From NCBI GenBank assembly GCA_018692925.1, contig JABHLH010000014.1:47831-111830 (forward strand): DNA of 64,000 nt, written 5' to 3'. This document shows positions 1 through 64,000 of the stretch, in pieces. A program made the translations under genes and the position numbers. The DNA is from an archaeon. GTDB taxonomy: Archaea; Nanobdellota; Nanobdellia; SCGC-AAA011-G17; GW2011-AR17. Each line of letters begins with the position of its first letter. The stretch's first letter is position 1. The notes under the pieces are model-generated. The model saw only the letters and a list, made by a program, of their open reading frames with translations. It ran no database searches and was not told where the DNA came from.

Positions 1-482
1 AGTTTTCAAAACAAAAAATGGAACTGTTTGATGAAGCAACAAAGAAGAAAGTTATTCCTAGAGTAATTGAGCCAACATTTGGAATGGAAAGAGTATTTTT
101 AGCATTATTATTTGAAGCTTATGAAGATGATAAGAAAAGAGGAAATGTTGTTTTGAAGTTGAATAAAGATTTAGCTCCAATTAAAGTTGCTGTTCTGCCT
201 TTAGTAAATAAAGTAAATGAGAAAGCAATGAAAGTTTTTGATAGTTTAAGAAAAGATTTTGTTTGCTTTTATGATAAGTCTGGTTCAGTAGGAAGAAGAT
301 ACGCGAGAGCAGACGAGCAAGGTGTTCCTTATTGTGTTACAGTAGACTTTGATGATGGAGTTACAGTTAGAGATAGAGATTCTACAAAACAGATTAGAAT
401 TAAAGAGGATGAGTTGTTAGATGTTCTTGATAAATTGATGAAAGGTAGAATTAAATTTGAGAAGGCTGGGAAACTGGTTTAA
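1..482 (+). CDS. glyS: Glycyl-tRNA synthetase, C-terminal part (5' end beyond window)
   Basis: EPTFGMERVFLALLFEAY...APIKVAVLPLVNK...SGSVGRRYARADEQGVPYCVTVD matches the class II GlyRS motif 3 and anticodon-binding domain; frame stays open to base 3 upstream of the listed ATG. Confidence 0.9.
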   Translation, partial: FSKQKMELFDEATKKKVIPRVIEPTFGMERVFLALLFEAYEDDKKRGNVVLKLNKDLAPIKVAVLPLVNKVNEKAMKVFDSLRKDFVCFYDKSGSVGRRYARADEQGVPYCVTVDFDDGVTVRDRDSTKQIRIKEDELLDVLDKLMKGRIKFEKAGKLV

Positions 483-1350
483 TATCTTCTTTATTTTTCA
501 TTTCGTTAATAATTACACAAGCCTTACATAATTTGTTATTAGAAGGTTCTCCACAAGATTCACAAGTTTCTATAACTTGTTCTTCTTTTTCTTTTAAATT
601 TGATTGCATTGATTCATTGAATTTAACAATGTTGTATTTTACTGAAGGATGTTTTTCTTCAAATTCATTTAATATTTTTATGAATTGTCGTCTGTAAGCT
701 GCAACAGAACAAGGACAAATGTCATAGTTTACTGGAAATTCCATTAATTGTGAATATTTTTTAGCTTCTTCTTCTGAAATTAAGTATAAAGGTTTTACTC
801 TTTGTACAAAATGTGCTGTTTTTATTAAACCTGGTTTTGCACCTTGTCTTTCTGATCTTTGAAAATCATTTCTGAATACATTCATTAGAGTTGTTTGAGC
901 TTCATCGTCGAGATTGTGACCAGTTGCTAAACAATTTGCTTTTAATTCTTTTGCATATTTGTTTAATAAATATCTTTTTAGAACTCCACAAATCATACAA
1001 GATGAATAATTATAACCTTTTGATTTTAAGTGAGATCTGATGTAACATAAAGAAAAACCAAATTCTTCTCTAAAAGAAATGACATGTAATGGAACTTCAT
1101 AGGTTTTACAAACTGTTTTTATGTTCTCTAAATTTTGTTTTGTGTAGTTACCAATTTGTGCATCAATTGTAATTGCTTCAATATCATAACCAAGCTTTTT
1201 TAGAATATAAAGACAAACTGTAGAATCCTTTCCACCAGATACAGCAACTAGAATTTTGTCCTTTTGGTTGAAAAGAGTGTATTTTCTAATTGTAGATCTT
1301 ACTTTTTTTTCTACATATTCTTTAAATTTGGTATTTGACATTTTTTGCAT
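451..1350 (-). CDS. tRNA 2-thiolation ATP-pyrophosphatase family protein (TtuA/TtcA/CTU1-like)
   Basis: PP-loop VAVSGGKDST, CxxC (SSCMICG), ATGHNLDDEAQT, C-terminal CESCGEPSNNKLCKAC zinc motif. Confidence 0.85.
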   Translation of the reverse strand: MQKMSNTKFKEYVEKKVRSTIRKYTLFNQKDKILVAVSGGKDSTVCLYILKKLGYDIEAITIDAQIGNYTKQNLENIKTVCKTYEVPLHVISFREEFGFSLCYIRSHLKSKGYNYSSCMICGVLKRYLLNKYAKELKANCLATGHNLDDEAQTTLMNVFRNDFQRSERQGAKPGLIKTAHFVQRVKPLYLISEEEAKKYSQLMEFPVNYDICPCSVAAYRRQFIKILNEFEEKHPSVKYNIVKFNESMQSNLKEKEEQVIETCESCGEPSNNKLCKACVIINEMKNKEDIKPVSQPSQI

Positions 1351-1457
1351 GAGTAGAATGGGAAATAGGGTATTAAAAAGAGTTTCGTTTTTAGATTAGT
1401 CTGGACAGGGCATGGATGCGCGTGAGATTTATATAATTAAATTGATAATATTGAGAT

Positions 1458-2219
1458 ATGGAATATATTCTTGTTGATAAAAAGAGAATTAGAAGTTTTT
1501 ACAAATCTGAGAGAGGTTTTAATTCAATGTTAAAGAAATATGAATATTTGTTTCCAGCAAAACCTTCAATAGAATTAGCTGGAATTGTAGCAGATTTAAT
1601 TGGTGATGGTAATCTTCAGGGTGAGCCAAAATGGAGATTCGATTTTGTTTCAAAGGATAAAAATGAATTGAATAGATTTGCGAAACAGATATTTGAGTTA
1701 TATAAAATAAAAGGTAAAATTCGACCCTGTACAACGAATAAATTTGGTGAAACTTTCCTTTATGGTGTAAATTGTAAACCTTTAGCTAGAATATTATATC
1801 TTTCAGGTGTGCCTTATGGTGCAAAGGTTTTAACTGAATTTAATATCCCTTCTTGGATTTTAGAGGATAAAGAATATTTTAGAAGTTTTATAAATAGGTT
1901 ATTTTATTGTGAGGGTACTGTAGATTATTCGAATTCTCCATTTATTGAAATAAAAATGTATAAAGCTGATTATTTAATTGCAAATGGTGTTGATTTTTTT
2001 GAAACAATTAAGAAATATCTTTTTTTATATTTTGGTATAATTTCAAATAATGTATATGTTAATGGGAAATCTTTTAGAAAAGATGGAATAATTACTTTAG
2101 GTGTAAGATTAAAAATAAAAAGGAAAAAAGAGGTATTAAGATTTGTGAAAGAAATTGGTTTTCCAAAAAAAGAGGTAGATCGAAATAAACTTATGAATAT
2201 TATTAATAGAAACTTTTAA
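1458..2219 (+). CDS. LAGLIDADG-type homing endonuclease-like protein, free-standing
   Basis: Two LAGLIDADG-like helices: LAGIVADLIGDGNLQ and FRSFINRLFYCEGTVD; basic C-terminus. Confidence 0.7.
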   Translation: MEYILVDKKRIRSFYKSERGFNSMLKKYEYLFPAKPSIELAGIVADLIGDGNLQGEPKWRFDFVSKDKNELNRFAKQIFELYKIKGKIRPCTTNKFGETFLYGVNCKPLARILYLSGVPYGAKVLTEFNIPSWILEDKEYFRSFINRLFYCEGTVDYSNSPFIEIKMYKADYLIANGVDFFETIKKYLFLYFGIISNNVYVNGKSFRKDGIITLGVRLKIKRKKEVLRFVKEIGFPKKEVDRNKLMNIINRNF

Positions 2220-2275
2220 ATAGACTCTTTTATTTTTATCCTCTAGGCTGTTGCGGGATGGGTCTTAAAGAGCAT

Positions 2276-2413
2276 TAAACCGTAGCTCAGTCTGGGAGAG
2301 CACTAGTTTGCTTAAAGTTTAAAGCATAAGTGAAACTGAAGATCAAATAAATTCGTTTATTTGAACTGTTCTCAGATATCTAGTTGTCCAGGGTTCGAAT
2401 CCCTGCGGTCTCA
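2276..2413 (+). tRNA. Intron-containing tRNA, isotype unresolved; intron about 60-75 nt in the anticodon region
   Basis: D-arm TAGCTCAGTCTGGGAGAGC, T-arm CAGGGTTCGAATCCCTG, 3' acceptor CGGTCTC plus A73, interrupted anticodon arm (ACTAG...CTAGT), and an internal 9-bp hairpin TCAAATAAA-TTCG-TTTATTTGA at 2343-2364. Confidence 0.8.
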
Positions 2414-2470
2414 CTTTTATTTTCTAGATACAGAAATTATTTAAATTATGTATTGAAAGTTTAAATTAAG

Positions 2471-2944
2471 ATGAGAAAAATTATTCCTTTATTTATTGGT
2501 TTGACAGCATGTTTGCCAATACAAATGAGACCTGTATCATTAGAAAGAAATTTAGCACAAGAGTTAGTTGATGCTGTTGGTGAAGATATATATAATCGAC
2601 CTAATAATTCTAAAATTGGATTTTTAGTAAATGGTGGGAATTTTCTTTTTAATTATAGTGAAGGGATGATTGATACTAAAGGACAATGTATTGAAAGTTT
2701 TTATGATAATGATTTTAATGGAAATTTAGATCCTGGAGTTGATGCTTTTTCTTTAGAAGGAAGCTTTGATGCTTGTGCTGAAGTTTATGGGGAAAAATTT
2801 ACACATAGAATAATGGATTTTGCTCATTATAGCGACTTTAGAAGTACTTTTCCAGTAGATGGTTTTTGTGAAGATGAATTAGAAGTTGTAAATGGAAGAT
2901 ATCACATAGGTTTATTGAGGGAAATTGACTTATTTAGGGAATAA
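2471..2944 (+). CDS. Hypothetical secreted/lipoprotein-like protein
   Basis: N-terminal MRKIIPLFIGLTACLP signal-like segment; no recognised domain. Confidence 0.5.
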   Translation: MRKIIPLFIGLTACLPIQMRPVSLERNLAQELVDAVGEDIYNRPNNSKIGFLVNGGNFLFNYSEGMIDTKGQCIESFYDNDFNGNLDPGVDAFSLEGSFDACAEVYGEKFTHRIMDFAHYSDFRSTFPVDGFCEDELEVVNGRYHIGLLREIDLFRE

Positions 2945-3094
2945 TTCTAAACCGATAGGTTTATAAATGATTGGTGTGGCTGTTAATGTAATTGGAAGGC
3001 CGAGACAGGAGTTTATAGCCCAATTATACTCATTCTGTTTCACATTACTTTAGAAAAATTTAGTATTGAAAGTTGTTCCAAAGGAGAAAGAAAT

Positions 3095-5017
3095 ATGAAA
3101 TTTAGTGAAATAAATATAAGTCCTAATATTGTAAGGGCTTTAGACGAAATGGACATAGTTGAAGCAACAGATATTCAGGAAAAATCAATTCCTACAATAA
3201 AAGAAGGAAAGGATTTAATTGGAATATCAAGAACAGGATCAGGTAAAACATTAGCTTTTGGAGTACCTATCTTAGAGAATGTTGTTAAAAAAGGAGGAGT
3301 GCAAGTTTTAATCTTAGCTCCTACAAGAGAATTAGCTTCTCAGATTTCAAGAGAAATGGATAAGTTTGGAAAGTACGTTAATTTTTCAATTGCTACTGTT
3401 TTTGGTGGTGTTGCTATTGGTCCACAAATGGACAAAATTTCAAAATCTGAAATTGTAGTTGGTACACCTGGAAGAATTCTAGATCACTTAGGTAGAGGGA
3501 CATTGAATTTAGATGATTTGAAAACCTTTGTTTTAGATGAAGCTGATAAAATGGTAGATATGGGTTTTATTGACGACATTAATAGGGTTTTAGAATGTAC
3601 AAATAATGATAGACAAATTTTATTATTTGGTGCTACAATCTCAAATGAAGTTAAATATATCAAACAGAGACATATGAATGATCCTGTTACTATTAAAGCA
3701 AAATCTCAAGTTACAGATGATTTATTAGAACAATTTTATTATGATATTCCTCAAAATGAGAAATTTTCATATCTTATGCATTTGTTAAATAAAGAAAAAA
3801 CAAATAGAGTTATTATTTTCTGTTCAACAAAAGCAACTGTAAATGTTTTAACTAAGAACTTAAGAAGACATAGTATCGATGCTGACATGATTCATGGAGA
3901 TTTAACTCAAAATAGAAGAATGAAAGTTATTGAAGATTTTAATAATGGAAAACAAGAAGTTTTAGTTGCATCTGCTGTTGCTGCTAGAGGTTTAGATATT
4001 AAAAATGTTAGTCATGTTTTTAATTATGATTTGCCAAGAAACCCTGAAGAATATATCCACAGAATTGGAAGAACTGCAAGAGCTGGTGAATACGGAAAGG
4101 CTATTTCATTGTTAAGTAGAAGAGATCACGATTCATTTGGAGAAATCAAAAGAAGATATAGGATTAAAATTGAAAGATTAGATTTAGATAAATTTGAGAA
4201 AGTTCAATTTGATGCTGGTCAGAGATTTGATGGACGAAGATCTGGTGGTGGAAGATCCAGTGGAAGAAGTTCTGGTTTTGGAAGCAGAGGAAGATCAAAT
4301 GCTAGAGGATTTGGTGGAAGATCAAACTTTGGTGGAAGAGATAATAATAGATCTGGTGGTTTTGGTTCAAGAAATGATGATAGAGGATCAAATTCTGGTG
4401 ATGGATTTAGAAACAGACCAAAAGGAAGATTTAGTAATAGTGGTTCACGAAATGATGGTGGAAGAAATTCTAGTTTCGGAGATAGATCAAACTCTGGTGA
4501 TAGAGGAAGATCAAATGGTTTTGGAAACAGATCACGAAATGATGGTGGAAGAAATTCTAGTTTCGGAGATAGATCAAACTCTGGTGATAGAGGAAGATCA
4601 AATGGTTTTGGAAACAGATCAAACTCTGGTGATAGAGGAAGAAGTTCTGGTTTTGGAGATAGATCACGAAATGATGGTGGAAGAAATTCAGGTTTTGGAG
4701 ATAGATCACGAAATGATGGTGGAAGAAGTTCTGGTTTTGGAAACAGATCAAACTCTGGTGATAGAGGAAGAAGTTCTGGTTTTGGAAATAGATCAAACTC
4801 TGGTGATAGAGGAAGAAGTTCTGGTTTTGGAAATAGATCACGAAATGATGGTGGAAGAGATTCTGGTTCAAGAAGTGAAGGTAGATCTAATTTTGGATCA
4901 AGAAGTGAAGGTAGATCAAATTCTGGTGAAGGGTTTAGAAATAGACCTAAAGGTAGATCCAATTTTGGTAGTAAACCTAGATCTGAAGGCGGAAGATCAC
5001 GATCACCAAGAAGATAA
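3095..5017 (+). CDS. DEAD-box RNA helicase with long RG/GFG-repeat C-terminal tail
   Basis: Motifs SRTGSGKT, PTRELA, DEAD, GAT (SAT-like), VARGLDIKN, HRIGRTAR; AAAGGAG ribosome-binding site upstream. Confidence 0.97.
   Translation: MKFSEINISPNIVRALDEMDIVEATDIQEKSIPTIKEGKDLIGISRTGSGKTLAFGVPILENVVKKGGVQVLILAPTRELASQISREMDKFGKYVNFSIATVFGGVAIGPQMDKISKSEIVVGTPGRILDHLGRGTLNLDDLKTFVLDEADKMVDMGFIDDINRVLECTNNDRQILLFGATISNEVKYIKQRHMNDPVTIKAKSQVTDDLLEQFYYDIPQNEKFSYLMHLLNKEKTNRVIIFCSTKATVNVLTKNLRRHSIDADMIHGDLTQNRRMKVIEDFNNGKQEVLVASAVAARGLDIKNVSHVFNYDLPRNPEEYIHRIGRTARAGEYGKAISLLSRRDHDSFGEIKRRYRIKIERLDLDKFEKVQFDAGQRFDGRRSGGGRSSGRSSGFGSRGRSNARGFGGRSNFGGRDNNRSGGFGSRNDDRGSNSGDGFRNRPKGRFSNSGSRNDGGRNSSFGDRSNSGDRGRSNGFGNRSRNDGGRNSSFGDRSNSGDRGRSNGFGNRSNSGDRGRSSGFGDRSRNDGGRNSGFGDRSRNDGGRSSGFGNRSNSGDRGRSSGFGNRSNSGDRGRSSGFGNRSRNDGGRDSGSRSEGRSNFGSRSEGRSNSGEGFRNRPKGRSNFGSKPRSEGGRSRSPRR
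4446..4860 (+). repeat. In-frame tandem repeats encoding RNDGGRN/S-S-FGDRSNSGDRGRSNGFGNRS units
   Basis: Near-exact 87-bp period (29 aa) between copies beginning at 4446 and 4533, followed by shorter partial units. Confidence 0.85.
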
Positions 5018-5051
5018 ACATTTTTAAATTCTTTTTACTTTATTTTTTATT

Positions 5052-5531
5052 ATGAAAAGAGGAATAATATTTAGTCTAATAATAGTTTCTTTGTTATTGG
5101 TTGCTTGTCAGACAGAAGATAGTTCTTATACTTTAGAAGAAATGCAAGAGTGTCATGTAGATTCAGATTGTGTTTATGTAGATAATAGTTGTTGTCCAAA
5201 TACTGATGGTGATAATATTTATGCAATAAATTCGGAGTTTAGTGATTACTATAACTCTATTGGAGAAGATTGTGGTGAAGATTATGCTTGTATAGAGATT
5301 TATACTAGTCCTGCAATTGCTGTTTTATGTTTAGATAATGTTTGTACAAATCCGTATGATTATGTAAAAGAAGAATGTGAAGATTTTTGTATTGCAAATA
5401 AGAAATATGATTGGGACAATATGTATGATTTATCTGAAACATGGGGTGGAGGTTCTGCTTGTGATGGGATCTATGAATTAGCTGATTGGATAGATGATGA
5501 GTGTAGTTTAAATGAAGCTGTCTTAGAATAA
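5052..5531 (+). CDS. Cysteine-rich putative lipoprotein
   Basis: Signal peptide with lipobox LLVAC; many Cys residues. Confidence 0.6.
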   Translation: MKRGIIFSLIIVSLLLVACQTEDSSYTLEEMQECHVDSDCVYVDNSCCPNTDGDNIYAINSEFSDYYNSIGEDCGEDYACIEIYTSPAIAVLCLDNVCTNPYDYVKEECEDFCIANKKYDWDNMYDLSETWGGGSACDGIYELADWIDDECSLNEAVLE

Positions 5532-5563
5532 AGTTATAAACCCTTTTTCTTTCTTTTTTTATT

Positions 5564-5920
5564 ATGTTAAAAAAGATTTTATATTGGTTGCCAAGAGTTT
5601 TGTTGATCTTGTTTACTGTATTAATTAGTATATTTGCTGTTGATGTGTTTTTTGAAGGTTATGGTTTTCCAGAAGTTTTAGTAGCTTTATTTATGCATTT
5701 AGTGCCAACATTTATACTTATAGGATTAACTATCTTAGCTTGGAAAAAAGAGCTGATTGGTGGGATTGTAATTTTAGCTTTAGGGCTATTTACAATTTTT
5801 TTCTTTAACTATAATAATGGTGAATGGTATGAACATTTATTAATTCAAGGACCAATATTTTTAATAGGTGCTTTGTTTTTAATTAATTATTGGGTGAAAA
5901 ATGAAAATAGGAAACGTTAA
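5564..5920 (+). CDS. Small multi-pass membrane protein
   Basis: Three to four hydrophobic segments; overlaps the start of the next gene. Confidence 0.6.
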   Translation: MLKKILYWLPRVLLILFTVLISIFAVDVFFEGYGFPEVLVALFMHLVPTFILIGLTILAWKKELIGGIVILALGLFTIFFFNYNNGEWYEHLLIQGPIFLIGALFLINYWVKNENRKR

Positions 5921-6833
5921 ACTTGAAGGGAATTTAATTCTTGCTCCAATGGCTGGAATTACTAATTTGCCATTTAGATTATTGTGTAAAAAGTATGGTG
6001 CTGATTTAGTTTATTCTGAAATGATTAACTTGAATGCTTTGTCTAGAAATAATAAAGCTACTGAAAAATTATGTTTGACTTGTAAAGAAGAAAAGCCTGT
6101 TGCATTTCAATTGTTTGGTTTGAGAGAAGATGCTATTAAAAAATCTGTTGAAAAGATTGAAGATAATGCAGATATTATTGATTTTAATTTTGGTTGTCCA
6201 GCACATCAAATTGTTGGAGCTGGTTCAGGTTCTGCTTTATTGAAAAGACCTGAGAAAGTTGGAAAAATTATTGCTACTTTAGTAAAACATTCTTCAAAAC
6301 CTGTAACTGCTAAAATAAGATTAGGTTATGATAAAGATATTTCTGTTAAATTAGCTAAAATTATAGAAGATAATGGAGCCTCAGCGATTGCAATTCATGC
6401 TCGAACATACAAGCAAGGTTTTTCAGGAAAAGCTGATTGGGATGCTATTGCCAAAGTGAAAGAAGAAATTAATATTCCTGTTATTGGGAATGGAGATATT
6501 CTTAATGGAATGCATACAAAGAAATTATTAGAAAAGTGTGATGCAGTTATGATTGGTAGAGGAGCAATTGGAGATCCTATGCTTTTTTCGAGAATAAAAA
6601 CTTTTTTAGATAAAAATGAAGTTGTTAGAATGCCAAGTTTAGATGAAAAAATTAATTTATTTTTAGAGTATTATAAAACAGCTAAGAAATATGATTTAGT
6701 AAATGTGCATACTTTGAAACAAAGGTCTCAAGAATTTACAAAAGGTTTGAGAGGGTCAACTGTTATTAGAAAAGAATTAAATAAAATTAGTTCTGAAGAA
6801 AAATTAGTAAAATATATGAAAAGTTTGTTATAA
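5901..6833 (+). CDS. dus: tRNA-dihydrouridine synthase family protein
   Basis: LAPMAGITNLPFRLLCKKYGADLVYSEM, FNFGCPAHQIVGAGSGSALL, IHARTYKQGFSGKADW, GNGDI. Confidence 0.93.
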   Translation: MKIGNVKLEGNLILAPMAGITNLPFRLLCKKYGADLVYSEMINLNALSRNNKATEKLCLTCKEEKPVAFQLFGLREDAIKKSVEKIEDNADIIDFNFGCPAHQIVGAGSGSALLKRPEKVGKIIATLVKHSSKPVTAKIRLGYDKDISVKLAKIIEDNGASAIAIHARTYKQGFSGKADWDAIAKVKEEINIPVIGNGDILNGMHTKKLLEKCDAVMIGRGAIGDPMLFSRIKTFLDKNEVVRMPSLDEKINLFLEYYKTAKKYDLVNVHTLKQRSQEFTKGLRGSTVIRKELNKISSEEKLVKYMKSLL

Positions 6834-7214
6834 TTCAGTATACACAAAATTTGCAGCTTCTAATGTAGAATTTGGTTTTAATGCATATCTATCAATTGAA
6901 GGTTCTGCAGCTAATTTATTTGTTATACTTTTATCATGTGAGCCTGTATGTAAGAAAACTCTTGTTTTTGGATTTTTATCTTTTGCAAATCTTGCAACAA
7001 AAATTCCTGAATATTGTCCTTCCATTGTCATATCTGTTAAAACATGTGTATAAGGATTAATATCTAGCTTTTGTTCTGCTTCAAATCTTGAACTTGCATA
7101 ATCAATACTTGCATCTGGACAAAATGCTTCTACTGTGCTACCTAGTAAATCTCTGATGTTATTATCATCATCTACAATCAATATTCTATGATTCTTTGTA
7201 TCTATTATTGTCAT
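6828..7214 (-). CDS. Orphan response-regulator receiver (CheY-like) protein
   Basis: ILIVDDD acidic pair, phospho-acceptor LTDMTM, conserved Lys ALKPN. Confidence 0.8.
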   Translation of the reverse strand: MTIIDTKNHRILIVDDDNNIRDLLGSTVEAFCPDASIDYASSRFEAEQKLDINPYTHVLTDMTMEGQYSGIFVARFAKDKNPKTRVFLHTGSHDKSITNKLAAEPSIDRYALKPNSTLEAANFVYTEL

Positions 7215-7389
7215 TTTTATTTCCTTTAATTTGCAATGTGTTCGGGTCAGTGTCCTTTTATAAAGCTTTGGTTGAAGAAAAAAACAACTTTTTGTTATGT
7301 ATTTTAGAGAGTAATTTTTATTAGTTTTTTAGAAACTTTTTTAAAGTTAAAACCTTAAAGTATATGTATAATATTTATGAGGTGAAAGA

Positions 7390-7914
7390 ATGAAAAAAAA
7401 AGGTGCAGTAGAACTTTCTATGACAACTATTATTATTATTGTTATGGGGATTACAATTCTTAGCTTAGGTTTGGTATGGATTAGATCTGTATTTACAGAT
7501 GTTGGTGAAATATCTTCTGGAGCATTTGAACAAGGTGAGTCGCAAATTGCTGAAATTTTTGGACAATCAAATGAAGAGGTTGCATTGTCTCCTTCTGAGG
7601 TAACTATGGGTCAAGGTGAGCAAGAAACTGCGACGTTAGCCATACGTAATCAAGAGTCAGGTTCTATAAGTATATCTGCAACTGTAGAAGCAATTGCTTT
7701 TGGTGGTGGATCTGCTGATGGTTTAATCTGTGGGTTTGATGATACTGGTGTAGGAAATACTAACACATATGATCTAAGCTCTGGTGAATCCTTAAGTAGA
7801 GGTTTGATTGCTAAAGATGATGGTCTTGCTATTGGTACATATATCTGTTCAGTTACTGTTTCAGGTTTAGCTGATGGGGATAAGACTACTAGTTTAGTTG
7901 TGAACATTGAGTAA
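7390..7914 (+). CDS. Archaeal type IV pilin-like protein
   Basis: MKKKGAVELSMTTIIIIVMGITILSLGLVWI: basic leader followed by a hydrophobic segment as in class III signal peptides. Confidence 0.65.
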   Translation: MKKKGAVELSMTTIIIIVMGITILSLGLVWIRSVFTDVGEISSGAFEQGESQIAEIFGQSNEEVALSPSEVTMGQGEQETATLAIRNQESGSISISATVEAIAFGGGSADGLICGFDDTGVGNTNTYDLSSGESLSRGLIAKDDGLAIGTYICSVTVSGLADGDKTTSLVVNIE

Positions 7915-7946
7915 GGTTTTTAAACCTACTTTTTCTTTATTTTATT

Positions 7947-9002
7947 ATGAAAATTTTAAGTTCTTTAGAAATTAAAGCAATTGTAGATGAATTACAAGTT
8001 TTTGTAGATGCAAGAGTTGATAAAATTTATCAGCCAGATAATTCTGAAATAATTTTAACTGTTCATAAAACTGGAGTTGGAAGAAAACATATTAGAATTG
8101 TTCCTGGTGTTGGATTGTATGTTGCAAAGAAGAAAAGGATGAGTCCAAATATTATTATTAATTTCTGTCGTTTTTTGAGGAAAAGAATTGGTGGGAATAG
8201 AATTAGAAAAATTATACAAAAAGATTTTGAAAGGATTGTAGAAATACATTTTGAAGGAAAAGAAAATAAGTTTATTATGGTCTGTGAGTTTTTCTCTAAA
8301 GGGAATGTTATTCTTTGTGATGAGAATTTTACTATTATTTCTGCTTTACAAGTTCAGTTGTGGAAGGATAGAAAGATTAAGGCGAGAGTAGAGTATCAAT
8401 ATCCCCCTTCAAGGCCAATTAATTTTAATGACTTTGAAGAGTTTGCACTGTATATTGAAAAAAGTGATAAGAAAGATATTGTTAGGAAGTTAGCTACTTT
8501 AAATTTAGGTGGAATGTTTGCTGAAGAAGTTTGCTTTAGGGCTAATGTAGATAAAAATAAAGAAGATGCTGATGCTAGGGATTTAAAAAAATTGTTTGTT
8601 AAACTAAATGAAGTTTTGAGTGAAAAAATAAGTGCAAATATTGTTAAGGATGAGGCTGTGCCTTTTGAAATGAAATCTTTAGGTGAAGGTGAAAAATATG
8701 AAAGTTTTAGTGAAGCATTAGATGTTTATTATGTTCCTTTTATTGATGATTTAGATGAAGGTGAAGATGTTGAAAGGTTAACCAAAGTTGATAAGCAAAA
8801 AATAATTTTAGAAGAACAAGGAAAACAATTAGTAGAATTTGAAAAAGAGTTAGTTGAAGGGAGAAAAATTGGTGATTGGATTTATGAAAACTATGTTTTA
8901 ATCCAAGAATTGTTTGATTTGTATAAAGAAAAGAAATATAAAGAGATCTTTGAAAAAGGTTATGTAATAAAAGATCAAAAAATCGAGATAAAAGATGTTT
9001 AA
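7947..9002 (+). CDS. NFACT-N domain protein (RqcH/FbpA-like), lacking the C-terminal NFACT-R region
   Basis: MKILSSLEIKAIVDELQ...ARVDKIYQP...FCRFLRKRIGGNRI...KGNVILCDENFTII typical of NFACT-N; ends at 351 aa. Confidence 0.8.
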   Translation: MKILSSLEIKAIVDELQVFVDARVDKIYQPDNSEIILTVHKTGVGRKHIRIVPGVGLYVAKKKRMSPNIIINFCRFLRKRIGGNRIRKIIQKDFERIVEIHFEGKENKFIMVCEFFSKGNVILCDENFTIISALQVQLWKDRKIKARVEYQYPPSRPINFNDFEEFALYIEKSDKKDIVRKLATLNLGGMFAEEVCFRANVDKNKEDADARDLKKLFVKLNEVLSEKISANIVKDEAVPFEMKSLGEGEKYESFSEALDVYYVPFIDDLDEGEDVERLTKVDKQKIILEEQGKQLVEFEKELVEGRKIGDWIYENYVLIQELFDLYKEKKYKEIFEKGYVIKDQKIEIKDV

Positions 9003-9837
9003 AGCAAGATATAAGGAAATGGGCGGAGAATTGAAAGTAGTTAAGCTAAATAGATGTATAAGAGTTAATACTAAAAAAATTACTGCAAATGAGTTGAAAG
9101 CAAGGTTAGAGAAGAAAAGAGTTGTTTTGGAAAAGGTACCTTTTTTGAAGAATTCCTTTTATGTAAAGAGTTCTAAATTCAATTTAGTGAGTTGTCCTGA
9201 GTATTTGCTTGGTTTGTTTTATATTCAAGAAGCTGCTAGCCAAGTTCCTGTAGAAATTATGAAGCCTAAAGGTTTGGTTTTAGATGCTTGTGCTGCTCCT
9301 GGTGGGAAAACTAGTCAACTTTCTGAATATTGTGATGTTGTTGCTGTAGAAAATAAAGGAGAAAGGTTGAGTGTTTTAGAGAATAATTTGGAGAGATTAG
9401 GTGTTGATAATTGTATTGCTTATCTTATGGATTTTAGAGCTGTAAGTAAAAAGTTTAATTATATCTTATTAGATGCTCCATGTTCTGGAAATTTTATGTT
9501 GGAAAATAATTGGTTGAGAAAGAATAATTTGAGAAGAGTAGAAGAGAGAAGTGAGTTGCAAAAAGAATTAATTGGACATGCTATTTCTTTGTTGAATAAA
9601 GATGGGGTTTTAGTTTATAGTACTTGTTCATTAGAACCTGAAGAGGATGAGTTTGTAATACAATATGCTTTAGATCATTTTGATGTTAAATTAGAAAAAA
9701 TTGAATGTATTGGAGATGATGGTTTGACAAATATTTTTGGTAAGAAATTAGATAAAAATATGAGGTTTTGTAAAAGGTTTTGGCCACATAAAACAAATAC
9801 AATTGGATTTTTTATTGCGAGGTTAAGAAAATGTTAG
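8995..9837 (+). CDS. RsmB/NOP2/Sun family RNA C5-cytosine methyltransferase
   Basis: GLFYIQEAASQVPVEIM, LDACAAPGGKTSQL, LLDAPCSG, STCSLEPEEDE. Confidence 0.95.
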   Translation: MFKARYKEMGGELKVVKLNRCIRVNTKKITANELKARLEKKRVVLEKVPFLKNSFYVKSSKFNLVSCPEYLLGLFYIQEAASQVPVEIMKPKGLVLDACAAPGGKTSQLSEYCDVVAVENKGERLSVLENNLERLGVDNCIAYLMDFRAVSKKFNYILLDAPCSGNFMLENNWLRKNNLRRVEERSELQKELIGHAISLLNKDGVLVYSTCSLEPEEDEFVIQYALDHFDVKLEKIECIGDDGLTNIFGKKLDKNMRFCKRFWPHKTNTIGFFIARLRKC

Positions 9838-10283
9838 ATACATTTGTTAAAAAGTTTACAGATAAGGAAATTAAGTTTGTGAAAATTGGAAAAAAGTACT
9901 TTTTAGAGAATAAAAAGTTGGAAGAGAATAGATTGAATGTTAAAGAAAAGTTTTTTGGATTACTATTAGGTCAAGATAGAGAAGGTAAGTTTACTCCTTC
10001 ATTTGGATTGTTAGATTTGCTTTCAAAAATGTCTAATGAAAAGATTTTTGTTAAAGATATTGGAGAGATGGATTTTTTGTATGGTAAACATTTGAGAGTT
10101 AGACATGTTTTAAGAATTGAAGGTGAAAAGAAAATTGGTTTCTTGAAGTTAGTACAAAATGAACACGATGAAAACATTGGTTATGGAAAATATGTTGGTG
10201 AAGAGGGTAAGATTCAAGTTCTTAAACATAGAATGGATCGAGGTATTTTCTTGAAGAGAGATAAAGAAAAAGTAATGCATTAA
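9831..10283 (+). CDS. NIP7-like pre-PUA/PUA domain protein
   Basis: KFTPSFGLLDLLSKMSNEKIFVKDIGEMDFLYGKHLRVRHV resembles the NIP7 pattern [38 protein letters not shown]. Confidence 0.6.
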   Translation: MLDTFVKKFTDKEIKFVKIGKKYFLENKKLEENRLNVKEKFFGLLLGQDREGKFTPSFGLLDLLSKMSNEKIFVKDIGEMDFLYGKHLRVRHVLRIEGEKKIGFLKLVQNEHDENIGYGKYVGEEGKIQVLKHRMDRGIFLKRDKEKVMH

Positions 10284-10299
10284 ATTTATAAATAGGTTT

Positions 10300-10686
10300 T
10301 TGCACATTGTTTTTATGGATTTGAGGTGGTCCTTGTGTGGAGGCAGTTTCAGAAATAATTCTTGGTTTTCTTATAATGAAGTATTTAATTTTTTAAAACC
10401 TGAAAGTGTTAATGGTTATGTTCCTAGAATGAATGGGGTTGAAGTTTCTGTTTATGTTCCTGATGGATTAATTCTTGAAAATGGTGCTGGTGAAATGTTG
10501 TATGGTGCTCTTGAAAAAGCTATGAGGAGGTTTCCTTATTCTAATGATAGAAAATCTTTGTCTCTGGTTAAAAGAAAAATATGGATAAAAAGAAATGTAA
10601 ATGGGCTTCCAATTGCTTGTGATGTTACTGATGAAGGTTATTCTGATAAGGGAAGAGCTTTTGGTAATTATAGGGTAGATTTGTGA
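10300..10686 (+). CDS. Hypothetical protein
   Basis: Uninterrupted ORF with plausible composition; no recognised domain. Confidence 0.45.
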   Translation: MHIVFMDLRWSLCGGSFRNNSWFSYNEVFNFLKPESVNGYVPRMNGVEVSVYVPDGLILENGAGEMLYGALEKAMRRFPYSNDRKSLSLVKRKIWIKRNVNGLPIACDVTDEGYSDKGRAFGNYRVDL

Positions 10687-10757
10687 GATATAGATATAAT
10701 AATTGTTATTTTATAGGTTAGATTTTTTTAAGTATTAGGGATGTATTATTTATGTAA

Positions 10758-11186
10758 TTGGAGGATAAAATGACATTAGATGATGAAATTGTAGCTAGAA
10801 TAAATGAAGCAAAAGAGAAGAATATTAGTAGTAAAGCAGGTAATATTGCTAGATATTTAGGTTTGGGTGGAACAACTCATGCTAATGGTGTTGAATCAAC
10901 TGAATATAATTATTCTGGGAATGGTTTTGAAATAAATTCTTCTATTGCTATTGGTCATGATTGTGGTGGTTTTGGTACAAGTGTAAAATTTGCTGGTAAT
11001 GATGTTTATAGAATGGGTGGTGGAACAATTTATACATATGTTCCAGGTGAATGGTTAAGTGAATTTGAAAGTTTGTATACTCAATCTCTTGCTGCTGGAG
11101 AAATAGCAAGAGCAGATCAAAAAAGAAAAGATGATTCTAAAAGATTAAATGAAGAACTTGAATTAAGAGATAGGTGGGGGTTATAA
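10758..11186 (+). CDS. Hypothetical protein
   Basis: ORF with Gly-rich core; start may be the internal ATG MTLDDEIV. Confidence 0.5.
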   Translation: MEDKMTLDDEIVARINEAKEKNISSKAGNIARYLGLGGTTHANGVESTEYNYSGNGFEINSSIAIGHDCGGFGTSVKFAGNDVYRMGGGTIYTYVPGEWLSEFESLYTQSLAAGEIARADQKRKDDSKRLNEELELRDRWGL

Positions 11187-11190
11187 TTTT

Positions 11191-11691
11191 TTAATTTTCA
11201 TGGATAACTATCATTGATTGAGTTTTTTCTATACCTTCAATAAGTTGTATTTTTTTTAATAATACTTTATCATATTCTTCAACATCTTTTACTCTTATAG
11301 TTGCAATAATATCTGTTCCGCTTGTAACAATATCTGCTTTTTCTACAAAAGCAAATTTTTTTAGATCTTTTACAATATCATACTGAGTTCTCTTTTTTTC
11401 TTTTAATTGTTTTAAGTTTGCAGAGATTAGTAAATAGACTAAAAGTGATTGGTCTAATTTTTTATGATCTAGTTCTATTGTGAATTTTTTAATTATTCCT
11501 TCTTTTTTTAGTTTTGATATTCTATTATGGATGGTTGTAATAGGCAATAATGTTTTTTTAGCAATCTGTCTAGTAGAATAGTCTGCATGGGTTTTTAATA
11601 TTTCAATTATTTTTTTATCTTTTTCGTCGATTTTCATTTTTATATAGAACAAGTGTTCCAGATTATATATAAATCTTTCTATTTCTTGCAA
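11191..11691 (-). CDS. Lrp/AsnC family transcriptional regulator
   Basis: DEKDKKIIEILKTHADYSTRQIAKKTLLPITTIHNRISKLKKEGIIKKF HTH plus RAM-like C-terminal domain. Confidence 0.9.
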   Translation of the reverse strand: MQEIERFIYNLEHLFYIKMKIDEKDKKIIEILKTHADYSTRQIAKKTLLPITTIHNRISKLKKEGIIKKFTIELDHKKLDQSLLVYLLISANLKQLKEKKRTQYDIVKDLKKFAFVEKADIVTSGTDIIATIRVKDVEEYDKVLLKKIQLIEGIEKTQSMIVIHEN

Positions 11692-11784
11692 GTTTTACCT
11701 TCTTTTTTGGAATATCTATTTAAAGAATTCTTGAGTGATTCAGTGTATTAGTCAAGTGGACTCTAAACACAGGAGAAAAGAAAA

Positions 11785-12531
11785 ATGGAAAGAAAAATTC
11801 AAGAGTATAGAGATTTATTAGAAAAAGATAAAGATTTAATTTGGTCGTATGTAGAATCTAGAGGAGAAGATGCTGAACTTAGAAAAAAAGTATTGTATTC
11901 CTTAGTAGATCCAGGAGATATATTAGAGACAAAAGATGGAATGCCAATACATTTAAAAGTATCATTAGAAAGTTTAAGTGATTCAGTTTTGTCTGTATTA
12001 AAAACATATGGTTCTCATAGAAAAAGCTCTATTGAAGAAAGAACTATTGGACATTATCTTGGTGGAGATTCAGGAGATATACCATACCTTGCCCCAGAGA
12101 GATTAGTAGATCGAATGGATTGGATAGATTATTTTGCTAGAAAAATGCAGAAAAAAGATTTAGTAGGGTATCGACCAATGTTTTTTGGAGGTCAAACTGA
12201 TGTTACTCTTGCAGATACTCCAAAATTTGTAAAATTTGCTAGACCATTAATTGAAAAATTAGATCAAGCAGAATTACGAAGAAGTGAAGGAGATATTGAT
12301 GGTGCAATTGAACTAAGAGAAGAAGTTGAAAAAGGAATGAGCAAAAGATGGATATTTTGGATGGAGAGGTTTAGAGTCGAAAAAGAAAAGATTCTAATTG
12401 ATAAAACAATGTCTAAAGAAGAAGTAAGAATGCGTTTCCATGATCAGCCAGTTAAATTTGAAACCCATAGTATTGAAGGTTTTGGATTTCTTGATTTGTA
12501 TGAAAGATTACTTCCTTATGTTTGGACATAA
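11785..12531 (+). CDS. Hypothetical protein
   Basis: Long ORF preceded by AGGAGA; no recognised domain. Confidence 0.6.
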   Translation: MERKIQEYRDLLEKDKDLIWSYVESRGEDAELRKKVLYSLVDPGDILETKDGMPIHLKVSLESLSDSVLSVLKTYGSHRKSSIEERTIGHYLGGDSGDIPYLAPERLVDRMDWIDYFARKMQKKDLVGYRPMFFGGQTDVTLADTPKFVKFARPLIEKLDQAELRRSEGDIDGAIELREEVEKGMSKRWIFWMERFRVEKEKILIDKTMSKEEVRMRFHDQPVKFETHSIEGFGFLDLYERLLPYVWT

Positions 12532-12584
12532 TTTTTTTCTTTTTTTATACAAAAGTTTATATAATTCTAAGATAAAATAAATTT

Positions 12585-13988
12585 ATGCAATTGAAGCTCT
12601 ATAATACAATGTCTAAAGAAAAGGAAACATTTAGTCCCTTGAATAAAAGTGAAGCAAGAATTTATGCTTGTGGCCCGACCGTATACCATTACCAACACAT
12701 AGGAAATTTAAGGAACTATTTATTCAATGATATACTGAAAAGAGTTTTATTATTTAACAAATATAAAGTTAAACAAGTGATTAATATTACTGATGTTGGA
12801 CATTTAACTTCTGATGAAGATTCTGGTGAAGATAAAATGATTAAAGCACTGAAAAGAGAGAAGTTAGATATTTCTGAAGAATCATTGTTAACATTAGCAA
12901 AAAAATATGAAGCTGTATGGCAAAATGATATGGTGAAAATAAATATTTTACCTGCTGAAGTTTATTGTAAAGCAACTGAACATGTAAAAGATATGGTTGA
13001 AATGATTGAAAAAATTGAAAAGAATGGTTTTTCTTATGAAAGTGATTCTTGTGTATATTTTGATATTTCAAAGTTTAAAGATTATAATAAATTAGCTAGA
13101 TTAAAATTAGAAAATTTAGAAGCTGGAGCTAGAGTTGCAGTAGATAAAGAAAAAAAGAATCCAGGTGATTTTGTACTTTGGTTTAAAACTGTTGGTAAGC
13201 ATGAAAAACATATTATGCAATGGGATTCAAAATATGGTAAAGGGTTCCCTGGATGGCATATAGAATGTTCAGCAATGTCTGTGAAGTATTTAGGAGAACA
13301 ATTTGATATTCATACTGGTGGAATTGAACATGTTCCTGTACATCATACAAATGAAATTGCACAAACAGAAGCATCAACTGGAAAAAAACCTTGGGTTAAG
13401 TATTGGATGCATGGAGAACATTTAACTTTAGCAAAAGAAAAAATGAGTAAGTCATTAGGTAATGTATTCTTGTTAGATGATTTGATTAAGAAAGGTTTTG
13501 ATCCTTTAGCTTTTAGATATTTATGTTTAGGTAGTCATTATAGGAAACAAATGATCTTTACTTTAGAAAGTTTAGAAGGTGCACAGAATTCTTTGAATAA
13601 ATTAAGAAATAAAGTTTTAGAGTTAATGCAAAAAGATGAAGGTGAAAGAGCTGTTGAAGATTATATTGAAAGATTTCAAGATGCTATTAATGATGATTTG
13701 AATATGCCTAAAGCTTTAGCTGCAGTTTGGGATATGGTTAAAGATGAAGAAGTTAATAGTAAAGAGAGATATGATTCTTTGATGGAATTTGATAGAGTTT
13801 TAGGTTTAGGTTTAGAGGATATTAAAAGTTTAGAAATTCCAGAAGATGTTCAAAGATTGTTAGAAGAAAGAGAACATGCTAGATTGAATAAACATTGGAA
13901 TGATGCTGATGCTTTAAGAGATGAGATTAAGAAAAAAGGTTATATTATTGATGATGGTGTTAAGGGTCCTGTGTTGAAGAGAGTTTAA
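12585..13988 (+). CDS. cysS: Cysteinyl-tRNA synthetase
   Basis: ARIYACGPTVYHYQHIGNLRNY, GFPGWHIECSAMS, IHTGGIEHVPVHHTNEIAQ, KMSKSLGN. Confidence 0.97.
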   Translation: MQLKLYNTMSKEKETFSPLNKSEARIYACGPTVYHYQHIGNLRNYLFNDILKRVLLFNKYKVKQVINITDVGHLTSDEDSGEDKMIKALKREKLDISEESLLTLAKKYEAVWQNDMVKINILPAEVYCKATEHVKDMVEMIEKIEKNGFSYESDSCVYFDISKFKDYNKLARLKLENLEAGARVAVDKEKKNPGDFVLWFKTVGKHEKHIMQWDSKYGKGFPGWHIECSAMSVKYLGEQFDIHTGGIEHVPVHHTNEIAQTEASTGKKPWVKYWMHGEHLTLAKEKMSKSLGNVFLLDDLIKKGFDPLAFRYLCLGSHYRKQMIFTLESLEGAQNSLNKLRNKVLELMQKDEGERAVEDYIERFQDAINDDLNMPKALAAVWDMVKDEEVNSKERYDSLMEFDRVLGLGLEDIKSLEIPEDVQRLLEEREHARLNKHWNDADALRDEIKKKGYIIDDGVKGPVLKRV

Positions 13989-14024
13989 TTAGAGTTCTTT
14001 AATAGTGCAAGTTTAGGATTTATT

Positions 14025-16427
14025 TCAGGAGAATTCTTTAATTATTTGATTATATAATTTTTTTGCTTTTTGATAAGGTTTATGATTCTCTGAGAAACCT
14101 GCTTCTTTTCTAGCTTCTTCTATCCATTCCATATTACCAATAATATCAAGAAGATCATGATTAGAATTTTGAATTATATAAAAATCATTAAGAGATTTCC
14201 TATAATCTTTTGCTGCTTCAGTTTGTGAAAGATGATATTTTAAATATGAAGTTGAACTTGGTACTAGTCTTTCTTCTAAAGAAGATGTTTCTAATTGTTT
14301 TGGTTTGTGAGGTTTAATTCTTTCTGTAATGTATCTTGCTTGTGCGAGTCCACAGATTAATAATGTTTGTGAATTTTTTTTAATGTCATAAAATATAGAT
14401 CTTGGTATATATGTAAATTGATTCAAAATATTATTTTCATCATAAATAGGTTCTTCAATATTTGCATCAATATCTTTTCCAAAAGTTTCTATAACTCTCA
14501 AATCAGGTATTTCATTTGTTGATCTAATATGGTCTTTTACTAATACATCTATTTTGTCTACAACTTTTCTTTTGTAGTCGAGAAGATGTTTTATTCCCAT
14601 TCGAACTAAACCTATGTTAAATGCTAAGGAAAGAGTTCCTGAAATAGCTGCAGTTATTGGATCTCCACTAGCTATTGCTTCAAAATATGCATTATAAGCA
14701 AAAATATTTGTGGATACAGTTAAAAGTCCTAAACCTTTAAATTTTCTTGGATTCTTATAAAAATAATCCCTTTCTAAAACTGTTAATTCATTTTCGGTTA
14801 AATTTTCTCTAGTTACTAAATCTGTTAATTTTCCTGTTCTATGATTTTCAATATTATTGTTTTTTTCAATATCTCTTCTTAAATGTGAAAGATAACGATT
14901 CAAAGTAGTTTTTATCTCATTTGTTGTTTGTGAAGTTAAAGGTAATGAATTAAAAGCATCTTTTTCTTCTCCTAAGAAAAATGTATTATTATCAAAATAA
15001 AAAGCTATATCATTGAAAGAAGGGTGTTTGGTAGTTGTTAAATAATTTAGTACTTCTTCTGTTTGTATACTTTTTCTATAAGAATCTGTTCTTCTACTAC
15101 TTGAGATATAATCTCTAACTTCTTTTCTTAATCTTCTTTTTAATCTTTTTTCAGCTTTGTTTCTTGCTTTGATATTTTCTTCTGTTAATCCTGTTCCTTC
15201 AATATATAATAACATAGTACTTGTTTTTAAGAATTTGAAATTTGTAATCTCATATGGATTATTTACAGATAATTGATTATCCTCATAATTATTAGATCTA
15301 TTTATTTTTTGCAAATCATTTACTATCATTGGAATTAGATGGCTCTCAAATTGATCATAAAAATGTGAAAAACCTCTTTGTGTATTTTTAACTTCAAGAT
15401 CTAAATCTTCTTCTACTCTTTCTTCTAAAGGTTCTCCTAAAACTGTTATTTCTAAAGAATCTTCAAATGCAAATGGATCTAATGATTTTCTAACATCTAA
15501 AGCAGAAGAAAATAAAACTTCTTCATCAGGGTTAATCATTCTATTTAATGTTGGTCTTATAAATTCTGAAATCCATTCTGGTAATTCATAAGGTTTTCCA
15601 CCATACATTCTACTCCTATCTAATTCTTTGGGAATGTTTCCAAGTAAAGCTTCTGCTGCAGAAAAACCTAAAGAAAAAATATCATAAGCTGGAGATGTTT
15701 CACCGATTAATGCATTCGGATGAGCATATTTTTTACTTCCAACAGAAGTTAATTGTGTTGCACCACTATCTGCATCTTTTAGTGTGTCTAAGTCGATTAA
15801 ACTTACTTTACCATTTTTATCAATTATTATATGTCTTGGATTTACATCTCTGTGACAAACAACTCCAACTTCAGGGTGTTGAGATTCATCTTGTAAATAT
15901 TCTAAACATTCTAATGTTCCATTTAAAATTGGTTTTAATTCTTCTGGTGTTAAGTGACCTTTCTCTTTAATCATATCAGCTAAACTTGTACCTTGAACAT
16001 ATTCTCGAACAACAACAAATTGTCTTTCATCTTTTAGTTCAATTAAATCATGATATTCTGGAATTCCTGGATGATGAAGAGCTTTAGAAATTTCAATTCC
16101 TCTTGCTAAATTACTTTGTGCTCTTTTCCATTTTGCTAAATTAAAACTTCCTTCGAAAACTTTTCCAACATGTTTGTTACCCTCTTTATCTTCTAAAACT
16201 AAAGCAGTTGCTTGTTCACCCCAACCTAAATAATCAACAATTCTGTAATCGCCTACAGTTCCACTAGGGAATGCTTCTTTAATATCTTCATGAAGTTCTT
16301 GTTGTGGAGTTTGGATTAAATGATCTAAAGTTCTCACTGAAGCAGTAGCTGGAGCTTGTGCATTCTTTGCATCTCTTTGTCTTGCTGCCATAGCTTGTTG
16401 TTGTCGTTTGGATTGTTTAGCTGTCAT
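14025..16427 (-). CDS. Divergent Ser/Thr protein kinase-like protein with C-terminal membrane segment(s)
   Basis: YRIVDYLGWGEQATALVLE, VVREYVQGTSLADMI, CHRDVNPRHIIIDKNGKVSLIDLD, SLGFSAAEALLG; catalytic-loop Lys of HRDxK is Asn. Confidence 0.85.
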   Translation of the reverse strand: MTAKQSKRQQQAMAARQRDAKNAQAPATASVRTLDHLIQTPQQELHEDIKEAFPSGTVGDYRIVDYLGWGEQATALVLEDKEGNKHVGKVFEGSFNLAKWKRAQSNLARGIEISKALHHPGIPEYHDLIELKDERQFVVVREYVQGTSLADMIKEKGHLTPEELKPILNGTLECLEYLQDESQHPEVGVVCHRDVNPRHIIIDKNGKVSLIDLDTLKDADSGATQLTSVGSKKYAHPNALIGETSPAYDIFSLGFSAAEALLGNIPKELDRSRMYGGKPYELPEWISEFIRPTLNRMINPDEEVLFSSALDVRKSLDPFAFEDSLEITVLGEPLEERVEEDLDLEVKNTQRGFSHFYDQFESHLIPMIVNDLQKINRSNNYEDNQLSVNNPYEITNFKFLKTSTMLLYIEGTGLTEENIKARNKAEKRLKRRLRKEVRDYISSSRRTDSYRKSIQTEEVLNYLTTTKHPSFNDIAFYFDNNTFFLGEEKDAFNSLPLTSQTTNEIKTTLNRYLSHLRRDIEKNNNIENHRTGKLTDLVTRENLTENELTVLERDYFYKNPRKFKGLGLLTVSTNIFAYNAYFEAIASGDPITAAISGTLSLAFNIGLVRMGIKHLLDYKRKVVDKIDVLVKDHIRSTNEIPDLRVIETFGKDIDANIEEPIYDENNILNQFTYIPRSIFYDIKKNSQTLLICGLAQARYITERIKPHKPKQLETSSLEERLVPSSTSYLKYHLSQTEAAKDYRKSLNDFYIIQNSNHDLLDIIGNMEWIEEARKEAGFSENHKPYQKAKKLYNQIIKEFS

Positions 16428-17047
16428 TTTGAATTTCCTATTTGGACTAGCCCATACTCTTGATTATTTTCTCCCCAAAAAGCTTCGAATCTGTCTGCAA
16501 AACTCATACCTTGTATATAACCTAAACTTTTAGTTTTGTCTTCAAGAACACGATCTCCAAAAGATATACCTCTATCATTACCACATGTCATTTGAAGAAA
16601 ATATCCTGTTTTTAATGGTAAATCTTTCATCCATTCTTTTAAATCAATTGTGGTAACTACTCCATCTTTTGCTGACCATGAAGATCTAGAACCTTGTCCA
16701 ACAACTACAATACTTTGATAGGTATCATTTTCTAATACCTCTCTTAAATCTCTGCTTGTAGCGTTATGTTTAAAATCAAGTCTAATATCTCTTTCAGTAA
16801 AAAAATCTGAAATTTTCCCTTTATTTCCTAAAGTAAGATTTGCGAATTCAATTAAAGTTGGTTCATAAATTAAAGCAATTGCTTTTTCATTGCCACTAGT
16901 TTCTTTTATATTTTTTTGTGATTGATATGTGTTATATAATAATCCTGGAAAAGCTAATGGCCCAAGTTGTAATAAACTTAAAGGATTTAATCCTAGAACA
17001 AATTCGGAATATATTTCTAATTTAATTTTTCGAGGATATTCTATCAT
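16424..17047 (-). CDS. Caspase-like (clan CD-like) fold candidate
   Basis: SIVVVGQGSRSSWSAKDG...FLQMTCGNDRG resembles the GHG...TCG pattern of the protein at 58901-59962; His position is Gln. Confidence 0.4.
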   Translation of the reverse strand: MIEYPRKIKLEIYSEFVLGLNPLSLLQLGPLAFPGLLYNTYQSQKNIKETSGNEKAIALIYEPTLIEFANLTLGNKGKISDFFTERDIRLDFKHNATSRDLREVLENDTYQSIVVVGQGSRSSWSAKDGVVTTIDLKEWMKDLPLKTGYFLQMTCGNDRGISFGDRVLEDKTKSLGYIQGMSFADRFEAFWGENNQEYGLVQIGNSK

Positions 17048-19128
17048 TGTCTCACCTTCTGTGCCATTCTAGCTTTTCTTAATCTTTCTGTGTCTTGTTC
17101 TGTAGCTTTTCTTAATCTTTTCTTTTCTTGTTCAAAATTATTAGTTGTAGTTCTTACTGGTCCTGTAACTTCTACTGGATCAAAAGTAATTTCTGGTGTA
17201 GAATCCGAAAAAGTTAACTTTGGTGTAGGATCAGAAACTACTATTGGTTCTTGTGTAGAAACTTTTGTTTGATCTTCAAAAAATTCAGAAGTATCTTCAA
17301 GTTCTGTTTTAGAATCTGGTAACATTGCTCTTAATGAATTATATAATTTAGATGGATCTCTTTTAAATTTTTTAAAAGTTCTTTTTACTTCTTTAGGAAA
17401 ACCTTCAAAGTTAAAATTATCAAGTTCTTCTTTTGTGCTTACTCCTGTAGATAGTACATAGTTATCCTGGTGGTTAACTTGTTTTGAATATGAAAAAATA
17501 AATTGCTGCCCATTTGTAGAGATATTTAGATATCTTCCAAGATTATTATATCTTTCAATTTTTATTCTAAAAAGATCATTTGATTTTATTTCAAAATCTA
17601 TTTTAAATTTTTTATAATTTTTATTGTAACTTTCTAAAATAAAATCATGATATGCTTGACTATCAAAATTTTCTCCTAATCTAACTCCTTCTGGTAACTT
17701 TGCAGTTTCAATTCTATCTTCTAAAGATTTAATTTTTTTCCTTCTTTTGAGATAATTTGATATTGTGAATTTAGTATGTATTGCAGTTAATGTTAATAAT
17801 GCAGCAAATGGAATAATTACATCATCTACACTATTATATAAATAATAACCAGCTGTAGAAATAGCTCCTGTTAAACCTAATTGTATTGGAAGTTTTTTTC
17901 TATCTCTAGATCTTTCTTTTATTAAATCTAATCTTTGTTCTTCTAATTTTCTTACTTCAGTACCGTATTGTTCTTCGGTGTCAAGTAAGTGTAAATCTCT
18001 TTTGACTTGTTTATATTGTATTTTAAACTCCCCGAATATTGCTTTATCTATTATACTTAAACCTCCAACAATTCCTCCCGTAACTAAACTTGCTTTTAAC
18101 AAACTATGTTCAACAGAATAAACTATTGGGAATGATACTAAAGAGAAAATTTGTAATAAATTAAGCATAGAGATGGGAAAATTTAAAGCTTTTAATTTAC
18201 TTTCTTTCTTTTTAAGATCATTTCTTAGTGATGCATAATCTTTTCCTTCAACTACAGCTATTTCTTTTATTTCTTCATCAACTATTTCTTCTAAATTAAA
18301 ATCAAAATCATTTCTTATGTCTATTGCAGTATGATATCTTTGTTTTTGTTCAGGATGAACCATTTTTTCAATTACATTTCTAAATTCTTCTGGTATCCAT
18401 TCTGGCATTTTATATGGATTACTACCTCTAAATCTACTATCACTTAGTTCATTTGGTATTTCTCCAAGTAATGCTTCTGTTGCAGTAAATCCTAAAGCAT
18501 AATAATCCCCGTCTGGAGAAGTACTTCCAAGTAAAGCTTCTGGACTCTGGTATGATTTTGTTCCTGCTGCTGTGTATCTAGTTGTTTGATTAGAAGTTGA
18601 TTTTGATGTGTCTAAATCAATTAATGTAACATTGCCTTCATCATCAACAATAATGTGTTCTGGTTTTATATCTCTGTGGCAAACTGTTTTTACTTTTGGA
18701 TGTTGTGATTCATCATGTAAATATTCTAAAGCTTCTACAGTTTTACCAATAATTGGAGCTAATTCTTCTGGAGATATTGTTCCATCTTCTTCAATAATTT
18801 CTTTTAATGATCTTCCTTTTGCATATTCTTTTACAACTACAAACATACTTTGATCTGGAATATCAATAATTTCTTTTACGGTTTGAATACTAGGATGGTC
18901 TAAATGTTGTGAAATATCAATTCCCCTTTTTAGATCTTTTAATTCTTCAATATATGGTGTTAAACTTAATCTTCTTTGGATTACTTTTCCTGTGTATGTT
19001 TTTCCATCACCATTTTCTAATTGTAAAACAAGTCCTTGTCCACCTTCTCCGATTACTCCTGTAATATTATAATGGTTAATAGTTTGATCTTGAAACATTG
19101 CAGTTATTTGTGTTGGTAAAGTTGTCAT
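17044..19128 (-). CDS. Membrane Ser/Thr protein kinase
   Basis: YNITGVIGEGGQGLVLQLE, VVVKEYAKGRSLKEII, CHRDIKPEHIIVDDEGNVTLIDLD, YALGFTATEALLG; hydrophobic segments mid-protein. Confidence 0.92.
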   Translation of the reverse strand: MTTLPTQITAMFQDQTINHYNITGVIGEGGQGLVLQLENGDGKTYTGKVIQRRLSLTPYIEELKDLKRGIDISQHLDHPSIQTVKEIIDIPDQSMFVVVKEYAKGRSLKEIIEEDGTISPEELAPIIGKTVEALEYLHDESQHPKVKTVCHRDIKPEHIIVDDEGNVTLIDLDTSKSTSNQTTRYTAAGTKSYQSPEALLGSTSPDGDYYALGFTATEALLGEIPNELSDSRFRGSNPYKMPEWIPEEFRNVIEKMVHPEQKQRYHTAIDIRNDFDFNLEEIVDEEIKEIAVVEGKDYASLRNDLKKKESKLKALNFPISMLNLLQIFSLVSFPIVYSVEHSLLKASLVTGGIVGGLSIIDKAIFGEFKIQYKQVKRDLHLLDTEEQYGTEVRKLEEQRLDLIKERSRDRKKLPIQLGLTGAISTAGYYLYNSVDDVIIPFAALLTLTAIHTKFTISNYLKRRKKIKSLEDRIETAKLPEGVRLGENFDSQAYHDFILESYNKNYKKFKIDFEIKSNDLFRIKIERYNNLGRYLNISTNGQQFIFSYSKQVNHQDNYVLSTGVSTKEELDNFNFEGFPKEVKRTFKKFKRDPSKLYNSLRAMLPDSKTELEDTSEFFEDQTKVSTQEPIVVSDPTPKLTFSDSTPEITFDPVEVTGPVRTTTNNFEQEKKRLRKATEQDTERLRKARMAQKVRQ

Positions 19129-19754
19129 TCTAACTTTACCTCCAAGTTTGTAATTTGTTCATATACATTTGAAACAAAATTATTTGGTACATGATCATAA
19201 ATATTTTCCATTAAATTTAAAGATAAGAATGCTAAACCTGCAGCAATAGCTAATTTATTCAATGGTGTTTGTTTTTTTAAAAAATTAGGATATGATTTTC
19301 TTTCACATTTTTCTAAACTTGTTAAATCTCTAAATGCATCTACAGCATAACCCATTGGGATCCCATTAGCTGCTCCTAAAACTACAGAACATGCAGAACC
19401 AATTGCAATTTTTCCCCAATCAGTTTCACCTGAGTAGTAATATAATGGTGGTGAAATAATTATATTAAAAACACCAGTATAAGCCATATCATGAAGTGTT
19501 TGTTTTTTTTCAGAACTTTGATCTGTGATTTTAAAAGCATATCTCCATAAATCTCTTCCTCTTCCATAAACAGTACCTAAACCTAGATAAGCTAATTTTG
19601 ATGCATTTATTCTAGTATCTAATGAAACTTCATCAGTCATTCCAGCAACACCAACTTCATATAATGCAAAGAATGGATTGGATTCAATTAACAAAGCAGT
19701 AGTATCTGTTAAATGATATCTCAATTGTTTTGAAAGTTTGGAGATTTTAATCAT
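19125..19754 (-). CDS. Putative membrane protein, part of the kinase operon
   Basis: Several hydrophobic segments; 4-bp overlap with the next gene. Confidence 0.6.
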   Translation of the reverse strand: MIKISKLSKQLRYHLTDTTALLIESNPFFALYEVGVAGMTDEVSLDTRINASKLAYLGLGTVYGRGRDLWRYAFKITDQSSEKKQTLHDMAYTGVFNIIISPPLYYYSGETDWGKIAIGSACSVVLGAANGIPMGYAVDAFRDLTSLEKCERKSYPNFLKKQTPLNKLAIAAGLAFLSLNLMENIYDHVPNNFVSNVYEQITNLEVKLE

Positions 19755-19887
19755 TTTCTTCCTCCAATAACTTATTTAATGCAAATTCTACTACATGACT
19801 TCTATTCCTGAAAATCTTTTTTTTTAGCTCTTTTTCTATCTTTTTTAGAACTTCTTTATCCACTGTAACTGAGAGTTTTTGCTTCAT
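19747..19887 (-). CDS. Ribbon-helix-helix (CopG/Arc-like) DNA-binding protein, 46 aa, absent from the supplied ORF track
   Basis: Own translation MKQKLSVTVDKEVLKKIEKELKKKIFRNRSHVVEFALNKLLEEEND; RHH pattern with N-R-S-x-x-V; stop overlaps the next ATG. Confidence 0.75.
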   Translation of the reverse strand: MKQKLSVTVDKEVLKKIEKELKKKIFRNRSHVVEFALNKLLEEEND

Positions 19888-19937
19888 CCTATTAAATCCG
19901 ATTTTAGGCGATGTTTATAAGACTTTTTGTTTAGAAT

Positions 19938-21647
19938 TTAGCTAGTACAAGCCCTTACAAAACCTAAAAACATAGGAGAAGGATCATCTAATCTTGATTT
20001 GAATTCTGGATGTCCTTGAGTTGCTAAGAAAAATTTATGTGAAGGTAATTCTATGAACTCCATTAATTTCATATTATCAGATTCTCTAATGTGATGTCCT
20101 GAGAAAACCATGCCTTTTTCTTCAAACCTTTCAACATATTTAGGAGAAACTTCCCATCTGTGTCTGTGTCTCTCTAAAATTACATTATCAGTAGTTTCTA
20201 AATTTCCAAGTCTTTCACTAGAAGTTTTATTAATTATCTCTTGATCTTTTTCTAATCTTTGAGTCTCTTCATAAAGCTTGTATGTTTGTGAATCCTTTTT
20301 CAGAATTGCAGCATAAGCACCTAGTCTCATTGTCCCACCATAATCTTTGTTCTTCATTAACTCTTTTTGTGCAGGTAAAATGTCTATAACAGGATGTGGT
20401 GTGTCTGGATTTACTTCAGATGTGTTTGCATTTTCTAAATTTAAAATATTTCTTGCAAATTCTATTAAAGCCATTTGCATTCCATAACAGATACCTAAGT
20501 AAGGAATATTATTTTCTCTAGCAAATTGTGCTGCCTTAATTTTTCCTTCAACACCTGATGATCCAAAACCACCTGGAACTAAAATTCCTTGGTATTCTTT
20601 TAATTTTTCTAACTCTGAAGGATTTTTTTCTAAATCTTTTGCATTTACCCAAATAATTTCTACTTTTACATTTAAGTTTGCACCAGCATGAATTAATGCT
20701 TGGTTAATTGATACATAAGAATCAGTTAAAGTGAAATTTCCAACATCAACATATTTTCCAACAATTGCAATTTTAATCTTTTTAGCTGGGTTTACAATAT
20801 TGCTTACTAACTTTTCCCACTCTTCCCAATTAGGATTTGCTTTTGGATATAAATTACATTTTTTTAATATTTTTAGACCTACATTTTCTTTTTCTAAGTC
20901 TAATGGTACCCTATAAATAGTGTCAATATCTGGTTCTGAAATAATTGATTCACTTGGAATGTTTGCTGAAGATTCTATTTTTCTTCTTCGAATATCATCC
21001 AAAGGAAATGGTCCTCTACAGAAAATTAAATCTGGAAAAATACCTGCAGCTTCACTTAACAATTTAATCGCTTGTTGAGTTGGCTTTGTTTTCATTTCTT
21101 CCATGTGTCTTGGAACAAGAAGGTAAGTAACAAGAACATAAAGAACATTTTCTTTTCCAAACTTTCTTTCTAAAGCTTTCATAGCAAATAAGAAAGGAAC
21201 ATTTTCATAATCTCCAATAGTACCACCAACTTCAATAATTGCAAAATCAAATCCCTTTGAAGATTCTAGTACCCTTTTTTGTATTTCTTCAGGAATGTGA
21301 GGAATAATTTGTACAGTTTTACCAAGATATTCACCTTTTCTTTCTTTTTCAATAACAGTTCTATAAACTTGGCCTGTTGTAATGTTATGTGATTTTGGAA
21401 TGTTTTGATCTAAGAATCTTTCATAGTTACCTAAGTCTTGGTCAATTTCTCCACCATCATCAGTAACCCAGACTTCTCCATGTTCAGTTGGTCTTAAGGT
21501 ACCAGCATCGCAGTTCATGTATGGATCAATTTTAATTGCTGTAACAGAATAGCCATATTTTTGAAGAATTTTACCTATAGAAGCTGATGAGACACCTTTG
21601 CCAACACCACTAATAACACCACCTACAACAACTATGAATTTAGTCAT
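19938..21647 (-). CDS. pyrG: CTP synthase
   Basis: KFIVVVGGVISGVGKGVSSASIGKIL, GTLRPTEHGEVWVTDDGGEIDQDLGNYERF, LGICYGMQMA. Confidence 0.98.
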   Translation of the reverse strand: MTKFIVVVGGVISGVGKGVSSASIGKILQKYGYSVTAIKIDPYMNCDAGTLRPTEHGEVWVTDDGGEIDQDLGNYERFLDQNIPKSHNITTGQVYRTVIEKERKGEYLGKTVQIIPHIPEEIQKRVLESSKGFDFAIIEVGGTIGDYENVPFLFAMKALERKFGKENVLYVLVTYLLVPRHMEEMKTKPTQQAIKLLSEAAGIFPDLIFCRGPFPLDDIRRRKIESSANIPSESIISEPDIDTIYRVPLDLEKENVGLKILKKCNLYPKANPNWEEWEKLVSNIVNPAKKIKIAIVGKYVDVGNFTLTDSYVSINQALIHAGANLNVKVEIIWVNAKDLEKNPSELEKLKEYQGILVPGGFGSSGVEGKIKAAQFARENNIPYLGICYGMQMALIEFARNILNLENANTSEVNPDTPHPVIDILPAQKELMKNKDYGGTMRLGAYAAILKKDSQTYKLYEETQRLEKDQEIINKTSSERLGNLETTDNVILERHRHRWEVSPKYVERFEEKGMVFSGHHIRESDNMKLMEFIELPSHKFFLATQGHPEFKSRLDDPSPMFLGFVRACTS

Positions 21648-21734
21648 GTATTAAGATATGGGAGTAAAGAGTTTTTAAAGAAAGTTGTTTTGGGTTGTAT
21701 ATTTTTGAGAAAGTTTATTAACTAGTTATTAAAA

Positions 21735-22298
21735 ATGAGGTTTATGGCTGAAGATATTGTTGAATTAAGGAGAAGAGTGATTTCTGATTTAAATGATTCA
21801 GATTATGAATTTGGTGGATATGTACTAGGAAGGACATCAAGTTTGTATAGAGCTGTTAGTGAGTTTTCAAATGGATTAGAAAAAAATGAAGGATTTAAAT
21901 TATTAAGTTCAGCTTTAATTTTTTATAACCCTGAGAAATTTGATATATTAAAAACTGAATTTAATTATAGTCAAAGAAATATTGATGATATTAGAGCTAT
22001 TACTGAAAGTGCTGTATATACTCAATCCCCTTCTAATGGAACTGAAAGATTATTTTGTGATGCTGTTGCTTCAGAATTATCAAGAGAAGATTATTTTATG
22101 TATAATGGAATTAAAAGAAAAATGCTCTCTAATGAAGAAATAGTATTTTCAAATGTTCAATGGTTTAGTCTTTTAAGAGATCTATTTTTGGATCATGAGT
22201 ATTTTACAAGATTTGGGAAAACTCGTTTTGAAGAAGGGAAAAAAATAAACTTAGCAAAAATATTAACAAAACTTAGACAGGAAGAATTAAAAAGTTGA
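21735..22298 (+). CDS. Hypothetical protein
   Basis: Uninterrupted ORF; likely start at MAEDIVEL. Confidence 0.55.
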   Translation: MRFMAEDIVELRRRVISDLNDSDYEFGGYVLGRTSSLYRAVSEFSNGLEKNEGFKLLSSALIFYNPEKFDILKTEFNYSQRNIDDIRAITESAVYTQSPSNGTERLFCDAVASELSREDYFMYNGIKRKMLSNEEIVFSNVQWFSLLRDLFLDHEYFTRFGKTRFEEGKKINLAKILTKLRQEELKS

Positions 22299-22316
22299 AG
22301 AAAATATTTAATTATT

Positions 22317-22868
22317 ATGTTTGATAAATTGAAAGAAGAATATTCTAAATGTGAAAAATGTTCAGCTCTTCTTAATAGTAGGAGCCAAGTTGTTTTTGGT
22401 TCAGGTAATAAAAATTCTAAAATTTTATTTATTGGTGAAGCTCCTGGAGCTAATGAGGATAAAAAAGGTGTGCCTTTTTGTGGTATGTCTGGAAAGATTT
22501 TAACTGAATTATTAAATCATGTTGGTTTAGAAAGAGAAGATATTTTTATTACAAATACAATTTTATGCAAACCAGATAAAAATAGAAATCCAAGAAAAGA
22601 TGAAGTTGAGAATTGTAGAAATAGATTAGATCAACTAATTTCTATAATGAATCCTGATGTAATTGTAACAATTGGTAATTTTGCAACTGAGAGAATTATT
22701 AATAAAAAAGAGATTCGGTCGATTAGAGGCCAAATTTTTGATTTAAATGGAAGAACTGTAATTCCTGTTGTACATCCTGCTGCATATATTTATTCTGGAA
22801 GAAATCCTTCAATGTTTGAAGAAATGAAAGAGGATTTTGAACTAATTGCCTCTTTAGTTAAAAAATAG
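22317..22868 (+). CDS. Uracil-DNA glycosylase family 4-like
   Basis: CEKCSALLNSRSQVVFGSG, FIGEAPGANEDKKGVPFCGMSGKIL, VHPAAY. Confidence 0.93.
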   Translation: MFDKLKEEYSKCEKCSALLNSRSQVVFGSGNKNSKILFIGEAPGANEDKKGVPFCGMSGKILTELLNHVGLEREDIFITNTILCKPDKNRNPRKDEVENCRNRLDQLISIMNPDVIVTIGNFATERIINKKEIRSIRGQIFDLNGRTVIPVVHPAAYIYSGRNPSMFEEMKEDFELIASLVKK

Positions 22869-22931
22869 ATATAATCTTTTAAGAACTCTTCAATCAATGT
22901 TTTTATAAAGGATCATTTTATTTTTTTTAAT

Positions 22932-24044
22932 ATGGCTGATGATTATTATAAAGGTACAAGATTTGTTTTCGTAGATCAATTAGATTTAGGAATGATATTT
23001 TTAAAACAAACTTCAAGTGAATTACTTAATGGATCTTTTGATCGTGCAGATTCAAATTTTAGAATTGCACAAAGATTTATTGATCAAGAACAAATTGATA
23101 ATTATATTGCTCATTTAGTTAGAACAGGTATGTCTTTGTATAATCAAAAAGATCCTATCACAGCTGAAAACATATTAACTGGAGCTGTTAATTTTTCTAC
23201 TTCAAGTTCTGAAGATATAACTCTTTTAGTAAAAAGTTATTTAGAAAGGAGTTTAACAAGATTTGAACAAGATAAGAATTTAGAAGGGGTTTCTGATCTT
23301 GAAAAAGTTTTAGAAAATACTAATGAAGAACCTTTAAGTGATTTTTTATTTGAAGCTAGAGTATCAAGTTATGGTTTATTTGGTAATTTTTATCTTAAGA
23401 ATTTTAAAGATCATAAAAACTCTTTATCTAGTTATAATAATAGTCTTGATTTAATTCATGATAGAGAAAATCTTTCTAATAAGGAGAGAATTTTATTATA
23501 TTTCTCTAATGCAATGATTTTAAGAGAAGCTTTAACTTATTTAGATAATACTGATGATTTAAAATTTGCAGAAGGATTTATTAATTGCTATAGAAAAAAT
23601 GGAGCTTATTCATATTCTCTAATGGAAAAATTAAGTTCTGAAGAAATTTCTCCAGAGCTTATACAGATTATTCATAAATTAGGTGCAGAATTATTTTTAG
23701 GAAGTTTAAAAAGTTCTAGATTATATTTGAGAATGTCAAGGAGTCAAGATATTTTAGGTAGTAAAAAACAAGGATATTGGGAAATTGCGACTAGAATTAT
23801 CGAGGGTTATAATAATATGGAAAAAGATTTTAATGCTTATGTAAGAATAGGTCAAGAATTGAGTGGAGTAGAAGATTTACATGCAAAAAAATTCTTATTG
23901 ATGGCTAAAGATTTATATGATTCTTCTGAAGATCCTAAAAATGAATTTCATCCTGATCATTTAGATATATATGAAGTATTAGCTCAAGTGCATGATATTA
24001 GTCCTGCATTGAATCCTTGGGGAATATCTATTGATAATACTTAA
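22932..24044 (+). CDS. Hypothetical all-helical (TPR-like) protein
   Basis: Helical-repeat-like composition; no signature motif. Confidence 0.5.
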   Translation: MADDYYKGTRFVFVDQLDLGMIFLKQTSSELLNGSFDRADSNFRIAQRFIDQEQIDNYIAHLVRTGMSLYNQKDPITAENILTGAVNFSTSSSEDITLLVKSYLERSLTRFEQDKNLEGVSDLEKVLENTNEEPLSDFLFEARVSSYGLFGNFYLKNFKDHKNSLSSYNNSLDLIHDRENLSNKERILLYFSNAMILREALTYLDNTDDLKFAEGFINCYRKNGAYSYSLMEKLSSEEISPELIQIIHKLGAELFLGSLKSSRLYLRMSRSQDILGSKKQGYWEIATRIIEGYNNMEKDFNAYVRIGQELSGVEDLHAKKFLLMAKDLYDSSEDPKNEFHPDHLDIYEVLAQVHDISPALNPWGISIDNT

Positions 24045-24274
24045 AATCTTCTTCCAGATAATAATTCAGCCATTTTTCCAGACATATCTTCGTAAGGAAT
24101 AACCCTACATCCGCCACCTGTTTTTGAAACATTTTTTTTAGGTTCTTCTTTTTTGGTTTCTTGAGAAATAGGTTTTCCTTCTCTGTGAGCAATTAGTTTT
24201 TGTAATGCTTCAACTAATTTCTTTAGATTGTCTAAACTTTCATTTTCTGTATCAAAACTTATTTTTACTTGCAT
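24041..24274 (-). CDS. Small hypothetical protein
   Basis: ORF with coiled N-terminus and GGGCRVIPYEDMSGKMAELLSGRRF tail. Confidence 0.5.
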   Translation of the reverse strand: MQVKISFDTENESLDNLKKLVEALQKLIAHREGKPISQETKKEEPKKNVSKTGGGCRVIPYEDMSGKMAELLSGRRF

Positions 24275-24359
24275 TTTTTATATCTGGGTGTTAGTTATTA
24301 AAAAAGGTTTTGCTTTTATTTTAGTTAATTTTATATACTTAAAGAAATGGGATTCTATT

Positions 24360-24608
24360 ATGGCAAAAAAATATACTATTACATTGTATCCAGATAAATG
24401 CATTGGATGTGGTGCATGTGCTGGAGTAGAAGCTGAATTGTTTGAAATGGATGAAGAGACATATATCTCTAAGTTGAAAAGTTCTGTTAAAAAAGAAGAA
24501 GATGGAAAAGAAGTTTGGGTTTTTGAAACTGATGATCCTAAAAATGCTAAAGAAGCTGCAGAAATCTGTCCTGGACAAGCAATTAAAGTTGAAGAGAGTG
24601 AAGAATAA
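24360..24608 (+). CDS. Ferredoxin
   Basis: ITLYPDKCIGCGACAGVEAELFEM...AAEICPGQAI; the start given in the track (24228) looks too long. Confidence 0.88.
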   Translation: MAKKYTITLYPDKCIGCGACAGVEAELFEMDEETYISKLKSSVKKEEDGKEVWVFETDDPKNAKEAAEICPGQAIKVEESEE

Positions 24609-24671
24609 TTCTTTTTTTATTGTATTATAGTTTCGAAAAACTTATAAAGTAGTAATTATTCTTAATTAGGA

Positions 24672-25064
24672 ATGATTCCTAATAAGCAAAGAAGGATAAG
24701 CTTTCAAAGGCAAGAGATATTAAATTATCTGAAGAGTGTTAAGACACATCCAACAGCTGAAATGGTTTATAGTGGAGTGAAAAAAGATATACCTAATGTA
24801 AGTTTAGGTACAGTCTATAGAAACTTAAATATTTTAGCAGAAGATGGAGAAATTCTTAAGTTAGAAATTAATAATGAATTCCATTTTGATGGTGATTTAT
24901 GTAAACATCAACATTGTGTTTGTAATAAATGTGGAAAAATTAAAGATGTATTTCAAGAAGAAATTTCTAAGTATGCTTTGAAGAAAGTTAATGTTAAAGG
25001 TTTTGAAGCAAAATGTGTAAATGTAATCTTTAATGGAATTTGTAATAATTGCGAGGTAAAATAA
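24672..25064 (+). CDS. Fur/PerR family regulator
   Basis: [41 protein letters not shown] and CNNC zinc pairs. Confidence 0.92.
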
Positions 25065-25065
25065 A

Positions 25066-25392
25066 ATGACAGTAAAAAAAATAGAAGAAAATAATTTTGA
25101 AGAAGAAGTTAAAAAATCTAAGATGCCAGTTCTTATTGATTTCTGGGCAGAATGGTGTGGACCATGTAGAATGATGGGACCAATCTTTGAAGAACTAAGT
25201 GAAGATTTTGAAGGGAAATTAATCTTTGCTAAACTAAATATCGACGAAAATAACTCAATTGCTAATGAATTTGGTGTAAGAAGTATTCCAACATTAGTTT
25301 TGGTTAAAGATGGTAAAGAAGTAAATAGAATTACAGGACTTTTACCTAAAGCAGCATTAAAAGCTAAAATTGAGGATTTGTTAAAGGAGTAA
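25066..25392 (+). CDS. trxA: Thioredoxin
   Basis: [36 protein letters not shown]. Confidence 0.96.
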
Positions 25393-25396
25393 AAAT

Positions 25397-25954
25397 ATGA
25401 TAAATGAAAAAGCAGTAAACTTTGTAGAAGATGCATATTATAATGGGGAAATTAATAAAATAAATTTAGAAGACTATAAAGGTAAATGGGTAGTATTATT
25501 TTTTTATCCAGCTGATTTTACTTTTATTTGTCCAACTGAATTAGGTGAACTTGCTGACCACTATGAACAGTTTAAGAACTTAAATGTAGAAATTATAAGT
25601 GTAAGTACTGATACAGCATTTGTACATAAGGCATGGCATGATAGCTCAGAGTCAATTAAAAAAATTAATTTTCCAATGTTAGCAGATCCAACTGGAAGAG
25701 TTTCAAAAGCTTATGGAACTTATATCGAAAATGAAGGTCTTTCTTTGAGAGGTACTTTTATTATTGACCCAGATGGGAATGTAAAAGCAAGCGAAATACA
25801 TGATAATAGTATTGGAAGAAGTTCTAAAGAATTAATTAGAAAAATACAAGCTGCACAATTTGTAAGGAATAGTAATGGTAAAGTTTGTCCAGCAAGTTGG
25901 ATGCCAGGAATGGAAACATTAAGTCCTGGTGTTGACCTAATAGGAAAAATTTAG
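25397..25954 (+). CDS. Peroxiredoxin (AhpC/Prx family)
   Basis: VVLFFYPADFTFICPTELGELADHYEQF; GKVCPASW resolving Cys. Confidence 0.95.
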   Translation: MINEKAVNFVEDAYYNGEINKINLEDYKGKWVVLFFYPADFTFICPTELGELADHYEQFKNLNVEIISVSTDTAFVHKAWHDSSESIKKINFPMLADPTGRVSKAYGTYIENEGLSLRGTFIIDPDGNVKASEIHDNSIGRSSKELIRKIQAAQFVRNSNGKVCPASWMPGMETLSPGVDLIGKI

Positions 25955-25966
25955 GAGAATAAAAAA

Positions 25967-26533
25967 ATGTATGAAGAAAAAGATTTTTCTCATTTATTGG
26001 GAATGGAAGGTTTTTCAGAGGGAATGCTGAAAGATCATTTTAAGTTATATAATGGATATGTAAAAAATACAAATGAACTAATGAAAACTTTGAAAGTTAT
26101 GACAAATAATTGTATGGAATTTTCAGAGTTAAGAAGAAGGTTTGGTTGGGAATTTAATGGAATGAGATTACATGAATTATATTTTGGTAATTTAGTGAAA
26201 GGTGGAAAAAAATTAAATGAAGAATCTAAAATTGGAAAGAAAATTATTGAAAGTTTTGATAATTTAGGTGAATGGGAATGTGATTTTAGAGCTAGTGCAA
26301 GTATGAGAGGAATTGGATGGGTTATTTTAGCTTATGATCCTGTTGGTGATAAATTGTTTAATGTTTGGGTAGATGAACATGATGGTGGGATTTTAGCTGG
26401 TGCTGTTCCTTTGTTAGTCATGGATGTATTTGAACATGCTTTCATAAAAGACTATGGTTTAGGAAAAAGAGCATATCTTGAAAGTTTCCTTAAGAACATA
26501 AATTGGGAAGAAGTAGAGAAAAGACTTCTTTAA
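25967..26533 (+). CDS. Fe/Mn superoxide dismutase family protein
   Basis: Metal ligands in KDHFKLYNGYV, MRLHELYFGNL, VMDVFEHAFIKDYGLGKRAYLESFLKNINW. Confidence 0.85.
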   Translation: MYEEKDFSHLLGMEGFSEGMLKDHFKLYNGYVKNTNELMKTLKVMTNNCMEFSELRRRFGWEFNGMRLHELYFGNLVKGGKKLNEESKIGKKIIESFDNLGEWECDFRASASMRGIGWVILAYDPVGDKLFNVWVDEHDGGILAGAVPLLVMDVFEHAFIKDYGLGKRAYLESFLKNINWEEVEKRLL

Positions 26534-26560
26534 TTTTATTTTATATTCACGGAGAAAAAA

Positions 26561-26779
26561 ATGAAAAAAGATGTAATAGAAAAATTTGCAGCTTTAATTA
26601 CAGCTGCTTTTGGTCTGGTAGCTGCATTAGCATGGAACGATACAATTAAGGCAATATTTGTAAGAATTTTTGGTAGTTCAGATACTGTTCTTGCAATGGT
26701 TATTTATGCGGTAATTGTAACTATTTTAGCAGTAATTGCAACATTATATATTGCTAAAGCTGCTGAAAAAGCACATTAA
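26561..26779 (+). CDS. Small two-TM membrane protein (DUF5654-like)
   Basis: ALITAAFGLVAALAWNDTIKAIF...VIVTILAVIATLYIAKAA. Confidence 0.65.
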   Translation: MKKDVIEKFAALITAAFGLVAALAWNDTIKAIFVRIFGSSDTVLAMVIYAVIVTILAVIATLYIAKAAEKAH

Positions 26780-26823
26780 TTTTTTTTTATTTTTTTGAGA
26801 AAAGACTTAAATAGTATTTTAGC

Positions 26824-27282
26824 ATGTTTGTACTAATGGTAAAGAAAAAAACTGTACCTAAAGGAGTAAAATTAGTTTCTTTGTATTATTTTATTATTTC
26901 TGCTTTAACAATGTTAGTTGCTTTAATTGTTGGGGTTGTAGGTAGTATTGTTGTAAATATAATTGAAATTGAACAAGCTTGGATGAGTATTGTCGGAACT
27001 GCAGGTTTGATTGTTATTGGAATAATCTTTGCAGTTTTCTCAGTTTTATATTTTATAGTAGGTAAATCACTGAGAAAAGGTAAATATTGGGCTTGGATAG
27101 TTGCGATAGTTTTATCGTCTGTTGGAGTATTAAGTAGTTTTACTGCAATTGCTGGTGGAGATTTCTTTTTATCACCATTTAAGCTGTTAATCAACGGTGG
27201 AATTTTGTACTACTTAGGATTCAATGAAGAAGGTAAAGCCTATTTTAAAACTAATACAAAGAAGAAGAAAAAGAAAAAATAA
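26824..27282 (+). CDS. Multi-pass membrane protein with Lys-rich tail
   Basis: Hydrophobic segments; C-terminal KKKKKKK. Confidence 0.55.
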   Translation: MFVLMVKKKTVPKGVKLVSLYYFIISALTMLVALIVGVVGSIVVNIIEIEQAWMSIVGTAGLIVIGIIFAVFSVLYFIVGKSLRKGKYWAWIVAIVLSSVGVLSSFTAIAGGDFFLSPFKLLINGGILYYLGFNEEGKAYFKTNTKKKKKKK

Positions 27283-27294
27283 TTTTTTTTATTT

Positions 27295-28761
27295 TTATTT
27301 ACTTAAAAAATATGAAAGTAATCTAACTCCAGCACCAGTTCCGCCTTTTGTTAAATAATCTCTATCTTCAGCAATAAAACCTGGACCTGCAATGTCAATG
27401 TGTGCCCATTTGGTTTTTTCTGTGTTAACAAAATGACTTAAGAAGACTGCTGCTGTGATTGCACCTGCACCATGAGACCTAGGAGCTATATTTTTTATGT
27501 CAGAAATTGATCCTTTCATTGCATCTTGGTATTCTTCTAACATAGGTAATCTCCAAACTCTATCATGGCTAGATAATCCAGCATCTTCAAGTTCTTTAGA
27601 TAAATTATCATCTTTAGACATTAAACCAGAAATTTGTTCTCCTAAAGCTACAACACAAGCACCAGTTAAAGTTGCTAAGTCAATTAAAATTTTAGGTTTG
27701 TATTTTTCTTCAGCATAACTAATTGCATCTGCAAGAATTAATCTTCCTTCAGCATCTGTGTTTCCAATTTCAATTGTTTTTTTGTTGTAAGCTCTTAAAA
27801 TATCACCAGGTTTGTAAGCAGAACCATTTACTAAGTTTTCACATAAAGGCATTAAAGCAATAATGTGTTTCTTTACTTTCATTTCTGAAGCAGCTTTTAT
27901 TGCTCCAAAAACTGCTGCAGCTCCACCCATGTCACATTTCATAGTTTCCATGTGGCCAGAAGGTTTTAAATTGTATCCTCCAGCGTCGAAAGTAACACCT
28001 TTTCCAACTAATGCAATTGGTCTTTCTGATGAGCCTTTATATTCTAAAATTAATAATTTAGGTTCTTGGTCTGAACCAGCTGTTACACCTAAAAGTCCAC
28101 CCATTTTTAACTTAACCATATCTTTTTTATTTAGAACAGTTAATGAGATATTGTTTTTCTTTGAAATTTCTTTTGCAAGCTTTTCAAAGTAAGCAGGAGT
28201 AACTTCAATTGCAGGTTCATTTACTAAATCTCTTGCAAAGTTTGTTGCATTTGCAATTATTTCTCCTTCTTCTAATCCGTTTAATAATTCTTTACTGCTT
28301 GAATATTCTAAGTAAATATTTTCTAGCTTAACTTTAGGATTCTCTTTGTCAGGAGTTATGTATTTATCAAAAATATATTCTGATAAGAAAAATCCTTCTG
28401 CTGTTGCTCTTCCTAATAAATTTGTGTTAAAGTTTGAAATTTTTAATAGGTTTGTAGATATAGATTTGCATTTTCTAGATCTAGAATATTTGAATGATTT
28501 GTTTATAGATTTTCTAAATTTTTCTAAAGTGAATTCTTCTTTCTTTCCTAAGCCTAAAATCAATACTCTTTTAGTAGAATTGTTTAAATTGCTTGAATAA
28601 GCATGACCATATTTCTTAGTAAAGATTTTCTTTGAAATTGCATCAGAAATTTCTTCAGATAATTTTTGGTTAAAGTCTTTGTAATTATGTTTGTCTTCTT
28701 CAAAAAGACCAAGAACAGTTAAATCTGCCTCTTTTAATTTAGATTCTACATTTAGTTTCAT
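27295..28761 (-). CDS. pepA: Leucyl aminopeptidase (M17)
   Basis: VGKGVTFDAGGYNLKPSGHMETMKCDMGGAAAV, NTDAEGRLILADA; start adjusted to MKLNVESKL. Confidence 0.95.
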   Translation of the reverse strand: MKLNVESKLKEADLTVLGLFEEDKHNYKDFNQKLSEEISDAISKKIFTKKYGHAYSSNLNNSTKRVLILGLGKKEEFTLEKFRKSINKSFKYSRSRKCKSISTNLLKISNFNTNLLGRATAEGFFLSEYIFDKYITPDKENPKVKLENIYLEYSSSKELLNGLEEGEIIANATNFARDLVNEPAIEVTPAYFEKLAKEISKKNNISLTVLNKKDMVKLKMGGLLGVTAGSDQEPKLLILEYKGSSERPIALVGKGVTFDAGGYNLKPSGHMETMKCDMGGAAAVFGAIKAASEMKVKKHIIALMPLCENLVNGSAYKPGDILRAYNKKTIEIGNTDAEGRLILADAISYAEEKYKPKILIDLATLTGACVVALGEQISGLMSKDDNLSKELEDAGLSSHDRVWRLPMLEEYQDAMKGSISDIKNIAPRSHGAGAITAAVFLSHFVNTEKTKWAHIDIAGPGFIAEDRDYLTKGGTGAGVRLLSYFLSK

Positions 28762-28777
28762 TTTATCCTCTCTAGTA

Positions 28778-29461
28778 TTATGAAAACCTTTCTTGTTTAA
28801 TATCTTTTTGGTCAACGCCTCTTTCAACTAAAGTCTTTCTAGTGTCAAGTACCATTTCTTTTAGACCACAGATGTAAAACATTTTACCTTTAATTACTTC
28901 AGGTAAATGTAAGGTTACTCTACCTTTCTTACCATCCCATTCTTCTCTTGTAATAGAGGGATGATATTCAAAATTAGGATATTTTTTTTCTAATTCAAAT
29001 AATTCTTCATGATGTAACATGTTTTTTCTTAGTTTATATGAAACGATTAAAGAAAATTTCTTATTAGGAAAATCTTCAACATGTTCTTTGATCATTGAAA
29101 TCATTGGAACAATACCAGTACCCACAGCTAAGAAACAAAATTCTTCAATATCTTCCCTATCTTGGAATTTAAAAAAACCAAGAGGACCTTTTACATATAA
29201 TTTTTCTCCTTGTTTGACATCTTTAAAGAATTCTGATGCAAAACCACCTGGAATTAATCTAATACATAAAGTAATGCCTTTCTCAGAAGGAGGATTTAAG
29301 ATTGAATATGATTTTATCTCTTTTTTTTCTTCTCTGTCTATTTCTATAGTGATAAATTGTCCTGCTTCAAAAGTGAAGTCATCAGGGCTAGATAATTTTA
29401 GTAGAATTACATCTTCTGTATATTCTATTTTTTCCAATATTTCTGATTCGAAGTTTTTCAT
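28778..29461 (-). CDS. FAD/NAD(P)-binding ferredoxin reductase-like oxidoreductase
   Basis: KSYSILNPP, GPLGFF, AVGTGIVPMISMI, FYICGLKEMV. Confidence 0.88.
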   Translation of the reverse strand: MKNFESEILEKIEYTEDVILLKLSSPDDFTFEAGQFITIEIDREEKKEIKSYSILNPPSEKGITLCIRLIPGGFASEFFKDVKQGEKLYVKGPLGFFKFQDREDIEEFCFLAVGTGIVPMISMIKEHVEDFPNKKFSLIVSYKLRKNMLHHEELFELEKKYPNFEYHPSITREEWDGKKGRVTLHLPEVIKGKMFYICGLKEMVLDTRKTLVERGVDQKDIKQERFS

Positions 29462-29465
29462 ATTA

Positions 29466-29966
29466 TTAGCCTTTTATGAATATAGTTAAAAAGTTTATTA
29501 TTGTGTTGTCTATAAGTCTTCCTATACTAACTCTTATATTTTCACTAGGAGCAAAGGGTTTAAGTAAAATTGCTGTTGCATTGTTTTTTTTAGCAAATAA
29601 TACATCTGTGAAATAAAAATCGCCTATAGTTACAATATCTTTTGACTTAACTTTGTACTTTTTTTTAACTTTATTGAATAATTCTTTTGAAGGTTTTCTT
29701 AAGCCAGTAATGAAAAGTTCACAATTTAAGGACTTTTTTATTGAAGCTTCTCTTTGTTTAATAGTTTTGGAGTTAGAAATGCAAATGGTTTTGTACTTTT
29801 TTGAAATCTTTTTGAACCATACTTGTGTTTTTGGATCTATTTTTGTAGTTTCAGGATAAAATAAAGTATTATCTATGTCAAAAATTAATAATTTTTTAGT
29901 TTTGAAAATCTTTTCATCAATATCTATAACAGTATTGAAGCTATAATCTGGAAAATATTTTTTCAT
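29466..29966 (-). CDS. HAD-superfamily phosphatase (class IIIA/YqeG-like)
   Basis: LLIFDIDNTLFYPET, ISNSKT, IGDFYFTDVLFAKKN. Confidence 0.82.
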   Translation of the reverse strand: MKKYFPDYSFNTVIDIDEKIFKTKKLLIFDIDNTLFYPETTKIDPKTQVWFKKISKKYKTICISNSKTIKQREASIKKSLNCELFITGLRKPSKELFNKVKKKYKVKSKDIVTIGDFYFTDVLFAKKNNATAILLKPFAPSENIRVSIGRLIDNTIINFLTIFIKG

Positions 29967-30007
29967 TTTGGTAAAGTATATAAAGTAAATACTAAGTATA
30001 TATATTT

Positions 30008-30340
30008 ATGGATTGGTCGTTTATAATAGGGTTATCTATACTGCTTGAAATTTTTACAGTATTTGTTAGATTTAGTACAGGAATTCATAGTAAGAGTGTT
30101 CAACATAAATTACATATGCCTGTTAGGATACATCATATGTATTTTGGGATTTTGATAGCTGTTGTAGGATTATTTTATGTTACTCCTGTTATTGCTTTTG
30201 AAGGTTCTAGATTAATAATTCCTGCGACTATAAGTTTGTTTGAAATTGGTATGGCTATTGCATTGTCAGATTTATTTCATCATTTTATAGTTTTACCTGC
30301 TGTATATAAAACTAAAAAATTTCCAATAGATTTTCCTTAA
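30008..30340 (+). CDS. Small membrane protein
   Basis: Three hydrophobic segments with conserved-looking His residues. Confidence 0.55.
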   Translation: MDWSFIIGLSILLEIFTVFVRFSTGIHSKSVQHKLHMPVRIHHMYFGILIAVVGLFYVTPVIAFEGSRLIIPATISLFEIGMAIALSDLFHHFIVLPAVYKTKKFPIDFP

Positions 30341-31419
30341 TCTTCTTTCCAGAATTCAAGCTCTTCAGTTTTTTCATCAACTTTCATTCTTTCTTTTGTT
30401 CCTTTACCACTTAAGCCAGTCTCAGGAGTTTCTCTAGAATAATCTTCTTCTTTGTTGAAAAATTTATCAAAATCAATCCAAGTGTGCCATTTACCATTTT
30501 TCTTATATTTCTTTTTTGCTAGTAAAACTATTCTTGAAGGAATGTGTTCAGCTACAATTTCATAGTCAGGAAGATACTTTACTAAAGCTTTTGAAAAATT
30601 TACCATGTCTTCATGGAAAGGCATATTTTTTAAATCTAATCTTTGTCGAGAGGAACCAACAAACATGTAAGCTTTTATTTCTAAGAAATCAGGATCTGCT
30701 TTTTGGATTAATTTTGAGTAGCCTTCTAAGTCACACATATTAATCTCTCGCATTAAAGTAAATCTTAAACAAGTTCTTTCTTTTTTCTCTGATAGATATT
30801 CTAAACTTTTGTTCAATCTCTCCCAGTGATCTGTGAATAAAGGTTGACTTACTTTTTTTAGTATCTCTTTGCTCGGAGCATCTAGGCTAATATAAAGTTG
30901 TGTTATTGGAGGTAAATCCTTTAGTTCTTCAGGGTATTGTCCATTTGTTACTAAGAAAGTTGAGATTTTTTCTTTGTGAAATAAGTTTATAATTTCATTT
31001 ATTTTGGGATAATTAATTGGCTCACCAGTTAAGGATAGAGCTACATGTTTTACTGTTTTAGATTCATTTTTTAATTCTGTAATTGCACTTGGATGTCCAC
31101 CAAAACCAGAAAGTAATTCTTTTTGTGCTTCTTTTGCACCGTCGATAATTTCTTGAGGATCATTTATTTCTCCAAGCCATTCTTTTGAAACTGGAGCCTT
31201 GTAATCTCTCCAACAAAAAATACATCTGTTTGCACAACTTAAACTTGTTGACATTTGTAAACATTGATTGCTTCTAATTCCATAAAATTTTAATTTGTAA
31301 CAGCCACCTTCTCCACGAATCATTTTTTTAGCCCAGCCACAAACCTTTACTGCACTATGTGAACCAACAATTCTGTATTGCTGTTTTTCCATTAATTTTT
31401 TTACTTCTTCAGTTATCAT
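30337..31419 (-). CDS. taw1: tRNA 4-demethylwyosine synthase (radical SAM)
   Basis: SHSAVKVCGWAKKM...CLQMSTSLSCANRCIFCWRD, HVALSLTGEPINYP. Confidence 0.95.
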   Translation of the reverse strand: MITEEVKKLMEKQQYRIVGSHSAVKVCGWAKKMIRGEGGCYKLKFYGIRSNQCLQMSTSLSCANRCIFCWRDYKAPVSKEWLGEINDPQEIIDGAKEAQKELLSGFGGHPSAITELKNESKTVKHVALSLTGEPINYPKINEIINLFHKEKISTFLVTNGQYPEELKDLPPITQLYISLDAPSKEILKKVSQPLFTDHWERLNKSLEYLSEKKERTCLRFTLMREINMCDLEGYSKLIQKADPDFLEIKAYMFVGSSRQRLDLKNMPFHEDMVNFSKALVKYLPDYEIVAEHIPSRIVLLAKKKYKKNGKWHTWIDFDKFFNKEEDYSRETPETGLSGKGTKERMKVDEKTEELEFWKED

Positions 31420-31781
31420 TTTTTGTTTCTATAATCTTCTATCGCTCTTTTTAATGCTTTTTGTCCCATAATAGAACAGTGAAATTTTAATTGAGGTAGT
31501 TTACCTAGTTCATCTGCAATTTCTTTAGCTGAAATATTTTCTGCTTCTTCTAAAGTTTTTCCTTTTGCTATTTCACAAAGCATGTCTGTTGAAGCTATTG
31601 CTGCAATACAACCATATGTTAAAAATGTTATTTTTGTAATTATATTATTCTCTACTTTAATGAAAATCTTCATAGCGTCACCACATTTGAAGTTTCCTTC
31701 TTCGCCAACTCCATCAGGATTTTGCATTTCTCCTGCATTTTTTGGTTCTTTAAAATGTTTAATTGTTTTTTCTGAATACAT
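31416..31781 (-). CDS. iscU: IscU/NifU-like Fe-S scaffold
   Basis: MYSEKTIKHFKEPKNAGEMQNPDGVGEEGNFKCGDAMKIFIKVE, YGCIAAIASTDML, HCSIMGQKAL. Confidence 0.93.
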   Translation of the reverse strand: MYSEKTIKHFKEPKNAGEMQNPDGVGEEGNFKCGDAMKIFIKVENNIITKITFLTYGCIAAIASTDMLCEIAKGKTLEEAENISAKEIADELGKLPQLKFHCSIMGQKALKRAIEDYRNKK

Positions 31782-32955
31782 AGTCCATTACCTTTCCAAA
31801 AGGAGATATTTTCCTTAGTTTTTTTACAACCTTAGGAATTGTTTCTAAAGTTTTGTTTATGTCTTCTTCTGTTGTGTATTTACTTAATGTTAATCTTAAA
31901 CTACCATTTGCAGCTTCATGTGATAAGCCTATTGCCATTAAAACATGACTAGGTTCTAATAATGCTTCTGAACATGCAGAGCCTGTAGATGAACAAATGA
32001 ATTTTTGATCTAAATACCCACCAATAGCTTCTCCTTCAATTCCTGCAAAGGAAATATTTACATTATTACATAATCTTTTTTCTCCTTTAGGTCCATTTAA
32101 TTTAGTAGCTTCAATTTTTATAATTCCTTCAATTAATTTATCTCTTAATTCAGACATTTTTTCAATTTCTTTTTTTGTAGGTCCATGTTTTAATGCAGAT
32201 GCGAAACCAATAATTCCTGGAATGTTTTCTGTACCTGCTCTTTTTTTGAATTCATGTTCACCACCATGTAAAAGAGGAGTTATTTTTGTACCTTGTTTTA
32301 CATACATAGCACCAACACCTTTTGGTCCGTTAATTTTATGAGAATTTATTGTTAAAAGATCTAAATTTTGTTTATTTACGTCAATTTCTACTTTTGTATA
32401 ACTTTGACATGCATCAGAATGAAAGTAAACCTTGTGTTTTTTACAAACTTTACCTAATGCTTCTAAGTCTTGAATTGTACCGACTTCATTGTTTGCATGA
32501 ATTACTGAAAATAAAATAGTTTTATCTGTGATTGCTTTTTCTAAATCTTCAGGATTTACAAATCCTTCTTCATCAACATCTAAATAAGTTATTTTGAAAC
32601 CTTGAGTTTCTAACCATTCACAAGCTTTTACAATACACTTATGTTCAACTTTTGAAGTAATAATATGATTTCCTTTGTCTTTGTTTGCGAAAGCAATACC
32701 TTTGATTATTGCATTGTTAGATTCTGTTCCACCAGAAGTGAAAACTATTTCTTCAAAATCTGCATTGATTGATTTTGCAATAACTTTTCTTGCTTTGTCT
32801 AATGCTTGATGTGCTTCATAACCAAATGAATGAGCTGAAGATGCATTACCATAATGTTTTGTGAAATATGGAAGCATTTCTTTTAGTACTTTCTCATCAA
32901 CCTTAGTTGAAGCTCCGTTATCTAAGTATATATCTTTAGGAATCATCTTTGTCAC
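31759..32955 (-). CDS. iscS: Cysteine desulfurase (IscS/NifS class I)
   Basis: IYLDNGASTKVDEKV, TSGGTESNN, SHKINGPKGVGAMYV, CSSTGSACSEALLEPSHVL. Confidence 0.96.
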   Translation of the reverse strand: MTKMIPKDIYLDNGASTKVDEKVLKEMLPYFTKHYGNASSAHSFGYEAHQALDKARKVIAKSINADFEEIVFTSGGTESNNAIIKGIAFANKDKGNHIITSKVEHKCIVKACEWLETQGFKITYLDVDEEGFVNPEDLEKAITDKTILFSVIHANNEVGTIQDLEALGKVCKKHKVYFHSDACQSYTKVEIDVNKQNLDLLTINSHKINGPKGVGAMYVKQGTKITPLLHGGEHEFKKRAGTENIPGIIGFASALKHGPTKKEIEKMSELRDKLIEGIIKIEATKLNGPKGEKRLCNNVNISFAGIEGEAIGGYLDQKFICSSTGSACSEALLEPSHVLMAIGLSHEAANGSLRLTLSKYTTEEDINKTLETIPKVVKKLRKISPFGKVMDYVFRKNN

Positions 32956-33238
32956 ATCCTCTACAATTTTTTTCTACATGCTTTTGTACTAATTTTAATA
33001 ATGGTTGAACTGTGTCTTTATTTAAGGAATAAAATCTTTCTCTTCCTTTACTTTCAACAGTTAAAATATTACATTCTATTAGTTTTTTTAGATTATGTGA
33101 GACAGAACTTTGTTCATATCCAGTCTTTTCTACTATACTTGATACATTCATTTGGCCTTTTTGTAATAAAAAAATAATTTCCAAATTAGTTCGATTTGCG
33201 AAGTTCTGAAAAAATGTGTTGTATGATTTACATAACAT
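32936..33238 (-). CDS. ArsR-family winged-helix regulator
   Basis: FANRTNLEIIFLLQKGQMNVSSIVEKTGYEQSSVSHNLKKLIECNILTVESKGRERFYSLN; Cys-containing tail CRGCDKDDS. Confidence 0.88.
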   Translation of the reverse strand: MLCKSYNTFFQNFANRTNLEIIFLLQKGQMNVSSIVEKTGYEQSSVSHNLKKLIECNILTVESKGRERFYSLNKDTVQPLLKLVQKHVEKNCRGCDKDDS

Positions 33239-33317
33239 ATGAATCTTGTTTCATATATACTTTATAAAGCTTATGGTTTTGAAAAGTTTTAAATAATGAA
33301 GAGTTATTAGATGTGAT

Positions 33318-33965
33318 ATGAAAAAAATTGTGATAATATTAGTTTTATTGTTGTTAGTCTCTTGTTCAAGTCCAGTTGAAGAAACTGCAGAAGAAGTTGT
33401 AGAAGATAATATAGACGAAGTTGTTGAAATAATAGAAAGTAATGTCGAGGTAAATGAAATGGGAAAGAAAGTTGTTATGATTGTGGCTTCAGATCAATTT
33501 AGAGATGAGGAATTATTAGAACCAATGGATGTTCTAGAAAATGCAGGTGTGGAAGTTGTAGTGGCTTCAAAAGATACAGATATGGCTACAGGTATGTTAG
33601 GAGCAATTGTGTCAGTAAATTTAGATTATTCCGAGATTATTGTTGATGATTATGATGCTTTAGTTTTTATTGGAGGTACTGGAGCAAATATGTTTTTTAA
33701 TGATGAGAAAGCATGGAGTTTAGCTAATGAAGCATATTCTAAAAATAAATTAGTTGGAGCTATTTGTATTGCCCCTTCAATATTAGCAAATGCTGGATTA
33801 TTAGAAGGGAAAAAAGCAACTTCATATCCAAGTGAAGAAAGTAATTTAGCAAATAATGGTGCTCAATATACAGGAGAAAGAGTTACTGTAGATGAAAATA
33901 TCATTACAGGAAGTGGACCTGAAGCAGCTAGGGAATTTGGTGAAGGTATCCTTAGACTAATTTAA
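33318..33965 (+). CDS. DJ-1/PfpI family protein with lipoprotein signal
   Basis: Lipobox LLLVSC; VVMIVASDQFRDEELLEPMDVLENAGVEV, nucleophile AICIAPSILANAGLL. Confidence 0.85.
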   Translation: MKKIVIILVLLLLVSCSSPVEETAEEVVEDNIDEVVEIIESNVEVNEMGKKVVMIVASDQFRDEELLEPMDVLENAGVEVVVASKDTDMATGMLGAIVSVNLDYSEIIVDDYDALVFIGGTGANMFFNDEKAWSLANEAYSKNKLVGAICIAPSILANAGLLEGKKATSYPSEESNLANNGAQYTGERVTVDENIITGSGPEAAREFGEGILRLI

Positions 33966-36284
33966 TTATTTTGCTGCTATTTGCTCAGCTTTTCTTCTCA
34001 GAGGACTATCTTGATTAAAAGAAGTATCTGGAATTAATGGACTTGGTTGTCTTCTATAAAAATAATTGCTTAATGTCCTTTGAATATTTCTTTTTTCAGA
34101 ATATTCTAATCTTCCTCTAAATTGAATTGGGTTTTCTGCTATTCTTTCAACAGGAAGCCTATAAGCTGCAACTAAACATCTTTTTTGATTTATGTATAAT
34201 CTTTCATCTAATAGACCTACAATATCATACATTTGTTCTACTATCATTTCTGGACTTAAAGGCATGTTTTCTCCTCGAGCTTGCTCTTCTGCCATAATGT
34301 CTGCATAAGGTGAAAATGGTGCAGCATTAATTGACATGAATGTTATAAATCTTGGTTGAACAGTATTTAGTAATTTTGCTGTCTGAACAACATGGTCTTC
34401 ATAATGTTTTAATCCACCAAGACCAGTCATAATCATTGTTGAAATTTGAATCTTACTTTGAACAGCTTTTTTTCCAGCTTTTTCCATTCTGTCATAATTT
34501 ATATTCTTGTTTACATATTGAAGAACTTGATCTGAACCAGTTTCAATACCCCAGAAAAGCATATTTAATCCGTGCTCATAAAGAGTATTCATTTCCTTAA
34601 TTGATTTTTTCTCTATACCTTCAGTTCTTGTGAAAGCAGCAATTCTTCTTATATTATTTCTATTATAAGGTGTATATTGTTGATTATCGAAAGTACTTCT
34701 AGCAGCATCAACATATTGTAATAATTTATCTGTTGGCATTGCAAAAATATCACCACCACCTAGAAAAAGTCTTTGAATATTTCCAAGATCCCCATCTAAT
34801 TTTTTTCTAACCTCTGCAATATGTTCTTGAAATGCTTGAAATCTTTTTATGTGGAATCTTGCTTGACCATATTCAGTACAGTATGTACACTTTGCATATT
34901 GACAACCATTTCCTACTTCAAGTTTTAATACTCTATGTAGTTCTTCTGATGGAGGTGAAAAAGGTTCTGCAGTATATATATCTCTATCGTGATATAATAA
35001 AGCTCTATCAAAAGAAAATTTAACTCCTAGTTTACCGCCGTCTCTTTTTTCTCTATTTATCCAAGAGTCAACAGTTTTTAGTAAAATTTCTCCAGTTATA
35101 TCCTCTAACTCATTTGTTTGTTCTGCTTTTCTAAAAACAACACTATATTCTTTTTTTAATAAAATTGATAAAGTATCCATTTGTTCTTTTGCTTTATCGT
35201 AATTATTTTCTAAAGCTAATCTTGTTGCTTCTAATACAATCTCTTTTAATTTTTCTTCATTAAAATTTTCAGTTTTATAATCTATTTTTTCATTTGCTTT
35301 ATGAGTAATAGATCTAACTGCTAGTACTATTAATTTTTCATATGGAATATTTACTTCATCTGGAAAATCTGGAATTTCATAATCAAAATTGTTATCAGCA
35401 AGAATATCTTCTAGTTGATGATTAGAGAGAGAATATTTCTTTTTTAATATTTTTGTTACTTCCTTTTTTTCATGATCATGATCAAAATTTATTCTATTTT
35501 TAGCCGAATCTATACTTAATTCTAAAATTAAATTTTCAATACCTTTTCTTAAATCTGTTTCACCAGTTGTTGTTAATGTATCATAAAATCTATTTTTTCC
35601 AGTTTGTTTAAGTTCATCTGGGTGAAAGTTCCAAAGAGTATTTTCAAATATAAGGACATATTTTTCCTCTGTAGGAGACGCAATTAGCTCACCTTCAGTT
35701 CCTAAACTATAATCTTCTTCATTACCACCATAATAATATACTTCTTCTAATGGATCATCAAAATCAAATCCTTCAAAACCAGTAATTTCAAGAATGTCAC
35801 CTAATTTTAAATCTGCTCTAATTGGTGTTGAAATGCTTTCGTATACTTTAGTTACTAATTGAGTTCTATATGTATCTAGATCTGTAAAATCTATATTTGG
35901 AATCTGGTCAAGATTGATATCAATTCTTTTTGCTAATTTTGAGAATGCATTATTAATATCTTTTTCATCAGTTGTTGGATTTTCTAATTCTAATTTTCTT
36001 TTTTCTTCAATTTCATTAAGTTTTATTTCTAGTTGAGAAAAATCTCCTTTAATTTCTTCTTTTACTGCATTTAAAATATCAGTTTTAGATGGTAATGTGG
36101 AAAGAAATTGTTCATAATCATCTTTATTATGAATACCTTTAATATTTTGACGTGCTGTTTTTATTATTTCTGCATCTTTTATTTGTGAAGATAATAATGC
36201 TAGTTGGTCCTCTGCTGAGAGTTGATAAATTGTTGCAAATAAGTTTGTAAAAACTTCTTCTTCTGTAGCTTTTATTTGTTTCAT
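33966..36284 (-). CDS. Radical SAM protein with about 430-aa N-terminal extension
   Basis: LEVGNGCQYAKCTYCTEYGQARF (CX4CX2C), LFLGGGDIFAMP, WGIETGSDQVLQYVNK. Confidence 0.9.
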   Translation of the reverse strand: MKQIKATEEEVFTNLFATIYQLSAEDQLALLSSQIKDAEIIKTARQNIKGIHNKDDYEQFLSTLPSKTDILNAVKEEIKGDFSQLEIKLNEIEEKRKLELENPTTDEKDINNAFSKLAKRIDINLDQIPNIDFTDLDTYRTQLVTKVYESISTPIRADLKLGDILEITGFEGFDFDDPLEEVYYYGGNEEDYSLGTEGELIASPTEEKYVLIFENTLWNFHPDELKQTGKNRFYDTLTTTGETDLRKGIENLILELSIDSAKNRINFDHDHEKKEVTKILKKKYSLSNHQLEDILADNNFDYEIPDFPDEVNIPYEKLIVLAVRSITHKANEKIDYKTENFNEEKLKEIVLEATRLALENNYDKAKEQMDTLSILLKKEYSVVFRKAEQTNELEDITGEILLKTVDSWINREKRDGGKLGVKFSFDRALLYHDRDIYTAEPFSPPSEELHRVLKLEVGNGCQYAKCTYCTEYGQARFHIKRFQAFQEHIAEVRKKLDGDLGNIQRLFLGGGDIFAMPTDKLLQYVDAARSTFDNQQYTPYNRNNIRRIAAFTRTEGIEKKSIKEMNTLYEHGLNMLFWGIETGSDQVLQYVNKNINYDRMEKAGKKAVQSKIQISTMIMTGLGGLKHYEDHVVQTAKLLNTVQPRFITFMSINAAPFSPYADIMAEEQARGENMPLSPEMIVEQMYDIVGLLDERLYINQKRCLVAAYRLPVERIAENPIQFRGRLEYSEKRNIQRTLSNYFYRRQPSPLIPDTSFNQDSPLRRKAEQIAAK

Positions 36285-36288
36285 TTTT

Positions 36289-38811
36289 TTAGTTATTTAA
36301 TATGTCTATAACATATTGTCTTTCTCCTAAACTTTCTGTAAACTCTTGACTAATTTTTTCTTTAGAAATTCCAAGTGATAATAATGTTGTTATATAATCT
36401 CGAGTTTTTGTAATTATTTTTTTTCTCTTATCATTTATGATTTGGTCATATTCTTCAAGAACTGTTTCAAGATCGCCATTTATTTGCTCTTTTATTTCTT
36501 CTATAGCTTGGACATAATTTTCAGGATATTCAACCAGTTCTAAATTTCTCATATATGATCTGCCATTTTTCCCATCACCATATTTTATTCTCATAATTGG
36601 ATCAGTTCCTTCAGGTTCTGAGACTATAGTTATAGGGCCATATTTATTATAAGGTTCATTTCCAGTACCGATTTTATGTCTTACTAGATCTCCTTCTTTT
36701 AATTTAATATTAGGGAGATCAAAAGCTGGAACCATAGGAGTAACATCAAAAGTTACACCTCTTAGATTACCATTAATATTTAGAATGTGGTTACCATGTT
36801 CATTTTTCTCATAATATCTAACAATAGTACCTTTTGGATATTCTCTATTATAATCTTCTTCTAAGATAACTAAAGTACCTTTAGGAATTTTTACTTTTGC
36901 TAAAGTCTTTTTTATGAATCCTGCTTCTTCATAAAGATGAGGAATAATTCTATCAAATATATTCTTTCTAAAGTTGTCAAATTTGTTTGCATCAAGATCG
37001 TTTATTTTTAATTCTTTTAAATCTACTTTTAATTCTAATTTGTCTACTAATTTTTCAACAAGTCCTAATGCTAATTTGGAATAATTTATTTGTTCTTCAT
37101 AGGATATTAATTCTGAAAAGAGATTTTTACGAGGAACATATTGATTAATTTCTCTATCATTTATACTTATTTCTCCAAGATTTGATCTTAAAAAGAAACT
37201 GATTATACTTTCTTCTAAATCCATTGACCTTAAATCAGAAATAACTCTTTGAATAGTTGTTTTTTTATTTGTTTTTGCATTCTCAAATTTGGATTCTTCT
37301 TCTTGAATTATTCTTTCTAGTTGAGTTTTAATTTGTTCTGGATTTATTCCATCTGTTTCTTCTTCTGTTTCTTCTTCTGTTTCTTCTTCTGTTTTTATAT
37401 ATTCAATTTCACTTTCTTCTAAATGCCATCTTTTACCATTATTTAATCTTGCAATAATATGATTTCCTCTTTTTTCAATTATTTCTCCAGTTGTGCCTAT
37501 AGCAACTTCATTAATGTGGCCACCGTGCATATATGCTCTTCCATTTTCTCCTTTTCCTGCTTTTATTATTTTAATTTGTTCACCTGTACCATGTATATTA
37601 ATTGCTTCAAGTAGTTCTAAATCTTTTAAATCTATTTTAGTGTAACTTGCATAATTTTTCCTTGGTCTTGGACAAAAATCTAAATCATAATCAAGGTAAC
37701 CAGTTGTTCCAATAGGAAATCCTTTAACCTTTATTTTGGTTCTTACATAATTCTTTTTTCCAGGAGTTTTTTCTTCTGAAGGTTTATAAAAACGATTTAA
37801 GGAAAGAATTTCATCTTTTAACCAATTAAATCCTCTATCGCTTCGAATTCTTCTCTCTTCACTATGAAAAAAGAATAAACCTAATTCTTCTTCTATTTTT
37901 TTAACAGTAGAATTTCTTAAATCACTATATGTAGAACCTACTTCATGATAAATTTTTAATTCTTCAGAAATCATTAATGCAATACCTAATCTAGATCTGT
38001 AAATATTTTGATATTTACTTAAAATGGTATCAAAATCTTCTTCTTTAAAATTAGGATCATTGTGAATAGCTAATGCAACTAAAGATTGTTCCATTAATTC
38101 TTTTGGTTCTAAATCTGCTGAATGTATTTTTGAAGATAAATATGGACTAACTGTTTTTTTCACATCAACAGCGAAATTTAATTTTGCTAATTCTTCAAGA
38201 GTAGTTATTTTTTCTAAATTTATTAAATCATTAGGAATTACTTCTTCTAAAACCTTTGAAGCTAATAATGTTTCTGGATCTAATCCAATATAATCAAAAG
38301 GTAATTCTCTTGGATGTGGATCTGGTACTGCAATAAATTCTGGTTCTTCTTCTGTAATTCCAGTATCTTGAATTTCAGGTAATTCAAATGAAATCATTTT
38401 ATGAAGTCTTTCTGCAAATGCTTTTCCTGTTATTTCTAAATATTTTTCTAAAGATTCAACTTTCTTAATTAATTGTGGGGAATTATTTTCTAAAGCAGAT
38501 TGAGTTAAAATTAATGAGACAGTTTCGGAAGGATTTATTCCATGAGAATAAAAATTACTAACATATACATTTGCAATTTCTTGAGAAGGTGAGAGATGAT
38601 TTAATAATGTGGATGTAATTGGATCTATTCCATTATCTAATTCTAGTTCTATTCTTCTAGGTTTTACAAATCTTGAAACTCTATGAGTATTTGTTGTTGC
38701 TTGAGGAGTCCAATCTAGATGTTCTTCTACTACTTCTTCTTCTAATGAAGCTTCTAATAATGCATCTAAATCAAAATCATCTTCATCATCATACATTTCA
38801 TCTTTTGTCAT
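36289..38811 (-). CDS. Large hypothetical protein with SH3-like/MIB-HERC2-like repeats
   Basis: Repeated patterns PKGTIVRYYEKNEHGNHILNINGNLRGVTFDV; KEGDLVRHKIGTGNEPYNKYGPITIVSEPEGTDPIMRIKYGDGKNGRSYMRNLELVEYP; GKGENGRAYMHGGHINEVAIGTTGEIIEKRGNHIIARLNNGKRW. Confidence 0.55.
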   Translation of the reverse strand: MTKDEMYDDEDDFDLDALLEASLEEEVVEEHLDWTPQATTNTHRVSRFVKPRRIELELDNGIDPITSTLLNHLSPSQEIANVYVSNFYSHGINPSETVSLILTQSALENNSPQLIKKVESLEKYLEITGKAFAERLHKMISFELPEIQDTGITEEEPEFIAVPDPHPRELPFDYIGLDPETLLASKVLEEVIPNDLINLEKITTLEELAKLNFAVDVKKTVSPYLSSKIHSADLEPKELMEQSLVALAIHNDPNFKEEDFDTILSKYQNIYRSRLGIALMISEELKIYHEVGSTYSDLRNSTVKKIEEELGLFFFHSEERRIRSDRGFNWLKDEILSLNRFYKPSEEKTPGKKNYVRTKIKVKGFPIGTTGYLDYDLDFCPRPRKNYASYTKIDLKDLELLEAINIHGTGEQIKIIKAGKGENGRAYMHGGHINEVAIGTTGEIIEKRGNHIIARLNNGKRWHLEESEIEYIKTEEETEEETEEETDGINPEQIKTQLERIIQEEESKFENAKTNKKTTIQRVISDLRSMDLEESIISFFLRSNLGEISINDREINQYVPRKNLFSELISYEEQINYSKLALGLVEKLVDKLELKVDLKELKINDLDANKFDNFRKNIFDRIIPHLYEEAGFIKKTLAKVKIPKGTLVILEEDYNREYPKGTIVRYYEKNEHGNHILNINGNLRGVTFDVTPMVPAFDLPNIKLKEGDLVRHKIGTGNEPYNKYGPITIVSEPEGTDPIMRIKYGDGKNGRSYMRNLELVEYPENYVQAIEEIKEQINGDLETVLEEYDQIINDKRKKIITKTRDYITTLLSLGISKEKISQEFTESLGERQYVIDILNN

Positions 38812-38820
38812 TTGTTTCTC

Positions 38821-40281
38821 CTAATCTGTTGTTTCAGTAGTTGCAGCAAAAGCCTTAACTTGTTCATCGGTTACAATTAAATCTGGTACTGGTTTTGAAT
38901 AACAATCACAAGTATCTTTTAATGGATTTGTTCCAAATCTTTTTGATAAATCTGATCTATAAGTTTGTTCACCATTGAAAGGTTCACCAAATTTTTCAGA
39001 TTCAAAAATAGTATAAGTATCTAATACTGCGCATACAGCTGCAATTGCATTACTCATTACAACTGAAGGATTGGGATTTAATGCACAACTTGCTCTTCTA
39101 ATCATTTCTTCTCTTCTACCCTCTTCATAAATATTAAATAAGTGATCCATACATTGTGTTTTTCCTTCTAAATGAACATCCCATCTTGCACTATTTGGTA
39201 ATGCTCCTGCACTGATCAAAGGTGTTTTTGTATTAATTCCGTAAGCTGAATTTACTGCTCTTGTATACCTATTGTCAACAAAATCAAAAACTAAATCATA
39301 TTTTTCTTCAGTTGTAAAACCAGGTAAGATTTTTTGATTGAATCCAGTTGATGCAGTTTTTCCATGACTCATTGCTAGAATTTTTTCTGCAATATGTAAT
39401 GCTTTTTCTTTATCTACACCATCATAAGCTAAAACTTGTCTGTTAATATTGTGAGATTCAAAAATATCGTAATCAAAAACATCTAATCTTTCAAAACCCA
39501 TCATTGAAGCAGCAATTGCACCCCAACATCCTAAAGCTCCTCCACCTAAGAAAGCAACTTTTAATTTGGAATAAATTTCGGAATCAGGTCTTTCTAATTC
39601 TTCACCTTTTTCAGGGAAACCAAATCTATAGCCAGAACCTAATCTGTACCTAATTGGATTTTTTAAGAAGTTTTGATCTTTGAAAATTAATTTTTTTACT
39701 TCTTCTGTAATAATACCAGATAAAGCTAATGCCATTAATGGATCCTGTTCTTGAGCTTCGAAGTTAGGCATTAAAAAATGTGGGTTGTTTGTATTTGGAT
39801 CACATAATATCAATTTTGTGTAAGCCCATTTTGAAGATGTGCTTAAAACAGGAATATTTTTTTCTCTTCCATAAGCAATAGCTAACTGTTTTGAAGAAAT
39901 TGAATTAGTTGCATCAATAATAACATCAGTACCTTTTAGAGCTAATTGATCTAATCTTGATTCAAGATCAGTTGCATAGCCTTCAACATTGATTTGTCTA
40001 TTAATTTGAGATAATAAGCCTGGAAGTGATTTTGCTTTTGGACCTTTTGCAAATGGCATATCTAAGAAAAGTTCATTTTCTTTTGCATCTTGACCATCAA
40101 TTAAAACAATATTTCCAACACCAAGTGATGCTAGACATAAAGAAGCATAAATTCCCTGAGGACCTAAACCAATTACTGCAACTCTTGCATTATTTAATTT
40201 AGCTTGACCGTCGTCTCCCCATAAAAGAGTTTGCCTTTTATAACGATCTTCCTCAATAATTATTGTTTCTTCTTTTGTCAT
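38821..40281 (-). CDS. E1-like protein with two tandem ThiF/MoeB-type adenylation domains
   Basis: Domain 1: DRYKRQTLLWGDDGQAKLNNARVAVIGLGPQG. Domain 2: LKVAFLGGGALGCWGAIAASMMGFERLDVFDYDIFESHNINRQ (GxGxxG and ExxNxNRQ) followed by RRASCALNPNPSVVMSNAIAA. Confidence 0.88.
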   Translation of the reverse strand: MTKEETIIIEEDRYKRQTLLWGDDGQAKLNNARVAVIGLGPQGIYASLCLASLGVGNIVLIDGQDAKENELFLDMPFAKGPKAKSLPGLLSQINRQINVEGYATDLESRLDQLALKGTDVIIDATNSISSKQLAIAYGREKNIPVLSTSSKWAYTKLILCDPNTNNPHFLMPNFEAQEQDPLMALALSGIITEEVKKLIFKDQNFLKNPIRYRLGSGYRFGFPEKGEELERPDSEIYSKLKVAFLGGGALGCWGAIAASMMGFERLDVFDYDIFESHNINRQVLAYDGVDKEKALHIAEKILAMSHGKTASTGFNQKILPGFTTEEKYDLVFDFVDNRYTRAVNSAYGINTKTPLISAGALPNSARWDVHLEGKTQCMDHLFNIYEEGRREEMIRRASCALNPNPSVVMSNAIAAVCAVLDTYTIFESEKFGEPFNGEQTYRSDLSKRFGTNPLKDTCDCYSKPVPDLIVTDEQVKAFAATTETTD

Positions 40282-40282
40282 T

Positions 40283-42049
40283 TTATTTTTTTGGAGCCTT
40301 ATATGTATTCAATACACTTTCTGCATAGGTTTCTAAAAGTTTATTTTGTGCACCTATTTGTGCATGAGAAAATCGCAACATAAAATCTATTGTTTCAGCA
40401 TGATCTACGTCCCATTCTAATAATTCATTTCGAATATTTTTTACTGCATTTCCTAATCTATAGTCCAAATTTATTAAATGAGCTTCAACAATTTGTAAGT
40501 TATCTGGAAGAATTTCTCCAACAATTTCAATAGAAGTTCTAAGACCTAATGGATCATATTCTTGTCTACCTTTATGCCAGGTACTTGCTGGGTGTGAACA
40601 TAAAGTTTTTGAAAGTTCTTGCATGAAAGTTGAATATTCACAAAATGTTTGTCTATGTTTAGTCATGTACATTTGTGCTGCAAGAGTAAACATTGTTGCT
40701 ATCTCTGTATATCTATAAACTGCATTAGAAATTTTATCTTCAGTTATTAATTTTTTTGATGGTGCTGATCTAACACTAGAACCTGTAGTTAGTGATTCAA
40801 GTAAATCTGAATCTCCCTCATCAACTTCTTCATTTTGTGTTTGTATTAATTCAAGACGTTTACTTAAAGATAAAGCTGTGTAATAATTTGTTGTTATAGC
40901 ACCAGGATTTTGCCAATTACCCCATGCAGTATTTGTTCCATAAGCTGTTGCTGGAATTGCTGCATTACTTGCTGTTGCTGCAGGTTTTCGAAGTGCTCTT
41001 CTAACTGCTTTTCCTGCTTTTTTAACAAATCTTTCTGGAAAAATAACTCTTGCTGAAATTAAATCTTCAATTTCTTCATAAGTAGGTATATTTATTCCAT
41101 GTTCAATTACTCTAATAGGAATATTTTCAAAGGAATCATAATTTTTTTTACCTGAAAAAGCAAATTTTTCTTCTGCTCCAATTTTAATATAAGGAAATCC
41201 TCCACCATTATTGAAAACTATACTTACACCATAATTAATTAATCTTGGTTCAAAAGTTTGTTGATCAATTAAATCTAAAATCTGAGCTAAAAATTCTGCT
41301 TTGTTGAAAGCATTTGGGTCAGGATTTATATCAAAATGTTGTAATGCTGAAAAAAATGCTTCATCATGTGGATAAATAAATCTTTGAATTGCATCTGAGA
41401 GTTCATCTCCTTTTAGACAAAGTTGATCTTCACCATATTCTTTTCTAATTCTATCTTCAATAAAACTATAGGGTGATTCAAAAATTTGTCTAGTAGTTTT
41501 TGCCATTTTACTAGTAAGCTTAACTAACTCTTTATCATCTTGTGGTGAATGATGTAAGCCTCCATTTTTTGATGGATGTATGTGAAACATAGCAGCTAAT
41601 CTTTGATGAGTATTATTTTTTTCATTTCTTGCTTTTAATTCTCTTGCAGCAAAATCATATTGTTCTGCAATTAAAATTGCACCTGTAGTAACATGAAGTT
41701 TTCTTGGAACAATAAAATCTCTAAAATTGGTTATATCATCTCTTTCAGCAACAAAAAAACCACCTACTTCTAATGCTCTGCCATATAGTGCACCTTTTTT
41801 ATCTTGTTCTTGAACAAGAGGTCCAATCCTCTGACCTAATTTAATTGCTCTATCTGTTATTGTAAATTCTTTTGGAAGTAAATCAGCTAATCTTAAAATT
41901 TCTTCTCTTGTTTCTTCTTCTTCTTCATCACCTAATAAAGATCCTAGTAATTCATCTCCAAAATCATCATCATCGTATCCACCAGAAGCTGGACCATTTA
42001 TTGGGCAAGTTCCGTCTGGGCAATCTTTATTATCATTATCTTTATTCAT
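40283..42049 (-). CDS. JAB/MPN (JAMM) domain protein
   Basis: AMFHIHPSKNGGLHHSPQDD fits HxH-x(n)-SxxD JAMM; upstream EVGGFFVAE. Confidence 0.75.
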   Translation of the reverse strand: MNKDNDNKDCPDGTCPINGPASGGYDDDDFGDELLGSLLGDEEEEETREEILRLADLLPKEFTITDRAIKLGQRIGPLVQEQDKKGALYGRALEVGGFFVAERDDITNFRDFIVPRKLHVTTGAILIAEQYDFAARELKARNEKNNTHQRLAAMFHIHPSKNGGLHHSPQDDKELVKLTSKMAKTTRQIFESPYSFIEDRIRKEYGEDQLCLKGDELSDAIQRFIYPHDEAFFSALQHFDINPDPNAFNKAEFLAQILDLIDQQTFEPRLINYGVSIVFNNGGGFPYIKIGAEEKFAFSGKKNYDSFENIPIRVIEHGINIPTYEEIEDLISARVIFPERFVKKAGKAVRRALRKPAATASNAAIPATAYGTNTAWGNWQNPGAITTNYYTALSLSKRLELIQTQNEEVDEGDSDLLESLTTGSSVRSAPSKKLITEDKISNAVYRYTEIATMFTLAAQMYMTKHRQTFCEYSTFMQELSKTLCSHPASTWHKGRQEYDPLGLRTSIEIVGEILPDNLQIVEAHLINLDYRLGNAVKNIRNELLEWDVDHAETIDFMLRFSHAQIGAQNKLLETYAESVLNTYKAPKK

Positions 42050-42051
42050 TT

Positions 42052-43461
42052 TTATTCTTCTCCAGTATATCCTCTTTCTACTACTTCAACAATCATGTAA
42101 CCTTGTTCATGTGCTTGTTTTCTTGTTAGTGATCTTTCATTACCACCAAGTATATCATCTACAGGATCACCAAAAAATCTATGGTTTGGTCCAGGGTGAC
42201 TCTTTAAACTTCCAGGATTTAATGGTTCCATTAAAGCTGTTGCAGCATCACTAATTTTTCTTACTAAATCTATTTTTGTGTGACCATAATCTCCAGAATC
42301 TCTACTTAAATTACAAATACTAGAATTTCCACTTGTTCTATTTCTTAAACAAGGATGGTGTTCTCTAGGTTCAACAATAATTGGACTATCAGAAGAATAT
42401 ATTTGTCCTCTACTCCAATTAAGTCTTATTGCTACTTTTGTTGAATCATAAGGCCAAAACCTATTAACATCTCTACTATCTTGAGTTGCAAACTTTGGAA
42501 CTTGAGTGTAAACATATAAATCCCCACTTTTTATAAAAAATCCACATAAATTATCTAAATTTAATTCATCTAATTCTGCTAATTTTCTCATATATTGTTT
42601 TGAAGCATCTTTTTCTCTTTTTCTATTATTGATTTCATCAAATGCTGTTTGAGTTCTTTCTAATGCAGCAATTCTCCAAATATTTTTTCTTTTATCTAAT
42701 AATCTTTCTGATAAATCACTCACATGCATATCTGCTCTAGCATGCATCCTATAACTTTCATTATTAACATGGATTATACTTTCGTCTTCTTTGGGATTCT
42801 CAATTTTTATTAAGGAATAAACTAAATTGTTTGAAATAAATAGAGGTGTATCAATAGAGAACTCATAAAGAGAACCTACATGTTCATTATAATCAAAACC
42901 AATCTCAGATTCTAGATTATTTTTTTCTTCTCTTAAAAGAGATAATCTCATTTCCTCAGCTAAATTTATTTCTTCCTCATTACCTTCGACTTCACCAAAA
43001 CGACTTTTTAATATTTCTTGGATCTCTTTTTTTGCTCTTTCTTGAGGTGTAATTTCATCTACTAAATCATCATCATCAGAAATTAATGAAAGTAATAAAT
43101 TATCATCATCATCATATTTTTTACTTAATAAGAAAGGTAAAAGTTCTGACATTGCATAATCTAATGATTTTAATCTTGATCCCTCTCTATCAATTTCATC
43201 TTGTCTTTTTATTTTTTGATCAATTCTAGCTTTAATATATTCTGTACAATAAGTTTCAATTCTTTCAGTTTGTAATTTTTCACTTAAGTTTTCTAATTCT
43301 AAAAAAGTTAAAGAAGGAATTAAATCAAATCTAATTCCACCAGTTCTTAAAAAATCTGGATTTGTATTAGTTTCTGCAAGACTATATGCTCTTCCATCTA
43401 ATAAAATAAATGAAGCCTGCCTTTCAGCAAGCATATCCAAAAAGCTTTCTAGTCCTGACAT
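42052..43461 (-). CDS. E2-like (UBC-fold) protein
   Basis: SSDSPIIVEPREHHPCLRNRTSGNSSICNLSRDSGDYGHTKIDLVRKISDAATALMEPLNPGSLKSHPG resembles the E2 core HPNI..G.ICLSIL..W.....I..ILL.IQ.LL.EPNP..P; candidate catalytic Cys codon near 42313-42315. Confidence 0.6.
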   Translation of the reverse strand: MSGLESFLDMLAERQASFILLDGRAYSLAETNTNPDFLRTGGIRFDLIPSLTFLELENLSEKLQTERIETYCTEYIKARIDQKIKRQDEIDREGSRLKSLDYAMSELLPFLLSKKYDDDDNLLLSLISDDDDLVDEITPQERAKKEIQEILKSRFGEVEGNEEEINLAEEMRLSLLREEKNNLESEIGFDYNEHVGSLYEFSIDTPLFISNNLVYSLIKIENPKEDESIIHVNNESYRMHARADMHVSDLSERLLDKRKNIWRIAALERTQTAFDEINNRKREKDASKQYMRKLAELDELNLDNLCGFFIKSGDLYVYTQVPKFATQDSRDVNRFWPYDSTKVAIRLNWSRGQIYSSDSPIIVEPREHHPCLRNRTSGNSSICNLSRDSGDYGHTKIDLVRKISDAATALMEPLNPGSLKSHPGPNHRFFGDPVDDILGGNERSLTRKQAHEQGYMIVEVVERGYTGEE

Positions 43462-43465
43462 GTTT

Positions 43466-44128
43466 TTATAATTTAGCGTCTAAGCTTTCATATCCACCAG
43501 GGATAATAATAGCTGAAACTACTAATTCTACTCCACCCATTGTTTTAATTGGATTTCCTTGTCTTTTGTAAACAGTGTGTTCTTCAGTTACATCTGCAGA
43601 AGGAATTGATCTTGGTTTTTTTCCTTCCATTATAATTGTCATTTCTACAAAATATGAACTAATTACTGCATCTGATTTTACTCTTTCACCATTAACAGCT
43701 AAAGTATATCCACCGAATCTTCCTTGTTTTTCTTTAACAAGATCAGCTACATCTCCTTCACCAGTCATTTCTTGTAATAATCTGGATACTGCTTCATTTT
43801 GTTTTCTTGGAACATTTCTGCTATATTCTCCTCTATATGTTTTTGGAACAGAATCTCCTAATGTTACATCTTTTCCAACTGCGTAATTTGCAATGTCTGC
43901 TGCTGAACCGTAAGCTAATACTGCTCTATCTCTTCCTTTTGTTGAAAATGTAATTCTATCTCCTTCAATACAACCAGGATATGTTACTAAAGAAATTGGC
44001 ATATCTGCTAATTCTTCTAAATTTAAAGGTGCTGCCTTTACGTCTTGTTCTGCCTTTCTATCTTCAGGTCTTTCTCTACCACAAGGGGTTGTTGCCTTTG
44101 CTTTTTTTTGCTTTATTTTTTTAACCAT
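43466..44128 (-). CDS. Candidate ubiquitin-like modifier or Ubl precursor with GG near C-terminus
   Basis: GYTLAVNGERVKSD...VELVVSAIIIPGG|YESLDAKL; position in operon next to E2/JAB/E1; start adjusted to MVKKIKQKK. Confidence 0.45.
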   Translation of the reverse strand: MVKKIKQKKAKATTPCGRERPEDRKAEQDVKAAPLNLEELADMPISLVTYPGCIEGDRITFSTKGRDRAVLAYGSAADIANYAVGKDVTLGDSVPKTYRGEYSRNVPRKQNEAVSRLLQEMTGEGDVADLVKEKQGRFGGYTLAVNGERVKSDAVISSYFVEMTIIMEGKKPRSIPSADVTEEHTVYKRQGNPIKTMGGVELVVSAIIIPGGYESLDAKL

Positions 44129-44152
44129 TTTTATTCTCTCCAATATATTTTT

Positions 44153-45721
44153 TTAAAAAACTCTTCCTATTCTTTTTCTAGTCTTTTTCGCTCCACCAAG
44201 ATCAGTAAATTCTCTTTGGTAGGTTCTAGTATTAAAATACCAAGGCTCAATTTCTTTTCCACCATTAAATTGTTTTAATGCTGCATTAAATTTTTCGTCA
44301 CCTATTGTTCTTCTATATTCCATTGCAAATCTAATGAATACCTCAGGAACATTTCCTCCTCCACAACATCCACCGTGGTCGATTCTTCCTAATTTAAAAC
44401 ATCCACCAGTTGGACATGCATCCATTAATACTCCATCATTCAATTGACTAACAAGAGGAGTTATTTCGTATCTCTCTTGAGCTCTATAAAGATAAGTTCC
44501 TACATCATAATTTCCCATTCTACTTGAAAATAATAATTTATCTCGTAGATCCTGAATTTCTGAAGAAATTTCTTTTACAATTTCTGGCATTTGAGTAATA
44601 CCTTTCTTTTTTGATTCTGCAATTTTATCAAAAAACATTTTACCAACAAGATCACCTAAAGAAGATCTTCTTGTTTTTCTATCAGAATATTCTAAATCCA
44701 TAACAAAAATTTCATTTCCTTTGTTTGCATCTTGAATATTTCTTTCTGCTTTATCATTTTTAGCTAAATAAATAACAGGCGTATTTGGATATGCTTTTTC
44801 AATTTCAGTTTGTGATATAGCTTTATCAGTTATAATTGCTAAAGGTAATCCTTCTTCTTCTATTGGTGGAAGTACTCTGAAATGTGAAACTCTTTTATTT
44901 CTTCTTTGGAAACCTATAACTTGTTTATCATCAGATAATAACATTACATTGTCTGGATTTGTTCTTAGAGGAGCCTTGTAGCCAGTTCTTTTCATCATTT
45001 CTTTTACTAAATGTACTTTTCCAAGTTCTCTTAACAAATCTCTTTTAGTATAATAAGCTTCATTTCCAGTCGCTGCAAATTCTTCAGTCATTTGTAATTC
45101 TGCTCTAAGCATTTCTTCAAGATCTGTAATACCTTCTCTTCTTTGTGAACGGATATAATTTACAGTTTCATATAATTCAGTTATAAATTCTCCATTTGAA
45201 TTATTTACTAATAAAAGTGAATGATTGCCTAAAGCTTCTTCAATTTCTGAAAGATTATCTTTTTGTCCAAAATATACTAATGTTGATTGAGGATAAAGCA
45301 TTTTTACTTTCTCTGGAGAAACAGCTTCACTTACAATTACTATACTTGGATTCTCTTCAGTACTATTTGGTCTAGCATTATAATTTGAAGTAAATTCAAA
45401 ATCTAACTTAAGATCTCTTCTTCCTCTATAATCTTTTGAACTAATTAAAAGACCTAGTTGTTCATTTGCTCTTTTTGTTAAATATGAAAATCCGCCCATT
45501 TTTTCTGAGATTGCAGAAAAGTCATCTACAAAACCAGCCCCTGGATTAAATAAACCTAACTGTAAAAATATTCCTAATTTTTCTAATACTGTTTTAGGAT
45601 CTGAAGTTTCAAATTCTACAGGATATTCAGATGCATCTCTAGTTTCTAAGTTTGGATCAGTTAAAGCCATGTAATCGCTTATACCAAAAACACCATCATC
45701 TAATTCTTCAACTTCTCTCAT
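44153..45721 (-). CDS. Hypothetical protein with Cys/Gly-rich metal-binding-like motif
   Basis: DACPTGGCFKLGRIDHGGCCGGGNVPEVF; two apparently related segments (ENPSIVIVSEAVSPEKVKMLYPQSTLVYFGQKDN and GLPLAIITDKAISQTEIEKAYPNTPVIYLAKNDK). Confidence 0.6.
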   Translation of the reverse strand: MREVEELDDGVFGISDYMALTDPNLETRDASEYPVEFETSDPKTVLEKLGIFLQLGLFNPGAGFVDDFSAISEKMGGFSYLTKRANEQLGLLISSKDYRGRRDLKLDFEFTSNYNARPNSTEENPSIVIVSEAVSPEKVKMLYPQSTLVYFGQKDNLSEIEEALGNHSLLLVNNSNGEFITELYETVNYIRSQRREGITDLEEMLRAELQMTEEFAATGNEAYYTKRDLLRELGKVHLVKEMMKRTGYKAPLRTNPDNVMLLSDDKQVIGFQRRNKRVSHFRVLPPIEEEGLPLAIITDKAISQTEIEKAYPNTPVIYLAKNDKAERNIQDANKGNEIFVMDLEYSDRKTRRSSLGDLVGKMFFDKIAESKKKGITQMPEIVKEISSEIQDLRDKLLFSSRMGNYDVGTYLYRAQERYEITPLVSQLNDGVLMDACPTGGCFKLGRIDHGGCCGGGNVPEVFIRFAMEYRRTIGDEKFNAALKQFNGGKEIEPWYFNTRTYQREFTDLGGAKKTRKRIGRVF

Positions 45722-45736
45722 TTGTTCTAAAAAAGA

Positions 45737-46102
45737 TTATCTTAATTCAGGTGCAACTAAAACTGTTGCTGATAAAATTTCATCAAGGACTGCTTGATCT
45801 TCAGGATTATCTTTTGCCCTTGTTAAAACTACTTCCATAGTTTGATTAAAAAGATCTGTACCTAATGATACATAAGCATAAGGTGCAATATCAATCATAT
45901 GTTTTGGATCTTCAAAAGTATCACATACTCTATTCAAAAAATTTGTAGCTCTTCCTAATCCCAATTCCATATTTGGATCTTCAGTAGGTTTATTTTCATT
46001 AATACCAAATGTTGAAACCAATGTTTTTCCTATTTTATCTAATGGATCTGCACATTGCTTTTGATTAAATTTCCTTAATAATTCTTCTTTATGATCTTTC
46101 AT
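45737..46102 (-). CDS. Small helical hypothetical protein
   Basis: ORF within a tightly packed operon. Confidence 0.55.
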   Translation of the reverse strand: MKDHKEELLRKFNQKQCADPLDKIGKTLVSTFGINENKPTEDPNMELGLGRATNFLNRVCDTFEDPKHMIDIAPYAYVSLGTDLFNQTMEVVLTRAKDNPEDQAVLDEILSATVLVAPELR

Positions 46103-46104
46103 TT

Positions 46105-47637
46105 TTATCTCCCTTTTGCAATTTCATCTACAGCTGCTACTGCTTTTTCAACTTCATCCATTGAATTGTAAACATAAAAACTAAGTCTAACTGTTCCATC
46201 AAGTTCTAAAGCTTCATGAGCAAGAGATGCACAATGAGTTCCATTTCTAGCTTCAATCCCTTTTCTATTTAATTCGAAAGCAAGATTTTGATGTTGCATT
46301 CCTTCAAGAGAAAATGCTATTAATCCACTTCTTTGTTCAGCATTTCTTGGACCATATAATTTTACACCTGGAATTTTTGATAAAGAATCAATTGCTGCTT
46401 GAGTTAATTTTTCTTCATGTTGCATAATATTAGTCATAGCTTCTGTTACAACACTTCTTGTTGCCATTAATCTTTCATTAGCATCATATAAAACTTCAAG
46501 TCGATCAGGATCTATTTCTTCAAATTGATCATATAAATTATTTTCAGCATCTGTTAATTGCTTTGTAATTTCAAAATCTCCTCTTGGAGTGTTCATTAAA
46601 ATATCAGTTACTAATTGTCTTCCTTCTTTTGCAATTCTTTCAGGTTCAGAAATTTTTCCTTTAATAAATAAATTTCCAAGACCCATATTGATCATATAAG
46701 AAATTCCTCTTCCTGTTGCTGCAATACCTAAAATATTTGGAGTACCTGCTGTAAATTTCCAAGGAAGATCATTGTATTCTACCTTTCCAAGTTTAACATC
46801 ACTAATCATATCACCACCATATAAAAATGGATCCATTGATTCTAAAACTTCTTTTTTACCATAAAGACCACCAACACCTAGAGGTAATCCCATTTTGTGA
46901 AATGACCAAGCTAAAAAGTCACAATTAATTTTTTGAACATCTACTGGTGTTCCTGGAACTAATTGAGCTCCATCTACTAAAAAGTATGAACCTCTAAAAG
47001 AATCTAATCTTGGTTGTTGATAGCCACTTGAATGAGCAATATCTCCAATTCTATTTAAGTCTGGTTTGTAACCTAAAAAGTTTGATGCACCAGTTGTTGT
47101 AACAAGTTTTGTTTTGCTGTCAACCATTGAAGCTAATTGGTCAATATCAAGTTCTCCAGTCAGTGGATCAAATCCAGCAACCCTTAGTTCAATATCAATT
47201 CCTCTTCTAGCTAAAATATTTTGTAATGCATACCAAGGTACGTAATTTGAATTGTGCTCAAGTAAAGTTGTAACAATGTTATCTCCATTTCTGAATTCAT
47301 TTTCTAAAGATCTCATAACTAAATTCATCATTTCAGAAGTGTTTCTTCCAAGAATAATTTATCTCCATGAATTTGCATTTACTAAGTTAGCTGTCATGTT
47401 ATATGCTCTTTCAAATTCTTCAGTCATAACTTGAGAAGCATCATATTCACCTCTGTGAACATTTGCATATGTAAAAAGAAATTCCCCTAAATTCTGATAA
47501 ACAGATAATGGAAGTTGTGTTGATGCAGTATTATCAAGAAATATTCTATCTGTTTTATTTGCATCAAGATCTATCTCTATTCTTCCAGTTTGATATGGAA
47601 AATGAGTTTTTATCACACTCGGGTCGATTATTGTCAT
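46105..47637 (-). pseudogene. SufS/CsdA-like cysteine desulfurase interrupted by one in-frame TAA (pseudogene, recoded gene or base-call error)
   Basis: N-part 47637-47359 (DRIFLDNTASTQLP...NVHRGEYDASQ) and C-part starting 47331 lie in the same frame, separated only by TAA at 47361-47359 and nine sense codons (IILGRNTSE); PLP Lys SFHKMGLP and Cys GTHCAS intact. Confidence 0.85.
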
Positions 47638-47775
47638 TTTTATCTATTAAAAAATTTTTCTTCTTATTTATAAATATTTGTTTTTGTAACTACTCAACAG
47701 TATAGAAAAATTAAACCTATCCATTTAAAGAAAATTAAACTGATTGGTTTAAAAAAAGAAATTAAATAATAAAAA

Positions 47776-49818
47776 TTAGACTAATTTAGCTTTTTTTATG
47801 ATTAATGTTGCAACAATACCATCTTCTTCAATTTCAAAATCTTCAATTTGAATTTTTTTATTAAAAATAGGGCCATCAATCATTAAAGATTCAAATTCAC
47901 CACCTTCACCAGCGATATTAAAACCTATTTTTTCGTTTAATTGAATTAATTTTTGTAAGTGGTCTTCTGTAATTATTTTGTTTAACCAAGATTTCTCTAA
48001 ACCATCTGCAGCAACTTTTGTAATTATAAATTTAAAATCTTTGTTAATTATTTCTCTAACTTCAGTCTCTTGATTCATGTGCCAGAGTGGTGAGAAGATT
48101 TTTAATGATAATGAGTCTGCAACTTTTTCTATTCTTTCTCTTTGGTAATTTGAAAATAAAGCTCCAGTGATAATTCCATCAATCTGGTATTTTTCTTTTG
48201 CTTCCTTAAGAATTATTTTTAAATCTTCTAATTCTTTTTCTTTTTCTCCTTCTGTTTCTTGGATCATTAAAGGAATTCCTGTTGATTCTGATTGAAGTTT
48301 TACAATATCTACAGCTGGAGTGTGGTACATATATGAATCTAAATTTTTACTCTTGATTGTTATCATACAAGAAATCTCATAATTTTGTTTCATCATTGTG
48401 TACATTGCATAAATCCCGTCTTTACCTGAACTAACCAAAGCTGCTAATTTTAAATTCTTTTGAGGATAAAATTGTTTTAGATAAGAAGAGATAAATTTAT
48501 GATTCTCTTTCTTTGTTAATTTTTTTAGTGCTTTGTGAAAGTTTGAACCATATTGTGCTGCTCTTTTTTTCCTTTGTGAGAATCTTTCTGGAAGTTTTAA
48601 TTTGATTGCTAAATCTCTTAAGATAATTTTAGATTGTTCTTCATTGATTTTGTATTTCTCTGGAATTTTAAGAGCATAGTTTACTAATTCTTTATCTAAG
48701 AAAGGAAGTCTTAATTCTAATTCATTAAACATTGTAATTACATCGTCTCTGTAAGTGTCCCTTTCATACATTTTTAGTAATCCAGAGATACATTCTTCAT
48801 TTGCATTTCTAGAATTTTTGTGTCGTTCATAACCTGCAAATATTTCTTCTGAACCTAAACCAGAGAAAATGACTTTACATCCATCTTCCTTAGCCTTTTT
48901 ACATGCAGCATAAAATGTTAATGCAACACCTACTTTAACAACATTTGAATCTTCAATTAAAGGTACAATAGTTTTTAGTAATGATTCTACTTCATCTAAT
49001 TTTATTTTTACAATTTCTAAGTTGAAGTTTAATTCCTTTGCAATTTCTTGAGCATAAGTTAAATCTTCTGGTTCTTTTAGGTCAGGATCGTCAAAAACTG
49101 AAAGGTAACAAGTGAAATTATGTCCATTATTTTTAATTATGTGAGATAATATAGTGCTGTCAATTCCCCCAGAGAATAAAACTCCAAATTTTTTGCTTGG
49201 AATTCTTTTTTTAATTGCATTAAGAAAATAATTTTCTAAATCTTTTAAGATAATTTCTTTTGAATCTTGATTTTCTGGTTTAATTGTGAAGAATTTTCTT
49301 TTTTTAATTGTTATTTTATCTTCTTCTTTGTTGTAAATTAATATCTCTCTAGGATTTAATTCTTGAATATTTAAGTAACCTAAATTTTCTAAAACTTTTT
49401 TCTCAGATGCGAAAGCAAATGTATCTGTGTGAGTATACCAAAGAGGTTTGATTCCAATTATGTCTCTTGCTAAGTAAATTTGATTATCTTTGTAGTAAGC
49501 GAAAGCAAAAACACCATCTAATTTTTTTAAAACTTCTTCAATCTCATTGTTTTCTAATAAATTGAATAAAACTTTTGAATCGCTCTCTTCATTCCCTAAT
49601 TCTTTCCAATTGTAAATCTCACAGTTTGCAGTTAAAATACCTCTTCCTGTAATTGGTTGCTTAGTGAATCCTACTACAGAATGTAATGTGTGACCTAAAG
49701 TAAAATTATCCCCTTCATAAATATCTTGGTTATCTTTTCCTCGATTTTTTAATAATTCTAGAGATTTCTCTACTTGAATCTTTGAATTTTCTCCGAATAT
49801 TCCAATTATTCCACACAT
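47776..49818 (-). CDS. Asparagine synthase (glutamine-hydrolysing)-like fused to DPH6-like diphthine-ammonia ligase domain
   Basis: MCGIIGIFG Ntn-amidotransferase, FGVLFSGGIDSTILSHI PP-loop; C-terminal LAALVSSGKDGIYAMYTM...DGIITGALFSNYQRERIEKVA...FNIAGEGGEFES. Confidence 0.92.
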   Translation of the reverse strand: MCGIIGIFGENSKIQVEKSLELLKNRGKDNQDIYEGDNFTLGHTLHSVVGFTKQPITGRGILTANCEIYNWKELGNEESDSKVLFNLLENNEIEEVLKKLDGVFAFAYYKDNQIYLARDIIGIKPLWYTHTDTFAFASEKKVLENLGYLNIQELNPREILIYNKEEDKITIKKRKFFTIKPENQDSKEIILKDLENYFLNAIKKRIPSKKFGVLFSGGIDSTILSHIIKNNGHNFTCYLSVFDDPDLKEPEDLTYAQEIAKELNFNLEIVKIKLDEVESLLKTIVPLIEDSNVVKVGVALTFYAACKKAKEDGCKVIFSGLGSEEIFAGYERHKNSRNANEECISGLLKMYERDTYRDDVITMFNELELRLPFLDKELVNYALKIPEKYKINEEQSKIILRDLAIKLKLPERFSQRKKRAAQYGSNFHKALKKLTKKENHKFISSYLKQFYPQKNLKLAALVSSGKDGIYAMYTMMKQNYEISCMITIKSKNLDSYMYHTPAVDIVKLQSESTGIPLMIQETEGEKEKELEDLKIILKEAKEKYQIDGIITGALFSNYQRERIEKVADSLSLKIFSPLWHMNQETEVREIINKDFKFIITKVAADGLEKSWLNKIITEDHLQKLIQLNEKIGFNIAGEGGEFESLMIDGPIFNKKIQIEDFEIEEDGIVATLIIKKAKLV

Positions 49819-49936
49819 GTTGTTTAAAAAGAGTTTTTTAAGCTTTTAAAAGAGTTTTTATTTTTGTAAATATTCATCCTTGTTGAATAGTAAATATTAG
49901 GAAAGATTTATAAAGAGAATCTAAAGATTTTTTTAT

Positions 49937-50908
49937 ATGGAAAGTATTGAAACTAGATTATTTGCAGGGAAATTTGGAAATCCTGGAATGATTTTAAAAA
50001 GAGGAGGAGAAAATTTTATTTTTGATTGTGGTGATGGGCTATTAAGTAAAAGTGATTTTAACAAATTAAAAGCAGTATTTATTAGCCATCATCATTATGA
50101 CCATTTTTCTGGATTTGATCCATTAATTCCATTAAGCTTATATCATGAAAATCCAATAAAAGTTATTGGACCAGAAGGCAATATCCAAAGAGTTATTGCA
50201 AAGGTTATGGCTTATAATTGGAATCTAATTAAAGAAGATGATATTAAATTGGATGTTTATGAAATTATTGAAGATAAATTATTATTTGCTTCACTTCGTT
50301 TCCCTTTTAATCTTGATCAAAAATATGAGATTAAAAAAGTTGATCAAAAAGAAGTACTTAATTTTGGTGATTATAAGATTCGTTTTACATCTTTAGATCA
50401 TAGTATTCCTTCAATTGCTTATGCTTTTTCTGAAAAAGATTATGTTAATATTGATAAACAAAAATTATTAGAATCAGGTTTAAATCCAGGAGCTTGGTTA
50501 GAAGAATTAAAAGTAAAATTTAATCAGCCTAGAAGTGTCATTGATTATTTTGGAGAATATATTGAAACACATAAATTAATTGACATGGTAGTTTTAAATC
50601 AAGGTAGAAAGATTGTTTATGCTACTGACTTTATTTATTCTGTTGATAATATTGGAAAATTATTAAATATTGCTAAAGGAGCTGATGAATTTTATTGTGA
50701 AGCAAATTTTCTTTCTAGTGAACATATAAATGCAAAAGAGAATTATCATTTAACTGCTGGTCAAGCAGGAATGCTAGCAAGTGAATTAGGTGTTAAAAAA
50801 TTAGTTTTATTCCATCATTCCAGAAGATATAATGACGGTTCAGAATCAGTTATATCTAAGTCATTTATATCTGAAGCAAGTAGATATTTTAAAGGAGAAA
50901 TTTGTTAA
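49937..50908 (+). CDS. MBL-fold hydrolase, RNase Z-like
   Basis: ISHHHYDHFSGFDPLI, KIVYATDF, HLTAGQAGMLASELGVKKLVLFHHSRRY. Confidence 0.88.
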   Translation: MESIETRLFAGKFGNPGMILKRGGENFIFDCGDGLLSKSDFNKLKAVFISHHHYDHFSGFDPLIPLSLYHENPIKVIGPEGNIQRVIAKVMAYNWNLIKEDDIKLDVYEIIEDKLLFASLRFPFNLDQKYEIKKVDQKEVLNFGDYKIRFTSLDHSIPSIAYAFSEKDYVNIDKQKLLESGLNPGAWLEELKVKFNQPRSVIDYFGEYIETHKLIDMVVLNQGRKIVYATDFIYSVDNIGKLLNIAKGADEFYCEANFLSSEHINAKENYHLTAGQAGMLASELGVKKLVLFHHSRRYNDGSESVISKSFISEASRYFKGEIC

Positions 50909-51567
50909 TGGTAGGTGAAATTACAATAATTCAAAGAATAAAAATGCAAGGGATTGAAGGTTTAGATTTAAGTTATGATAAAGCAGCTGAAATTTGGAAT
51001 CAATTAGTTAAAGATGGGTTGATAAATGAATCTAAAAGTATTGAATTAATTTCTGATGACTATAGATTAGTTAAAATTTTAAGAGATGATTATGGTAAAA
51101 TTACAAGTATTAATGTAAGTACACCTTTAGAAAATGTTGATTTAGAAAATTTACCTTATGAAAAATTATTTGTTTCTAGAAATTTTGAATTAAACAAGAA
51201 TAAAGGATTAGTTTTATTAGTAAATGATGAAGCAATTAAAGGATTAGATCAATATGAAGGAAAAGTTTATGATGGAAAATTAGATGTTCCTGAATTAGTT
51301 CCATTTATAGGGAAAAAATTTGGTGGAGAATATTCTGTTTGTTATGAATTAACTTCATTCGATTTAAATATTTACTCTCTTGGAAGAGGGTTTTTAAATT
51401 CATATCCTAGCTTATACCAAGAAATAAGATTTAATGGCCAAGATAGAAGAATTATTGGGATTGAAAATTTAGGATTTGTTGAAAAAGAAGATGATTTTTT
51501 TCCTCAAGAAGAGAGTATATTTAGACAAAGATTATTAATTTATAGTGAAAAGTTAAGCAGCCAATAA
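50908..51567 (+). CDS. Hypothetical protein
   Basis: ORF coupled to the MBL-fold gene; start chosen at MVGEITIIQ. Confidence 0.5.
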   Translation: MVGEITIIQRIKMQGIEGLDLSYDKAAEIWNQLVKDGLINESKSIELISDDYRLVKILRDDYGKITSINVSTPLENVDLENLPYEKLFVSRNFELNKNKGLVLLVNDEAIKGLDQYEGKVYDGKLDVPELVPFIGKKFGGEYSVCYELTSFDLNIYSLGRGFLNSYPSLYQEIRFNGQDRRIIGIENLGFVEKEDDFFPQEESIFRQRLLIYSEKLSSQ

Positions 51568-53763
51568 TTCTGATAAAGTATTTCTTAATAAATTACCATC
51601 AATCTTATCTTTACCATATGTTTTCATCGTTTTTCCAATAAGTGGACCCAATGATCTTCCAGATCCCATTTTATTTATTAGACCAAGATTTTCTTGGATT
51701 ATCTTCTTTACAATTACTTCTGTTTCTTCTTTTGAAAACTTTCTAGGTAAATATTGTGTTAATAATACATTTTCATAAATAATAGAAGCTAAATAATCTG
51801 AGGATTTGTTTGTAGTTTTATTTTGTGCATACTTTATTTCATTTTCAAGAAGTCTTAACTCATGATTTAATAAAGCTTTTTCTTGAGCACTAGCTTCTTG
51901 ATACCTTTCTTGAATTTCTTTTATTTGTGCACTTATTTCTCCAAAAGAATTTTTAATAATTTTTTCATTTTCTTTTACAACTTTAGCTATTATTTCTAAA
52001 ATTTCTTTATCATTTAGTTTCACTTTTATTCTCTGTAATTCTGTTTTTATATTTCCAGGATGTAAGGTTCCAGCTTGTTCTTCTCTTTTATCTAATTCTG
52101 CATAATGAACCTTGTTTAATATATTTCTTATTGAATTAATTTCTAATTTATCCTTTTTTTTCATTGCTCTAGTTAAATCTTTGTTTATCTTAACTTCGAT
52201 TGAAGACGGTTTTTCTTTTTCAACAATTATTTTATATTCATTTAAATCAGAAAATAACTTTTTGAATCTTTTATAGCCTTTTAAAATAGAATAACCGAAA
52301 ATCCTGTCAAGTTCAATTAATTCTTGAATAGCTTCTGAAAATTTTTTGGAGGATTTATTTAATCTTTTTATTCTTTCTTTTTTTGGGATATCTGTATCCT
52401 GACTATTATAGACAATATTTTGATCTTTAATGATATGACAAATATTATTTAATCGAGCACTTTCTACTTCGTGAATAGAAATTCCGTGAGAAGTACAAAA
52501 TTTGTTTCCTTCTGTGTATAAATCTTCCTTTACAATATAATGAATTTTTCCAATATTATTGAAACTTAATGTTACTGCACAACCCCTGTGTCTTAAGCCA
52601 TATTTTTTCCCATCTTTCTCATAAATTTCTACATATTCTCTTGGAATGTTAACCCCTTTATAATTGAAATATAAAAGGTAACCATTTTGTGTAGGTTTTT
52701 TAATGACTTTTCTTGTCACTTCACCAAGAACAGGATTAATATATTTCTCTTTTATTTCTATTACATCACCAACTTTTTTTTCTTTTAATGTTTCAATAAT
52801 TATTGATTGACCTGCTTTTACAGCTGAACCTCTTTTATCAGTTGAACTAATAAATTTTTCTTCTGTTACACCATTACCTTTATCAATAATTTCAAAATTA
52901 TCAACAAAATAACAACACTGATCTGTGACATAAATTTCTGAACCGGATAAATCTATACCTTCTTTTGCTGCTTTTACAATTCCTTCAACTTCAGCATGTC
53001 CTAGAAAATGAGAATAATCATTAAATACCCTTAAAACTTTTCCATCTTTTGCTTTTATTATTGCAGCTACTCTTACACCATCATGATCATCAAGAGCTGT
53101 TAAAAAACCAATAATAGCTGTTTCTATTAAATATCGTAAAGGATCATAAGTAATATTTTGTAGACTATATTTTAAATCTAAGTCTGTTTCAGGAGAAGTC
53201 ATAATTGGACCATAATCAGTTGAACCTATTTTTATGGTCTTATAAATTTCTTCTAAAGTATGAGTTTTTTGAATTAATGTAGTTAATATGCTCATGTAAT
53301 TTTGTAAAGCTGGTATTGTTTTTTGTATAATCTGTTCAAGGTCTGTAATTTTGGTTGGATCTTTCTTTAATTCCTCTAATTTTTTTTCTATAATTCCATC
53401 CTTTTTCCCTAGTTCAAATAAGTTATTATTCATTTGTTCTGAAGATAATATTAATTGTTTTATTTCAGTAACTTCGTTATGATGTTTTTTATCCATAATT
53501 GCTTCAAGATATGAAATTTCAGTTTTTAATTTTAAAAATTGTTGTTGAATTTTATTAATAATTTTTTCTTCCCCTCCAAAAAAAGAACCACTCATTTGTG
53601 AAAGTATTTTTTTAATATTTGCTTGAACAAGTTCAGGATTTCCTTGTAATTGTGCATCTTTAGTTGATTGTAAATTGGTTAATATTTTAGAAAGACTTTT
53701 TAATTCTTGTCTAATCAAAGCTAATTCAGTTAATTCAATTGCTTCAACACTCTCTTTTGCCAT
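51553..53763 (-). CDS. Multidomain protein: deaminase-like domain plus C-terminal YqeY/GatB-tail domain
   Basis: HFLGHAEVEGIVKAAKEGIDLSGSEIYVTDQCC; C-terminus YLPRKFSKEETEVIVKKIIQEN...GSGRSLGPLIGKTMKTYGKDKIDGNLLRNTLSELL. Confidence 0.65.
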   Translation of the reverse strand: MAKESVEAIELTELALIRQELKSLSKILTNLQSTKDAQLQGNPELVQANIKKILSQMSGSFFGGEEKIINKIQQQFLKLKTEISYLEAIMDKKHHNEVTEIKQLILSSEQMNNNLFELGKKDGIIEKKLEELKKDPTKITDLEQIIQKTIPALQNYMSILTTLIQKTHTLEEIYKTIKIGSTDYGPIMTSPETDLDLKYSLQNITYDPLRYLIETAIIGFLTALDDHDGVRVAAIIKAKDGKVLRVFNDYSHFLGHAEVEGIVKAAKEGIDLSGSEIYVTDQCCYFVDNFEIIDKGNGVTEEKFISSTDKRGSAVKAGQSIIIETLKEKKVGDVIEIKEKYINPVLGEVTRKVIKKPTQNGYLLYFNYKGVNIPREYVEIYEKDGKKYGLRHRGCAVTLSFNNIGKIHYIVKEDLYTEGNKFCTSHGISIHEVESARLNNICHIIKDQNIVYNSQDTDIPKKERIKRLNKSSKKFSEAIQELIELDRIFGYSILKGYKRFKKLFSDLNEYKIIVEKEKPSSIEVKINKDLTRAMKKKDKLEINSIRNILNKVHYAELDKREEQAGTLHPGNIKTELQRIKVKLNDKEILEIIAKVVKENEKIIKNSFGEISAQIKEIQERYQEASAQEKALLNHELRLLENEIKYAQNKTTNKSSDYLASIIYENVLLTQYLPRKFSKEETEVIVKKIIQENLGLINKMGSGRSLGPLIGKTMKTYGKDKIDGNLLRNTLSELLAA

Positions 53764-53840
53764 ATGAGTTCTATGTTTTTTTATTTTAAAAGTGTTTCTC
53801 TTCGTAAGATTTATATATGGAAGGTTTTTTAGAGGATTTT

Positions 53841-54152
53841 ATGAGATTAAGAGATTATATATTAGGAGCAGTTATTTCTGCAGGAATTATGGGTTGTGGA
53901 AAAGAATATGAAGGACGAATTACAAATGAAAGTTTTGTAGCTAGAGATAGTTTTTGGAATAGTTCTTCTGATATATACAGTTTTACAATTTCAGGAACTG
54001 ATGCTATGTTTTCTATTTATGGAGATCATAGTGCAAGAAAAGCAGATTTATTCTTAGATGAAGGTGATCGGATTAAATTTACCACTAGTAATAGAGGTGA
54101 TATGAATTTGAGAAGTATTTTAGAAATTAATGGTAAAGAAGTTAATTTGTGA
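53841..54152 (+). CDS. Small putative lipoprotein
   Basis: MRLRDYILGAVISAGIMGCGKEYEG lipobox-like. Confidence 0.5.
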   Translation: MRLRDYILGAVISAGIMGCGKEYEGRITNESFVARDSFWNSSSDIYSFTISGTDAMFSIYGDHSARKADLFLDEGDRIKFTTSNRGDMNLRSILEINGKEVNL

Positions 54153-54182
54153 TAAGCCATTATAAAAAATAAGAATTTAGAT

Positions 54183-54506
54183 CTAACTTATCTTTATAGC
54201 AGTTCCATATGCAAGCATTTCTGAAGCACCAGCCATTACCATTGAGGTTGTAAATCTTACATTAATTATTGCATCTGCTTTCAAATCAACTGCCTCATTA
54301 ACCATTCTGTTATATGCTTCATCTCTTGAATTTTTGGTCATCTCTGTGTAAGTTTTTACTTCTCCACCTACAATGTTCTTAAACATAGCTCCAATGTCTC
54401 TACCAATATTTCTTGATCTTACTGTACTTCCTTTTACAAGTCCAAGAATTTTAATAATCTTTTTTCCAGGAATTTCTTCTCCATTTGTTACAATTATATC
54501 TGCCAT
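54183..54506 (-). CDS. YbjQ/UPF0145 family protein
   Basis: KILGLVKGSTVRSRNIGRDIGAMFKNIVGGEVKTYTEM...EAVDLKADAIINVRF. Confidence 0.9.
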   Translation of the reverse strand: MADIIVTNGEEIPGKKIIKILGLVKGSTVRSRNIGRDIGAMFKNIVGGEVKTYTEMTKNSRDEAYNRMVNEAVDLKADAIINVRFTTSMVMAGASEMLAYGTAIKIS

Positions 54507-54507
54507 T

Positions 54508-54693
54508 TTATTTTTTTCTCCGTTTTATTTTTTCAATTTTGTCTTCATTTTTATTAAATAAAATAAATATTCCAATAATGATTAAAGGGATCCCATAAAA
54601 TAATAGCCAATAATTTGAAATACCTAATAAGGATAAATAAAGCCCTAAAATAATTGTAATAGTTCCAGTTAAGGTTCTGCTTATTCTATTCAT
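54508..54693 (-). CDS. Small membrane protein
   Basis: Two hydrophobic segments. Confidence 0.45.
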   Translation of the reverse strand: MNRISRTLTGTITIILGLYLSLLGISNYWLLFYGIPLIIIGIFILFNKNEDKIEKIKRRKK

Positions 54694-54763
54694 AATAATG
54701 TAATATTAAAGAGATATATATAAATACCTATAAGATAGCTTTATAAAGAAGTAATTTGGTGAA

Positions 54764-56482
54764 ATGATTATGAGACGAGCTTTCCTCCCGACCTCATATA
54801 GAGAAGGTACGGAGTATTATAAGAATTTCAAAGGATTTGATGTCATTTTTATATCTGGAGATCCATATTATGACCATCCATTAAATGGTGTTTCTATATT
54901 AGCTAGACTTTTAGATAGTAAAGGATATCGAGTAGGAATTATTCCTCAACCAATCTATGATGAAGATTATCAGGCATGTGGTAGAGCTAAATATTTTTTC
55001 TGTATTAGTTCTGGGCTTTTAGATTCAATGCTTGCAAATTATACCCCTATGCTTCACCAGAGAGATGATGTTTATGTTCCTGAGAGAGCTTTGATGGTTT
55101 ATACTCAAAAAATTAAACAAGCTTACAAAGGATGTATGACAATTCTTGGAGGAGTTGAAGCAACAATAAGAAGATTCACTCATTTTGATTATAGAACAAA
55201 TAAATTGAGGTGTGGAATTTTAAATGATACTAAAGCAGATATTCTTGCATTTGGAAATGCTGATAGAAGTTTGTTAATTCTTTTAGAAAGAATCAAAAGA
55301 ATAAATAAAAAGAAAAGTAATAAGGATTTTGATGGATATAGAGAAGGTTTAGATTTGAAATCAATTAATGGAATTGCTTATAGAATTAAAAAAGATGAAA
55401 TTAATAAAAGAGTGAAAAAGTTGCCTAGTTTTGAAGAATGTGTTGAAGATAAAAAGAAATTTTCTTTGTTAACAAAAATACATTATCTTATGCCTGAAGT
55501 TGCTTTCTTAGAAGCTTGTGGTTTAGGTTTTATACAGCATAATAGAGCACAACACACAATGCAAGAAAAAGAATTGGATTATGTATACGAACTTCCATTT
55601 ACTAGAGAACTACATAAAAATACTCGAAATTATAATACAGCAAAAGGAATGATTATTAGATTTAAAACTTCTGTAATTATTGGAAGAGGATGTTGGGGAT
55701 CTTGTAATTTTTGTGTGATACCTTTAGTACAAGGGAAGAATGTTGCTAAAAGAAGTAAGGCTAGTATTTTGAAAGAAATTGAAAAGTTGTATAATGATGG
55801 ATATAGTGTAATTAATGATTTGACTTTGCCAACAATAAATATGTATGGTTCATATTGTTCTTTGTATAATTCTCCTGAAGAAATTTATTCTCCAGTGATT
55901 AATGAAAAAATTAAAGTATTTAATAAAAAGGAATATTGTGATCAAAATTGTGTTGGCTGTAAAAATAGAGTAATTAGTGAAGATTTATTTTCTATTTTAG
56001 AAGGTGTAGAAGAAGTTCAAAGAAAGTTTAAAGGTAAAGAATTGGAACTTAGGAGTGCAATTAGACATGACATTATTTTAGAACAAGAAAGATTGTTTAA
56101 GAAGATTATGCAATTTGCAAAAAGATTAAAGATTGCTCCAGAACATGTTTCAGAATCAGTTCTAAAACAAATGAATAAATCTGATAAAAAATCATTTGAG
56201 AAATTTTTAAAGCTGTATAGGAAAACAACTAATAATAAATTAATTCCTTATTTTATAGCTGCACACCCTGGTTCAAGAATGGAAGATATGGAAGAATTAA
56301 GGAGATATTGTGATAAAAATAAATTTTATGTTAATTTAACACAAGTATTTACACCAACTCCTGGGACTATGTCTACAGCTATTTATTATACAGAAGAAAA
56401 TCCTCTAACTAATGAGAAAGTTTATGTTGCTAGAAGTTTTAGAGAGAAAAAAGATCAAAAGAATGTTTTATTTTCAGAATAA
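54764..56482 (+). CDS. YgiQ-family radical SAM protein
   Basis: RRAFLPTSYREG, IISGDPYYDHP-like, GRGCWGSCNFCVIPLVQGKNVAKRS, APEHVSESVLKQM. Confidence 0.93.
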   Translation: MIMRRAFLPTSYREGTEYYKNFKGFDVIFISGDPYYDHPLNGVSILARLLDSKGYRVGIIPQPIYDEDYQACGRAKYFFCISSGLLDSMLANYTPMLHQRDDVYVPERALMVYTQKIKQAYKGCMTILGGVEATIRRFTHFDYRTNKLRCGILNDTKADILAFGNADRSLLILLERIKRINKKKSNKDFDGYREGLDLKSINGIAYRIKKDEINKRVKKLPSFEECVEDKKKFSLLTKIHYLMPEVAFLEACGLGFIQHNRAQHTMQEKELDYVYELPFTRELHKNTRNYNTAKGMIIRFKTSVIIGRGCWGSCNFCVIPLVQGKNVAKRSKASILKEIEKLYNDGYSVINDLTLPTINMYGSYCSLYNSPEEIYSPVINEKIKVFNKKEYCDQNCVGCKNRVISEDLFSILEGVEEVQRKFKGKELELRSAIRHDIILEQERLFKKIMQFAKRLKIAPEHVSESVLKQMNKSDKKSFEKFLKLYRKTTNNKLIPYFIAAHPGSRMEDMEELRRYCDKNKFYVNLTQVFTPTPGTMSTAIYYTEENPLTNEKVYVARSFREKKDQKNVLFSE

Positions 56483-56484
56483 AG

Positions 56485-57018
56485 TTATTGTAATTCTCTT
56501 CTTAGTAATTTATGTGCTTTGTTTAATTTTTGAAAAATTTCAATATTACCATCAGGCATATCAGGATGACACTTTTTTGCTAAAACTTTGTATTTTTGAT
56601 TAATTTCTTCCATATCAATACAATCTTCATCAACACCAATTAATTTTCTAGCTTCTTTTCTTTGTTCATTAACATCTTTATCTTCAGAAAAAATATGACA
56701 AAATTCTTGTTCAGTCTTTTCTCCTGAAAGTAATTCTTCAACTTCAAGCTCAATGATTTTTTGAACAATATAAAGATTGTCTACAAATCTATTAGCTCGT
56801 GCATAGCTATAATATAATCTATAATTAGCAAACCAAAAGGTTGCAGAACTTGGAACATTTTTTATTGAAAATCTTTCCATAGGAATATCAACATCATCTT
56901 CATGAATACCAATTCTTCTCAAAGTAGTCACTATCTTATTTCTATATTGCAGAGATCTTCTATCAAAAGAGTTTTTTGCAACTACAGGATTTATTTCATG
57001 ACCTTTGATTTTTATCAT
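56485..57018 (-). CDS. Protein with C-terminal J-domain-like segment
   Basis: EEINQKYKVLAKKCHPDMPDGNIEIFQKLNKAHKLLRREL contains the HPD motif. Confidence 0.75.
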   Translation of the reverse strand: MIKIKGHEINPVVAKNSFDRRSLQYRNKIVTTLRRIGIHEDDVDIPMERFSIKNVPSSATFWFANYRLYYSYARANRFVDNLYIVQKIIELEVEELLSGEKTEQEFCHIFSEDKDVNEQRKEARKLIGVDEDCIDMEEINQKYKVLAKKCHPDMPDGNIEIFQKLNKAHKLLRRELQ

Positions 57019-57104
57019 CAGTATTCTGGCTAATTTCCTCTTTATAAAGGTTCGGTTTAAAAATAATCAATAGTTTTTAATAGAATTAGTTTCTAAAATA
57101 GAAT

Positions 57105-58409
57105 ATGAAAATACTACTAATTTATCCTGCATCTTGTTCACCAGTAAGTCCACCTTATTCAGTGACCCATTTAGCATCAGCAATCAAAGCAAATTCTGAA
57201 TATGATGTAGAAATCTTAGATCTAAATATTGTTTATCATAGAAAAAAATTCCCTAAAGCTAAAGAAGCTTTTCAAAATAATAAAGATATAGAAAAATATT
57301 TTATAGAAAGTACAGAAGTTTATTCTTTAGAAAATAAGAAAGTAATAAGAGGAGATGATCCTGAATTTTTAAAATATTTTGTTGATTTAATTGTAAGTAA
57401 AAAAGTTGATTGTATTGCTTTTAGTGTTGTTTATTCAAGTCAATGCTTCTATAGCTATGCACTTCTTAAAGAATTAAATAAAAAAGGAATTAAATGTATT
57501 GTTGGAGGTCCTGCTGTTAACCATAAACTCTTAGAATTTGGAAAATTTTTAAAAAATGAAGATGAGTTGCTTAAAGAAATAGAACTTCTTAATAATAATA
57601 AAGAAAGAGTTTTAGATTTTTCAGATTATAAGAATTATTTTATTCCTGAAATTGTAGTTCCAATAAAAACTGTAAATACTTGCTATTATCAGAAATGTAG
57701 TTTTTGTACTCATCATGGAAATTTAAAATATGAAGAATCCTCTTTAGAGGAAATAAAAGAAAGCTTAGTCAAATCAAAAGCTAAGAAAGTGTTTTTAATA
57801 GACGATATGAACCATAAAGTAAGGCTTCTTAAAATTGCTAAAATTATGAAAGAATTAAATATTGAGTGGATGTGTCAATTAAAACCTGATAAAACTTGGG
57901 ATGAAGAAACTTTGAAAGAATTATATTTAAGTGGACTTCGAGTTGTTTTGTGGGGTATTGAATCGGGTTCAAATAGAATTTTAAAGTTAATTAAGAAAGG
58001 AACTAATGTTGAAGATATAGAAGAGGTTTTGAAAAATTCTAAAGAGATGGGGATAAAGAATGTTGTGTATATGATTTTTGGTTTTCCGAGTGAGAGTGAA
58101 GAAGAATTTTTAGAGAGTGTTATATTTTTAGAACGAAATTCTAATAATATTGATCTTGTATCTCCTGCAACTTTTGGATTACAAGAAGGATCTGATGTGT
58201 ATAACAATCCTAAAAGTTATGGTATTAATAAAATTAAAAAAATGGAAAGAACAATTTTAGATCCTAAGATTTCTTATGAATTAAATTATGGTTTAAGTCA
58301 AATTGAAGCTGAAAAATTAAAAAGAAAATATAAAAATAGAATTAATAGTGTAAATAAAGTTCCAAAGTGGATGAACTTGTTTAGAGAACATATGTTATTC
58401 TTAGATTAA
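57105..58409 (+). CDS. B12-binding-type radical SAM protein
   Basis: MKILLIYPASCSPVSPPYSVTHLASAI; TVNTCYYQKCSFCTHHG (CX4CX2C); LWGIESGSNRILKLIKKG. Confidence 0.85.
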   Translation: MKILLIYPASCSPVSPPYSVTHLASAIKANSEYDVEILDLNIVYHRKKFPKAKEAFQNNKDIEKYFIESTEVYSLENKKVIRGDDPEFLKYFVDLIVSKKVDCIAFSVVYSSQCFYSYALLKELNKKGIKCIVGGPAVNHKLLEFGKFLKNEDELLKEIELLNNNKERVLDFSDYKNYFIPEIVVPIKTVNTCYYQKCSFCTHHGNLKYEESSLEEIKESLVKSKAKKVFLIDDMNHKVRLLKIAKIMKELNIEWMCQLKPDKTWDEETLKELYLSGLRVVLWGIESGSNRILKLIKKGTNVEDIEEVLKNSKEMGIKNVVYMIFGFPSESEEEFLESVIFLERNSNNIDLVSPATFGLQEGSDVYNNPKSYGINKIKKMERTILDPKISYELNYGLSQIEAEKLKRKYKNRINSVNKVPKWMNLFREHMLFLD

Positions 58410-58411
58410 AT

Positions 58412-58867
58412 TTACTTTAAATTATTACCTTCTCTACTATTACTTATAATAATTTCAAAATCTTGAGAAAGCCATTCACTAATAAATGGATAAAATTTAT
58501 TATTAATTACAGCTAAACAATTTCCAGATAAAATAACTTTTTTTCCTCTAATAAAAATGGGATATTCCTTACAAGTTTTTGGATGTAATGGGTCATTACG
58601 AATATTACATTTAAAATCAGTACTTAATGCAGGGCATGAATCTCCTAAAAAAGCTGATATTTTCTCTTTAGGTTTATTTTTTTTATCAATCTTAAAAATT
58701 AATTCATATTCTTTTGGTGTTAAATCGATATAACCCTTTCTACAACAATATGCCTTACAATCTGTAAAACAATAATCACCTAATGCCACTCTTGCACGAA
58801 GTTCAGTTGAGTTGCTATTCAAGTTAAAAATTTTGGTGGAGAGAGTATATAAGATTATGTAATACAA
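58412..58867 (-). CDS. YkgJ-like cysteine cluster protein
   Basis: YCFTDCKAYCCRKGYIDLTPKEYELI, CPAL, C...HPKTCKEYP. Confidence 0.7.
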   Translation of the reverse strand: MYYIILYTLSTKIFNLNSNSTELRARVALGDYCFTDCKAYCCRKGYIDLTPKEYELIFKIDKKNKPKEKISAFLGDSCPALSTDFKCNIRNDPLHPKTCKEYPIFIRGKKVILSGNCLAVINNKFYPFISEWLSQDFEIIISNSREGNNLK

Positions 58868-58900
58868 AGTTTTTTAAAGAGTTTAAAATTTCTTTTTTTT

Positions 58901-59962
58901 ATGATTAGAAGATTAGGTCTTTGGACTAAGAGAACTGCATTATGGGGATTAACTTATTCTGCACTTTGGGGAGGAGTAAAGATAGTTGAATCTAAGTTAC
59001 CTGAAGTTGAAGATGGAAAATTAAGTATTTTGATTGCTGATCCTATTAGTCGTTTAGATCAGATTGCTTATGCTGTTCCTGGATTACATGATTTTTATAC
59101 AACTTCTATTGGTTTACATTTTGGTATTAAACCAGAGGTCCATAAACATGCTAGATTAGCTGAAATTAAAAATGTAGTAAATGATAAGTCTGTAGATTAT
59201 ATGGTCGTAGCTGGTCACGGTACTTGGGAAGATTGGGCTATTAAAGTTGAAAATAAACCTAAATGGAAAAGATTTATTCATGGTCAAAATTCAGACGATC
59301 TTGTTATAATAGCATTTGATGATTTTAAATTAAGGAGATTAATAGAAGATGGAGCTGAACCTAAAAAATTATTCCTTAGACATACTTGTGGTCAAGGAAG
59401 AAAAATTCAGAAATTACCTATTATTCATCCTTTTGAAACTATGACATATATTGAAAGAATGAATGAACTAGTCCCTGGTAAAATTGTTGGTCTTTCTTCT
59501 TATAATGAAGCTGATATGGTTCTAGTTGTACGTTATGAAAATGAATTATCTAGAGAAGAAATAAATTTAGTTGCACCAATTATGGATGAGTATATTGATG
59601 AAATTAGATCAAGAGAGTATAAGCCTATGGCTATAGATAGAGAAACACAATTAGGAAGTTCTGTTGTTGAAAATCTGGAAGATGTTAGAGGTTGGGATTA
59701 TATTACAAATCCATTAATTTTTATGTTCCAGCCAGTAGCTCCAAAAAATAATCTTGAAACTGAACTTGCAAAAGATTTAGAAAAAAGAGATGAAAGATTA
59801 GCAAAACATGATTATAGTATTGAAGATGAATGGGATATGATGAAAAGAAGAATTAAAAATAATCCTGAACATGATCCAGAATCTAGAGAACGTTTTTTAA
59901 AAAGTACTTTTGAAAGAATTCAAAATAGTTCTGCTGAAGGTTTAATTATTGGTTATTATTAA
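58901..59962 (+). CDS. Membrane-anchored caspase-like (clan CD-like) protein
   Basis: Hydrophobic N-terminus; VDYMVVAGHGTWEDWA and KKLFLRHTCGQGR as candidate His/Cys dyad. Confidence 0.45.
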   Translation: MIRRLGLWTKRTALWGLTYSALWGGVKIVESKLPEVEDGKLSILIADPISRLDQIAYAVPGLHDFYTTSIGLHFGIKPEVHKHARLAEIKNVVNDKSVDYMVVAGHGTWEDWAIKVENKPKWKRFIHGQNSDDLVIIAFDDFKLRRLIEDGAEPKKLFLRHTCGQGRKIQKLPIIHPFETMTYIERMNELVPGKIVGLSSYNEADMVLVVRYENELSREEINLVAPIMDEYIDEIRSREYKPMAIDRETQLGSSVVENLEDVRGWDYITNPLIFMFQPVAPKNNLETELAKDLEKRDERLAKHDYSIEDEWDMMKRRIKNNPEHDPESRERFLKSTFERIQNSSAEGLIIGYY

Positions 59963-59974
59963 AATTAAAAAAAA

Positions 59975-60541
59975 TTAATAATTTTCATTCTGAATTTGAT
60001 AATATGCTCTTGGATGATCACAAGAAGGACAATCTTCAGGAGCTTCAATACCATTATGTATATATCCACATTCTCTACAAATCCATACTTGTTCTTCATC
60101 ACGCTTAAACATCTTATTATTTTCAATTAATTCTAATAATCTCTGAAACCTCTGCTCATGATGTTCTTCTGCTTTTGCAATACTTCTTAGTCTTTTTGCA
60201 ATTTTTTCAAAACCTTCTTTTTCAGCAATATCTGCAAATTCAGGGTACATTTTTGTATGTTCAAAATTTTCTCCATTTATTGCTGCTTTCAAATTTTCTT
60301 TTGTTTTAGAATATACTAAAGGAACAGTAACTTCTAAATTTATTTCTTCTTCCTTTTTTAGTTCTTGAATATGCTCAAATAATCTCTTTGCATGAACTTT
60401 TTCTTGCTCAGCAGTTTCTAGAAAAATAGAAGATACTAATTCAAAAGATTCTTTCTTTGCAATCTTAGCATAAAAGGTATATCTATTTCTTGCCTGGCAT
60501 TCACCAATATAAGCTTTAATTAAATTATTTATAGTTTCCAT
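59975..60541 (-). CDS. Rubrerythrin
   Basis: EXXH ferritin-like repeats; CRECGYIHNGIEAPEDCPSCDHPRAYY rubredoxin-like domain. Confidence 0.97.
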   Translation of the reverse strand: METINNLIKAYIGECQARNRYTFYAKIAKKESFELVSSIFLETAEQEKVHAKRLFEHIQELKKEEEINLEVTVPLVYSKTKENLKAAINGENFEHTKMYPEFADIAEKEGFEKIAKRLRSIAKAEEHHEQRFQRLLELIENNKMFKRDEEQVWICRECGYIHNGIEAPEDCPSCDHPRAYYQIQNENY

Positions 60542-60660
60542 TCCAATAATAACTAAAAAATTAATTTAAATGTTTTTCTAATATGTAGGTTTAAAATGAG
60601 TTAGTTGTAGACTTTTCCTCAACAAGACCTTATATAGTAAATATTTTTTCTTAATATTTA

Positions 60661-61182
60661 ATGAGAAAGATTATCATTAGTGGCGGGCCATGTTCTGGAA
60701 AAACTAGTCTTTTAAAAAGTCTTGCTGAAGATGGTTATTCTACAATTTCTGAAGCAGCTAGAGAAATTATTGAGGAAGAGAAGATTAAAAAAAGGGGAAA
60801 GTTACCTTGGACTGATGTAAAAGAGTTTCAAATAAAAGTAATAAAAAGACAAAAAATTAAAGAATTTGAATTGAAAGAAGAAGAGATTGTATTTCTAGAT
60901 AGAGGCCTACCAGATAATATTGCTTATGGTGAATTAGAAAATATTGATTTTGGAGAAAATATTATTGAAGATATAAAAAATGCTAACTATGAAAAAGTGT
61001 TTATTTTAGATCTCTTGACTGATTATCAAAAAGATAGTGAAAGAAAAGAAAGTATTGAAGAAGCAAAAATAATACATGATAAAATTTGTGAAGTTTTTGA
61101 GAGACTTAGATTTGATGTAATAAATGTACCTTACCTTCAAATAGAAGAAAGAAAAAAATATGTTCTAGGTAGGATTAATTAA
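60661..61182 (+). CDS. AAA/NadR-like P-loop NTPase (kinase-like)
   Basis: IIISGGPCSGKTSLLKSL, EAAREIIEEE, VFLDRGLPDNIAY. Confidence 0.82.
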   Translation: MRKIIISGGPCSGKTSLLKSLAEDGYSTISEAAREIIEEEKIKKRGKLPWTDVKEFQIKVIKRQKIKEFELKEEEIVFLDRGLPDNIAYGELENIDFGENIIEDIKNANYEKVFILDLLTDYQKDSERKESIEEAKIIHDKICEVFERLRFDVINVPYLQIEERKKYVLGRIN

Positions 61183-61231
61183 AAAAAATAAATTAGTTAA
61201 TATTAAATAAGTCTAAATTATTCCAAAGAAG

Positions 61232-61960
61232 ATGGAAAAAAGACTTGTTCGAGTAAATAAGTATCTCTCTGAGATAGGATATTGTTCACGTAGAGCAGCA
61301 GATAAATTAATTGAGCAAGGAAAGTTAACAGTTAATGGAAAAGTTCCTCCAATTGGAGAGAAGATTTCTGAAGAGGATGAGATAAGAGTTGATGGTAAAA
61401 TTGTACATTCTACAAAAAAGAAAGTTTATCTTGCTTTCAATAAGCCAGTTGGTATTGTTTGTACTACAGATACAAGATATGAAAAAAATAATATTATTGA
61501 CTATATTAATTATCCTACACGAATTTTCCCAATTGGTAGATTAGATAAGCCTTCTGAAGGTCTTATTTTTCTTACAAATGATGGAGATATTGTGAACAAA
61601 ATCTTGAGAGCACAAAATAATCATGAGAAAGAATATTTGGTCACAGTAGATAAATCTGTAACTTCGAAATTTATTGATAAGATGAGCAATGGTGTTCCAA
61701 TTTTAGATACAATTACACAAAACTGTAAAGTTGAGAGGATAGGTAAAAAATCCTTTAAAATAATTTTAACTGAAGGACTTAATAGACAGATTAGAAGGAT
61801 GTGTGAATATTTAGGATATGAAGTTATAAAATTAAAAAGAGTTAGAATTATGAATATAAAGTTAGATATCCCTATTGGTAGTTACAGAGATTTTAGTAAA
61901 GAAGAGTTGGATACTTTGAATAAATTAGTTGAGCATTCTAGTAAGGATTTAGATAATTAA
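61232..61960 (+). CDS. RsuA/RluB/E/F-family pseudouridine synthase with S4 domain
   Basis: VRVNKYLSEIGYCSRRAADKLIEQGKLTVNG, IFPIGRLDKPSEGLIFLTNDGD, GLNRQIRRMCEYLGYEV. Confidence 0.95.
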   Translation: MEKRLVRVNKYLSEIGYCSRRAADKLIEQGKLTVNGKVPPIGEKISEEDEIRVDGKIVHSTKKKVYLAFNKPVGIVCTTDTRYEKNNIIDYINYPTRIFPIGRLDKPSEGLIFLTNDGDIVNKILRAQNNHEKEYLVTVDKSVTSKFIDKMSNGVPILDTITQNCKVERIGKKSFKIILTEGLNRQIRRMCEYLGYEVIKLKRVRIMNIKLDIPIGSYRDFSKEELDTLNKLVEHSSKDLDN

Positions 61961-62008
61961 ACTTAAGAAAAGATAAAACTATTTATATCTTTGAAATATT
62001 TAATTCTT

Positions 62009-62269
62009 ATGATTCAAAATCCATGGTTTGTATATATTTTAGAATGTCAAGATGATTCTCTTTATACAGGTATTTCAAATAATGTTGAGAAAAGGATGGA
62101 AGCACATAAAAAAGGAACTGGAAGTAAGTATGTGAAGTGGAAGAGATTTAAGCAATTATTACATACTATTCAGGTTAAAGATAAAAGTGAAGCTGCTAAA
62201 TTAGAATATAAAATTAAGAAAATGGAAAGGAATGAGAAAATTAGTTTCTTTGTGAATTATAGAAAATAA
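62009..62269 (+). CDS. GIY-YIG nuclease domain protein
   Basis: WFVYILECQDDSLYTGISNNVEKRMEAHKKGTGSKYVK. Confidence 0.92.
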   Translation: MIQNPWFVYILECQDDSLYTGISNNVEKRMEAHKKGTGSKYVKWKRFKQLLHTIQVKDKSEAAKLEYKIKKMERNEKISFFVNYRK

Positions 62270-62305
62270 ACAATCTTAAATATTAGTTCTTTTGACATAT
62301 ATCTT

Positions 62306-62770
62306 ATGGTAAAACTTGAAATGAGAGATTTTATTGGTGGAGATTATGAGAAATATATCAAAGAGATTACTAAAATGCATATGAAAAAATATTTTATGGA
62401 TAACTTTGGTGGTTGGTCAGATGAACTATGTCGTGATAAATTCTTTAAAGTTGTTGCTAATGGTTATGTTAAATTATTTTTTATCAAAGATTTGTTTGTT
62501 GGATATGTAACTTTTAACCCTGAAATTAAGGAAGAGAGTTCTTATATAATTAATGATATTCATGTTTCAAAAATATTTCAAGGATTAGGTTATGGTACTG
62601 AGATCTTAAATATTGCCATTTCTAAGTGTAAAGAATTAAATGCTAAACAAATTAAAGTTTTTGTTTTTAATGAAAATCCGGCTTTAAAATTTTATAAAAA
62701 AAATGGTTTTAAAGTTATTAAAAATTTAGAAAGATCTAATAGTTGTGTAATGGTTTTGGATTTGAATTAA
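62306..62770 (+). CDS. GNAT-family acetyltransferase
   Basis: INDIHVSKIFQGLGYGTEILNIAI, VFVFNENPALKFYKKNGFKVI. Confidence 0.88.
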   Translation: MVKLEMRDFIGGDYEKYIKEITKMHMKKYFMDNFGGWSDELCRDKFFKVVANGYVKLFFIKDLFVGYVTFNPEIKEESSYIINDIHVSKIFQGLGYGTEILNIAISKCKELNAKQIKVFVFNENPALKFYKKNGFKVIKNLERSNSCVMVLDLN

Positions 62771-63555
62771 ATAATTTTTAGTTCAAGACCTTCAACTGAT
62801 TCATGACCTCTAGCATTTATCTTAAGAATACTAAAGTTTAATTTTTCTTTTGAAGCTTGTGTTAAAACTAATTCAGGTTTAAAATGTAATAATCCTAAAT
62901 ATGGAACTCTTGACTTTAAATATCTTGGAACTAAATTAAAATCCCCTTCATAATCAATAGTTATATCTTCTTCCAACCCTTCATCAAGCTCTGCTTTAGT
63001 ATGGAGATAATTAAATGGAATTCCATTTGTAATATAAAAAGAAATACCAGAAATACTAATTAAATTAGCAACTTCCATATTTGGTTGTCCAATTAATCCT
63101 GCTTTTAGTTTTTCTCTTCTAAATTCACCTAATTTTGTTGCTTTAATTTTATCCAATAACTCTCTTCTTTCTTCAAAAAAAGTTTGAGATTCACTATAAG
63201 ATCTCAATATTTGGTCCCTATAATTCCTTAAGATTTTATCTCTTTTAATAGTCCATCCGCAACTATATGGGGAAATTAATTCACCTTCTAAAATAGGATG
63301 TGTGTGACATGCTATTAGAACTTGATTTAAGGCCTCTGCTTTTTTTCTTTGTGTTTGAAATCTACCATCATAAATTAAAGGTGTATGTCCATCATCAAAC
63401 ATATACATTTTTTCATATTTTAAACCTTCATCAATTGAACTTGCTCTAATTAAGAAATTACTTTGAGATTCTTTAAAAGCAAATTGATATACAGTTTCAA
63501 GAACTTCAGAAGGTATTAAAAAAGATTTTTTCATAATAGAATTATTTTTTATCAT
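62767..63555 (-). CDS. Degenerate JAB/MPN-like protein
   Basis: FLIPSEVLETVYQFA...VLIACHTHPILEGELISPYSCGW: HxHP plus SPxS in place of SxxD; likely start MKKSFLIP. Confidence 0.45.
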   Translation of the reverse strand: MIKNNSIMKKSFLIPSEVLETVYQFAFKESQSNFLIRASSIDEGLKYEKMYMFDDGHTPLIYDGRFQTQRKKAEALNQVLIACHTHPILEGELISPYSCGWTIKRDKILRNYRDQILRSYSESQTFFEERRELLDKIKATKLGEFRREKLKAGLIGQPNMEVANLISISGISFYITNGIPFNYLHTKAELDEGLEEDITIDYEGDFNLVPRYLKSRVPYLGLLHFKPELVLTQASKEKLNFSILKINARGHESVEGLELKII

Positions 63556-63575
63556 TTTATATACTTTTTGAAGAA

Positions 63576-63899
63576 TTAAAATAGAATTTCAAGAGGTTCC
63601 TGACAAGTTTCATAAATTCTTACACCTAAGGGAGAATCATTTTTTAAATTCCAAGTGCAAGCTGTATAATTTGGACTATATTTACAATTAACTTGGTCTG
63701 CTTCATAATTAGAATTTTTTGTTATTAAATACATTCCATAAACAGGTTCAGGTGCGCCTATTATTACTTCGAAATCAGTTGTATCAATTTTTTGAATATT
63801 TATATTTACGTCTTCTATAGTAATTCTATCTGCTGTGTCACAATAATTATTACAAGAAAGGACAATTGGAACTAAACCTAATAATATTTTTTCTTTCAT
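63576..63899 (-). CDS. Small putative secreted/lipoprotein
   Basis: MKEKILLGLVPIVLSCNNYC lipobox-like; Cys-containing. Confidence 0.5.
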   Translation of the reverse strand: MKEKILLGLVPIVLSCNNYCDTADRITIEDVNINIQKIDTTDFEVIIGAPEPVYGMYLITKNSNYEADQVNCKYSPNYTACTWNLKNDSPLGVRIYETCQEPLEILF

Positions 63900-64000
63900 T
63901 ATATGCAGGATAAAAATTTAACTTATATTTAAAGCTTGAGGATTGAGAAATTATAAATATATTTTTAGTAAGATTTTACTTTTTCTTTTTAATTTTAAAA

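Follow-up and report, generated by a model that had tools for sequence, protein, structure and literature searches.

The gene cluster around the E2-like gene

The window, i.e., the whole stretch of 64,000 nucleotides of archaeal DNA analyzed here, contains a run of genes on the minus strand, with gaps of mostly 1–15 bases between them, surrounding an open reading frame at 42052-43461. The sequence-only reading had described this frame as a divergent E2 enzyme with a UBC fold. Both the 469-residue ORF on the minus strand and the peptide quoted from it are present exactly as claimed. The run comprises, in this order, a desulfurase, proteins of 121 and 522 residues, a ubiquitin-like (Ubl) protein, the E2-like protein, a JAB protease of 588 residues, an E1, a protein of 840 residues, and a radical-SAM protein. 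The features are as follows.

46105..47637, minus strand: SufS-type cysteine desulfurase with an in-frame TAA at 47359-47361
45737..46102, minus strand: 121-aa protein that matches the N-terminal region of a fused protein of 647-702 aa in relatives
44153..45721, minus strand: accessory protein of 522 aa containing CPTGGC...GGCCGGG; relatives have it fused to the 121-aa protein
43466..44128, minus strand: putative Ubl precursor, 220 aa from ATG, ending IIIPGG-YESLDAKL (upstream-gene comparison, predicted structure)
42052..43461, minus strand: E2-like protein, 469 aa, with an N-terminal extension (about 270 aa) and a C-terminal UBC-like domain (homologue conservation, AlphaFold2, hhalign)
42187..42651, minus strand: predicted UBC-like domain, residues about 271-425 (AlphaFold2 secondary structure, hhalign to eukaryotic E2s)
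42313..42357, minus strand: active-site stretch H369-P370 ... C383, holding two of the best-conserved positions across 44 homologues
40283..42049, minus strand: JAMM/MPN+ (JAB) metalloprotease, 588 aa (E..HxH..S..D conserved)
38821..40281, minus strand: E1 of 486 aa carrying two ThiF domains in one chain, with conserved adenylation motifs and Cys399
36289..38811, minus strand: 840-aa accessory protein, of which the relative in locus L003 also matches the radical-SAM protein
33966..36284, minus strand: radical-SAM protein, 772 aa (PF04055, 1.6e-11)

To follow the E2-like protein among its relatives, we called the ORFs in 40 stretches around them and classified these with HMMs built for this analysis, giving 44 E2-family members, all from the same phylum. 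The HP box noted from the sequence is H369-P370, and C383 lies 14 residues past the histidine, as the sequence-only reading had approximately placed it. A single motif in a single protein might be due to chance, but its conservation across the 44 members speaks against chance. After the start methionine, P370 (proline in 42 of 43 members) and C383 (cysteine in 41 of 42) are the two most conserved columns of the alignment, followed by G307 and H369, the latter being histidine in 38 of 43. Conservation of the cysteine among homologues had been chosen beforehand as one of two points on which the E2 assignment could fail, and the assignment has withstood it. The LLxxPNPxxP-like turn, also put forward as an E2 feature, was discarded as evidence because relatives read EPLSEISL, NGLTLKSL, and similar at this position. 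The spacing between histidine and cysteine is 10, as in canonical E2s, in five members, e.g., YFHPFVYDNGSICYDG in locus L050 and YKHPFVYDDGKICYDG in locus L097, and the active-site loop of the window protein, HHPCLRNRTSGNSSICNL, is four residues longer than in these members. Against an E2, the asparagine of the HPN motif is absent throughout the family, with HPF in most members and HPC, ending in C371, in the subgroup of the window.

The only loss of the cysteine, a replacement by aspartate, was found in a shorter second E2 paralogue (gene 7 of L050, L050:5778-6311) adjoining an intact copy, and this paralogue may be a UEV-like partner that has lost its activity. This paralogue and the missing asparagine would both suit a catalytically dead UBC/RWD-like scaffold, in which the conserved cysteine is structural. 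It is well established that dead UBC-fold proteins such as UEV and RWD proteins lose the cysteine, whereas all but one of the 42 members retain it here, aligned with the catalytic cysteine of E2s, and we consider a dead scaffold very improbable.

Resemblance to known E2s in profiles and predicted fold

The relationship to known E2s was assessed by HMM-HMM comparison with hhalign, using six eukaryotic E2 sequences. The profile of the C-terminal core scored 25.4 (pairwise E of 0.001), with HP aligned onto HP and cysteine onto cysteine. By comparison, 100 column-shuffled profiles reached 10.6 on average and 16.5 at most, and control alignments of the E1, JAB, and Ubl families scored 10.6-13.0. 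The better-scoring query was the 42-member core profile; four E2s with a longer query gave a weak hhalign match. Searches against curated collections weigh against an E2. No E2 family of Pfam (PF00179, Prok-E2) was found up to E=1 in 19 members, no E2 model of NCBIfam matches the window protein, and an hmmsearch of PDB sequences with the E2 profile returned no E2 and coiled-coil noise only. A diverged member does not strictly need to match a curated E2 model. A PF00179 search of this genome also found nothing, which is uninformative because the same search was blank in 14 control genomes.

The structure of the window protein was modeled by AlphaFold2 with 19 sequences (pLDDT of 79, pTM of 0.52). 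The predicted order is a helix (271-296), strands (299-362), the active-site loop (363-384), and a further helix (396-411), in agreement with the earlier proposal that an E2-like part lies C-terminal to a long extension. The extension itself is predicted to repeat an arrangement of strands followed by helices at 17-115 and 207-296, and this two-fold pattern may reflect an internal duplication. In a Foldseek search against the PDB, E2 enzymes, including UBE2G1, UBC9, UBC13, Rad6, UBE2D, and UBE2S, account for 29 of the 50 top matches. The first match is the C-terminal domain of KNL1, which is composed of RWD domains, whose fold is related to that of UBC. The proposal of a UBC-like fold, the other point on which the assignment could fail, is thus favored by the composition of the match list but not by any single match, as all E-values were 0.06 or worse and nothing appeared at E ≤ 0.001. 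The model leans toward a diverged UBC fold of the E2 kind, short of proof.

That none of the searches of Pfam, PDB sequences, and folds gave a match significant by itself is also what one would see if the protein were an unrelated cysteine enzyme with a motif imitating E2s. Such an enzyme would account neither for a profile match above all 100 shuffles and three control families, nor for the dominance of E2s among the fold matches, nor for the gene linkage to E1, JAB, and Ubl described below, and we regard this explanation as highly unlikely. The protein thus appears to be of the kind that the sequence-only reading proposed, a divergent E2 in an archaeal operon, partly for other reasons, namely the profile match and the E1/JAB/Ubl neighborhood.

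Partner genes and the putative conjugation module

The gene directly 5' of most of the E2-like genes encodes a small protein with a glycine near its end, followed by a short tail. The C-terminal ends read IIIPGG-YESLDAKL in the window, KQTGG-LEKCL in L035, and RVPGG-NSLDGVVENCYEI in L050. A GG within the last 30 residues occurs in 21 of the 36 genes directly upstream, against a background of 8.9% among the remaining ORFs of comparable size. Within the subgroup of the window, the first glycine alone is constant (PGG, SGQ, PGD, PGS, PGH), which weighs against a conjugation module. The predicted structure of the window protein (pLDDT of 90) resembles FAT10, the Caldiarchaeum ubiquitin, ISG15, Hub1, and others in the PDB, but no single match is significant for a β-grasp fold. 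Pfam searches with 20 of the Ubl proteins gave nothing relevant save one weak ThiS match (E=0.077).

As for the other two partners, the JAMM motif (Glu, HxH, and S..D) is widely kept among the relatives of the JAB protein. Elsewhere in the window, a 262-residue ORF (62767-63555) carries a CHTHP motif that recalls a JAB domain by eye. In the E1, few if any of 36 sequences lack the G-loop, DxD, NxNRQ, or D336 of the C-terminal ThiF domain. D270, D272, N278, R281, and D336 occur in 36 of 36, and Cys399 in all 35 that have the position. In the N-terminal ThiF domain, the arginine of RYxRQ is retained in most cases. Eukaryotic E1s are composed of an arginine-giving partner domain and an ATP-binding domain, and the same two-domain arrangement is found here in one chain of 486 residues. 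The E1 of the operon is the only ThiF ORF in this genome, in which no protein scored above the Pfam cut-off for ThiS/MoaD.

The linkage of these genes is maintained across the family. An E1 lies on the same strand within four genes of 38 of the 44 E2s, and a JAB within the same distance of 36 of the 44; several of the E2s without a nearby E1 or JAB are at contig ends or are second copies. The stretch L047:2780-6325 encodes a tandem pair of E2-family proteins (605 and 567 aa), both with HP and cysteine, and no E1 or JAB was found nearby. A second genus of the family to which this archaeon belongs carries all genes of the operon in an identical order; its E2 and E1 proteins are 42% and 60% identical to those of the window, respectively, and its locus has one extra B12/radical-SAM gene. 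Some loci have further neighbors. A ClpX-like AAA+ ATPase ORF lies two genes downstream of the E1 at L036:599-2182, suggesting a link to unfolding or degradation, and an ORF with a protein kinase domain (Pfam, 6.9e-30) lies near a Ubl-E2-E1 cluster at L048:3432-5129. Outside the operon, the window contains two large ORFs of 800 and 694 residues with serine/threonine kinase domains by eye and a 207-residue gene between them (14025-19128). It also contains a DEAD-box-helicase-like ORF whose long tail consists of repeats rich in Arg, Gly, and Ser (3095-5017) and a 680-residue ORF combining, by eye, an asparagine-synthetase-like part with a C-terminal diphthine-ammonia-ligase-like part (47776-49818).

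Taken together, homology, conservation, the active-site alignment, and gene linkage make it very probable that this protein is the E2 belonging to a complete and dedicated Ubl conjugation module, of which all chemical steps, targets, and the purpose are inferred. The JAMM protease would trim the Ubl precursor after its glycine. The two-domain E1 would then adenylate the Ubl C-terminus and hold the Ubl as a thioester on Cys399, from which it would pass to Cys383 of the E2 and on to an amine of the target. The JAMM protease may also take the Ubl off its targets. Against such a module stands the lack of a recognized E3; no RING is among the Pfam matches of the operon and the neighboring genes scanned. 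Degradation is one possible outcome of the tagging because the proteasome is present, with two ORFs of the 20S proteasome family in this genome. A role in defence is another possible outcome, and the two are equally conjectural. PADLOC and NCBIfam gave no name for this E2, Ubl, or JAB, and we do not claim a defence system because the resemblance seen by PADLOC to defence E1-E2 proteins is confined to the E1.

Four loci, the window, L003, L031, and L032, have a long form of the operon with the additional desulfurase, the 121/522-residue protein, and the radical-SAM gene. In all four, a CPxGxC motif is common to the N-terminus of the JAB and the 522-residue protein, and may serve sulfur or metal handling on both proteins. 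The desulfurase and radical-SAM neighbors could point to sulfur chemistry, which would weigh against a conjugation module. The long form would accommodate a sulfur-carrier pathway, in which the E1-adenylated Ubl receives sulfur from the desulfurase as a thiocarboxylate for a biosynthesis involving the radical-SAM protein. In such a pathway, the E2-like protein would not conjugate proteins but would take part in sulfur or acyl transfer. In most loci, however, Ubl-E2-JAB-E1 is accompanied by neither a desulfurase nor a radical-SAM gene, and the HP/Cys pair of the E2 is kept alike in the long and short forms. Moreover, the desulfurase of the window reads NANSWR-stop-IILGRNTSEM where the intact relative in L003 reads on (NADSWREIMFGRNATEM), and is therefore interrupted or misread, owing to a nonsense mutation or an assembly error. 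For these reasons, we judge a sulfur-carrier pathway improbable and retain the Ubl conjugation module as the preferred interpretation.

Distribution and comparison with known systems

Close relatives of the window E2 are few, being found in 2 of 99 relative genomes. Scanning with the two closest E2s returned only the sister locus from a genome-contig collection and no match from viral contigs. When 380 genomes sampled from the phylum were searched, a profile of these two E2s found the family in 19, and a profile of 19 members found it in 38, covering 31 of 265 genera. E2 cascades in archaea have been reported mainly from Caldiarchaeum and Asgard archaea. The statement of the sequence-only reading that E2s are uncommon in archaea has to be amended for this divergent family, which is not rare within its phylum and occurs in about one in ten of the sampled species. 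A full-text search of open-licence papers found no description of such a system in DPANN archaea, the kind of group in which genome size and gene content would place this phylum. The system is of a known kind, but the family forms a new branch that neither Pfam nor NCBIfam detects, so that curated E2 and Ubl models miss it as a whole. Small-genome archaea would thereby gain a widespread protein-tagging system of their own, independent of the others. The four-gene short forms of other members, e.g., in L035 and L097, are compact enough for reconstitution in vitro.

SAMP/UbaA and MoaD/ThiS share the E1-like ThiF chemistry on a β-grasp protein but have no E2, whereas here an E2-like gene accompanies the E1. 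The E1 of the operon matches the UbaA model of NCBIfam far below the cut-off. Among bacterial systems, operon type 6d likewise combines a separate small Ubl with a C-terminal glycine, E2-like, E1-like, and JAB proteins, and an accessory protein (Iyer et al. 2006, PMC1779556). The 6d E2s lack the classical histidine and have a downstream histidine instead (PMC1779556), whereas the family described here keeps the classical HP and its Ubl carries a tail to be removed. BilABCD, the bacterial ISG15-like system, and Bub also have Ubl, E1, and E2 genes, and Bil a JAB protease as well; the cysteine of BilB sits in a CEHH motif (PMC11354881).

The operons of Caldiarchaeum subterraneum and Asgard archaea resemble the present one in encoding a Ubl precursor with a glycine and a short tail, an E1, an E2, and a JAMM protease. 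In the Caldiarchaeum system, Ubl trimming, activation, and conjugation take place in vitro, with the JAMM protease cutting exactly after GlyGly (PMC5654768, PMC6043591). Their E2, which has an HPN loop, is recognizably eukaryote-like, and they also include a small RING E3. By contrast, the E2 and Ubl of the window are invisible to Pfam, no RING was recognized, the E1 carries its two ThiF domains in a single chain, and a large extension precedes the UBC-like domain of the E2. We tentatively raise a more specific and rather doubtful proposal, that this is a separate archaeal lineage of complete Ubl conjugation, apart from the Caldiarchaeum/Asgard and the bacterial systems. It would have its own Ubl and E2 families, a UBA1-like single-chain two-domain E1, and a long form joining tagging to sulfur and radical chemistry through the desulfurase and radical-SAM proteins, so that the tag, the target, or an enzyme would be chemically modified. 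The family as a whole would offer a second archaeal point of comparison for the origin of E1-E2-Ubl cascades with JAMM processing.
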